A DNA stretch of 34,642 bases from a virus. The stretch's first letter is position 1. Every line of letters starts with the position of its first letter. Below are positions 1-34,642 of this stretch, one piece after another. The stretch lies in the IMG/VR virus record IMGVR_UViG_3300037133_000285, positions 1 through 34,642 of that record; one strand, written 5' to 3'. A program made the translations under genes and the position numbers. The notes beneath the pieces are model-generated. The model made no database searches, had not been told where the DNA came from, and saw only the letters and a program-made list of their open reading frames with translations.

Positions 1-321
1 ATGGATGTACACGTACAGCACGCTTTAACGGCCAGCCTGGTTTTGCCCAGGGCTGATCTCAGGTTCCTGACTCTCTTGGCCGATGCAGGTCCGCTGACTG
101 CTGCCAGACTGGCTGAGGCAGGTGAGGTAAATCAGAGCTACGCGGTCGTGCGCCTGGCCTGGCTCGAACGGGCCGGACTGGTCGTCCGCACCCAGGTCGC
201 AACCCGGCCGGGTGCCCTGCTGGTCCGACCGGGTTGGATGATCAGCCCGGATATCAACCTTGGCCTGGAGCGCCTTGCCGACCAATTCAGCATGACCGCG
301 GAACCGATGGTGGCACGGTGA
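1..321 (+). CDS. Small winged-helix (MarR-like) DNA-binding protein
   Basis: A 106-residue protein with the look of a winged helix-turn-helix. A leucine-rich first helix (about residues 20-30) is followed by the segment LTAARLAEAGEVNQSYAVVR, then LAWLERAGLV and a basic wing, as in MarR-type readers where two helices precede a 'separate by one more residue class' recognition helix. The start codon is the first base of the window, so the ribosome binding site and any upstream extension cannot be seen. The stop overlaps the GTG start of the next gene (GTGA), so the two are probably translationally coupled. Likely an early phage regulator or replication accessory protein; the target is unknown. 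Confidence 0.6.
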   Translation: MDVHVQHALTASLVLPRADLRFLTLLADAGPLTAARLAEAGEVNQSYAVVRLAWLERAGLVVRTQVATRPGALLVRPGWMISPDINLGLERLADQFSMTAEPMVAR

Positions 322-752
322 CGGCCGCGGCCGTACCGGTAGACGAGTTCGCGCATGTCGAGACGGAGAAGGAGATCCACCGGGACATTCTCCGGCGCAG
401 CGCGTTGACGCCATCTGAGCGATTGGTTCTGGCTTCCCTGGCTTTGTTGGATCGCGGCCAGGGCACCCTTAGAGCGATTCGACTGATCGCGGGCATGGAT
501 CGCGGCGTGGCGCAGAAGTGGATAAAGAACCTAACCCGACTCGGGTTTGTCGATCTCAGACAGATCCCTTGCCCCGTGACCGGCGGCGGGGTGATGAGCA
601 TTTATCAGATCAACTATCAGCCGTCACAAGAGCCGCCACAGTGGGCGGCCGGCACGCTGCTCTCCGGTCATGAGCTGGGCTGGGTTTTATCCACCGAAAC
701 ATCGTATGCCGACGCGATCCTTGAATCGCACGACCCCTGGGAGGGTAAGTAA
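318..752 (+). CDS. Phage helix-turn-helix protein, early region
   Basis: A protein of 144 residues if read from the GTG at 318, which overlaps the stop of the preceding gene. An upstream in-frame start at 234 would lie deep inside that gene and is less likely. The middle part (LTPSERLVLASLALLD, then a short turn and DRGVAQKWIKNLTRLGFVDL) is a typical winged-helix arrangement found in phage replication initiators and replisome organizers. The C-terminus (about the last 45 residues) has no recognisable motif. It ends directly before the ATPase gene, with that gene's ribosome binding site (GGGAGGG at 739-745) inside its last codons. It may act with the ATPase in replication, but this is inferred from position only. 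Confidence 0.6.
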   Translation: MTAAAVPVDEFAHVETEKEIHRDILRRSALTPSERLVLASLALLDRGQGTLRAIRLIAGMDRGVAQKWIKNLTRLGFVDLRQIPCPVTGGGVMSIYQINYQPSQEPPQWAAGTLLSGHELGWVLSTETSYADAILESHDPWEGK

Positions 753-2345
753 ATGATTGACACGAAATACAAAAATGCTGCAACGATTCCGGCACCGGAG
801 TTCCTTCTGTTGCCAATTCTCTTCGCCCTAACGGAGGGCACCCACAACGACCTTCTGCGCGACTATCGCAGGCGGATCAATACAGCCCTGGCGCACATGA
901 ACAACGAGGATGGTTGGTGGCACCTGACCCGCTGGGGACTGGCATTCCTTGATGAGAACAAGCGGCACCCTGAATCCGTCGAAGCCGTTGTCGAGTGGTT
1001 TACGGTGAACACCGGCCTGGGTGGTCGCGCTGGTTCGAGAGATGCGAGTCTCTCAGCACTCCAGGCCGAAGTGGCAATGTGGACGACGGCCGAGATGCAG
1101 CCGTACAAAAAGAGCACGGACCTCGAAGTGATCATCCAGGCGTTGCTCGATGCGGCCAGGCAGGAATATCACGTCGACCATCACAGGAGGGCGACCAACA
1201 TGGCGAGCGGCGCCAGCCCAGCGGAGGTTGAATCCACAGACCCGGACATCAAGGATTTGGTCGGAATGGCATTGCCGGACCAGGCGAGGATCTATCTGGC
1301 AAGAAAGATCGCCGCCGATCCTTTCGTCAGATCGGGCGCAAAGGTGCTGCAAGGGGACGTGACCGCGAACCTCGACGCTGTCAGTGCGGGCCTCGATGAG
1401 ATGCTGCGGCCAAAGCTCGGAGCACGGTTGCTCACAGGCATTAAAGAGATCGACGCCGGCATGGTGATCGGACCGGAATTTACAAAGTACATCGGCGTTC
1501 TGGGCTATCTGGGCTCTGGGAAATCGACCTTCCTCAAGTCATTGATCCTGAGTTTTGTTCGCCAGGGGGCGAACATTCTGCTCTGTCCACGCGAAGAAAG
1601 CCCAGAAGCTGCGATGTCTCATTTGATCTGGTGCCATGCCTTCGACAGCAAGATCCCCAACCTGCCGTCGCTGCTTGATTGGGCTTGCAACCAGAACATC
1701 GGCATCGAGGAACAGACAGCCAAAGACGCGGCAATCGAGGCTTGGAAAAGTCTGCCTGGCTCGATTGAGGTGATCAAGGCCGAGTCGCTTGCAGAGATTC
1801 TTGAGCACTACGAAACGCACCGGGAGCGGAAGGGTTACTCGGTCCTCGCCGTCGATTATGTCGCGCACTTGAAGGTTCAGAAGCAGCGGGGTGAGAGTGA
1901 GCAGGACGCGCACAAGCGCGACTTCGAGACGTTGCAGGCGCTGAGCATCAACGAGAAACTGGTGATCCTCACGCCACTGCAGAGCAACCGCAGCGGCTTC
2001 GAGGCCGCGAAGGCCCTGGACGGCGATGAATATGGCACCTTTGCGGACTGCAATGCGGTCGAGTACTACTCATCCGCCAGTCAAGGAATGGACTGTGTCA
2101 TCGGCTGTTTCTACCACGGTGAGATCAAGAAGGCGAACGGGATGATCATCTCATGTCCGAAGCCACCGAGGTCAGGCAAAGGGTTTGACCCCGTCGACCT
2201 GTTCGTCGATCCGGTGACAAGGCGCGTGCGGCAGAACACGCAGGCCGAGATCAATGCGAATGTGGCGCGGTCTGTTGCACAGTCACAGGCTGCCCAGGCT
2301 GCTCGGGAGAAGCGGGCGAATAAGAAGCAGAACCACAACAAGTAG
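753..2345 (+). CDS. DnaB/RecA-type replicative helicase-like ATPase
   Basis: A 530-residue protein with a RecA-fold ATPase core in its second half. The Walker A motif GYLGSGKS is at residues 251-258, followed by a strand and the acidic segment LLCPREESPE that resembles the DnaB position of the catalytic glutamate. A Walker B-like strand YSVLAVDYVAHL has its Asp near residue 368. It then has LVILTPLQSNR, which matches the DnaB sensor region ending in Q-x-x-R. The N-terminal 230 residues do not look like a classical DnaB N-domain. The C-terminus is Ala, Gln and Lys rich. The start at 753 has a strong GGGAGGG seven bases upstream. It probably unwinds phage DNA, loaded by the product of the next gene. 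A RadA/KaiC-like ATPase is the alternative. Confidence 0.8.
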   Translation: MIDTKYKNAATIPAPEFLLLPILFALTEGTHNDLLRDYRRRINTALAHMNNEDGWWHLTRWGLAFLDENKRHPESVEAVVEWFTVNTGLGGRAGSRDASLSALQAEVAMWTTAEMQPYKKSTDLEVIIQALLDAARQEYHVDHHRRATNMASGASPAEVESTDPDIKDLVGMALPDQARIYLARKIAADPFVRSGAKVLQGDVTANLDAVSAGLDEMLRPKLGARLLTGIKEIDAGMVIGPEFTKYIGVLGYLGSGKSTFLKSLILSFVRQGANILLCPREESPEAAMSHLIWCHAFDSKIPNLPSLLDWACNQNIGIEEQTAKDAAIEAWKSLPGSIEVIKAESLAEILEHYETHRERKGYSVLAVDYVAHLKVQKQRGESEQDAHKRDFETLQALSINEKLVILTPLQSNRSGFEAAKALDGDEYGTFADCNAVEYYSSASQGMDCVIGCFYHGEIKKANGMIISCPKPPRSGKGFDPVDLFVDPVTRRVRQNTQAEINANVARSVAQSQAAQAAREKRANKKQNHNK

Positions 2346-2363
2346 TTGGAGAGGGCGTTCACG

Positions 2364-3428
2364 ATGTCTGGATATAGAGTGGTGTTCTCGGAATTCTGGG
2401 ATGGTGAGACCGGTCTGGCGCTCGGGGCGCTTGGCCGTGATGCTCAATTGACGGCGATGTACCTGCTTACCGCGCCCACCTCGCACATGACGGGGCTGTA
2501 CAAACTGCCGCTGAGTGCCGTGATTGAGCATCTCGGGCTCACGATGGACCCGGCCGCGGCGCTTAACCAGGTGCTGAGCGACATGCGCAACCTGGAGAAG
2601 ATTGGGTTCGCACACTACGATGCTGATTCCAAAGTCGTGTTCATCCCCAACATGGCCCGCTTTCAGCTTGGGAAGAAACTGAGCGCCGGAGACAAACGCG
2701 TGTTCATGATCCGGACGCACCTGATGACTTTCCTGAGTTCTCCGTTCATCGGAGCGTTCTTGGATGCGTATGAAGAGGCATTTAACCTTCAGGATGTACG
2801 AAAGGCCCTGGATATGCGGGTTCCGATGCCCCTTCGAAGGGGCATGGTAAGGGGCTTCGAAGGGGCATCCAAGAGCGAGGTCGAGCGAGCAACAGTAACA
2901 GAACCAGTAGCAGTAACAACAACAGCAACTGATCAGGACCCGGCTGTGTTGTCTTCTTCACAGGAATCTGCAGAGCCCGCATCCCTGAAACCCGACAAGC
3001 AGCACCCCTGGGACGCCCTCAGCTATGTGATGGCCCTGGATGAAGAGACCGGCGTCGGCAACTTCACCACCTTGATCGCCAGAGATGTTGTCTACTGGCA
3101 CACGGTGAAGTCAACCAGCCCTTACTGGCAGTCGCGCCATGCGGATATTAGCAGTCACGTCCGCCTGGCGACGGCGCTGCCGTTGATGCAAAGGCAGATG
3201 GAGATCGAGACCCCTCACTACGAATACCCTGCCAACGCCTTCGACCGTGAGCAGGTGCCTGATCCTGATTGCAAGCTGTGCGCCGGTGTGGGCAGCACCT
3301 GTGAAGATGATCCAGATCCCCGGTACCCGGCCGCGATGATGCTACAGACGCAGCGGATGTGCTCCTGCTTGGTGCCCGGCCGGTTCAATTGGGAGTTTGC
3401 TGAACGTGCTGAGAAGCGGGCGGCATGA
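2364..3428 (+). CDS. Replisome organizer / helicase-loader-like protein
   Basis: A 354-residue protein using the ATG at 2364 with GGAG at 2348-2351; a TTG at 2346 directly after the previous stop is possible but weaker. Residues 1-140 resemble the winged-helix domain of phage replication initiators: a short strand, then a helix with LGALGRDAQLTAMYLLT, the segment GLYKLPLSAVIEHLGL, and a wing ending in VVFIPNMARFQLG. A Ser/Thr/Ala-rich linker (about residues 155-215) follows, then a helical C-terminal domain with a Cys cluster (CKLCAGVGSTC, later MCSC) that could bind a metal. The order helicase then organizer, and the linker encoding repeated DNA, parallels lambda O. It likely binds the origin and recruits the ATPase upstream. 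Confidence 0.6.
   Translation: MSGYRVVFSEFWDGETGLALGALGRDAQLTAMYLLTAPTSHMTGLYKLPLSAVIEHLGLTMDPAAALNQVLSDMRNLEKIGFAHYDADSKVVFIPNMARFQLGKKLSAGDKRVFMIRTHLMTFLSSPFIGAFLDAYEEAFNLQDVRKALDMRVPMPLRRGMVRGFEGASKSEVERATVTEPVAVTTTATDQDPAVLSSSQESAEPASLKPDKQHPWDALSYVMALDEETGVGNFTTLIARDVVYWHTVKSTSPYWQSRHADISSHVRLATALPLMQRQMEIETPHYEYPANAFDREQVPDPDCKLCAGVGSTCEDDPDPRYPAAMMLQTQRMCSCLVPGRFNWEFAERAEKRAA
2825..2935 (+). other. Candidate phage replication origin inside the replication gene
   Basis: A perfect 20-bp palindrome (arms ATGCCCCTTC / GAAGGGGCAT) lies at 2826-2845. A second copy of its right part, CTTCGAAGGGGCAT, lies at 2855-2868, ten bases further on. A low-complexity stretch rich in AAC/AGT triplets follows at about 2885-2930 and could be easier to melt. 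The cluster falls exactly in the linker-coding part of the organizer gene, as the lambda origin iterons fall inside gene O. Two repeat units are few for an origin, so this is an inference. Confidence 0.45.
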
Positions 3429-3523
3429 CCCCTTTTCAACAACTCGACTTCCTGATTGAGCTACGGAGGCAGTTCACCTCCGGAGGCTCAAAACATGACA
3501 GCACGGAAGTTGACAGATCATAA
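3425..3523 (+). CDS. Possible 32-residue peptide
   Basis: The ATG at 3425 overlaps the stop of the organizer gene (ATGA) and opens a reading frame of 32 codons ending at a TAA. The overlap suggests translational coupling, but the product (starting MTPFQQLDFLIELRRQ) has no recognisable family. It contains the ribosome binding site of the next gene. It may only serve to carry ribosomes to that gene. Confidence 0.3.
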   Translation: MTPFQQLDFLIELRRQFTSGGSKHDSTEVDRS

Positions 3524-3746
3524 GAAGCGCACTACGGCCGCGCAGCTCAAACCGCATTGGCGGAATTTCAGCGACGCAGCACACGCCCCATTCAAAAAGC
3601 TGCCCTGCGCTCAATCGCTGCGTCCCGATGCACGCGTCTCGCAGGCTTACGTAGAGCGCAGCCCCGTTGCGCGTGCCATCATCGCCGCTTGGCGGCCGTG
3701 TCTCGCTTGGCAGAGCCTCATCCGCGTTGAAGAGTTGGCCGCGTGA
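3495..3746 (+). CDS. Hypothetical basic protein, 83 residues
   Basis: The ATG at 3495 is preceded by GGAGG at 3482-3486, a good ribosome binding site; upstream in-frame codons lack one. The product is strongly basic in its first 30 residues (MTARKLTDHKKRTTAAQLK) and ends with a hydrophobic, Trp-containing helix. I recognise no family. Its stop overlaps the GTG start of the sigma-factor-like gene, so the two are likely coupled. A small DNA- or polymerase-binding early protein would fit, but nothing shows it. Confidence 0.5.
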   Translation: MTARKLTDHKKRTTAAQLKPHWRNFSDAAHAPFKKLPCAQSLRPDARVSQAYVERSPVARAIIAAWRPCLAWQSLIRVEELAA

Positions 3747-4276
3747 CTCCGAACTCACTTCACGCCTCATACCTTCTCTTTCAGGCTGGTGCCATGAGCC
3801 TGGAAGGCTTGCTGTTGCTCTCTCAGCCGTTCATAGAGCACATCGCCCGGCAGAAGCGTCCTGGTGACGCCCAGGACCTCACCCAGGAGGTTCTCGTCAA
3901 GGTGTGGCAATGCATTGCCGGCTTCGAAGGCAGATCGAGCTATACCACCTGGCTGCGTAGACTCACTCTCAACTTGATCACAGACAAGATCCGACATGAA
4001 CGGTCGATGCTGGCTAACGCCACTATCGTCGAGATGCCGGCACAGGAGACGCAATGCAGTGACGGCCATGATGAGCCGTTCTACGCATACGACTCTCTGC
4101 ATGTGCCGCTCACACCTGCACAGGCTGACCTCGTGCGTGCGTTGCTCGACGGCGATGACCTGCGTGACATCGCAGATGGGACGGGACTCACGCTCAAGGC
4201 CGTTCGCAATCGATTCGACCGCATTCGTGACAAGTGCCGGGGATTCCATTCTGTATCTGCGTCTGTGTATGTGTAG
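3743..4276 (+). CDS. ECF-like RNA polymerase sigma factor
   Basis: A 177-residue protein with the two helical modules of group 4 (ECF) sigma factors. Region 2 runs from about residue 25 to 85 and includes DAQDLTQEVLVKVWQ (from D42), GRSSYTTWLRRLTLNLITDK and a basic end. After an acidic linker, region 4 at about residues 125-168 carries LTPAQADLVRALLDGDDLRD and the helix-turn-helix TGLTLKAVRNRFDRIRDK. Length matches ECF sigma factors. GTG at 3743 overlaps the previous stop; ATG at 3794 is an alternative and keeps both regions. No anti-sigma gene is adjacent. It probably redirects host RNA polymerase to phage promoters, perhaps for the late operon starting nearby, which is an inference. Confidence 0.8.
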   Translation: MTPNSLHASYLLFQAGAMSLEGLLLLSQPFIEHIARQKRPGDAQDLTQEVLVKVWQCIAGFEGRSSYTTWLRRLTLNLITDKIRHERSMLANATIVEMPAQETQCSDGHDEPFYAYDSLHVPLTPAQADLVRALLDGDDLRDIADGTGLTLKAVRNRFDRIRDKCRGFHSVSASVYV

Positions 4277-4284
4277 GGTGAAAT

Positions 4285-4491
4285 ATGGCTCGTCTCCAGA
4301 TCGGCTTGCACTCGCTCCATTGCAGTGGCTGTCGAGATCAGATCGAAATTCCGATGCGAATACACAAGTCACCCATCGACCTGCTTGATTTCGTGCAAGA
4401 GGAGCAGGAAGCGCACACATGCAAAGTTTCAAGAGTTACGGTCCAGCCGGCAGACCGGGCGGTCTGTATGACCAACACCAGAGGAGCATAA
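4285..4491 (+). CDS. Small CxxC protein, possible zinc-binding
   Basis: A 68-residue frame starting eight bases after the sigma-factor gene, with AGGGTG upstream. It has a CSGC pair near residues 13-16 and a later H-T-C, a spacing seen in small phage zinc-ribbon proteins, with the acidic helix LLDFVQEEQEAHTC between them. The last 25 residues overlap another possible frame (4419-4568), so only the first two thirds look constrained. No function can be assigned. Confidence 0.4.
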   Translation: MARLQIGLHSLHCSGCRDQIEIPMRIHKSPIDLLDFVQEEQEAHTCKVSRVTVQPADRAVCMTNTRGA

Positions 4492-4568
4492 CTGCTCCAA
4501 CCGGCAAACCTTACCAAGCCCGCGGCCGAGTGACGCTATCAACGCGTCACCAGCGGGCACACATCTGA
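4419..4568 (+). CDS. Possible 49-residue basic protein
   Basis: The ATG at 4419 has GGAGCAGGA upstream and opens 49 codons, overlapping the end of the previous frame by 73 bases. The product is Gly, Arg and Gln rich (for example YGPAGRPGGLYDQHQRS) and would be basic. No family is recognised. Either this or the tail of the preceding frame may be spurious. The spacer 4569-4584 holds only the next ribosome binding site. Confidence 0.3.
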   Translation: MQSFKSYGPAGRPGGLYDQHQRSITAPTGKPYQARGRVTLSTRHQRAHI

Positions 4569-4584
4569 TCTGAGGAGCTACATC

Positions 4585-4890
4585 ATGACCATCGAAACCA
4601 TCATCCAGGACATTGAAAAGCCGTTCGAGAAGAGCGTCCAACTGATCAAGCTGATCGACGCCGCATTCGTGGATGCAACACCGATCAAGGCTGCTGTGCT
4701 CAACCTCATCAAGGCCGGTGAGCTTGCCGTCAGCAATGGTGCTGCGCTTGTTGCCAGCGATGGCTTGAACGTGCCGGCAGACGTTGCGGAAGTCACAGAC
4801 ATTGTGTCGTTTTTCACTTACTTCAAGTCAACGTTCCTTCCGCTGGCTCTGGTTGAATACAAGCTGCTTGATGCCGCTGCCAAGGCGTAG
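4585..4890 (+). CDS. Hypothetical 101-residue helical phage protein
   Basis: It has a strong GAGGAG ribosome binding site ten bases before the ATG. The product is almost entirely helical and acidic at the start (MTIETIIQDIEKPFEKS), with regular Ala/Leu/Ile spacing and one aromatic segment, FFTYFKSTFLPLALVEY, which is amphipathic rather than a clean membrane span. Similar small helical proteins of unknown function occur next to HNH genes in tailed phages. Its stop touches the start of the HNH gene directly. A holin role is conceivable but unsupported. Confidence 0.55.
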   Translation: MTIETIIQDIEKPFEKSVQLIKLIDAAFVDATPIKAAVLNLIKAGELAVSNGAALVASDGLNVPADVAEVTDIVSFFTYFKSTFLPLALVEYKLLDAAAKA

Positions 4891-5229
4891 ATGCCTTCAA
4901 AGCCGTTGCGCCCTTGTCCATATCCGCTCTGCCCCGGCTTAGTCGCCTCCGGGTATTGCGATGCACACAAGGGCGCGGCCTCCACGTTTGGGTTTCGTGG
5001 CACGGCCAATAGCAGGGGTTACACCTATGAGTGGCAGCGATTCAGGCTTGCATACCTCCGGCTACATCCTCTCTGTGTTGACTGTGAGAAGCGTGGCATC
5101 GTGACCCTGGCTACGGACGTGCACCACATCAACAAGCTACGGTTCGCACCGGGCCTGAAGTACGACGCCGGCAACCTGATGGCGCTCTGTTCAGACCATC
5201 ATGACGAGCGCACGCGGCGCGGCGAATAG
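4891..5229 (+). CDS. HNH endonuclease (packaging-associated)
   Basis: A 112-residue protein with an N-terminal Cys/His cluster (C9, C14, C23, H26) and a C-terminal HNH core: CVDC at residues 62-65, DVHHI with H78/H79, the Asn in NLMAL (N95), then C100 and DHH (H103/H104). These are the zinc ligands and catalytic His of the beta-beta-alpha-metal nuclease fold. In HK97-type phages a small HNH protein next to terminase stimulates cos cleavage by the large terminase. The location upstream of both terminase genes fits that role. The ATG follows the preceding stop with no gap, so it is probably coupled. A homing-type HNH is the less likely alternative. Confidence 0.85.
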   Translation: MPSKPLRPCPYPLCPGLVASGYCDAHKGAASTFGFRGTANSRGYTYEWQRFRLAYLRLHPLCVDCEKRGIVTLATDVHHINKLRFAPGLKYDAGNLMALCSDHHDERTRRGE

Positions 5230-5346
5230 GTATGCACGGACACTCTTTGAGGACACCCCCGAGTTTCACCCAGGGGATAGGCCCCTCTGAAACATTTTGA
5301 CGACCTCGGCTATAGACCACGGGCGTCATCTACACGAAACCGCGAA
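5230..5346 (+). other. Non-coding candidate cos/packaging-initiation region
   Basis: A 117-base gap between the HNH gene and the ParB-like gene in an otherwise overlapping gene set. It contains an inverted repeat AGGGG (5272-5276) / CCCCT (5282-5286) followed by an AT-richer stretch CTGAAACATTTTGACG. HK97-type phages carry cos near the HNH and small terminase genes. No cohesive-end sequence can be proven from one strand. A short frame at 5233 (22 codons) has no ribosome binding site. Confidence 0.3.
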
Positions 5347-5880
5347 ATGAACGGTCGGGGTATTTCATCATTAATGAAGATTTCCGACCTCATCGCCGAC
5401 AGCAGGAACGCGAATAAAGGCACCAAGCGCGGCTCTGAGGCCGTCAAGCGGTCTCTCAGGGACTTCGGCACTGGCCGCAGCATCTTGATTGACTCCAAGG
5501 GCCGCATCATCGCCGGCAACAAAACGGTGGCCAATGCGGTCGCGGCCGGACTGGACGAGGTGATCATCGTTCCTTCTGACGGCACCAAGATCGTTGCCGT
5601 TCAACGCACCGACCTGGACCTGGAGACGGACCCCAGAGCAAAAGCGCTGGCCGTGGCAGACAACCGCACCGCCGAACTTGGCCTCGAATGGGACCCTGAC
5701 ATTCTCCGAGAGTTGTCCGGAGAGATCGACTTGCTGCCTTACTTCGATGTGAACGAGTTGAAAGAGCTTGGCATCACCGAGCCGGACTTCGCACCAGGTA
5801 CTGAGGGAGAGCAAGGCAAGCTAGATGAGAAAAGCCCCATCGAATGTCCCAACTGCCATCACAAGTTCAGTCCCAAGTAA
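5347..5880 (+). CDS. ParB-like nuclease-domain protein with CxxC tail
   Basis: A 177-residue protein (168 if the ATG at 5374 is used). The N-terminal 110 residues match the ParB/Srx-type domain that phages place beside DNA-modification genes: MKISDLIADSRNANKGT, then a strand and GRIIAGNKTVANA (about residues 53-65), the altered form of the ParB 'aGerR' box, and AKALAVADNRTAELG. The following FDVNELKELGI is also typical. Its last 12 residues hold CPNCHH (C167, C170), half of a zinc ribbon. The end overlaps the Mom-like gene by 56 bases. A role in guiding or regulating DNA modification is likely from context. Plasmid-type partitioning is unlikely because there is no ParA. Confidence 0.75.
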   Translation: MNGRGISSLMKISDLIADSRNANKGTKRGSEAVKRSLRDFGTGRSILIDSKGRIIAGNKTVANAVAAGLDEVIIVPSDGTKIVAVQRTDLDLETDPRAKALAVADNRTAELGLEWDPDILRELSGEIDLLPYFDVNELKELGITEPDFAPGTEGEQGKLDEKSPIECPNCHHKFSPK

Positions 5881-6598
5881 AGGACTCCATCTCGACTGGG
5901 CATCCTTCGAAGCGGCCAAGTTCGCCGTTACACACTGGCACTACTCTCATTCGACCCCACCCGGAAAGCTCGTCAAGATCGGCGTGTGGGAAGACGGCCA
6001 GTACATCGGTTGCGTGTTGTTCGCCCACGGCGCGAACAACCACATCGGCAGCCCATACGGCTTAACTCAGACCGAGACGGCGGAGCTAGTCCGCATCGCT
6101 CTACGCGGCCATAAGGCACCGGTCTCAAGGATCGCTGCTATCGCGATCAGGTTTCTCCGTAAGCAGTCTCCCGGCCTCCGGTTGATTGTCTCCTATGCTG
6201 ACCCGCAACAAGGGCATCACGGCGGCATCTACCAGGCTGGGAATTGGGTGTACGTCGGGCTTGGGACTGCAAACCGTCATCTCCTCATCAACGGCAAAGC
6301 GGTGCACAAGCGGACCGTCTCCTCTGCATACGGAACCACCGAAGTGTCTGTTCTACGAGATAAGTTCGGGCTGGACGCAACCAACACGGACCCGTCACGG
6401 AAACACACATACCTGATGCCCCTGGATGACGCCATCCGCACGCAGATCACGAAGTTGAAAAAGCCTTACCCCACGCGAGTGAAAACGGACGCGGTGAGTA
6501 CCCCTCATCAGTCGGCGGACGAATCCGACCCGCTCGCTCCAGAATTGATGCCGCATGGCCGGACGCAGACCCAAACCGACAGCCCTGAAACTGCTTGA
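5825..6598 (+). CDS. Mom-like adenine-modification protein
   Basis: A 257-residue protein matching the Mom family of phage Mu, a GNAT-fold enzyme that converts adenine to N6-(carbamoylmethyl)adenine and so blocks many restriction enzymes. Recognisable blocks are HWHYS (residues 37-41), KLVKIGVWEDGQYIGCVLFA, ETAELVRIAL, VSRIAAIAIRFL, SYAD (123-126) and GGIYQAGNWVYVG (Y136). A KHTYLMPLDD and PYPTR tail follows, then a disordered end. Only one ATG precedes the domain, at 5825 inside the ParB-like gene. The 3' end overlaps the small terminase. It would modify phage DNA before packaging. The precise chemistry cannot be inferred from sequence alone, and host-range of the modification is unknown. 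Confidence 0.85.
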   Translation: MRKAPSNVPTAITSSVPSKGLHLDWASFEAAKFAVTHWHYSHSTPPGKLVKIGVWEDGQYIGCVLFAHGANNHIGSPYGLTQTETAELVRIALRGHKAPVSRIAAIAIRFLRKQSPGLRLIVSYADPQQGHHGGIYQAGNWVYVGLGTANRHLLINGKAVHKRTVSSAYGTTEVSVLRDKFGLDATNTDPSRKHTYLMPLDDAIRTQITKLKKPYPTRVKTDAVSTPHQSADESDPLAPELMPHGRTQTQTDSPETA

Positions 6599-7061
6599 AG
6601 GTAACCCCGGCAAGCGGCCTCTTAACCGCTCAGAGCCCAAGCCGGCCGGGATACCGAAGTGCCCAGCACACCTGGACAAAGCAGCGAAGGCCGAATGGAA
6701 ACGCATCTCCGGAGAACTCATTACCCTCGGCCTGCTGACCTCCGTTGACCGAGCAGCACTGGCCGCGTACTGCTGCGTCTGGTCGCGCTGGGTTTCAGCA
6801 GAGGACAGCCTTCAGAAGTTCGGCCTGGTGATCAAGTCGCCGAAGAGCGGCTTTCCTATTCAGAACCCCTACGTAGGGATTTCGAACACGGCCACGGACC
6901 AGATGCGCAAGTTCCTGATCGAGTTCGGGATGACTCCGGCCAGCCGCTCGAAGATCAGCGCAGACGGTGCACCGGGTGAGATGGGCGGCGCGTTAGGAAA
7001 GCTCCTCAATGACCGCAACAGAATCCGGAATGCAGGCAAACCAGCCTCGGCATCCGGCTGA
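6555..7061 (+). CDS. terS: P27-family terminase small subunit
   Basis: A 168-residue protein starting with the signature of P27-type small terminases, GRRPKPTALKLLEGNPGKRP, followed by AHLDKAAKAEWKRI, a helical middle (DRAALAAYCCVWSRWVSAED) and a region ending NPYVGISNTATDQMRKFLIEFGMTP. It recognises the packaging site and hands DNA to the large subunit. It begins 44 bases inside the Mom-like gene and ends 53 bases inside terL, so translation of all three is probably coupled. Length is normal for the family and all expected parts are present. Confidence 0.92.
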   Translation: MAGRRPKPTALKLLEGNPGKRPLNRSEPKPAGIPKCPAHLDKAAKAEWKRISGELITLGLLTSVDRAALAAYCCVWSRWVSAEDSLQKFGLVIKSPKSGFPIQNPYVGISNTATDQMRKFLIEFGMTPASRSKISADGAPGEMGGALGKLLNDRNRIRNAGKPASASG

Positions 7062-8715
7062 GGGGTTCATCGATGACGTTCTGCATAACAGGATCGTCGT
7101 TTCGAGTTACGTTCGCAAGGCCGTAGAGCGCCACTTAGCCGACCTACAAACGGCGGGTGAGCGCGGCTTCTACTTCGACCGTGAAGAAGCTCTGTGGGTC
7201 TGTTCCTGCTTCGAGTTGTTCAGACATTCTGAAGGTGACTTCGCCGGCCAGCCCTTCATGCTGTCGCCCTGGCAAGCCTTCTGCACTTACGTCGTGTTCG
7301 GCTGGAAACAAGCCAGCGATAACATGCGGCGGTTTCGCCGCGTGTATGTCGAGGTTGGCCGTAAGAACGGAAAGAGCACATGGCTCGCGGCCGTGGCGCT
7401 GTTCATGCTGCTTCTGGACGGGGAGCCATCCGGTCAGGTCTATTCAGCCGCAACAAAGCTGGACCAGTCCAAGATCGTCTGGAACGCAGCACGCAAGATG
7501 GTGAAAGCGAGTCCGGAGCTTCTCAAGGCGATCAAGATTTACCGGTCTTCGCTCGCGGTGCCGAGCACAGAGAGCACCTTCATTCCGCTGTCATCCGACA
7601 GCAAGGGGATGGACGGGCTCAACATCTCATGCGCCGTAGTCGATGAACTGCACGCGCACCCGAACGCCGATGTGTGGGAACTCATCGACACCGCGACCGG
7701 CTCACGAAGCCAGCCACTGATCTGGATCATTACGACGGCCGGGTTCAACCAGGCCGGCATCTGCTTTGAACTGCGCTCGTTCGTGATCGACATCCTGAAC
7801 GGTGTCGTGGATAACGATCAGTGGTTTGCATTCATCGCTTGCCTCGATGACGGTGACAAGTATGCAGACGAGACATGCTGGGAGAAGGCGAACCCCAACA
7901 TTCGATATATCCCGACCCTGCTCCCTGATCTGAGGGAGAAAGCATCCAGGGCTTCTCGCTCCGCCGGCGCGATGAACAATTTCCTGGTGAAGTGCCTGTG
8001 CCGCTGGACCTCACAGGGCAAGCGGTGGTTGAAGCTCGAAGACTGGGACAAGTGCAAGGCTGCATTCACTTATGAAGACATGCTCGGCCGGCCGGCATTC
8101 GGCGGAATCGATCTCGCTGAAAAGCTCGATCTCACCGCAGGCTGCTTATGCTTCCCGCCCATTAACGAGGGTGAGAAATGGCGATACCTCTGGCGCTTCT
8201 ATTTGCCTGCTGACACAGTGGACCGCTACAAGCAGGCCGGGGACCTCCGTTGGGAGGAGTGGGTCAAGGCTGGCCTGCTGATCGCTACAGACGGCGCGAT
8301 CACCGACCAGACCGTTGTCCGCGCAGACGTGCGGAAGTGGCAAGCCGACTTCGACCTGCGGCAAGTTGCATTCGACCCCTGGCACATGTCGCGGCTGGCC
8401 GGCGAACTCATTGACGACGGCGTGCTGATGATCGAGCTTGCACAGCGATACGCGCCGCTGACTGAGGGCACGAAGGAGTTTGAGGCTCAAGTGGTCTCGA
8501 ACGGCCTTGAGCACGACGGCAATCAGATGGCCCGCTGGATGGTCGACAACGCCTGCATCCTGTCGGACAACGACGGCAACTGCCGACCCATCCGGCCGCA
8601 GCGGAATTCGAACGCGAAGAAGGTCGATGGGGTTGTCGCCGCAGTAATGGCCACATCACAAGCCGTTCGCAATCCGATCTCAATCGATTCCGGCATCGGC
8701 TGTTTCTCAATGTAG
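7009..8715 (+). CDS. terL: Terminase large subunit (HK97-like)
   Basis: A 568-residue packaging motor and nuclease. The ATPase domain has Walker A GRKNGKST at residues 117-124, preceded by the typical FMLSPWQAF segment, and Walker B VVDELHA with D212/E213. The motor-to-nuclease transition LIWIITTAGF is followed by the RNase H-like nuclease half, with its acidic strand FGGIDLAEKLDLTA as the likely first metal ligand and VVRADVRKWQADFD and FDPWHMSRL further on. Full length for the HK97/YmfN-type family. The ATG at 7009 overlaps terS. It translocates DNA into proheads and cuts it, probably together with the HNH protein encoded upstream. Confidence 0.95.
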   Translation: MTATESGMQANQPRHPAEGFIDDVLHNRIVVSSYVRKAVERHLADLQTAGERGFYFDREEALWVCSCFELFRHSEGDFAGQPFMLSPWQAFCTYVVFGWKQASDNMRRFRRVYVEVGRKNGKSTWLAAVALFMLLLDGEPSGQVYSAATKLDQSKIVWNAARKMVKASPELLKAIKIYRSSLAVPSTESTFIPLSSDSKGMDGLNISCAVVDELHAHPNADVWELIDTATGSRSQPLIWIITTAGFNQAGICFELRSFVIDILNGVVDNDQWFAFIACLDDGDKYADETCWEKANPNIRYIPTLLPDLREKASRASRSAGAMNNFLVKCLCRWTSQGKRWLKLEDWDKCKAAFTYEDMLGRPAFGGIDLAEKLDLTAGCLCFPPINEGEKWRYLWRFYLPADTVDRYKQAGDLRWEEWVKAGLLIATDGAITDQTVVRADVRKWQADFDLRQVAFDPWHMSRLAGELIDDGVLMIELAQRYAPLTEGTKEFEAQVVSNGLEHDGNQMARWMVDNACILSDNDGNCRPIRPQRNSNAKKVDGVVAAVMATSQAVRNPISIDSGIGCFSM

Positions 8716-8740
8716 TTCACGTACGACAGAGACCTTACAC

Positions 8741-10444
8741 ATGGCCCTATTCGGCAGCAAATCCGATCTGATCTCGTTGGAGCTTCGCGGCGGTTCTCCG
8801 CTCGACAATCCAGCGGTCCCGATCAACAGCCCAGCGGTCTGGGAGTGGCTTGTCGGCGGAGAGCCTACGACGGCCGGCGAGACCATCAATGAGGCGAACA
8901 GTCTTCAGATCACGACCGTGTACCAGTGCATTACTCTGCTCGCGAGCATGGCCGGATCAATGCCGCTCCGGCTCATGGAACGCACCGACGCGGGTCACAT
9001 CGAAGCTCTGAACTCTGACCTCCACTATCTGCTGGCCGTAGAGCCCAACCCTGAAATGACGAGCACGACCTTCGTGGAAACGATGGTCGGTTGTTTGGCC
9101 CTTGGAAATTGCTATGCCCAGATCGAACGCAACCCGCTGAAGCAGCCGGTGGCCCTATGGCCATTGAACCCCCTGAAGACAGAACCGGTCCGTCTGCCGT
9201 CGAAGGTGCTTGCGTACAAAACCTCTGATGGTGAGCCTCTGGGCTCTCATCGAATCGTCCCGGCCGTCGACGTGATTCACGTCCCGTTGTTTGGCCTCGA
9301 AGGTCGCCGGGGAATGTCCCCAATCCTCATGGCCAGAGAGTCGCTGGGTCTCGCAAAGGCTTCATTGAAGCATGGCTCACGACTGTTCGCGAATGGCACC
9401 AGAGGTTCCGGCGCCTGGGTCAATAAGACAGGTTCAGCCATCGCTGACAAGGCAAGGGCGAACTTCAAGGAGACATTCCAGGAATCGGCTGGTGGAACGA
9501 ACTCAGGTAAGACGCAGTTCATGTACGGAGACTGGAGTTGGCAGTCGAATTCGCTCACTCCGGACGAGGCACAGTTCCTCGCGACCCGCGCATTCACCCG
9601 TGCGGACATCGCGGCCATGTGGCGCATCAGTCCCCACCTCGTAGGAGACACGTCACGCTTGAGCGGCACGAACTCTGAGCAGTTGATGCTCCAGTTCCTG
9701 ATCATCGCCCTGGCTCCGTACCTGCGCAAGCTCGAAGCCGAGTTCAATCGCAAGCTCTGCCCCGTGGTCGGACGTAAGGCCGGCAAGTTCTACACCAGCT
9801 TTGATCCATCAGGAATTCTGCGCACCGATCTGAAGTCACAGAACGAGGCGTACCAGGCCGGTCGAATCGGCGGATGGTACACAGCAAATGACGTACTCCG
9901 CAAGCTGGGAGAGAACCCAGGCCCTGCATCCTGTGATGTCTACATCACGGCCGTAAATTTCCAAAACAGTGACAGACTACTCGACACTGAGAGCCTTCAA
10001 GATCAACCCATCGATGCTGCATTGCCGACACCTGCAGAGCGGTCCATGCTGGGCCAGTACACGACAGGCTACATCAACATCTATTCGGACTCGTTCGGAC
10101 GGCTCTTAACCCGCAATAAGCGTGATTACGACACCCTTTCGACCCTATTCCGGCCTGTTCTCCGGTCGATTGCAGATGCCGCAATGGGCAAGATTGGCGC
10201 ACTTCCGGACCCGGCCGGGGACGTTGCAGACGACGCCATCAACGATGCACTCAAGGCGATGGAGAAGCGGGCCGCAAAGTGGCCTGCTGTGATCCCGCCG
10301 GGTGAAGTCGCCGCCTATGCCAACACAGAGTTCGTGAAAGCACTCCGGGCCATTCACGTCAATGTCTCGCGGGACACAGCCGCGGCCAAAGCAGTGTTAG
10401 AACTAGCAGCCCCTGAAGAGGACCTCGATGATCAAGCAGCCTAA
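8741..10444 (+). CDS. Portal protein (HK97 family) with long C-terminal extension
   Basis: A 567-residue protein. The first 410 residues match HK97 portal proteins: ETINEANSLQITTVYQCITL, LLAVEPNPEMTSTTFVETMV, NCYAQIERN, then the stem and crown parts, including AMWRISPHLVGD and EQLMLQFLIIALAPYLRKLE. It forms the dodecameric channel through which DNA enters and leaves the head. Residues of about 425-567 are an added mostly helical tail with many Asp and Ala, which is longer than the usual 400-430 residues for the family. The stop overlaps the protease gene. The spacer before it (8716-8740) has only a weak ribosome binding site. Confidence 0.92.
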   Translation: MALFGSKSDLISLELRGGSPLDNPAVPINSPAVWEWLVGGEPTTAGETINEANSLQITTVYQCITLLASMAGSMPLRLMERTDAGHIEALNSDLHYLLAVEPNPEMTSTTFVETMVGCLALGNCYAQIERNPLKQPVALWPLNPLKTEPVRLPSKVLAYKTSDGEPLGSHRIVPAVDVIHVPLFGLEGRRGMSPILMARESLGLAKASLKHGSRLFANGTRGSGAWVNKTGSAIADKARANFKETFQESAGGTNSGKTQFMYGDWSWQSNSLTPDEAQFLATRAFTRADIAAMWRISPHLVGDTSRLSGTNSEQLMLQFLIIALAPYLRKLEAEFNRKLCPVVGRKAGKFYTSFDPSGILRTDLKSQNEAYQAGRIGGWYTANDVLRKLGENPGPASCDVYITAVNFQNSDRLLDTESLQDQPIDAALPTPAERSMLGQYTTGYINIYSDSFGRLLTRNKRDYDTLSTLFRPVLRSIADAAMGKIGALPDPAGDVADDAINDALKAMEKRAAKWPAVIPPGEVAAYANTEFVKALRAIHVNVSRDTAAAKAVLELAAPEEDLDDQAA

Positions 10445-11144
10445 ATCCGGCGAACGTGAAGTACGCACCCTGCCCACGAGTGAGTTCCGGATCGCCACGG
10501 CGGATGACGGCACACGTACGCTGTCTGGCCTCGTGCCTTACAACTCGCAGAGCCTCGATCTTGGTGGCTTCACCGAGTTGATCGCGCCTTCTGCATTCGC
10601 TGGCGCTCTCGCACCCGGCAGCGACGTTCTCATGCTGCGCGATCATGACGTTTCCAATCTCCTTGGCCGCACGAAGTCGAAGACGCTCACCTTGACGGAT
10701 TCACCTGAGGGCTTGCGCTTCACCTGCACGCTCCCGAAGACGACTCAGGCCAATGACCTGGTCGCGTCGGTTGAGCGCGGTGACCTGGATGCGAACAGCT
10801 TCGGGTTCTGCACGATTGAAGACAAGTGGCTGGCGGACGCAGCCGGCAACGTCGTTCGCACACTGCTCTCCGTTGACCTCTATGAAATCTCCGCCGTCAG
10901 CTTCCCGGCGTACCCCACGTCGCAGGTGTCCGTCAGATCCTGTCCCGTCGAACTCCGTTCGAAGTTGGTCAAGCGTGATGCTGACGCCTGTGAATGCGAT
11001 TGCGCCCAGTGTGTCGGCGGGGACTGCGGAATTTGCAGCGATGCAGACTGCGATGACGAAAACTGCTCTTGCGCTGAAGCCCGCTCCATCCGGAACGCTG
11101 ATGCGAATCGCAGACTCTCTATCCGCTTAGCTTTCGCGGAGTAG
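10428..11144 (+). CDS. HK97-type prohead protease with Cys-rich tail
   Basis: A 238-residue protein. The first 170 residues are a standard HK97-family prohead serine protease: TRTLSGLVPYNSQS, FTELIAPSAFAGAL, the catalytic His in MLRDHD (H73), the nucleophile Ser in DANSFGF (S124), and LYEISAVSFPAYPTSQ. It cleaves the capsid delta domain during head maturation. The tail is unusual: nine cysteines lie between residues 188 and 215 (for example CECDCAQC and CGICSDADC), alternating with Asp and Glu. This resembles a metal-binding segment and is not part of the family. It overlaps the portal gene by 17 bases. The extension may be trimmed off by the protease itself. Confidence 0.92.
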   Translation: MIKQPKSGEREVRTLPTSEFRIATADDGTRTLSGLVPYNSQSLDLGGFTELIAPSAFAGALAPGSDVLMLRDHDVSNLLGRTKSKTLTLTDSPEGLRFTCTLPKTTQANDLVASVERGDLDANSFGFCTIEDKWLADAAGNVVRTLLSVDLYEISAVSFPAYPTSQVSVRSCPVELRSKLVKRDADACECDCAQCVGGDCGICSDADCDDENCSCAEARSIRNADANRRLSIRLAFAE

Positions 11145-11291
11145 CCCAAGTTTAGTTCCACGCATGACGGATGCGCCGCTTGCCGGCCGCGTTCACTCGC
11201 ACCCGTCTGTCATGCTGCTGCGAAGCCCCGGCCTGCTGCCCTGGTTGTCCTGCACACGCCCCAAAAATCTGCACCACAAGGAAGTACCACA
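11145..11291 (+). other. Leader region before the major capsid gene
   Basis: A 147-base gap, one of the longest in the head module. A frame of 43 codons (from 11164, ending in an ATGA overlap with the capsid start) exists but has no ribosome binding site and proline-rich, non-family content. No convincing promoter hexamers are seen. It probably acts as the 5' leader of the capsid mRNA, which needs high expression. Confidence 0.3.
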
Positions 11292-12491
11292 ATGACCAAG
11301 CAGGAAATGTTGGACAAGCGCAGCAAGCTGATGTTCGACGCTCACGCGATCATGAGCCTCGCCGACGTAACCACGGAACAGCGCACCAATGTCGACAAGA
11401 TGTTGGCGGATGCCAACACGCTCAAGGGCGATGTTGAGCGGATGATCCAGTTCGAAAATGCCGAAGCGGAAATGCGCAGCGTTCCCGGCAAGGTGCCTCA
11501 GGGTGCAGTCAGTGCCGCAGTGGTTGAGCCCGAGACTCGCTCTTATGAGGATCGTCGGAAGGCCACCAGCACAGCTCTTCGCAGCTACATGAAGGGTGAG
11601 CGTTTCGAGAGTCGTGAACTGACCATCGCTGCTGATGGCGGAGTCATGATTCCTGTGGGCGTCACCGATCCGAAGATCGCGCAGAAGTCGGCTGGTAGCA
11701 TCCTCGATCTGGTCTATCGCTTCAAGTCAACGAGCGGTGAGTCGGTCAAGGTTCCGCTGCTCAACGATCTGGGCAACGGATTCATCCTGTCTTCGGCTTA
11801 CGCCGCAGGCACGACTGATCCGGCTGTGACCGGTGTCACGATTTCGATCGATGACATCCAGACCAACCCGATTCAGGTGATGAACTCCCTCGTCAATGAC
11901 GTGGAGTTCGATCTGATCGGCTACCTGGAGGCGGCGATCCAGACACGGTATCTCCGTTCCGCGTCAAGCTGGATCACCTTGGGCAACACCTCCAACGTGG
12001 GCGCGTTGTCCACCGGCTACAGCGGCATCACGGGTGCATCCGTAGGCGTCCTGAAGTATGCGGATTTCACGGGCCTTCTGGCTTCGCTGGACCCTGCATA
12101 CTACACCGATGCTGCGTTCCTCATGAGTCCGCAGACGCTTGCGAACTCCGTGTTGAACATCACGGACAGCAATGGCCGTCCGCTGTTCCTGCCGTTCGGA
12201 ACGGGTGGCGTGTCGGGCTTCACGGGAACGCTTTTTGGCTACCCCGTCAAGTTGAATCCGTATCAGCCTGCTGTCGCAACTGGCAACGTCGCTGTGCAGT
12301 TCGGATCGTTCGCCCAGGCATATACTTTCCGCGAAGTTCTCCCCGGTGTCGTGATCAAAAAGTCCTCCGATCGCTACATCGAGTTGAACGCTCTCGGCGT
12401 GTTCGCCTTCGCTCGTGTGGGTGGAGCTGTAACCAACCCAGGCGCGGCCGGCGGCACCACGCAGCCCGTTGTGTCCCTCACCGTCAAGTAG
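11292..12491 (+). CDS. Major capsid protein (HK97 fold)
   Basis: A 399-residue protein with a strong AAGGAAG ribosome binding site. The first 90 or so residues form the helical delta/scaffold part (LTAMLDKRSKL-type heptads, then DKMLADANTLKGDVERM), expected to be removed by the prohead protease near the segment PETRSYEDRRKA. The rest has the HK97 fold: GGVMIPVGVTDPKIAQK, a long E-loop-like segment, VTISIDDIQTNPIQVMNSLV, ESDLIGYLEAAIQTRY-like spine helix, ALSPQTLANSV-type P-loop and the terminal SDRYIELNALGVFAFARVGG. It assembles into hexamers and pentamers of the head. I cannot tell if it cross-links. Confidence 0.93.
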   Translation: MTKQEMLDKRSKLMFDAHAIMSLADVTTEQRTNVDKMLADANTLKGDVERMIQFENAEAEMRSVPGKVPQGAVSAAVVEPETRSYEDRRKATSTALRSYMKGERFESRELTIAADGGVMIPVGVTDPKIAQKSAGSILDLVYRFKSTSGESVKVPLLNDLGNGFILSSAYAAGTTDPAVTGVTISIDDIQTNPIQVMNSLVNDVEFDLIGYLEAAIQTRYLRSASSWITLGNTSNVGALSTGYSGITGASVGVLKYADFTGLLASLDPAYYTDAAFLMSPQTLANSVLNITDSNGRPLFLPFGTGGVSGFTGTLFGYPVKLNPYQPAVATGNVAVQFGSFAQAYTFREVLPGVVIKKSSDRYIELNALGVFAFARVGGAVTNPGAAGGTTQPVVSLTVK

Positions 12492-12507
12492 TTCAACCCT
12501 CAATGCT

Positions 12508-12528
12508 GGGGCCGGTTCATGCCGGCCT
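12508..12528 (+). promoter_or_regulatory. Hairpin after the capsid gene
   Basis: GGCCGG at 12510-12515 pairs with CCGGCC at 12522-12527 around the loop TTCATG. No T-run follows, so it is not a classical terminator. It may stabilise the capsid mRNA end or reduce read-through. Confidence 0.4.
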
Positions 12529-12542
12529 CGGTGAGGACTCCC

Positions 12543-12647
12543 GTGCAAACAAAACCCCCTGTACCTCAGGTGCCGATCAAGGTGCCCGTGCGCAAGCCCC
12601 GCGAAACCGCGACCTTCCCGAAGACCTACGAACGCGCCACAAGGTAG
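12543..12647 (+). CDS. Possible 34-residue Pro/Lys-rich protein
   Basis: A GTG start with GTGAGGA a few bases upstream opens 34 codons ending three bases before the next gene. The product is basic and proline-rich (PVPQVPIKVPVRKPRE), like short tails that bind other virion parts. It fills the only space between the capsid and connector genes. Its function is unknown and it could be non-coding. Confidence 0.4.
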   Translation: MQTKPPVPQVPIKVPVRKPRETATFPKTYERATR

Positions 12648-12650
12648 ACC

Positions 12651-13532
12651 ATGCCCCTCTCTTATAAAGAAATGTCGGCACCGATTGTCGAGCCCGTCTC
12701 ACTCGCACAAGCGAAGCTGCAGTGCATCGTCGACACCGGCAACACGCTGGATGACACGCTGATCACGGGCTTGATCATCGCCGCCCGCCAGTTCTGTGAG
12801 AAGAAAATGCAGCGGGCGATCTTTCCCCGCGCCATGCGTCTGACCCTCGACAACTTTCCCTTCGCCCGGTATGGCGACACGGTTGGCGCGAACGACCGCC
12901 ATTGCATGTACGGCAAGTATTGGCACTCGCTTGCGATCAAGCTGCCTCTAGTGGCCGCGCTGTCGGTCCAGTCGATCACTTACCTGGATCTGAACGGCGA
13001 CATACAGACGCTCTCGCCTTTGACCTATTACACGGACCTGTCCAGTGAGCCAGCCCGCATCGTTCCACTGCCTGGGCTCTACTGGCCGTACACCATGACG
13101 TATCTGCCAGGCTCTGTGACCGTGCTCTACACGGCTGCAACCTATGCGGTCCCGGTTACGGACACGCTCGTCGTCCCAGCATCTCCTGGCCCCTATACCG
13201 TCACTCTGAGCCAGGCCGCGGCATTCACGGCCGGGACAGCCTTGCTGGTCGCCAACCCCACCCTGGTGGATGCGGAGAGCAATCCGGTCATCTTCACGAA
13301 TGTAGCCAACACGCTCACCGTGGCCAGTGGGTATGTGGGCCAGACCCTGACGGCCAACTACTTCATCGGCAACTGCCCAGCGACGATCACCCAGGCGATG
13401 ATGCTGCTGATCGGCTACTGGTACATCAATCGCGAGTCTGCTATGAGCAGCCCGCCCAAGGCTATCGAGATGGGCATCGACGCTCTTCTGGCCGGCGAGA
13501 TGTTCGAAACGATGGGCTATCAGCAGGAGTAA
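12651..13532 (+). CDS. Head-tail connector (gp6-like adaptor) with an inserted domain
   Basis: A 293-residue protein. Residues 1-160 match the adaptor family of HK97 gp6 / SPP1 gp15 type: VEPVSLAQAKLQCIVD, DDTLITGLIIAARQFCEKKM and the beta part with LPLVAALSVQSITYLD. The family's C-terminal helix is also present (ITQAMMLLIGYWYINRESA, then GIDALLAGE). Between them, residues of about 163-241 form an extra beta-rich segment (VPASPGPYTVTLSQAAAFTA ... LTVASGYVGQTLTANYF). Family members are usually 100-220 residues, so this is a long version. It joins the portal ring to the tail-side proteins. Confidence 0.8.
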   Translation: MPLSYKEMSAPIVEPVSLAQAKLQCIVDTGNTLDDTLITGLIIAARQFCEKKMQRAIFPRAMRLTLDNFPFARYGDTVGANDRHCMYGKYWHSLAIKLPLVAALSVQSITYLDLNGDIQTLSPLTYYTDLSSEPARIVPLPGLYWPYTMTYLPGSVTVLYTAATYAVPVTDTLVVPASPGPYTVTLSQAAAFTAGTALLVANPTLVDAESNPVIFTNVANTLTVASGYVGQTLTANYFIGNCPATITQAMMLLIGYWYINRESAMSSPPKAIEMGIDALLAGEMFETMGYQQE

Positions 13533-13535
13533 CCG

Positions 13536-13898
13536 ATGTCCTTCGACCCCACAATTCTCGCCGCCGGCCGCTTACGTCACGCCATCACCATCCAGGCACC
13601 TAGCTCCACTCGCGACACCGCGGGCCAACTTGGGGCGACCTGGTCAACGGTGTTGACGACGCGTGCCGCAATCGAGAGCACGGCCAGCCTGACGTTCAAG
13701 TTCTCATTTCAGAACTCAACACTCGCGGCCAACGCGACAGACTGCATAACGATTCGCTACCCCGCCGTGACGGTCGCACCTGGAATGCAGGTCATATTCG
13801 GCGATCAGGTTTATACGATCCAGGACGTCGACGATGTTCAGCGGCGCCATAAGGTTTTGATCTTGGCCTGCATCGGCATCGATACGGCGAGTTCCTGA
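13536..13898 (+). CDS. Head closure protein
   Basis: A 120-residue protein of the phage head closure (head-tail joining) family, the type of SPP1 gp16. It begins AGRLRHAITIQAPSSTRDTA, followed by W-S-T-V and AAIESTASLTFKFSFQNST, then DCITIRYPAVTVAPGMQVIF and a conserved YTIQDVDDVQRRHKVLILAC end. It sits under the adaptor and stops DNA from leaking out of the filled head. Position between adaptor and gp10-type gene is exactly as in HK97-like phages. It overlaps the next gene by one base. Confidence 0.85.
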   Translation: MSFDPTILAAGRLRHAITIQAPSSTRDTAGQLGATWSTVLTTRAAIESTASLTFKFSFQNSTLAANATDCITIRYPAVTVAPGMQVIFGDQVYTIQDVDDVQRRHKVLILACIGIDTASS

Positions 13899-14419
13899 TG
13901 GACGAAGTCTCTCTATCTATCGACACCCACGAATGGGAGTCACTCCTGAAGGCCCTCCCAAAGCGTGTGGCCAAGCGAGCTGTGCGCAATGCGCTGCAGG
14001 CCGGTGGAGACATCCTCCTCGATGCAATGACCGCGGAGTGTCCAGAGCGTACCGACGAGCCGACTCCGGACAGCGACGCACTCGCACCCGGAGTACTGAA
14101 GGAAAGCCTCACCACACAAGTGGTCATCGGCACCAGGTACAACCCTGCTGTGAAAGTCGGTCCCGGCATTGGCACCGGCAAGGTCGCTTATTGGGTCGAG
14201 AACGGCTTCGACCACATCGAGGGCGGCAAGCGTGGCGAAAAGGGTGCACATGTCACCTCGCACAAAGATGCGAACCCATTCATGGTGCGCAGCTTCGATA
14301 GCTCCATCGGCAGAGCCGTCGATGTGATGCTCGACAACTTGGCAGCCACACTCACCCAGGACATCAATGATCCTGCTGCAGACACGGCCGGCATTGAAGC
14401 AGAAGAAGGGGACGACTGA
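13898..14419 (+). CDS. HK97 gp10-like head-tail protein
   Basis: A 173-residue protein that resembles the HK97 gp10 family. The N-terminal helix LLKALPKRVAKRAVRNALQA is followed by GGDILLDAMTAECP. Then come VVIGTRYNPAVKVGPGIGTG, AYWVENGFDHI and the family-type ending NPFMVRSFDSSIGRAVDVM. The last 20 residues are acidic. The family sits at the head-tail interface and is needed for tail joining or completion. ATGA-style overlaps link it with both neighbours, fitting a polycistronic head-completion operon. Confidence 0.85.
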   Translation: MDEVSLSIDTHEWESLLKALPKRVAKRAVRNALQAGGDILLDAMTAECPERTDEPTPDSDALAPGVLKESLTTQVVIGTRYNPAVKVGPGIGTGKVAYWVENGFDHIEGGKRGEKGAHVTSHKDANPFMVRSFDSSIGRAVDVMLDNLAATLTQDINDPAADTAGIEAEEGDD

Positions 14420-14835
14420 TGGTCACGTTAATCGAAGGCATTGTCGCGCTCCTGCTGACCAAGACTGCGATCACGGCCGTCATCGCGGGCGGCAACTCCA
14501 TCGGCCCGATCCCAACACCCGTTGAGGCATCCGCATTCCCCGCGATCACGTACCAGATGCCCAGTGACCACGACGAGATGACGCTCTCAGGGTCGAGTGG
14601 CGTTGGGCACTGTCGCATCTTGTTCTCCTGCCAGGCGGCATTCGGCCCCGGTAGCTATTTGACCGCGCACAAACTTGGTGTGGCTCTCAAGGCCGCCCTG
14701 AATGGCTACATGGGGTTTCTCCCCGGCGGACCACAAGTCTTCTTTGCTGACGTGGTCAATGTGACCGATCTCTATCAGTCAGACGCAGAGCTTTCCGTAA
14801 CCAACGTATCAGTGCTCTTCGACTACCAGAGCTGA
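14419..14835 (+). CDS. Tail terminator / DUF3168-like protein
   Basis: A 138-residue protein starting with LIEGIVALLLTKTAITAVIA, followed by IPTPVEASAFPAITYQMPSD and GVGHCRILFSCQAAFGPGSY. That is the pattern of the DUF3168 family, which caps the tail tube (lambda gpU-like role) in HK97-type phages. Its last segment, DAELSVTNVSVLFDYQS, is the expected final strand. The order gp10-like, DUF3168-like, tube protein is conserved in such phages and supports the call. Confidence 0.8.
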   Translation: MVTLIEGIVALLLTKTAITAVIAGGNSIGPIPTPVEASAFPAITYQMPSDHDEMTLSGSSGVGHCRILFSCQAAFGPGSYLTAHKLGVALKAALNGYMGFLPGGPQVFFADVVNVTDLYQSDAELSVTNVSVLFDYQS

Positions 14836-14866
14836 TCCCTAACCCCATCACCACGAGGTAACTCAA

Positions 14867-15400
14867 ATGTCTACAAAATCAGGTACGGGCGCAGGGTCTC
14901 TGCTCGTCATTGCCGCTGTCGCTGCAACTCTCGCCGCACCTTGCGCGGCACCAGCACAGCCACCCGTCGCATTCACTGTCGCACCGGCCGTCACACCGAC
15001 AGGCGTTGCCGTTCTGCAACTCAAGGAGTTCACGGTTCCCGAGCAGTCGTGGAGCTATGACGACATCACGAACACATCTTCACCGGCAGTCGGCGTCGGC
15101 GTGCTCAAGGAGTCGCTCGCTACCCTGGTCGATCCGGGTGAGTTCTCTGCGACAGGGATTTTCTTGCCCAGTGATCCTGGGATCGTGGCCCTACAGGTGG
15201 CCTTCCAGACTGGCCTGCCAAATGCCTTCCAGATTCAGCTCAAGCCGATCTCAGGACAGTCCACCAGCGGCAACGTGTATGCCTTCTCTGCTTACGTCGC
15301 CAAGAACCCTGTGCCGACCAACATCGACGCCGGCAAGGCAGTCACTGTGAAGATCAGCCTCAAACTGGATTCAGTGATGACCGTCCTGACAGGCAGCTAG
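14867..15400 (+). CDS. Major tail tube protein
   Basis: A 177-residue protein in the tube position, with GAGGTAAC before the ATG. The core, with VLQLKEFTVPEQSWSYDDITN, then SPAVGVGVLKESLATLVDPG and FSATGIFLPSDPGIVALQVA, is typical of siphophage tail tube proteins, which polymerise as hexamer rings around the tape measure. The last strand, GKAVTVKISLKLDSVMTVLTG, also fits. Oddly, residues 10-35 are very hydrophobic and Ala-rich (GSLLVIAAVAATLAAP), close to a signal-peptide look, which tube proteins do not need. Confidence 0.8.
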   Translation: MSTKSGTGAGSLLVIAAVAATLAAPCAAPAQPPVAFTVAPAVTPTGVAVLQLKEFTVPEQSWSYDDITNTSSPAVGVGVLKESLATLVDPGEFSATGIFLPSDPGIVALQVAFQTGLPNAFQIQLKPISGQSTSGNVYAFSAYVAKNPVPTNIDAGKAVTVKISLKLDSVMTVLTGS

Positions 15401-15462
15401 AAACACAACATGACGGGCGGGGGGGCACAGCCTCTGCCCGCATCACTTGAACAAAGGAAACC

Positions 15463-15819
15463 ATGACACCGAATCCAGTAAAGCCTTCGACGGAACTGAC
15501 CATCAACAAGGTCAAGTTCTCACTCCTGTTCGACTTTGAAGCAATCGCTACGGCCGAGTCACTCCTTGATCGCCCTCTCCTCACAGGCCTTCGTTCACGG
15601 GACTTCAACTCCCCCACGATCAATCTCGTCAGGGCCATGCTCTTCGCTTCGTTGCTACCTCTGAACCCCGAGACCACATACCGTGAGGCTTCGGCCCTCG
15701 TAACCCGCGTGAATCTAAAAGATGTCTGGGCCAAGGTACTGGCCTGCTGGTCCGCCGGCATGGCAGAACCTGATTCGGACGACGATGATGCCGTGGACCC
15801 CAAGACGGACCAGAGCTGA
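15463..15819 (+). CDS. Tail assembly chaperone, N-terminal part (gpG-like)
   Basis: A 118-residue protein between the tube protein and the tape measure module, where siphophages place a pair of frames joined by ribosomal frameshifting. It begins TELTINKVKFSLLFDFEAIA, has a helical middle (SPTINLVRAMLFASLLPL) and ends with an acidic tail (ACWSAGMAEPDSDDDDAVD) in the style of lambda gpG. AAAGGAAA lies just before the ATG. It holds the tape measure protein unfolded during tail assembly. Its stop lies inside the second frame at 15789-16145. Confidence 0.75.
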   Translation: MTPNPVKPSTELTINKVKFSLLFDFEAIATAESLLDRPLLTGLRSRDFNSPTINLVRAMLFASLLPLNPETTYREASALVTRVNLKDVWAKVLACWSAGMAEPDSDDDDAVDPKTDQS

Positions 15820-16145
15820 GCAACGCGCAGCGGTGGATGGGATTGTGGACGTCAGCGCGTATCGACCTTCACCTGTCTGACGCTGAATTCTGGTCCCTCA
15901 CGCCGCGACAATTCTCTGCACTCCTGCGCCGCCACAAGCAGGGCCTCGACCGCAGCAACTACCTGGTCGGAATGCTCGCCTCAGTCACGGCCAATTTCAG
16001 TATGTGCCGTCCCAAAGAACCGCTCTCTGCCGGCGACTTCATGCTTGGCCGGAAGGTCAAAGAGCTTTCCGACGACGACATCGCGGAAGACTTCGCGGCC
16101 AAGTTCGCTCTCATCGCCGTACGTCCCGGCGTCCCGATACTGTGA
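15789..16145 (+). CDS. Tail assembly chaperone, frameshift extension (gpT-like)
   Basis: The -1 frame relative to the gpG-like gene is open from 15789, inside that gene, to 16145. From residue 15 or so it reads LSNAQRWMGLWTSARIDLHL, then AEFWSLTPRQFSALLRRHKQ, a pattern typical of the T part of tail chaperones. Independent starts at 15837 have no ribosome binding site, supporting production as a G-T fusion. The gap 16146-16164 holds only the next ribosome binding site. The alternative is re-initiation at the ATG 15837. Confidence 0.65.
   Translation, partial: CRGPQDGPELSNAQRWMGLWTSARIDLHLSDAEFWSLTPRQFSALLRRHKQGLDRSNYLVGMLASVTANFSMCRPKEPLSAGDFMLGRKVKELSDDDIAEDFAAKFALIAVRPGVPIL
15798..15804 (+). 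promoter_or_regulatory. Possible -1 frameshift site
   Basis: The sequence CCCCAAG lies in the only stretch (15789-15819) where both frames are open. In the gpG frame it reads C CCC AAG; a one-base backward slip lets the proline tRNA re-pair fully with CCC. It lacks the full X XXY YYZ pattern, so the site is a proposal. No obvious strong stem follows. Confidence 0.35.
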
Positions 16146-16164
16146 TCCCCTCTGGAGTCTCACA

Positions 16165-17706
16165 ATGCACAAGTTCCTCCGGTCCGCTCTGCTGGCCATC
16201 AGCTCACTCGCGGTCGCCGCGGCATCGTTCGCTACGACTCCAGTCGGATACGTGATGATGAGCGCAAGCCATCTTCAGGACTCGACAGGAACGGTTGTTG
16301 CAAATGCGACGATCTCGTTCACTCCTGTCACCAATGCAGGACTCCCAATCAGCTACAAGGTCAACGGACTCGGCCAGGCCGTCGACCGCGTGGTCACCAC
16401 TCTCGTCACCAGCGGTGGGTTCAGCATTCAGCTTGCGGACGTGTCACTCACGCAGCCGTCGAACGTCTGTTATGCCACGACAGTGCGGGACAACGTAACC
16501 GGGAAGCAATTGCTCGGACCGGGCTACAACTGCGTTCAGCCATCGGGCTCGGGCGCGGCCATCACCGGCCTTTATACCTGGTGTACAGCAGCCACACTCA
16601 CCGTAGGCGGCTCCTGCAATTTCGATTTGTGGTCGCCGGTTATTGCAGCCAACATCGTCATGAACCCAGCCGGCCCAGCCGGACCAACTGGCGCAACTGG
16701 CCCGGCCGGAAGCGGACTGAGCGGATTGACCGGCGATGTGAATGCGGGACCGGGCGGCGGCTCTCAAATAGCCACTCTGCCGAACGTGAACTCCACTCCA
16801 GGTGCATGTGGTGATGTGAGTGACATCTGTGCGATCACAACCAACGCCAAGGGCCTGGTCACCAACGAAGCTGCGCATCCGCTCAATGTGGGAAGCGCAC
16901 TCGCATATCAACCGACGCCTCCTATCCCCGGTCAATTTATCGTGCTCTATCCCACCTCCGTCGCGAACACAGTCGGCGGGATGGGCAGTTACTGCGGCGG
17001 CACATTGCCCACCGGCTCTATCGCGTCTAGTGTCAGTTCCGCATTCATCACGGTGAACGGCTGCGGCAACCCCTTCAATTCGAATTACTGGGGTGCGGCC
17101 TGGTCGGGCTTCGTCCTGCCCCCGTCGATCTCTTCCGTGAGCGTCACGGCTGTGTATGCCTTTGGCCTCACGAGCTACTGGCCGTACTGGCCGGGGTCGG
17201 TTGGTAGAACGGTCCAGTGCTTAAGTGATCACGACACTGGCGAAAACATCATACCCGGCGGCGGCTTATCCACATGGTCACTCCGCCAGACAACCGCTCT
17301 GCTGAACTCGACGGTCGCAGGGGACATAGGGTCGATTACCTGCTCGGCATTGATGGGGTATAGCAATTCGCCACCGGACACGGTCAACCTGGACATAGCT
17401 TCTGTCGGCATCATCGTTTACTACACCGGAACGGCTCTCCCGTCCCCAACGGCCGTATCCGTGCTGCCTCCGCTTTCTTACAACCCAGCTCTGAACCAAC
17501 TCTCGCTCGATCCTCAAGGCTACAGCCTGCCCCCGATGACCTATGCCCTCCTGCAGGCCACTTATGCCTGTGAGAACGGATCGCTCGAAGGCTGGCGCGG
17601 CGCAGTGACTGACTCAACTGTCGCCACATGGGGAAGCCCCATTTCAGGCGGCGGAGCGAATCACGTCCCTGCTTACTGCAACGGCGGCTCCTGGATCGTC
17701 GACTAA
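16165..17706 (+). CDS. Secreted-type tail fiber-like protein with short Gly-X-Y segment
   Basis: A 513-residue protein from the ATG at 16165 (TGGAG upstream); an upstream in-frame start would add a meaningless 40-residue basic stretch. It begins with a textbook Sec signal peptide ([20 protein letters not shown], cut near SFA-TT). The next 150 residues, [18 protein letters not shown] ... [10 protein letters not shown] ... [10 protein letters not shown], closely match the N-domain of the following gene. A short collagen-like piece ([15 protein letters not shown]) and a Gly/Ser-rich beta C-domain of about 330 residues follow. Cysteine pairs suit an oxidising compartment. It may be an exported adhesin, a side fiber or a lysogenic-conversion product; function unknown. 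Confidence 0.75.
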
Positions 17707-17735
17707 CTCACTCGCGTCACTCCCGAGGAAATCCC

Positions 17736-20700
17736 ATGAAGAAGTTCTTTGCAGCTATCGCACTCGCGTGTCTATCGATCCCCTTGTTCGCCACTGTGCC
17801 CTTGGGCTATGTCCAGTTGAGCGGAGCGAATCTTCAGGACTCGACCGGCACCCTGGTGACGAACGCGACGATCTACTTCGCTCCGACTGACAACTCGGGT
17901 TCACCGATCAGCTATCGCGCCAACGGATCTGGACAAGTCATCGACAGCGCCGTCACTGCGCAAGTCACAACCGGCGCATTCACTCTTCAGCTTGCAGACA
18001 CGATGCTGACCTCTCCGCAGCACGTATGTTTCAACGTCACAGTGAAATCGAACATCAACGGCAAGCAACTTTTGGGCGGAGGTTACGCCTGCGTGCAGCC
18101 AGCGGGCTCGGGATCAGTGGTTGCCGGCGGTGATGTGTTTTGTACCGCGGCCACTCTCACGTCCGGAGGTACCTGCAACCTCGATTTGTACACGCCTGCA
18201 CTGCCCACGCTGTCAGTTACACAAACCGGCCCAGTGGGACCAGCGGGTCCGGCCGGCGCTGCTGGTGTTGCAGGTCCGGCCACCATCGCGGTGGGGACAA
18301 CTTCGACCGGCTCACCGGGTACATCCGCATCAGTGAACAACGTAGGCACATCAAGCGCCATGGTGCTTGACTTCACGATTCCAACCGGTGCAACGGGATC
18401 AACAGGCAGCGCAGGCGCGACGGGTCCAACTGGACCAGCCGGCTCAACAGGCGTTGCCGGCGTAGCTGGATCAACCGGACCCACGGGTCCGACCGGGCTC
18501 ACCGGTCCCACAGGCAGTACCGGCCCAACGGGCTCAGCAGGGGCCACAGGCTCTACCGGACCAACAGGCAGCACAGGGGCAACCGGAACAGCCGGATCAG
18601 CAGCAACGATCTCCGTAGGCTCTACAACCACGCTCTCACCAGGCGCATCCGCCACGGCATCAAACACAGGCAGCAGCAGCGCAGCAGTTCTCGCGTTTGG
18701 CATCCCTGCCGGGGCCACAGGTAGCACGGGCGCAACTGGTACCACGGGTGCGACCGGCTCGACCGGGGCTGCTGGTCCAACTGGATCAACAGGCGCGACT
18801 GGTCCAACCGGACCCACAGGATCAACCGGCCCTTCAGGCCCGAATTCAGTTTCAACTTCAACCACGGAGACAGGGCTCACCGGAGTCATCAAGGGTGCAG
18901 CCGGCGTGCTCGCTCCTGCTGTCGCGGCGGACATCACCACGCTGATCGGTTCCACTCAATATGACGCCTTCGGCACTGCAACCACCGATCTCGCATCGGC
19001 GAATGCGACAGCGGCCAACGCTTCCAACCTCACCAGCGGCACAGTAGCCGCAGCCCGCCTTCCAGCGTTCACCGGTGATATGACAACCACGGCCGGGTCC
19101 GTCGCCACCACTGTCAAAGGACTCAACGGCACGCTGCTCTCTTCGCTGGCGACCTGCCTGCTCAAGAACACGACGACCACCGGCGTTCCTGTGTGCGGCG
19201 TCTCTGGAACTGACTACGCTCTACCCAATGCGAACACGACAGGCTCGGCTGGCTCCGTACCCTTCACAGGATTGACGGGAACCCCTACCACCTGGAATCA
19301 GAGCACGACTGGCAACGCCGCAAGCGCAACCAAAGCATTCATCACGGCTCAAACGACAGGATCCTTCTTCCCGGTGATGGTGTCTGCAGACGGAGCGAAT
19401 GAGTCACTCGGCGATGACAGCGGTCTCAGCTACAACGCATCCACGAATGTGTTGACCGCCTCCGGTTTCGTAGGCGCTGGCACAGGATTGACGGGAACAG
19501 CATCTGCCCTCAGCATCGGCGGCAACGCTGCGACAGCAACAACGGCAACCGGCGCTACCTCATTCACCGGCTCGCTGGCTGGGGATGTGACCGGAACTCA
19601 AAGTGCAACCGTGGTCGGTAAGCTGGCCGGCATTGCGCTCCCCACCCTAGCTGCGTCCAGTGGCCTTCTATACGACACCGCCGGCGTTCTTTCTTTGCCG
19701 GCCACCCTACCGGCGGCTGCCCAACCCGCTCACACCGGCGACATGACCAACACGGCCGGATCGCTGACGACGACTGTGAAGGGCATCAACGGCACTCTGC
19801 TTTCATCGCTCGCAACCGGCATTTTGAAGAGCACTACAACGACAGGTGTGCCCTCGATCGCTGTGAGCGGAACGGATTACGCGCTGCCCAACGCGAACAC
19901 CACAGGCACCGCTGCGAATGTGACGGGAACGTCGAACTCGACACTGACAACGCTGTCGGCCTTGAGCCTGCCCTCTACGCAGATCACCGGCCTGGGAACG
20001 GGCGCGACAGCGACGATTGCCAATTACGAGACCACATCGGCAGCGGCTTTGCTGGCCCCAATTGCGTCTCCTACATTCACCGGACTCGTGACAGCACCCT
20101 TCCTTACTGCGGGGAGTTTCTACCTCACGGGCAACTTCACTGAGATTGCTTCCGCTCTGAACTTCAAGTACTCAGCATCGGTGGTCACGACTGGTGCCGG
20201 GTACTTCGACGCGATAAGCAATGTGGGTGGAACACCCGGCGTGGTCATTATCCGCGGCGGTGACTCAGGACTCATCTACACCAGCTACCTGACCTTCAGC
20301 TCGACCGGCGGCCTGTTCGGTGTCGGCATCACAGCGCCGAACATCACCTTCTCCGGATGCTCTACGGCCGGAGTGGCCACCACCACGAGTGGTGGCGTCA
20401 TCGGCTGCTCGAACGCACCAACCATCGCCGTCACCAACATGACAGGCACAGGCGCATTCGCAACGACCGGCAATGCGGGCAACGTCACGGGGACAAGCAA
20501 TTCAACCCTGACGACCCTCTCCGCTCTTGCACTCCCTCAATCACAGGTGACGGGGCTTGCCGCATCTCTCGCGCTGCTGGCTCCGCTCGCATCACCAGCG
20601 ATCACCGGTACAGCGTCAGCAGTCAACCTCAATGTCAGCGGCAAGGTCGGCATCAACATGACCGGTCCCACATCACCCCTTGAAGTGCAGGCTACGGGCA

Positions 20701-21566
20701 ACTCGTCAATTCCGTTTTACATACAGGACTCGACTGCGAGCTTCCCGCTGCTTCAGTTTCGCCAGGACTCGTCAGGAGTCGGCCAGTTTCAGATGCAGAA
20801 CGGCACGGGCACCACCGTGCAGGTTGGCACTGGTTCTGGTGGCACCACCTTCTTTGACTCCGGCGCAGATTTCCTCATTAACACGACGACAGATTGCGGA
20901 AAGGCGCTGTGCGTTACGGGCAATGCGGCAATCACCGGCGCAGTCACCACAGGGTTGGCCACATTCAAGGCCGCGGCCGTGAGCACGAATGCATGGGCTG
21001 CTGTCGATTCCGCCAGCAGCAACGTCCTCGCCCAGTTGCACGAAGACAGTGCTCACAACGGCGAGTTCTCCTTAGCCAACTCGACCCCCACAACAGTGCT
21101 ACAGTTTGACGCCAACGTCACCGGTGCTACGTTTATCAATCTTCCGACAACATTCGGCGGTATAACGCTGTGCCCCGTCTCGATCTGCAACCTCGGTGCC
21201 GAAATCACGAACAGTATCGCAGGCACCGGCACCGCAACCTTCGCAGCCGGCGCCGGCGCGGGCGGGACTCCCGGCTCTCCAACATGCACCACCTCGCATA
21301 TCTGCGATTCGACAGGCGGCACAGTATCCCTGACGAACGGAACAACCCCGCCCACGACCGGTGTGTTGCTCACGTTCACCACAGGCGTGACGCGTAACAA
21401 TCAACCGGAGTGCACCTCGCAGGTACGCCTCGCGGTGTCTCCTTTTACGCTCATCGATTCCGCCTGCTCAACCACAACCACAACGGCGGTCGTGAACCTG
21501 ACAGGCACAGCACCGACCGCAAGCGTTGCCTACACAATCCAGGTCCAGATCGCCCACGGCAACTAG
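17736..21566 (+). CDS. Large secreted-type collagen-like / tail fiber-like protein
   Basis: A 1276-residue protein starting at the ATG 17736, with GAGGAAA upstream. It has a signal peptide ([19 protein letters not shown]), then an N-domain (residues about 20-160) paralogous to the previous gene. Collagen-like G-X-T/P repeats (residues 165-368) are broken by two copies of a fiber module of the type ATIxVGxT...IPxGATG. The long remainder has tail-fiber style repeats: DMTx[37 protein letters not shown]. The last part, with [10 protein letters not shown] and [14 protein letters not shown], is beta-rich. The fiber repeats suggest a cell-surface or virion fiber. The signal peptide is unexpected for a virion protein made in the cytoplasm. 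Confidence 0.8.
18228..18842 (+). repeat. Collagen-like Gly-X-Y repeat block with two fiber modules
   Basis: Triplet repeats GGN-ACN/CCN-GGN encode G-X-T/P/A units in three blocks, separated by two 123-base modules at 18276-18398 and 18600-18722. The modules share the protein pattern ATIxVG...PGxSAxxxNxGxSSA-VL-F-IPxGATG, which is common in phage tail fibers. Triple-helix (trimer) formation is expected for such repeats. Confidence 0.8.
19068..19907 (+). repeat. Two diverged 177-base repeats in the fiber-like gene
   Basis: The segments 19068-19244 and 19731-19907 encode matching 59-residue blocks (TGDMTxTAGS, [16 protein letters not shown], [13 protein letters not shown]). The second copy is followed at 19914-19994 by an 81-base unit that recurs at 20478-20558 ([16 protein letters not shown]). 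They share amino acids more than bases, so the duplication is old. Confidence 0.75.
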
Positions 21567-21577
21567 GAGACACACCG

Positions 21578-22054
21578 ATGAAGAAGTTCCTGCTACTCGC
21601 AGTACTGATGTGCGCGACGATGGCCCATGCGCACATCCTGCTCACCACGCCCTACAGCATCACCGGGCCAACCGGGATCGCCATCAGTTCAGTTCCGGCC
21701 GCGACGGCCACCAGTAAGACGTATGACTGGGTAGCGAACATCGCTTGCATCAGTTATAGCTTCGGCACAGTGACTTCATCGAGCGGGATCGACTCGGCCT
21801 TCGTGGTAACTCCCGGCGCTCCCGTCGTGATGAACTGCCTCAACCTCGGGAACGGCTCATGGGTTGCGACCTCCAATACCGGCCAAGGAATCACCATTCT
21901 GAACTCAGGTATCCTGACCGGCGCGTCATTGACCGGCGCAATCACCGTCTACACCGGCCCGCTCACCGCTCTGCGCGATGCGGCTGACTACTTCGCCATG
22001 GGTACATTCTTGCCTGGCACACAGCCTGCACTCTGGGGCGCTGGCGACCTGTAG
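21578..22054 (+). CDS. Small secreted-type protein
   Basis: A 158-residue protein with TAGGAGA upstream of the ATG at 21578. It begins with a clear signal peptide (MKKFLLLAVLMCATMAHA, cut before HILL). The mature part is beta-rich with two or three cysteines (NIACISYSFG and MNCLNLGNGS), suggesting a small Ig-like fold. No family is recognised. The end (LRDAADYFAMGTFLPGTQPA) is more polar. It starts 11 bases after the large fiber-like gene, so it is in the same operon, and the transcript may end at the terminator that follows. It may act as partner or chaperone of the two large secreted-type proteins. Confidence 0.65.
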   Translation: MKKFLLLAVLMCATMAHAHILLTTPYSITGPTGIAISSVPAATATSKTYDWVANIACISYSFGTVTSSSGIDSAFVVTPGAPVVMNCLNLGNGSWVATSNTGQGITILNSGILTGASLTGAITVYTGPLTALRDAADYFAMGTFLPGTQPALWGAGDL

Positions 22055-22080
22055 AGTCTCACCTTCCCCGTGCAACATCG

Positions 22081-22110
22081 AGGGCGGCCGTCAAGGTCGC
22101 CCTTTCTATT
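22081..22110 (+). terminator. Rho-independent terminator before the tape measure gene
   Basis: AGGGCGGCC at 22081-22089 pairs with GGTCGCCCT at 22095-22103 (one G-T pair) around the loop GTCAA, followed by TTCTATT. It closes the block of three signal-peptide genes. The T-run is imperfect, so partial read-through into the tape measure gene is likely. Confidence 0.6.
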
Positions 22111-22120
22111 GGAGTAACTC

Positions 22121-24730
22121 ATGGCCTCAAGAAAAGTAGCATCGGCATACGTTGACCTGCAGCTTCAGATCGCCCAGTTCAAGGCTGCGATTGGTGAGGC
22201 CGGCGGTCTCACGAAGAGGTTCAGTGCCGAAATGCGCGAGGAAATGGAGCACTCACGCGAGAGCGTGAAGCTGCTCTCTGAAGAGTTGGGCCTGGGAGTA
22301 CCACGCGGATTGCAGCGGATCATTGCGGGCCTTCCCGGTGTCACCACGGCAATGAACCTGGCCTTTGATGCGGTTGTTGTGTTCGCTCTGATCAAGACCG
22401 TTTATGAAGTCGGCGAGAAGGTTGTCGAGTTTGTTCACAAGACCGAAGAGGCAGCCAAAAAGCATGACGAGGCGTGGAAGTCGGTAGACCGCTCGCTTCA
22501 GTCCAACATCAGATCGCTGATCGTTCAGGACGACAAGATTCAGGCGTCCATCGACAAGTTGCAGCATAAGCCGCACAACGCCATGAAGGACGCCATCGAC
22601 GAGGCAACGAAGGCCGCTGGCGAACTGAGCGACAAGCTCGACGAGGACATCAAAAAGATACAAATGAACCTGCAAGGGCAGGAAGCGGGAATCTTCCAGC
22701 GGGCACTCCTGAACAAGGCCGATAGCTCGGCAGAGAATCCGATCAGTGCCGAAGCAATTCTGGGCCGGATGCAAAGCACGCTCGATGACATCCAGACAAA
22801 GCGCGATGCCGGCATCATCCAGAACTGGGATGCTGACGGACAGGTGACAGGTGCTCTCAGGAATGCAAAGGGTGAGCTTGAAGCATCGCAGAAGGTGTTC
22901 GCGGATCTTCAGGTAGCTCACGACACCCCGTCGCGTATCGGGGTGCCCCTGGGCTTAGGTGCTCCCGATCAAGCGAAGAACATTCAAGGTGTGGAAGATG
23001 CTCTGAACGAAGTAACCAAGATGAACAGGGCGCACGATTACACATTGAAGGTTGGCAGGGACGCCGGCGAGGAGAAGGACCTCAGTGAAAAGGACCGCCT
23101 AAGCAAGGAAGCGAAAGAAGCTGCTGCACGGGCGAAGGAGGCAGCCGACAAGCTCTATGCTGCACACCTGAAGACCGTCGCTGCTGCGGACGCTGCATTC
23201 AATGACAACCCGGCCGCTATCGCCGCCAACCCCAAGTGGTTGGAGACGCAGAAGCGTCGTGAAGGCGACTCCGAACCTCAACAGATGAAGTCGTGGCTCG
23301 ATAGCCAGGTGGCGCTGAATGGCTCTGACAGGGCCAAGGGGATGTCACAGGCGCAGGCCGACAGGATCACCAACACGTTGCTCCCCGAGCTAGTGAAGCA
23401 GGGGCAGGAGCGCAACACGGCGGATGACCAGAGGATCTCTGAGCAGACGGCGAATGCAGAAAAGGAATACAACGCCGGTGAGACTCGTCTCGGTGTGGAT
23501 TCGCGGAAGAGTTTCACCGAGGCGATGAAGACCCTGTCAGAATCGGCGGACAAGGCTGCGCTCTCTCTGACCCAGGCTGCCCTGGAGTATGAGACGGCGA
23601 TTGACAAATGGCAGTTGTCAGTTGGTGCGATGACGGAGGCGGAGTATCAGAAACGCCGCATGGAGACCATCTCCAGCACCGCGAACGTGGAAAAGTTCGA
23701 TCTCCAGCACAAGTACGATGAGCAGGTCCAAGCCGCCAACGACAAGCGCGACAAGACACAAACCGCAGACCAGACCCTCTATGACAGCATGAAGGACAAG
23801 TACGCGCAGCAGTACGGCGGCTCCGCACTGACGTACTTGGTCGATACGCTGTATAAGAAGCTCGCGGCTGACTTCGACACGGCACAGGATCGGGATCGCC
23901 AGGAGCAGAACGAGGCCGCGTTGTCCCAAGACAGGGGATCGCAAACGCTGGACGTCAAAACGATGACGGCTACGTTCGAGGCCCTCATGGCTGCGCACGA
24001 GTCCACCGCCATCGGTGCAATCGACAAAGTGTTCGACGAGTTCGAAGCCCGCTCCAATGATCTCGGCAAGCAAGTTCACGAAGTCCTCACCGAAGCGATC
24101 AACGGCGTCAACGATGCCCTGGTCAAGATGATGACTGAGCAGGACCACCGCGGCGTCTGGAAGGACATGGGCAAGTCCCTGTTCACCGGTGTGGCCAAAA
24201 CAGGGCTACAGGATGCCGAAGGCTTCGGCATGAAGGCGCTGGGCCTGGGAACCAAAGTTCAACACGTCATCGTAGACAACCACGACCAGATTGGCATCAG
24301 TAGCGGTAACCCCCTGGGTTCGAAGAGTACCGGACTTCTCGGCTGGGCGAACAACAACAACTTCATGAGTTCGCTGTTCGGCGGCAAGCTCTTCGGTGCG
24401 GGCAGCATCTTCGGCGGCGGTATGGCCAACGGTGGCGTGCTGTCTCCCGGCGATTTCTATATGACGGGTGAGCAAGGTCCGGAACTGTTGCAGGTTGGAT
24501 CAACCTCGAAGATCAATAATGCTCGGGACACATCCGCGATGCTTTCTACCGGCAGTGGATCTGGTTCACCCGTCCACAACTGGAACATCGATGCACGCGG
24601 CGCGACCGACCCGGCCGCAACCTACCAGGCCGCGCAGAGGGCCATTATGGCTGCTGCCCCGCATATTGTGGCGGCAAGCAACGCGGCACAGAAGGACCAG
24701 TCGCGCAGGCGTCCAAGCTCACGTTCATAA
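22121..24730 (+). CDS. Tape measure protein
   Basis: An 869-residue protein with TTGGAG upstream. Long coiled-coil stretches with many Ala, Lys, Glu, Asp and Gln cover residues 10-750. An early hydrophobic region (LAFDAVVVFALIKTVYEVGE) is the membrane-passing candidate. The end has the typical glycine-rich GGMANGGVLSPGDFYMTGEQ segment and IDARGATDPAATYQAAQRA. At about 1.5 angstrom per residue, the tail would be roughly 130 nm. It sets tail length and is held by the chaperone pair encoded about 6 kb upstream, an unusual distance because the three signal-peptide genes lie between. Confidence 0.9.
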   Translation: MASRKVASAYVDLQLQIAQFKAAIGEAGGLTKRFSAEMREEMEHSRESVKLLSEELGLGVPRGLQRIIAGLPGVTTAMNLAFDAVVVFALIKTVYEVGEKVVEFVHKTEEAAKKHDEAWKSVDRSLQSNIRSLIVQDDKIQASIDKLQHKPHNAMKDAIDEATKAAGELSDKLDEDIKKIQMNLQGQEAGIFQRALLNKADSSAENPISAEAILGRMQSTLDDIQTKRDAGIIQNWDADGQVTGALRNAKGELEASQKVFADLQVAHDTPSRIGVPLGLGAPDQAKNIQGVEDALNEVTKMNRAHDYTLKVGRDAGEEKDLSEKDRLSKEAKEAAARAKEAADKLYAAHLKTVAAADAAFNDNPAAIAANPKWLETQKRREGDSEPQQMKSWLDSQVALNGSDRAKGMSQAQADRITNTLLPELVKQGQERNTADDQRISEQTANAEKEYNAGETRLGVDSRKSFTEAMKTLSESADKAALSLTQAALEYETAIDKWQLSVGAMTEAEYQKRRMETISSTANVEKFDLQHKYDEQVQAANDKRDKTQTADQTLYDSMKDKYAQQYGGSALTYLVDTLYKKLAADFDTAQDRDRQEQNEAALSQDRGSQTLDVKTMTATFEALMAAHESTAIGAIDKVFDEFEARSNDLGKQVHEVLTEAINGVNDALVKMMTEQDHRGVWKDMGKSLFTGVAKTGLQDAEGFGMKALGLGTKVQHVIVDNHDQIGISSGNPLGSKSTGLLGWANNNNFMSSLFGGKLFGAGSIFGGGMANGGVLSPGDFYMTGEQGPELLQVGSTSKINNARDTSAMLSTGSGSGSPVHNWNIDARGATDPAATYQAAQRAIMAAAPHIVAASNAAQKDQSRRRPSSRS

Positions 24731-24777
24731 CTCCCGCTTCTAACTCGACCCACCACGCATAGCACCACGGAGTCCCC

Positions 24778-25431
24778 ATGTCTTCAATCATCACGCTCCC
24801 AAGCGGCAGCACCTTCACGCTTGTCCCCATCCCGCAGTACCCCGGCCTGAATCAACTGTCGGTCACGATGGAAGACGCTGTGGCCAATGTCGGGTCGCCA
24901 TTCGTACCCGGCATCAATCAGACGCAGGCGTGGCCGGGTGCGGACGCCTGGTCGCTGAGCTTCACACTCCCGAAGATGAATCGCTGGGTTGCTTCTCCCT
25001 GGCGCGGGTTCATGGCTGAGTTGAGAGGCATCAGCAATGTTTTTCAAATTGGTGATCCCTACTGTGCTACTCCGCTCGGGCAGGCTGATGGGGCGCCCGT
25101 GTGCGCCACATCCGGAGTGAATAACCTCGCATCGGCTACTTCGCTTGTCACGAGCGGGTGGACGCCTCTCGTGTTCGGGCAGCTTCTCAGTGGTGATTAT
25201 CTACAGGTCGGTTATCGGCTTCATGTTGTCTGTGAGGACGTGAACTCCGATGCCAGCGGCAACGCAACGATTGCGATCTGGCCTTCGCTTCGCGAGTCGC
25301 CTCCGAACCTCACCGTAATCAACCTGATCAACTGCGTCGGGCTCTTCAAGCTCAAGGACAACTCGCGTAGCTGGCATAACGATTTCTCACGGCTGGCTCA
25401 GATCAGCTTCACCGCGATGGAAGCGAGGTAA
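24778..25431 (+). CDS. Tail tip protein (minor tail, distal-tail-like)
   Basis: A 217-residue protein directly after the tape measure gene, in the place of lambda gpM or the GTA distal tail gene. Its beta-rich start IITLPSGSTFTLVPIPQYPG, the segment WPGADAWSLSFTLPKMNRWV and the end SWHNDFSRLAQISFTAMEAR fit a distal tail or minor tail protein of the gene set that follows. Two cysteine-containing loops lie in the middle. It probably forms the ring connecting tube and hub. I cannot name a precise family. Confidence 0.65.
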   Translation: MSSIITLPSGSTFTLVPIPQYPGLNQLSVTMEDAVANVGSPFVPGINQTQAWPGADAWSLSFTLPKMNRWVASPWRGFMAELRGISNVFQIGDPYCATPLGQADGAPVCATSGVNNLASATSLVTSGWTPLVFGQLLSGDYLQVGYRLHVVCEDVNSDASGNATIAIWPSLRESPPNLTVINLINCVGLFKLKDNSRSWHNDFSRLAQISFTAMEAR

Positions 25432-25433
25432 CC

Positions 25434-25991
25434 ATGCCCAGAGATATTTCCACTCCCATGGTTGCCCCGATGCTGTCGAACTACATCCGGCCGTGCTTCA
25501 TGGCCATCCTCACATTTCACTCTGAGACCAAGTACGTCTGGACCGGTCCTTGCGATCTCATCTACGCGGGAAACACTTACAAGGGCGTGGGAGACTTCGG
25601 CAAGTTGGCTGCTGTCGTCGAGGGAACAGACGTTCAAGCATACGGGTCCTCCATCTCACTCAGCGGCATTGATCCTGCTCTGTTGGCCGAGTGCCTAGCG
25701 GATATTCAACTGGGTGCGCCGGCAACGATCTTCTTTGCGCTGCTGGATTCGAACGGCAGCATCTTCGGCACGCCGTACCCACTGTTTGTCGGCACGGTGG
25801 ATAAGCCGACGATCCAGATGGGCACGCAGGCGATGACCATCGCACTGGCCCTGGAGAACAAGCTGTCGAACCTGTCCCGCGCCAACATGCGCAGATATAC
25901 GAACGCCGATCAGCAACTCTACTACCCCGGCGACACCTTCTTTCAGAGCGTCGAGAGCCTGAACGACCAGGCCCTTCTCTGGCTCGCATAA
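25434..25991 (+). CDS. Tail tip protein, lambda gpL / DUF2163-like
   Basis: A 185-residue protein two bases after its neighbour. The pattern YVWTGPCDLIYAGNTYKGVG, GTDVQAYGSSISLSGID and FVGTVDKPTIQMGTQAMTIA is what tail-tip proteins of the DUF2163/gpL-like type show, where 'TGxGDLxYxGxxYxG' is the hallmark. The end LRYTNADQQLY-like part (RRYTNADQQLYYPGDTFFQS) also occurs in phages with gpJ-like hubs. It stands between the distal tail and the NlpC/P60-type gene, the same order as in gene transfer agents and lambda. Confidence 0.7.
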   Translation: MPRDISTPMVAPMLSNYIRPCFMAILTFHSETKYVWTGPCDLIYAGNTYKGVGDFGKLAAVVEGTDVQAYGSSISLSGIDPALLAECLADIQLGAPATIFFALLDSNGSIFGTPYPLFVGTVDKPTIQMGTQAMTIALALENKLSNLSRANMRRYTNADQQLYYPGDTFFQSVESLNDQALLWLA

Positions 25992-26005
25992 CTCAGGAGC
26001 ATTCC

Positions 26006-26452
26006 ATGTCACTCACTCGCACTCCTCACTGGGCGACCAGAGAGCTGCATCAGTTCGTCATCGACCGCACGCACACCAAGTTCGCCTGGGGCGTGCATGA
26101 CTGTGCTCTCATGGCTGCGGACGCGATCAAGAGCTTCACCGGTGTCGACATAGCCTCTGACTTCCGCGGCCTCTACACGGACGAAGCCAGCGCGAAGGCC
26201 GCGATCGAGACGGTCACCGGCATCAAGAACGGGACCGTCGAAGACGCCGCTGCCTACTGTGCCGCAAAGCATGGCCTGGTGGAACTGACTCATCCCCTCA
26301 TGGCCCAGCGTGGCGATCTGGTGGTCCTCATGGACTCCGGCCGTGTCATTGCAGGCATCGTGCACCTGAGCGGCAAACACATCGTCGCTGCGGGTGACGC
26401 AGGGCTCAAGCGAATGGACATCATGACCATCAAGAGAGCGTGGAGACTATGA
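26006..26452 (+). CDS. DUF6950 / NlpC-P60-like tail protein
   Basis: A 148-residue protein. FAWGVHDCALMAADAIKSFT carries the conserved HDC with the likely catalytic Cys. RGDLVVLMDSG and the later VHLSGKHIVAAGDAGLKRM give the His part, and the end is a Trp-containing IKRAW. This matches the small DUF6950-type papain-like proteins encoded before the tail hub (lambda gpK role), which may cut peptidoglycan during DNA entry or help hub assembly. Its stop overlaps the start of the hub gene by an ATGA. Confidence 0.8.
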   Translation: MSLTRTPHWATRELHQFVIDRTHTKFAWGVHDCALMAADAIKSFTGVDIASDFRGLYTDEASAKAAIETVTGIKNGTVEDAAAYCAAKHGLVELTHPLMAQRGDLVVLMDSGRVIAGIVHLSGKHIVAAGDAGLKRMDIMTIKRAWRL

Positions 26453-29049
26453 GCAAGGCAATCGACGGGGCGATCATTCTGGGTGTTGCAGGCGCTATGT
26501 TCCTGGCGATGGACTTCGCCACAGGCGGACTCGGTGCACTGGCCAACACGCCTCTGTTCTTCGATCTGATGCTGGCCGTGGCCGGCGGCGGCGTCAGCAT
26601 GGAAGGCGGAGCTATCGCCGAAGCCCTCACCTCGAATCGGGGCATGAACATTTCCACGAGGACTGCTGCGGGACTGCGCCAGATCATCTACGGTCAGCAG
26701 CGTGTCGGCGGGACCATCGTCTACAAATCGACAACCGGCGCGGGTGGCTCTGGCGGCAACTACGTCATGAACTACATCATCCCCGTCGCTACGCACACAA
26801 TCGACAGCTACATCAATATCTACCTTGACGGCCGGCAACTCTTCTTTGCTCAGAATGGCAACTCCGCGAACATCGGCTGCGGCCATGTTTCTACCCCGCC
26901 TACCACCGTGGTCACCACATCTGGTGGAGTCGTCACCGGCATCACTGCGACCGGTGGGTCTGGCTTCTCGAATGTGAAAGCTACTCGGTACCGCGTGTTC
27001 ATTTCAGGCGGCGGCGGATCTGGCGCGGAAGCATGGGCAACGAACGCAGGCGCCGGAGGCTACGGAACAACCTTTGTTCCTGGTGCATGGACCGTCACCA
27101 TGGTCACCGGTGGCAGTGGCTACACGTCCACACCGCAAGCGGACTTGCAAGGCAAGTACGTGTTCGGTGGATCGGCGGCGGCGGATGAGCAGGACCCAAC
27201 CCAGGTGAACTACGGCCTCGGATACGGCATCGGACCTGGCGGCGTCCACTACAACTTTGCAAACAAGGCTTTCTGTGAAGTGCGCTTCGGCGATCAGCCG
27301 GCCGGCGACTACATGGCGTCCCTGACTGCGAACGACTCGCAGTACCCCACCACAGCACGCGGCGGCGGCATTGCGTATCTGTATTTGAACGTCGGGTACG
27401 ACACGACTCAGTTTCCTGGTGAGCCGGAAATCCGCGTCACGGTGAATGGTAAGAACACCATCTGGGACCCGCGCACTTCGACTTACGGCTTCTCGACGAA
27501 CTGGGCGTTGCAGGTTGCTGACGTGATCACCGATCCCATCTTCGGCCTGGGCGATCCGTCCGTTAATCAGGCACAACTCATCGCGAGTGCCAACGTCTGC
27601 GATCAGATGGTTCTGACGTCACAGGGCAACGAGTTCAACTTCTCCCAGCACATTCATTACGACACTTCGACGAGTCCCGGCGATGCGCTCGCAATGATGA
27701 TGCCGGCCGCAGCGGGCAAGCTCACTCGCGTCGGTGGCCAGTGGAACATCGTCCCCGCTTACTGGCAGGGTGTCAGCTTCGCTTTCGATGAGTCCACTCT
27801 GACCGATGCCATCTCCTGGAGTCCGAACCGCAGCTTCAAGGACCTTGTGAACTGCGTCAACGGAACCTACACCGCGCCGAACTACCCCTACGCCCTCACG
27901 GGCGATTTGTACGACAAAGCGGGCTGGTACTACGGCGTGACGAACAATCTCTGGCCCTATGCATGGCAGCCAACATCGTTTCCACAGTACGCGGCAGATG
28001 TCTTGCACGGGTATTCATCGAATCAGTTCCTTGCAGAGGACGGCGGCATCATGCTCCCAATGGAGCTTACGTTGCGGGCAGTCATCAGCGTAGTGCAGGC
28101 CCAGCGCGTGGCGAAGATCAACATGATGCGCAATCGCCAGCAGGGCACGGGAACATTTCCCATGAGCCTCGCGGCCTGGCAGGCACAGCCCATCGACGTG
28201 ATGAACTTCACAATGGGCGCGATGGGATGGAGCGGCAAGTATCTGGAGTTTGACAAAATCAAGATGGTCGCTGAGCCCGTGAAGGGGGCGGGCGGCGAGG
28301 ATGGTGCGCTTGCGCTCTCCTGCTCGGTTAGCGTGCAGGAAACAGACCCGTCAGTCTACGAATGGAGCATCACTGAGGAGCTAACGCCCGAAGACATTAC
28401 CTCGATGGCGATGCAGATGCCGAACACCCCGGCCCCGCCATCATCCATGACGGTGACCAGCTCGGCCGGCACAGCTCTGATCGGTGCGGACGGCAACGTT
28501 ACACCGCGTGCTCTCGTGTCATGGACCGCACCTGCTGACAACACCGTTACGCAGATTCAAGTTCAGTATCAGGCCGTGGGTGCGACGACCTGGCTGAGCG
28601 CCGGCATCGTCGATGTAAGCCTGTTCCAGACATTCGTCACCGGAGTCGTGGCGGGCTCTGCATACAACTTCCAGATCCGTTCGCTGCGTCCCAGCGGAAC
28701 ATTCAGCACCTGGGTCACGGCCTCGGACACCATGAGCATCACGCTGTCGATCTCAGCTACCTCAGGTGTGATCGTTGCACCTTCGGGCACACTGACCACC
28801 GCGGTCACCGGAGCGACCGCGGATATTGTCGTCGCTCCCTTCACGGCGACGGTCGGCAGTCTGTCTGTTGCCTGCTTGACGGCCGGCGCGGTCACCATCC
28901 CGAGCCTCGTGCAGAGCACGTTGTACTACGTCTACTACACTGATGTGACGTTCTCCGGTGGCGCGATTACGCCAGTGGCCACGATCCATACATCGGACTT
29001 CCTCGGCAAGCTCGGCTACTTTTTGATCGGCTCGATCACCACTGCGTAA
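26449..29049 (+). CDS. Tail hub / host-specificity protein (gpJ-like)
   Basis: An 866-residue protein from the ATG at 26449 (ATGA overlap); a GTG three codons earlier is less likely. The start is hydrophobic with glycine-rich, membrane-interacting character (IDGAIILGVAGAMFLAMDFA), then LRQIIYGQQRVGGTIVYKST, the conserved gpJ-like entry. The middle carries beta domains with the segment VADVITDPIFGLG typical of hubs. Near residues 660-770 is a fibronectin type III domain (PPSSMTVTSSAG ... YNFQIRSLRPSGTFSTW). The end is beta-rich. It closes the tail tip and probably binds the receptor. Confidence 0.85.
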   Translation: MSKAIDGAIILGVAGAMFLAMDFATGGLGALANTPLFFDLMLAVAGGGVSMEGGAIAEALTSNRGMNISTRTAAGLRQIIYGQQRVGGTIVYKSTTGAGGSGGNYVMNYIIPVATHTIDSYINIYLDGRQLFFAQNGNSANIGCGHVSTPPTTVVTTSGGVVTGITATGGSGFSNVKATRYRVFISGGGGSGAEAWATNAGAGGYGTTFVPGAWTVTMVTGGSGYTSTPQADLQGKYVFGGSAAADEQDPTQVNYGLGYGIGPGGVHYNFANKAFCEVRFGDQPAGDYMASLTANDSQYPTTARGGGIAYLYLNVGYDTTQFPGEPEIRVTVNGKNTIWDPRTSTYGFSTNWALQVADVITDPIFGLGDPSVNQAQLIASANVCDQMVLTSQGNEFNFSQHIHYDTSTSPGDALAMMMPAAAGKLTRVGGQWNIVPAYWQGVSFAFDESTLTDAISWSPNRSFKDLVNCVNGTYTAPNYPYALTGDLYDKAGWYYGVTNNLWPYAWQPTSFPQYAADVLHGYSSNQFLAEDGGIMLPMELTLRAVISVVQAQRVAKINMMRNRQQGTGTFPMSLAAWQAQPIDVMNFTMGAMGWSGKYLEFDKIKMVAEPVKGAGGEDGALALSCSVSVQETDPSVYEWSITEELTPEDITSMAMQMPNTPAPPSSMTVTSSAGTALIGADGNVTPRALVSWTAPADNTVTQIQVQYQAVGATTWLSAGIVDVSLFQTFVTGVVAGSAYNFQIRSLRPSGTFSTWVTASDTMSITLSISATSGVIVAPSGTLTTAVTGATADIVVAPFTATVGSLSVACLTAGAVTIPSLVQSTLYYVYYTDVTFSGGAITPVATIHTSDFLGKLGYFLIGSITTA

Positions 29050-29072
29050 GCAACTGCATAAGGAGCACCACC

Positions 29073-29744
29073 ATGGACCAATCCATCACCAACGATACCG
29101 CCGGAAACGTAAAAGAACTGATGCGTCTGTCCGACATTCACCACAGGGACCTCCATGCTGCTGAGACCCGGCGCACCGACGACCTACGCGAAGCTGACAA
29201 GTACCTCCGAATGGTGTCATCCCGCTACGAGGAGCAGATGCGCGACGCCGAAGCCAAACGTCTCGATTCCATCCGCGTGGTAGACGCCACCGCTGTTAGC
29301 GTTGCTTCCGACCGTGCAGTGCAGCAGGCCAACGTTCTGGCTGCCCAGGTTTCGGCCTCCGCTGAGACGCAGAGAGCCCTTGTCGCCACCACGGCGAGTG
29401 CCCTGGCGACACAGCTCCAGGCCGTGGTCGGTCCGATGACTGAGCGCCTGGCCAGTTGTGAACGGTCCATCTTCGAGGGGCAAGGCAAGAGTACGGTCGT
29501 CGATCCTCTGATGGCGTCAATGCTCAATGAACTCAAAGGACTCGGCACTGTCACAGCGACGATGGCCACCCGGTTTAATACCAGCGACTCTATTCTGGCA
29601 TCCATCGTGAGTGAACTGAAGATTCTGGGGAGCGCGGTTGCCAGTACCACTGGCGCGGCCGGAGTCTCGAACCCGCTGCTCATCGCCATCTCGGCCGGCG
29701 TGGGAGCGGTACTGCTCTACGTCTTCACGCACATAAAATTCTGA
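29073..29744 (+). CDS. Coiled-coil protein with C-terminal membrane anchor
   Basis: A 223-residue protein with AGGAGCA upstream. Residues 1-190 form a long charged coiled coil (RRTDDLREADKYLRMVSSRY and LAAQVSASAETQRALVATTA). The last 24 residues are a membrane helix (NPLLIAISAGVGAVLLYVFT) followed by HIKF, so it is tail-anchored with the coiled coil in the cytoplasm if not exported. The place between hub and endolysin suggests a lysis or superinfection role, such as a holin-like or holin-partner protein, but a one-span anchor plus coiled coil is not a standard holin. No family is recognised. Confidence 0.6.
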   Translation: MDQSITNDTAGNVKELMRLSDIHHRDLHAAETRRTDDLREADKYLRMVSSRYEEQMRDAEAKRLDSIRVVDATAVSVASDRAVQQANVLAAQVSASAETQRALVATTASALATQLQAVVGPMTERLASCERSIFEGQGKSTVVDPLMASMLNELKGLGTVTATMATRFNTSDSILASIVSELKILGSAVASTTGAAGVSNPLLIAISAGVGAVLLYVFTHIKF

Positions 29745-29779
29745 TATTCATCAGCGGCGTGAAGATCCGCTGCCACGGT

Positions 29780-29822
29780 GCCCGGTGTCCCTTTCGGCAG
29801 GGACGCCGGGCTTATGTTTTTT
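29780..29822 (+). terminator. Strong terminator-type hairpin before the endolysin gene
   Basis: A 13-bp stem (GCCCGGTGTCCCT at 29780-29792 against AGGGACGCCGGGC at 29799-29811, one T-G pair) with loop TTCGGC is followed by TTATGTTTTTTG. It should end the late transcript, yet the endolysin ribosome binding site begins directly after it. So the endolysin is either expressed by read-through or starts a separate unit. Confidence 0.7.
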
Positions 29823-29834
29823 GAGGAGTACATC

Positions 29835-30326
29835 ATGAGCTTTACGAAACAACAGATCACAGCGGAGTGCCAGGCTTCCGGTCCGCAACTCGCACCGCTT
29901 CCCTCAACCATCGATGGGACTCAACTGCTATGGGCGATCTCCGGCAACGAGTCCTCATTCGGCGAAGACGTTTTGCCCCGTCACGAGCCCGTGTTCGATG
30001 TGGGTGGCGCTTACGGAGACAATGCCGTGATGCAGCCGCTCCTGGTGCAGTGGGGGAGAGCAGCAGCGTGCAGCTACGGGCCATGGCAGCAGATGTTTTG
30101 TAACGCGCCAGCCGGGTACACGCCCGTGACCTATGACGACCTCCACGCTTGCGGAGTCGCAGCGGTGGAGCAACTCAACAAGTTCCTAGCCAGGTGGAAG
30201 CCTCAAGGCTTGCCGGCCATCGGCGAATGCTGGAATGCGGGGCACCCGATGATCACGCTCTCGGCCGGGGTGGGTGCATACGTCCACGACCTGATCGGGA
30301 ACTATGCTGTGCCGTTGGCGGCCTGA
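29835..30326 (+). CDS. Endolysin, lysozyme/transglycosylase-like
   Basis: A 163-residue protein from the ATG at 29835, with GAGGAG upstream. The segment LLWAISGNESSFGEDVLPRH has the catalytic Glu in the ESS-F-G motif of lytic transglycosylases. CSYGPWQQMFCNAP is the usual second block (YGPWQ), and two cysteines may form a disulfide. It has no signal peptide or SAR helix, so a holin would be needed for release. Position after the tail genes fits a lysis gene. A glycoside hydrolase of lysozyme type is equally possible. Confidence 0.75.
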   Translation: MSFTKQQITAECQASGPQLAPLPSTIDGTQLLWAISGNESSFGEDVLPRHEPVFDVGGAYGDNAVMQPLLVQWGRAAACSYGPWQQMFCNAPAGYTPVTYDDLHACGVAAVEQLNKFLARWKPQGLPAIGECWNAGHPMITLSAGVGAYVHDLIGNYAVPLAA

Positions 30327-30357
30327 AGTTTGCCGGCCGCATCCTTGAATTCGGCAC

Positions 30358-30387
30358 TTGAACCACAGACCGTATGTGGAGTATATT
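30358..30387 (+). promoter_or_regulatory. Sigma-70-like promoter for the accessory gene
   Basis: TTGAAC at 30358-30363 and TATATT at 30382-30387 are separated by 18 bases, close to the bacterial consensus. The expected start is near 30394, leaving a leader of about 94 bases. An independent promoter after the lysis gene is typical for prophage morons. A second TTGACG at 30422 has no good -10 partner. Confidence 0.5.
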
Positions 30388-30487
30388 TCAGGCTTCCTTT
30401 GATGTTTCTTCCCTTTCGGTTTTGACGCCGTTGGCAGGGTCATCGTTGGTCAAATAGTGCGAGTACATCGCCGGGAGTGCAGAAAAT

Positions 30488-31702
30488 ATGCAGGGAAAGA
30501 TCAAGTTCTTGGATGGCAAGACACAGAAGTGGGGCTATATTGTCCCGAATGACGGAACTGCTGATGTGCATTTCCATGTTTCCGATTTTGGCGGCGACGG
30601 TCCAAGCACCGCAGATGAAGGTCGCGATGTCGAGTTCCAACTTGAGGAAGGCGAGTTCGGACGTAGCGCTCGTCACGCCGCCATACTCGACCCCATGGGC
30701 ACAAGAAAACGGTCAACAGCGGTACGTCCTGGCGATGTTTTGAGGCAATGGTCGTTCGTGCCGTACGTTGAGTTTCGAGGTAAGAATGGTAAGCAGTACA
30801 ACTCTGCGCTGGAATTGTTGGCCGAATTGGCCATTGATGAAAGATGGTTTTTTGGCACACAATCAGACCCCCGAAACCCATACCCGATCCTCGACAGCCA
30901 CCTCCGATACACCTTCTTCAAGCTAAAAAACGAGAAACGAGTCTTGGAGTTTAAAGACGGGAAGGTCGGGTGGGCGACTTTCAATACTGGATTAGTCGAC
31001 CGCCTATACGACCCAATATATGCGTTGTTTGCCTCCAATGATCGGCCGTCACCTGCGTGGAAATTCTATGACTTCTGCGTACCTGGGAAGGGGTCCTCAG
31101 GCAAGAAGCTAACGGAAATCTTTGATCCTCTTCCAGAGCCAGCGACCTACTTTAGCGGCAACTTCGACATGTTACTTGACACAACCAAGGACATCCACGT
31201 CGACTACGAGCATGTGATTCTCGACGGGGTTAGTCGCGACCGGTTTCCCGCTGACTTCCTGGCACACCATATCCCTAAGGGCTTTCAGTGGCAGGATTAT
31301 TCGAAGCTCCAGCGAGCGGACAGGGAAAATTACCTCGTTGGGTTCAGTCACGCGATTGAGCAGGATCTGCAATGCACCAGAGCGATCAAGAATCGTCTTG
31401 AGGACGCCAAGGCCCTTGGAGAAAAGCGGACCCGATGGAACTTCAAGACCGCAATTCCCCAGTATTACCCGACACACAACACGATGAGCTTTCTCCTCCC
31501 GCTCGCCCTTGTCAGCGATGAAAAGGTCGACATCGCCCTCGTGGTCACTCGTAATCCCTCTGGCTCATACCAGGGCCGAACGGTTCTTCCATTGGAATGG
31601 GCTTATAAGAACGCTCGATTGGTGTGCCGCCCAGACAGCGACTGGCTCACGCCTGACAGGGTCGAGTCCGACCAAACAGGGTTACCTGAGGAAGAAGACT
31701 GA
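30488..31702 (+). CDS. Cold-shock domain + DUF3825-like protein (prophage accessory gene)
   Basis: A 404-residue two-domain protein. Residues 1-65 form a cold-shock (OB) domain: MQGKIKFLDGKTQKWGYIVP, where KWGYI fits RNP1, and DVHFHVSDFG fits RNP2, then EGRDVEFQLEEGEFG. Residues 110-380 match, as far as I recall, DUF3825: LDSHLRYTFFKLKNEKRVLE, WATFNTGLVDRLYDPIYALF, LPEPATYFSGN and RFPADFLAHHIPKGF. Proteins of this type join RNA-binding modules to an uncharacterised domain. The gene has GGGAG upstream, its own promoter-like sequence and a base composition that looks AT-richer than the structural genes, all in the moron position. Nucleic-acid-binding and possibly anti-phage or host-modulating, but no function is proven. 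Confidence 0.75.
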   Translation: MQGKIKFLDGKTQKWGYIVPNDGTADVHFHVSDFGGDGPSTADEGRDVEFQLEEGEFGRSARHAAILDPMGTRKRSTAVRPGDVLRQWSFVPYVEFRGKNGKQYNSALELLAELAIDERWFFGTQSDPRNPYPILDSHLRYTFFKLKNEKRVLEFKDGKVGWATFNTGLVDRLYDPIYALFASNDRPSPAWKFYDFCVPGKGSSGKKLTEIFDPLPEPATYFSGNFDMLLDTTKDIHVDYEHVILDGVSRDRFPADFLAHHIPKGFQWQDYSKLQRADRENYLVGFSHAIEQDLQCTRAIKNRLEDAKALGEKRTRWNFKTAIPQYYPTHNTMSFLLPLALVSDEKVDIALVVTRNPSGSYQGRTVLPLEWAYKNARLVCRPDSDWLTPDRVESDQTGLPEEED

Positions 31703-31750
31703 TTATAGGGAAATGCGCCGGGTGGGGCTTTTTTCTGCATGTGGGGCTAT

Positions 31751-31933
31751 CTACTCGATCCGTTTTAAGGATTCAGGTGGAAACGTCCCCTCCATCTTTT
31801 TGGTTCCATCGAACCAATCGCACCAAACCGAAAGTTTGCCGGTCATAGCGGCCTTGCCTGCCTGACTAACAGTCATTTTTGGACCACCTGACTTCAGTTG
31901 AACAACGTCCCCAGTTTTGAATTGCTCACTCAT
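31751..31933 (-). CDS. YodC-like (DUF2158) small protein
   Basis: A 60-residue protein on the minus strand, with GGAGA five bases before the ATG at 31933; an ATG at 31945 is also in frame but overlaps that site. The sequence MSEQFKTGDVVQLKSGGPKM, followed by MTVSQAG-type beta strand and CDWFDGTKKMEGTFPPESL, matches the DUF2158/YodC family of small SH3-like proteins. Function unknown; often found in prophages and plasmids. It converges with the CSD gene; the 48-base gap holds GGTGGGGCTTTTTT at 31721-31734. Confidence 0.8.
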   Translation of the reverse strand: MSEQFKTGDVVQLKSGGPKMTVSQAGKAAMTGKLSVWCDWFDGTKKMEGTFPPESLKRIE

Positions 31934-32033
31934 CGCATTCTCCATGAAAGAAGGTACACGCTACATAATATGCCTTCCTCATAGCACACAGGTACCGCCA
32001 TGCTCTCCGGGAATCCCGTCCGGGTCAACACTT

Positions 32034-32264
32034 TCAGGCGTCACACTTCTGCTGGTGGTACTCGACTGCCTTCTCGCGATCCCAGGTCCAGCCAGGGATC
32101 GACTCCAGTTCTTGTATCTGATCGGGGCGCAGTTCGCCCCGCTCGTGCGCGTCGATCTGCGCAATTGCGAAATCCATAGCAGCTTCGTTGGTAATCATCG
32201 CCGGTGAATCCTCCGGCCGTAAGATACGGCCGCCCCCATTCTGATACTGATCAATAAAGCACAC
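32034..32264 (-). CDS. Helicase-associated-domain-like mini protein
   Basis: A 76-residue frame read leftwards from the GTG at 32264, which has GGAGG very close; ATG at 32198 (54 residues) has GGAGG about eleven bases upstream and is perhaps better. The core QIDAHERGELRPDQIQELES followed by IPGWTWDREKA is the pattern of helicase-associated repeats (L-s-x-E-r-i-x-x-Le-x-i-g-W-x-W). Normally these repeats occur in tandem in large helicases; here one stands alone. The gap 31946-32033 to its left holds no gene. A stand-alone DNA-binding module is one reading. Confidence 0.55.
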   Translation of the reverse strand: MCFIDQYQNGGGRILRPEDSPAMITNEAAMDFAIAQIDAHERGELRPDQIQELESIPGWTWDREKAVEYHQQKCDA

Positions 32265-32347
32265 CTGCCTCCCCCTGCCCCCCGCCCACCCTGGCCGGGT
32301 CCTAGTGTCACCGGGGCCGGCGGACTCATCCTGGAGGCTACCAGACC

Positions 32348-32390
32348 GTATACAGTATGTCGTATCATCCGGTATGTCAGGAGGTATACC
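32348..32390 (+). promoter_or_regulatory. Operator-like repeat cluster before the XRE regulator
   Basis: Two palindromes, GTATAC at 32348-32353 and GGTATACC at 32383-32390, flank two direct copies of GTATGTC (32355-32361 and 32372-32378). The second palindrome overlaps the ribosome binding site of the regulator gene, so binding there would block its own translation start. TATCAT at 32364 is a possible -10. This is typical of autoregulation by an XRE repressor, and it could also control the divergent minus-strand gene. Confidence 0.55.
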
Positions 32391-32392
32391 AG

Positions 32393-32755
32393 ATGCTCAC
32401 GAAAGAAGAGAAGTGGCTGGCCGAGCAGACAATCTTCAATCTCAAGAACAGCCGCGCCGCCTACCAGGTCTCCCAAGCCGCTTTGGCGCGACTGCTCGGC
32501 GTCAGCGTCCAGACCGTTATCCGCTGGGAAAAGGGCAAGGCACTCCCCGGCCGGGCGATGCTGGGGCTGTTGATGGGGATCTCCCTTGGCGAGGGCGGCA
32601 CGAGCAGCGGCGGCGTGTGCGAGATCGCGCTCAGGTGCTTCCGGACTTTGAAGGATCATACCTACTTTGCCAGTCACATCGACGGCTGTCCGACGTGCGA
32701 GAAGTTCATCATCGCTCACTACCTGCGCATCCTGGCGAAGCGGCGAGGGTGTTGA
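32393..32755 (+). CDS. XRE-type helix-turn-helix regulator
   Basis: A 120-residue protein using the ATG at 32393, with AGGAGG eight bases upstream; an ATG at 32357 would place 12 extra residues over the operator. Residues 28-62 hold the XRE helix-turn-helix: YQVSQAALARLLGVSVQTVI and RWEKGKALP. After a Gly-rich turn, the C-terminal part has a C-P-T-C-E-K pair (zinc-like) and ends basic. Family members include phage repressors and antitoxin-type regulators. There is no toxin partner next to it. It is the only repressor-like gene I see, so it may keep lysogeny, but it is short and the early genes are over 28 kb away. Confidence 0.75.
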   Translation: MLTKEEKWLAEQTIFNLKNSRAAYQVSQAALARLLGVSVQTVIRWEKGKALPGRAMLGLLMGISLGEGGTSSGGVCEIALRCFRTLKDHTYFASHIDGCPTCEKFIIAHYLRILAKRRGC

Positions 32756-32842
32756 GCGATACGGCTCAGACCTATCGCTCACCCACGCCCTGTACGGTTT
32801 GCACAACGCCGGGGGATAATTGTTTTCAGCGGAGGAGTTCGA

Positions 32843-33034
32843 ATGCCGATGATAACTGCGGTGGAGATGGCGAACCAAAAAGACTTGGACCCCAGCAAGT
32901 TCCGCAAGGCTCTCCGGAAACACAAGGCTGGCGGCGAGTTCACTTGGCATAGCCATAATGATCGCTGGACAGTGTGCATAGACAGTGATCGATATACGGA
33001 GATGAAGCGGGTACTGGATGAGATTTCCGAGTAG
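32843..33034 (+). CDS. Small hypothetical protein (63 residues)
   Basis: A good GGAGGAG ribosome binding site precedes the ATG. The product begins MPMITAVEMANQKDLDPSKF, continues with an amphipathic helix and a beta hairpin (GGEFTWHSHNDRWTVCIDS) and ends in the helix EMKRVLDEIS. It looks folded and is compact but I recognise no family. It sits between the XRE gene and a bidirectional terminator. The gap 32756-32842 has no clear promoter. Confidence 0.55.
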   Translation: MPMITAVEMANQKDLDPSKFRKALRKHKAGGEFTWHSHNDRWTVCIDSDRYTEMKRVLDEISE

Positions 33035-33046
33035 TTCGCCCCAATG

Positions 33047-33085
33047 GAAAAGCCCCACCTGGCATCGCGGCCGGTGGGGCTTTTC
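33047..33085. terminator. Bidirectional terminator
   Basis: GAAAAGCCCCACC at 33047-33059 pairs with GGTGGGGCTTTTC at 33073-33085 around a 13-base loop. A-rich left and T-rich right flanks let it work on both strands, between the rightward small gene and the leftward membrane-protein gene. Confidence 0.85.
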
Positions 33086-33106
33086 TGCGTGCAGGTCAGA
33101 AGTGCG

Positions 33107-33340
33107 TTACTTGATGGCGGCGTAGACGATGCCGCCAATGATGCCGGTCATGACGTTGCCGAGCACGATGGCACCCACGATGGTCCAGAAGCCGATTCGT
33201 GATGGCGCGGCGGCTGACGCTGAGGCCGTATGAGTGGAGGGCGGGGCTTGCCCCTCGGTTTCTTGCTCCTTCAAGTATTTCTTCTGGGCTTCCGCAAGAG
33301 CCTGACGTTCTACATCGGCTGCAGTGAGTTCAAGTGCCAT
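33107..33340 (-). CDS. Small C-terminally anchored membrane protein
   Basis: A 77-residue protein with GAAAGAGG upstream of its ATG on the minus strand. Residues 1-30 are charged and helical (ALAEAQKKYLKEQETEG), a Ser/Ala/Pro-rich linker follows, and residues of about 48-75 are one membrane helix (FWTIVGAIVLGNVMTGIIGG). It is probably transcribed with the integrase or from a leftward promoter. Superinfection exclusion or a host-membrane function is possible for such prophage proteins; unproven. Confidence 0.6.
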   Translation of the reverse strand: MALELTAADVERQALAEAQKKYLKEQETEGQAPPSTHTASASAAAPSRIGFWTIVGAIVLGNVMTGIIGGIVYAAIK

Positions 33341-33376
33341 GATCGTGCCTCTTTCACGGTGCGGTGAGAAGTGCGT

Positions 33377-34642
33377 TTACGCGGTCACCACAACACCCAT
33401 CGCCCGCAGGGCAGCGACGGACTTGTCCTCTAACTGCTGAAGTCGCGGCTTGACCCACGGTGCATAATGCTTTTCTGTCGTCTTGATGGAGGTGTGTGTC
33501 AGCAGCTTGCTAACATCCTCCAGTGCCACCCCCGCCAGCAAAAGTTCGACGGCATAGGTATCCCTGAGCATGTGGGAGTGGAAGCCCATCGGTTCACCCG
33601 TCTCCGGATGCTTGAAATTCAGGAACGGCGCCATCCCCTTAATGATCTGCGTCCATTTCGTGGTCAGACTCGTCCAGTTCTTCCGCCCGATGTTCCAGAA
33701 AAAGTGACCCGGACGGAAGGTGGGCCGATCCGGTGACAAGGCAACCAGCGCCTCGGCAACGTAATCGGGGATTATCCGGTTCTCGATCTTTGCGCCGGTC
33801 TTTTTCGTGATCAGACTGAGGCGGTTACCCACCAGCCCGGTGCGCGGCAACATCAGGCAGTCCAGAATGCGCAGACCAGCCCACCGCTGGAGAAGGAACA
33901 GCGCTTTCAACTCCTTTGCGAAATCTTTGACCTCAACCTCAGCCGGCTGTGAAGCTGTGAACGGCTTGATGGCGTCGAACAGTTGCAGGAACTGGGTTGC
34001 CGTGAGTGGTTGGGTGACTTCCTTGCCTTTCGGTATCCCCTTGAAAGAAGCAGTGGGGTCACTCCGCAGATGCCCCATGGCAACCGCCCACCGGCAGAAC
34101 TGGCGTAGGCGACCCTGAAAGGTTGACTGGCTGGTCGGGCCGATGCGACTGTACTCTTTCTCGGCCTCTTCACCCCACATGCCGCGCCACTCATCCAGCG
34201 CAGCGGGAGTGATCTCGTGGACGTTGATGATCTTGACGTCCTTCGCCCATGCACAGATGCGCCAAGCCGCCCGCTTTTGCACGATGGATGTTGCCTCCGT
34301 CTTAGCCTTGAGGGAGCGCAACCAGCGGTCAGTCGCAATAGTCACCGTGATATTCTGACTGGACTGGAGTTCAACCTTTTGAGCCTCTTGCTCCTCAATT
34401 TCCAGCAGGCGTTTCTTGATTGGATCGCGTCGGTCACGCTCATGCTGGGCGAACTTCTCTGCCTCCTCCCACGACCTAGTCTTGGCGGACACGAACGTCG
34501 TCTTGCCCCCCTCGTAAATGTAGAGCGACTTGCGGCAATTGCAGCGCTTCCACTGCGGATCAGTCTTGGGACACTTGACGCCCTTGTTGGTGCCGTGACG
34601 GGTGAAGACGGTGATGGTCGTCGTACTCGGTTCGTTTGCCAT
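33377..34642 (-). CDS. int: Tyrosine integrase
   Basis: A 421-residue tyrosine recombinase, its ATG the last base triplet of the window (34640-34642). The arm/core N-terminus has an unusual Cys cluster (CPKTDPQWKRCNCRK) and FVSAKTRSWEEAEKFAQ, as in integrases from Acidobacteriota. The core-binding helices follow (WLRSLKAKTEATSIVQKRAA). The catalytic domain has the first Arg in RWAGLRILD, a Lys-containing beta hairpin (LITKKTGAKI), HMLRD (His and second Arg), LLTHTSIKTTEKHY (His and the nucleophile Tyr). All catalytic residues are present, so it should be active. The attachment site should lie outside the window, beyond 34642 or before position 1. Confidence 0.93.
   Translation of the reverse strand: MANEPSTTTITVFTRHGTNKGVKCPKTDPQWKRCNCRKSLYIYEGGKTTFVSAKTRSWEEAEKFAQHERDRRDPIKKRLLEIEEQEAQKVELQSSQNITVTIATDRWLRSLKAKTEATSIVQKRAAWRICAWAKDVKIINVHEITPAALDEWRGMWGEEAEKEYSRIGPTSQSTFQGRLRQFCRWAVAMGHLRSDPTASFKGIPKGKEVTQPLTATQFLQLFDAIKPFTASQPAEVEVKDFAKELKALFLLQRWAGLRILDCLMLPRTGLVGNRLSLITKKTGAKIENRIIPDYVAEALVALSPDRPTFRPGHFFWNIGRKNWTSLTTKWTQIIKGMAPFLNFKHPETGEPMGFHSHMLRDTYAVELLLAGVALEDVSKLLTHTSIKTTEKHYAPWVKPRLQQLEDKSVAALRAMGVVVTA

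Follow-up and report, generated by a model that had tools for sequence, protein, structure and literature searches.

In phage Mu, the zinc-finger protein Com (62 residues, CCCC type) binds mom mRNA at a hairpin close to its translation inhibition structure (PMC6483171); as annotated, the com and mom genes share 80 nt. The locus described here lies in a 34.6-kb virus record (the window, 34,642 nt) and resembles Mu com-mom (PF10122, PF25680) in having a Mom of the same family, whose start is overlapped by an upstream gene with a CxxC motif. Unlike Com, the upstream protein of the window has a ParB fold and is not a 62-residue, four-cysteine, RNA-binding zinc finger; its tail is a single C-terminal knuckle, which is kept without an overlap and is also present at cytosine-C5 methyltransferase loci.

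Three other described systems bear on the comparison. Fusions of the ParB fold to methyltransferases have been described in phages, in an account that does not mention Mom (PMC12704722). These fusions (phrog_498) share with the window the ParB head, the HNH-ParB-X-TerS slot and a modification enzyme as partner; they differ in that the enzyme is in cis and a CPxC tail is absent, whereas in the window Mom is separate and ParB is tailed. Mom has also been described in jumbo phages, together with a GNAT-ABC ATPase modification system, and ParB is absent from that account (PMC7824862). Loci with ParB followed by ABC-ATPase-GNAT (phrog_11143) are like the window in the ParB head, the shared slot and a separate, predicted DNA acyl-modifier, and unlike it in having another short ParB C-terminal domain and an unrelated partner protein. 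Finally, the ssrA island integration modules of Dehalococcoides list a ParBc protein (210 aa) and a Mom homologue (270 aa), so that co-occurrence of ParB and Mom is already known (PMC3146451). Compared by their description, these modules likewise keep ParB-domain and Mom genes together; they are genomic islands and not phages, and their description there mentions neither the tail nor a rule linking tail and partner. The literature covered, too limited for its silence to be more than weak evidence, gave no description of either.

The ParB-like and Mom genes and their surroundings

The genes of the locus and its flanks are as follows.

4891-5229, + strand: HNH endonuclease (PF01844, phrog_144), left flank of the slot
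5347-5880, + strand: ParB-fold (ParB/sulfiredoxin-like) protein, 177 aa, probable true start 5374
5825-5880, + strand: parB-like/mom reading-frame overlap, 56 nt including the stop codon, in different frames
5825-6598, + strand: Mom-family DNA-modification acyltransferase, 257 aa, core from residue 21
6555-7061, + strand: terminase small subunit (TerS; PF05119, E 3.4e-29), right flank of the slot

The window carries terminase, portal, protease, capsid, tail and integrase genes and probably belongs to a temperate tailed phage. The integrase-like gene at the end of the record (33377-34642, - strand; phrog_1, E 6.7e-35) points to a temperate habit. The TerS gene shares 44 nt with mom, and upstream of the module the phage encodes a sigma-70 region-2 protein (3743-4276, + strand; PF04542, E 9.1e-12).

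The initial annotation had called the two genes ParB-like and Mom-like, described them as an overlapping pair with a CPNCHH tail on the upstream product, and noted that Mom enzymes are rare. The coordinates and the overlap, of 56 nt, proved correct, and both labels are borne out. The downstream product is a genuine Mom, matching PF25680 (E 7.4e-46, 156.8 bits, above the curated cutoff of 27.1) and phrog_1384 (E 2.5e-51), and the family profile matches the solved Mom structure 8bv8 with an E of 2.7e-57. Across 41 aligned Moms, that of Mu included, H39-Y40, E87-L88-R90, S123, D126 and Y136 are among the invariant residues. The AF2 model of the window Mom has a pLDDT of 84; residues 1-20, which result from the early start and whose codons lie within or next to the overlap, have predicted disorder (pLDDT 55-61 versus 97 in the next block). 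The remark on rarity is fair: in two samples of bacterial genomes, a Mom above the cutoff was present in 5 of 341 and in 4 of 398.

For the upstream protein, the ParB fold is supported by a match to phrog_620 (E 6.6e-26, covering residues 10-175), by solved ParB/Noc chains in the PDB that the family profile matches at ~1e-12, and by an AF2 model (pLDDT 83) for which Foldseek returned ParB 7bnr as the top PDB match (E 6.7e-4). A Pfam scan of the window ParB alone gave no matches, PF02195 included, unlike other family members, which do match PF02195. As homologues begin near 'MKISDL', translation probably starts at 5374 rather than 5347. The P-motif reads GNKT and not the canonical GxxR of ParB CTPases, which is kept in 30 of 40 homologues. 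ParB-fold proteins that were tested need the arginine of GxxR to bind nucleotide (PMC12704722), and the lack of this arginine in GNKT makes a nucleotide-driven clamp doubtful for the window protein.

The C-terminal tail and the start of mom

Three further features fall at the end of the parB-like gene.

5788-5877, + strand: putative adapter tail, F148...QGKLD(E)...CPNCHHKF, residues 148-177, with residues invariant in 40 homologues
5813-5816, + strand: AAGG, candidate Shine-Dalgarno for mom, 8 nt before the ATG at 5825
5845-5856, + strand: CPNC zinc-knuckle-like codons (C167-C170), read from the sequence, with synonymous variation in homologues

The window ParB ends in CPNCHHKFSPK, with C167 and C170 within CPNCHHKF. 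When 40 Mom-linked ParB homologues with 20-61% identity to the window protein are aligned, the invariant positions are two glycines of the head and F148, L159, D160, C167, P168 and C170 of the tail, the two tail cysteines being the sole conserved ones, as the initial annotation's count of two would have it; such a pattern is not due to chance. The tail consensus is FxPGTEDDQGKLDELxPKxVxCPHCxxEFDxR; all 96 distinct Mom-linked tails carry CPxCxxx[FWY], and 92 carry a QGxLD-type motif. The codons for the tail cysteines and proline differ synonymously among homologues, which places the constraint on the protein. Use of the QGKLDE codons as a ribosome site and ATG for Mom was considered as the reason for their conservation and rejected as a general one, since the motif persists at loci where the Mom start lies 175-230 nt away. 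The AAGG, inside the parB-like gene, may serve as the Shine-Dalgarno of mom in the window.

The initial annotation had suggested that the ParB-like protein may carry a reduced Com-like function; on this reading the protein or its tail would bind the mom message close to the overlapping start and open it for translation. The idea, which we consider very improbable, draws on the fact that an upstream gene with a cysteine motif overlaps the mom start, as in Mu, and on the local resemblance of the one knuckle to Com. Against it, the tail is independent of the overlap, persisting at loci where a small ORF intervenes and Mom starts only 175-230 nt downstream; it also precedes cytosine-C5 methyltransferases; it has two cysteines versus four in Com; and the window ParB matches neither PF10122 nor phrog_13819, both of which Mu Com matches. 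On these grounds of distance, partners, cysteine count and profiles, Com-like translational control was rejected as the main explanation. An hhalign comparison with Com gave a probability of 5% over 11 columns. At homologous loci the overlap varies in size, or the ParB and Mom genes are separate. RNA around the window mom start is less structured than its shuffles (z = +1.2), in a test for which Mu, scoring -1.3 and +0.3, is a weak control; across the Mom starts of 57 homologues the mean z is -0.05, with the Mu control likewise weak, and the alifold covariation term of +0.13 gives no covariation support in what is a low-power test. A separate Com gene was also sought in the window, which has no small sense-strand ORF with two CxxC motifs and only two antisense chance ORFs of that kind.

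Recurrence of the pair in phages and bacteria

The pair recurs well beyond the window. Searching viral sequences with only Mom as the query gave 80 loci, and the CPxC tail is present on the directly upstream ORF in 70 of them. Most of the rest have <300 nt of upstream sequence, a ParB that is broken, two Moms in tandem, or an additional ORF, as at L080, where it separates the upstream gene from Mom. At L078, a Mom of the window clade lies beside a ParB that has no tail. L071 (1674-3621) was considered as a ParB-Mom fusion and rejected, as it holds a tail-bearing ParB (variant CKNC) and then two tandem Mom genes.

Among named phages, the pair occurs in Enterococcus phiEf11, Salinibacter B2_17, Arthrobacter Shade and Microbacterium Phonegingi, each time in different surroundings. 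The search across phages suggested in the initial annotation returned ParB-Mom pairing in otherwise different contexts, and not a conserved synteny with unrelated neighbours. Elsewhere, Mom keeps other company: in Mu and Pseudomonas JD024 it is preceded by Com or a Com-like ORF, and in VSiP and P12002L a Mom homologue has neither ParB nor Com upstream. Among the sampled bacterial genomes, three of the six clear cases (L300-L302) have Mom without ParB, L311 has a Com-like sequence upstream of Mom, and the upstream DNA of L312 is too short to judge. L303 (ParB 2100-2654, Mom 1498-2133, - strand) pairs a window-clade Mom with a ParB of different C-terminus, and its short C-terminal domain resembles, by eye, those of ABC-GNAT-linked ParBs. 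The tailless ParBs of L078 and L303, each beside a window-clade Mom, indicate that the tail is not strictly needed.

Some loci have a small gene within the pair. An ORF of ~60-77 aa separates ParB and Mom in L143, L148, L152-L155, L175, L179 and L205, and in Arthrobacter Marthavirus a small ORF (gp70; L109, 2774-2998) occupies the same place. A tRNA between the two genes of marine loci was considered and rejected, as ARAGORN found none there and the space between them is taken up by a small ORF poor in cysteine. L196, L204, L211 and L226 have Moms of a second clade, nearer to Mu Mom, with a different ParB C-terminus (GLNxNSNGNA...).

Partner enzymes and a proposed role for the pair

We compared tails with partner enzymes in a census of viral and genome loci that combined several ParB and Mom queries, and in which tail-bearing forms are over-represented. 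Distinct tail-bearing ParBs have Mom as partner in 96 cases, a C5-methyltransferase in 12 and another partner in 3, the last with no known modification partner nearby. The distinct tailless ParBs comprise 75 fused to an N4/N6-methyltransferase, 17 before an ABC-ATPase-GNAT gene, 4 with a Mu-like Mom, 1 with a Mom of the window clade and 17 with an unrecognised partner; the tail is thus found in 0 of 75 fusions and 0 of 17 ABC-ATPase-GNAT loci. The partner families, PF25680, PF00145 and ABC with a weak GNAT match, are enzymes with a known or predicted role in modification. The link between tail and partner type has a Fisher p of 7e-31 with the fusions left out, in loci that share ancestry. A tree of the head domain, built with the tail columns left out, gave 7-8 supported independent contrasts, all in the same direction (p 0.008-0.016), from a short alignment with many forks unresolved. 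The comparison suggests that the C-terminus of ParB goes with the kind of modification enzyme alongside.

The same relation is visible within one fixed slot, ordered HNH-ParB-X-TerS-TerL, in which all three ParB/enzyme arrangements occur. ParB heads of the slot loci are 54-74% identical to that of the window, and a TerS 57-80% identical to the window's follows in L082 and L084-L097. Position X is Mom, with a tailed ParB, in the window, L002 and L009; ABC-ATPase-GNAT, with the other short ParB C-terminus, in L084, L086-L088, L089, L090 and L092; and an N4/N6-methyltransferase fused to ParB in L085, L091 and L094-L097. HNH is syntenic on the left in L084-L089, L091, L095-L097, L002 and L009; some slot loci showed no HNH on that side. 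In this slot, the head stays and the ParB C-terminus and the enzyme swap together.

That exchange bears on two alternatives. The pair could be an accessory cassette, whose genes share only joint travel and translational coupling, with ParB acting independently (in regulation or segregation) and the tail unrelated to Mom. Phage accessory genes do cluster, small extra ORFs can intervene between the two, and some Moms have no ParB; the tracking of enzyme class by the ParB C-terminus, in the fixed slot and family-wide, and the recurrence of the pair in unrelated contexts make this quite unlikely. A restriction-modification-like arrangement, in which unmodified DNA is cleaved by the ParB-fold protein or the neighbouring HNH protein, with Mom shielding the phage genome, would fit the HNH gene just upstream in the window, the common annotation of ParB-like domains as nucleases, and the fusion of Mom to REase-fold domains in jumbo phages (PMC7824862). 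We judge it distinctly improbable, given that the ParB head here has no nuclease active-site evidence, that the pair has no annotated HNH neighbour in phiEf11, Shade or Phonegingi, and that such an arrangement does not predict the rule linking tail and partner.

The reading we favour, and think rather probable on the pattern of conservation, is that ParB is a DNA-targeting accessory of Mom and that the tail is a docking adapter for the separately encoded enzyme. The pair would then be a two-subunit phage DNA-modification module, in which Mom would acylate adenine and ParB would recognise or hold DNA and bring Mom to it, and which may protect the phage DNA. The overlap or close spacing of the genes would then reflect ordinary translational coupling, keeping synthesis of the two subunits in balance. 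The initial annotation had offered a modification complex as its other suggestion, and this part, separated from the Com-like one, gains indirect support from the conserved pairing, the co-variation of C-terminus and enzyme, and the ParB-methyltransferase fusions; these fusions indicate that a ParB head can work covalently joined to a modification enzyme. Counting against the favoured reading are the two window-clade Moms beside tailless ParBs, the Moms that have no ParB, the three tailed ParBs lacking a known modification partner nearby, the occurrence of CPNCHHKF on unrelated proteins, the lack of a conserved cysteine pair in Mom, and GNKT in place of GxxR in the window ParB.

The tail, F..G..x.QGxLD...CPxCxxxF, would dock or dimerise through a metal site to which more than one chain contributes, since each chain gives only two conserved cysteines, the candidate ligands by which ParB may bind zinc. 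The site could be completed by two ParB tails or with the partner's help. In the Rad50 zinc hook, one zinc is held by a CxxC from each of two chains; the likeness of the ParB tail to it is one of analogy only, with neither homology nor a coiled coil, and with a zinc that is putative here. A site shared with conserved Mom cysteines was rejected, as the 41 aligned Moms have no conserved cysteine pair able to complete it. This lack, with the two conserved cysteines per ParB chain and a tail common to partners of unrelated folds, speaks for homodimerisation as the tail's whole role: two CPxC tails would hold a single zinc between them and stand in for the C-terminal dimerisation domain that this ParB lacks, and ParB would load onto DNA as a dimer and contact the enzyme elsewhere. 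We regard this as unlikely; homodimerisation alone leaves the absence of the tail with ABC-GNAT and fused methyltransferases unexplained, unless those C-termini dimerise too.

Extending the docking reading, the ParB head may be an exchangeable targeting subunit, with short C-terminal adapters, the CPxC tail as half a zinc site among them, that select a separate Mom or C5-methyltransferase as an alternative to fusion, a proposal to which we give somewhat less than an even chance. If true, phage ParB-like proteins now labelled only as partition or nuclease proteins would gain a testable job, the ParB C-terminus could serve as a predictor of the neighbouring enzyme's kind, and ParB-Mom would be a defined two-component system.

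The knuckle also occurs outside this family. Two unrelated, coiled-coil-like phage proteins, in L102 (ending at 3057) and L103 (ending at 3045), carry the tail IECPNCHHKF, which points to CPNCHHKF as a portable C-terminal element.

Follow-up and report, generated by a model that had tools for sequence, protein, structure and literature searches.

The window, that is, the whole 34,642-nucleotide stretch of viral DNA that was analysed, carries in its tail operon two adjacent genes, P0001 and P0002, whose products belong to a family that is, judging from sequence comparison, very probably exported via Sec. We propose, with a probability of roughly 0.45, that P0001 and P0002 are Sec-exported fibres that dock on virions at lysis. 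The features that bear on this proposal are as follows.

15463..15819, + strand: tail assembly chaperone-like ORF 1 (PHROG 2115 tail protein, E 2.2e-7)
15837..16145, + strand: tail assembly chaperone-like ORF 2 (Phage_TAC_6, E 3.7e-4, below the Pfam cut-off; Phage_tail_T, E 0.006)
16165..17706, + strand: P0001, predicted exported fibre-like protein, 513 aa (ORF call; RBS-like CTGGAG 5′)
16165..16233, + strand: predicted signal peptide of P0001, 23 codons (rule and family comparison)
16234..16644, + strand: N-terminal fibre domain of P0001 (four cysteines conserved among exported relatives)
17736..21566, + strand: P0002, predicted exported fibre-like protein, 1276 aa (RBS-like GAGGAA 5′)
17736..17792, + strand: predicted signal peptide of P0002, 19 codons (rule and family comparison)
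17793..18200, + strand: N-terminal fibre domain of P0002 (56% identity to the P0001 domain)
18225..18843, + strand: region with the collagen-like G-X-Y stretches of P0002 (Pfam Collagen, PHROG)
21578..22054, + strand: P0003, predicted small exported protein, 158 aa (RBS-like TAGGAGA 5′)
22080..22104, + strand: RNA hairpin between P0003 and the tape measure gene (z -2.2; 5 of 200 shuffles fold equally well)
22121..24730, + strand: putative tape measure protein, assigned from position and length
24778..25431, + strand: distal tail protein (PHROG 1302, E 1.4e-32)
26440..29049, + strand: J-like central tail tip protein (PHROG 5616 tail fiber, E 1.4e-50)
33377-34642: integrase (PHROG 1, E 7e-35)

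The three ORFs have the starts, lengths and upstream RBS-like sites that the original prediction gave them. They follow one another on the same strand within the tail operon, with gaps of 19, 29 and 11 bases 5′ of P0001, P0002 and P0003, respectively. The G-X-Y repeats of P0002 score above the Pfam cut-off (PF01391, 57 bits against 27.2, E 1.7e-15), the best stretch being residues 326-369, and P0002 also has a repeat-rich match to PHROG 6320 tail fiber (E 1.4e-26), with the PHROG stretches running from residue 163. Profile searches gave neither a Pfam nor a PHROG match for P0001, and no Collagen match either. P0003 has no relative among the family loci collected for comparison, and its AF2 model is uninformative (pLDDT 35); its probable role is that of an exported accessory to the cassette. 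The tape measure ORF had no match in the PHROG search, and its homologues stand in the same gene order in relatives. Hairpins like the one at 22080..22104 occur in loci L005 and L129, and none was seen in the tested stretches of L124, L131 and L132; the promoter/terminator scan does not include the hairpin among its terminator-like sites.

P0001 and P0002 have in common a domain of about 135 aa, directly after the predicted cleavage site. The original prediction had called for a search for homologues and their synteny, and relatives were indeed found, in Acidobacteriaceae prophages and virus contigs, the whole-genome samples being from Acidobacteriota only; one of the prophages, L014, belongs to Silvibacterium bohemicum S15. 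The six genomes first matched carry the domain once in five cases and twice in one; an origin from a host gene for an acidobacterial surface adhesin was rejected, as all six of these first loci show phage genes. Profile A1 found nine virus contigs carrying the domain, and a terminase search yielded only two virus contigs; a tblastn search of 50,697 phage records with one exported and one leaderless domain found nothing. After removal of 18 of the 89 HMM-positive rows (10 duplicates and 8 that were truncated, broken or of unclear start), there are 71 distinct intact copies, 53 with a signal peptide and 18 starting at the domain itself, a ratio that is not a frequency because exported rows were the basis of profile A2 and leaderless rows that of A4. 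Manual calls were made for L069, with its start shifted to MNRLKWV, and for L129, which was taken as exported. For the remote copies in L060 and L075, the sequence in view has transposition genes close by and no recognised tail gene.

The AF2 model of the N-terminal domain (pLDDT 89.4) is closest to the N-terminal domains of phage tail fibres, as far as a predicted structure can tell. Its best structural match is the tail fibre of cyanophage A-1(L), with a Z of 9.5; the Ur-lambda tail fibre (PDB 9e7m) follows at Z 7.9, where a Z below 8 may reflect a common arrangement. Phage tail or neck entries fill four of the top five VIA rows, and a Foldseek search returned no PDB match at E <= 0.001. The domain is not assigned to PF08400 (phage_tail_N), for which profile comparison gave no significant match, the one hit among 32 domains having an E of 0.044.

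The rule used for signal peptides demands a positive n-region, an uncharged hydrophobic 9-mer and an A-X-A-like site, with cleavage sites read by eye. It calls all three window proteins, in agreement with the N-termini originally described, and also the window's major tail protein at 14867, likely a false positive. In a control of 16 other phage families, 18 of 392 proteins were called (major tail protein 6/27, J-like 9/29, tL 2/31, TAC1 1/29, the rest 0), and the rule was still satisfied by 29% of exported copies when residues 2-30 were shuffled. Given these control and shuffle rates, calls on single proteins are weak, and it is therefore the comparative evidence that carries weight. The type I architecture is conserved among relatives of the P0001/P0002 domain, since 51 of the 53 putatively exported copies and none of the 18 leaderless copies satisfy the rule, and the n-, h- and c-region features are kept even in very divergent exported copies. 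A median of 19 residues precedes the domain in the exported form and 0 in the leaderless form, so that the signal peptide appears as a clean addition.

The cysteines follow the same division. An even, non-zero number is present in 49 of the 53 exported copies vs 3 of the 18 leaderless ones, with means of 3.45 and 1.17, and at least one pair at homologous columns, which were chosen from the exported rows, is found in 42/53 and 0/18, respectively. Behind the domain, the median cysteine percentage is 1.48 in the exported form (n = 49) and 0.76 in the leaderless form (n = 15; p 0.005). At the level of sequence, the even counts support real export to an oxidising compartment. In the window, the cysteine content of P0001-P0003 is not significantly above that of the other proteins (32/1947 vs 86/7482, p 0.086) or of the structural proteins only (p 0.126), and therefore the family-wide pattern alone is used here.

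Both forms occupy the same places in the operon: the slot between tape measure and Dit has 7 exported and 10 leaderless copies, the slot behind J has 8 and 3, and the slot between chaperone and tape measure has 11 and 0. GDSL_2 matches occur in the heads of both. Because of these common slots and heads and the fibre-like domain model, the family looks like tail fibres rerouted through Sec. None of the nine two-copy loci mixes the forms, which are separated by only one to three changes on the trees; AU tests did not reject one clade (p 0.50 and 0.16; the second tree omits 15 remote rows). Since the switch needs just one to three events, the cysteine correlation is barely replicated, and phylogenetically independent contrasts fall short of significance, with one pair on supported branches and three on all branches. 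The idea that a long J replaces a missing fibre was not used, as J reaches about 2000 aa in two of eight domain-free regions and not in the others.

We suggest that a tail-fibre family with an N-terminal fold of the virion-anchor type acquired or retained a Sec signal peptide that can be cleaved. Late expression of the tail operon would yield P0001 and P0002, which would then be exported, disulfide-bonded and kept outside the cytoplasm. Most likely, they would serve as fibres that bind receptors or attack surfaces, and would encounter completed particles once holin and endolysin open the cell; the N-terminal domain would then dock the fibre to the particle, as it presumably does in the cytoplasm in the leaderless relatives. 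Tentatively, we extend this to a tailed phage lineage whose virions receive parts from both sides of the inner membrane, with Sec-exported disulfide fibres docking at lysis and the family toggling between routes by gain or loss of the signal peptide together with cysteines; the unrelated exported spikes of phages Tunturi 1 and 2 and of L156, L160 and L161 may be further cases in phages of Acidobacteriota.

The same proteins could instead be non-virion fibres that, late in infection and with companions such as P0003, act in or through the envelope to alter or mask the host surface, for example, to prevent superinfection or the re-adsorption of progeny; the tail-fibre domain would then have been co-opted. 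We regard this as possible though doubtful. Exported companions are present in L008, L016 (288 aa), L069 and L144, those of L008 being a 333-aa protein in which chitobiase-type repeats were recognised by eye, a 363-aa protein judged phosphoesterase-like in the same way and one of 174 aa. The lambda tail region encodes an exported-type protein, lom. A further precedent is P1312 ORF22, for which the available text of its authors suggests prevention of superinfection (PMC4569894). Against such a role, inspection of the fibres by eye revealed no membrane anchor, the leaderless members in the same slots could not perform it, and no two-copy locus keeps one copy of each form. The exported genes that L008 has besides its fibre, lectin-like and phosphoesterase-like, resemble envelope-acting factors more than fibres and run counter to the fibre reading.

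It is very unlikely that the hydrophobic N-termini are non-working export signals and that the proteins stay cytoplasmic and enter virions uncleaved. The calls on major tail and J-like proteins do show such N-termini on cytoplasmic virion proteins, and cysteine content in the window is not significantly raised overall, but the family is bimodal, even cysteine numbers together with paired columns are confined to the signal-peptide form, and the n-, h- and c-regions persist in very divergent copies. It is improbable that the genes form a moron or lysogenic-conversion cassette through which the prophage would give its lysogen an adhesin, even though the window has an integrase and the hairpin closes the cassette. 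This reading fared less well because a crude scan with a sigma-70 consensus only found no promoter-like site in 14800-25500 (2.6 expected), the genes follow the same-strand order of the tail operon, and similar proteins occur in Tunturi 1 and 2, which are lytic in the available part of their paper, where integrase/recombinase genes are named only in Tunturi 3-5. The short intergenic gaps also argue against it, as does the movement of homologous genes within the tail module, where they are not fixed as an added unit. Of the original interpretation, export and fibre character are supported, given the signal peptides, paired cysteines, collagen repeats and fibre-like model. It had also set the proteins apart from the virion; a place in the virion deserves serious consideration, given that leaderless relatives use the same slots and given the tail-fibre fold.

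The usual assumption, to our knowledge, is that a tailed-phage virion is put together entirely in the cytoplasm. Matched exported and leaderless fibres in the same operon slot are a natural comparison for testing cytoplasm-only assembly, and the cultured Tunturi 1 and 2 would permit a direct test. It can thus be asked in viruses of soil Acidobacteriaceae whether part of a tailed virus is supplied from outside the inner membrane. Should the fibres be absent from virions, phages of one of the main bacterial groups in soil would instead have in them an exported weapon or shield that is widespread and that annotation misses by naming such genes tail fibres.

Among known systems, the long tail fibres of T4 are added late, and the HK97 gp15 moron is an extra tail-operon gene acting at the envelope, although as a small membrane protein and not a fibre. 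Searches of the open-licence PMC literature found no description of exported tail fibres as such, and a literature search for post-lysis fibre attachment found nothing. Lambda Stf/orf-401, with its PF08400-type N-domain (PDB 9e7m), resembles the domain model (92 of 94 residues aligned, rmsd 2.8) and is likewise a fibre gene of the tail region, with a weak, non-significant profile match (E 0.06); unlike P0001 and P0002, orf-401 starts MAVKISGVLKDGTG, without a signal peptide. The N-domain of the A-1(L) fibre (PDB 8kec, chain residues 1-105) aligns from its residue 1 over 95 residues, with an rmsd of 2.1 and 12% identity. Lambda lom, between J and orf-401, has a signal-peptide-like N-terminus and is annotated to the outer host membrane; it differs from P0001 and P0002 in its 206 aa, in not being fibre-like and in that no leaderless counterpart was seen. 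P1312 ORF22, with 1096 aa and a predicted signal peptide, is like the window fibres but has a metallophosphatase and a carbohydrate-binding module, with no collagen or fibre domain named in the available text (PMC4569894). Tunturi 1 and 2 are cultured Acidobacteriaceae phages, with the soil isolate Tunturiibacter psychrotolerans X5P2 as host, but podoviruses, and the A3 domain profile had no match in their searched stretches. Their gp12, gp13, gp14 and gp17 are nevertheless large, cysteine-rich proteins of the tail/spike region with signal-peptide-like N-termini, like the window fibres. Of 11 CDS examined in the tail region of Tunturi 1, 4 satisfy the rule for export and are rich in cysteine; they have 83 cysteines among 3968 aa, and nine other structural CDS have 28 among 5303 aa.

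The window is a virus record of 34,642 bases from IMG/VR. Its genes are ordered as in a lambda-like siphophage, and its large terminase shares no more than 38% identity with the best 15 of the 2,536 phage records matched. The order is as follows.

terminase, portal, protease, major head protein, neck genes, major tail protein
two chaperone-like ORFs
16165-17706, + strand: P0001, 513 aa
17736-21566, + strand: P0002, 1276 aa
21578-22054, + strand: P0003, 158 aa
presumed tape measure, Dit, two small tail proteins, J-like tip
integrase, on the strand opposite to the structural genes

The original prediction of three ORFs with signal-peptide-like starts was correct in coordinates and lengths. In each of the three N-termini, a short positive stretch leads into a hydrophobic core and then an A-X-A-like site. 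The N-terminal regions of P0001 and P0002 are 56% identical. Behind this region, P0002 has collagen-like repeats (Pfam PF01391, E 2e-15) and fibre-type repeats (PHROG 6320, E 1e-26, a repeat-rich match). P0003 has no match in Pfam, PHROG or the related loci compared. The overall cysteine content of the three is not significantly raised over that of the other window proteins (p 0.086). A stable hairpin at 22080-22104 separates the fibre cassette from the tape measure; its stem is nearly identical in two related loci, L005 and L129, and it is possibly a transcript processing or attenuation site. Elsewhere in the window, a ParB-like gene and then a Mom-like DNA modification gene (PHROG 1384, E 2.5e-51) lie immediately ahead of the terminase (5347-6598), and a cold-shock domain-DUF3825 fusion protein is encoded close to the late end of the prophage (30488-31702).

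A profile of the P0001 and P0002 N-terminal domains, about 135 aa long, found nine virus contigs, and a wider profile found six prophage loci, all with Acidobacteriaceae or Acidobacteriales titles. In the whole-genome search of the family of Silvibacterium, the domain occurs in 32 of 398 genomes with profile A2, built from exported rows, and in 37 of 398 with profile A3. A phylum sample gave 5 of 396 genomes, all five also in the Silvibacterium-family sample. A profile from rows lacking a leader gave 25 further virus loci, part of them already known. Described phages gave no tblastn match to the domain. The loci used hold 89 HMM-positive ORFs, from which 18 were excluded (10 duplicates and 8 truncated, broken or with an unclear start), leaving 71 copies. 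The fibre gene is broken or frame-split in three prophages (L062, ~9784-10121; L072, ~12192; L083, ~11232), and in L069 (8966-12652) a glycine- and cysteine-rich insertion of ~100 residues splits the domain.

The copies take two forms. A signal-peptide-like stretch of 14-32 residues (median 19) precedes the domain in 53 of the 71, here called exported; in the 18 leaderless copies the start codon is 0-4 residues from the domain. A stop codon lies a few codons upstream of five leaderless ORFs (L016, L018, L066, L068 and L070), so a hidden signal peptide is impossible there. A rule combining a positive n-region, an uncharged hydrophobic 9-mer and an A-X-A-like site is satisfied by 51/53 exported copies, 0/18 leaderless copies and 18/392 other phage proteins, and shuffled exported N-termini pass in 29%. 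The hydrophobic N-termini of the window's major tail protein (14867-15400) and its relatives, and of J-like proteins, deceive a simple rule of this kind.

The two forms also differ in their cysteines. The number in the mature domain is even and non-zero in 49/53 exported versus 3/18 leaderless copies (two of the 18 have none), with means of 3.45 versus 1.17 per domain. Of four homologous column pairs, one or more holds both cysteines in 42/53 exported and 0/18 leaderless copies; the Fisher p of 1e-9 is too small, because the exported rows served to choose the columns and the rows share ancestry instead of being independent. Behind the domain, the median cysteine content of complete proteins is 1.48% (exported, n=49) versus 0.76% (leaderless, n=15; p 0.005). 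On trees built with the cysteine columns omitted, the exported/leaderless state requires two changes (43 rows) or three (56 rows); a single change occurs in 0% of 200 bootstrap trees for the 56 rows, and a one-clade constraint is not rejected (AU p 0.50 and 0.16). The correlation of cysteines with export therefore rests on one to three switches. On the best tree, the members of the C3/C4 pair changed 6 and 6 times and those of C5/C6 5 and 6 times. C1 and C2 track each other poorly since leaderless rows retain C2 alone (C2 without C1 in 12/18, C1 alone in one); both are present in the short exported forms of L127 and L133.

A recognised tail gene adjoins 48 of the 71 copies on the same strand, distributed as follows.

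Slots of copies in the tail operon (exported / leaderless)
chaperone-tape measure: 11 / 0
tape measure-Dit: 7 / 10
behind J: 8 / 3
between tL and tK: 1 / 0
single flank in view: 8 further copies

For the other 23, no tail marker is in view; head genes occur at L019 and L071, other tail families at L080, and transposition genes near L060 and L075. The copies in these last two (7477-10218 and 9846-12458) are remote, with excisionase-like and Mu-like transposition genes as neighbours and no recognised tail gene adjoining. Nine loci have two intact copies, and none mixes the forms, although tandem copies share descent. The tL tail gene is found in 20 of 300 genomes, 13 of them also on the A2 and A3 domain lists. 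In one region from the seven others, L156, the tape measure-Dit slot is occupied by a different protein of 899 aa whose N-terminus is signal-peptide-like; its relatives in L160 and L161 likewise have such N-termini. This second large type lies in structural regions (L156, 13612-10916, - strand; L160, 6405-8993 and 9753-11822; L161, 7911-9845). Between tape measure and Dit, L008 (5924-12622) carries a run of four or five genes whose products begin with signal-peptide-like stretches; by eye, one of these is a phosphoesterase-like protein of 363 aa and another, of 333 aa, has chitobiase-type repeats. The tail modules of L153 and L154, without the domain, encode a J-like protein of ~2000 aa, twice the usual size.

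Pfam was run on ten proteins picked by eye; a D-x-x-H-P-like C-terminus or a GDSL-like motif was the reason for choosing nine of them. Four exported proteins (L005, L065, L147 and L060) match GDSL_2 at E 2e-6 to 8e-8, and one of these passes the curated cut-off. Five leaderless proteins (L016, L066, L118, L123 and L139) match it too, and all of them pass, so the kinds of head overlap between the forms. The tenth, from L004, matches beta-propeller families. An AF2 model from 32 aligned domains (pLDDT 89.4, pTM 0.83) is mostly strands. Plain Foldseek gave four viral rows, no PDB row at E <= 0.001, and dioxygenases as top rows. The best of 999 realigned chains belongs to the tail fibre of cyanophage A-1(L), which aligns over 95 residues starting at chain residue 1 (Z 9.5, rmsd 2.1). 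Next is chain Ta of the Ur-lambda tail tip, the start of lambda orf-401 (Z 7.9, 92/94 residues). The top chains also include the tail tip of mycobacteriophage Bxb1 (Z 7.8) and, both at Z 7.0, a lipase and the neck region of phage XM1. Profile searches reach the lambda chain of the Ur-lambda tail tip at E 0.06 and 0.11, and one of 32 domain rows matches PF08400 (E 0.044). The modelled domain thus reads as having the fold of tail-fibre N-domains; membership of PF08400 is not claimed.

Export of these fibre-like proteins is the best-supported step, and we put its probability at about 0.9. The exported fibre would be a virion fibre that docks at lysis, a proposal that we hold at slightly under even odds. 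Because slots, domain and heads are common to both forms, and the forms exclude each other within loci, one job may be done by two routes, with docking at lysis when the fibre is exported. The exported fibres might instead act on the envelope, as the exported companion proteins in L008 and other loci suggest, and P1312 ORF22 and lambda lom offer precedents; we hold this role to be somewhat less likely than docking.

The exported copies can be set beside proteins of known phages. Unlike the exported copies, lambda orf-401 has no signal peptide; its neighbour lom has a signal-peptide-like N-terminus, as they do. Among CDS chosen by hand from annotation, such starts occur in 4/11 and 4/10 tail-region CDS of Tunturi 1 and Tunturi 2, with annotations including tail spike, tail fiber, pectin lyase and virion structural protein, in 2/17 CDS of Tunturi 4 and in 0/14 within the first 50 kb of Tunturi 3. 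In Tunturi 1, these CDS hold 83 Cys in 3968 aa versus 28 Cys in 5303 aa in nine other structural CDS. The published account reports lytic cycles for Tunturi 1 and 2 and names integrase/recombinase genes in Tunturi 3-5 only, and its main text yielded no proteomics terms (PMC11924767). Tunturi 1 and 2 are cultured podoviruses of Tunturiibacter. The domain profile had no match in the Tunturi stretches searched, and the likeness is therefore one of kind and not of kinship.
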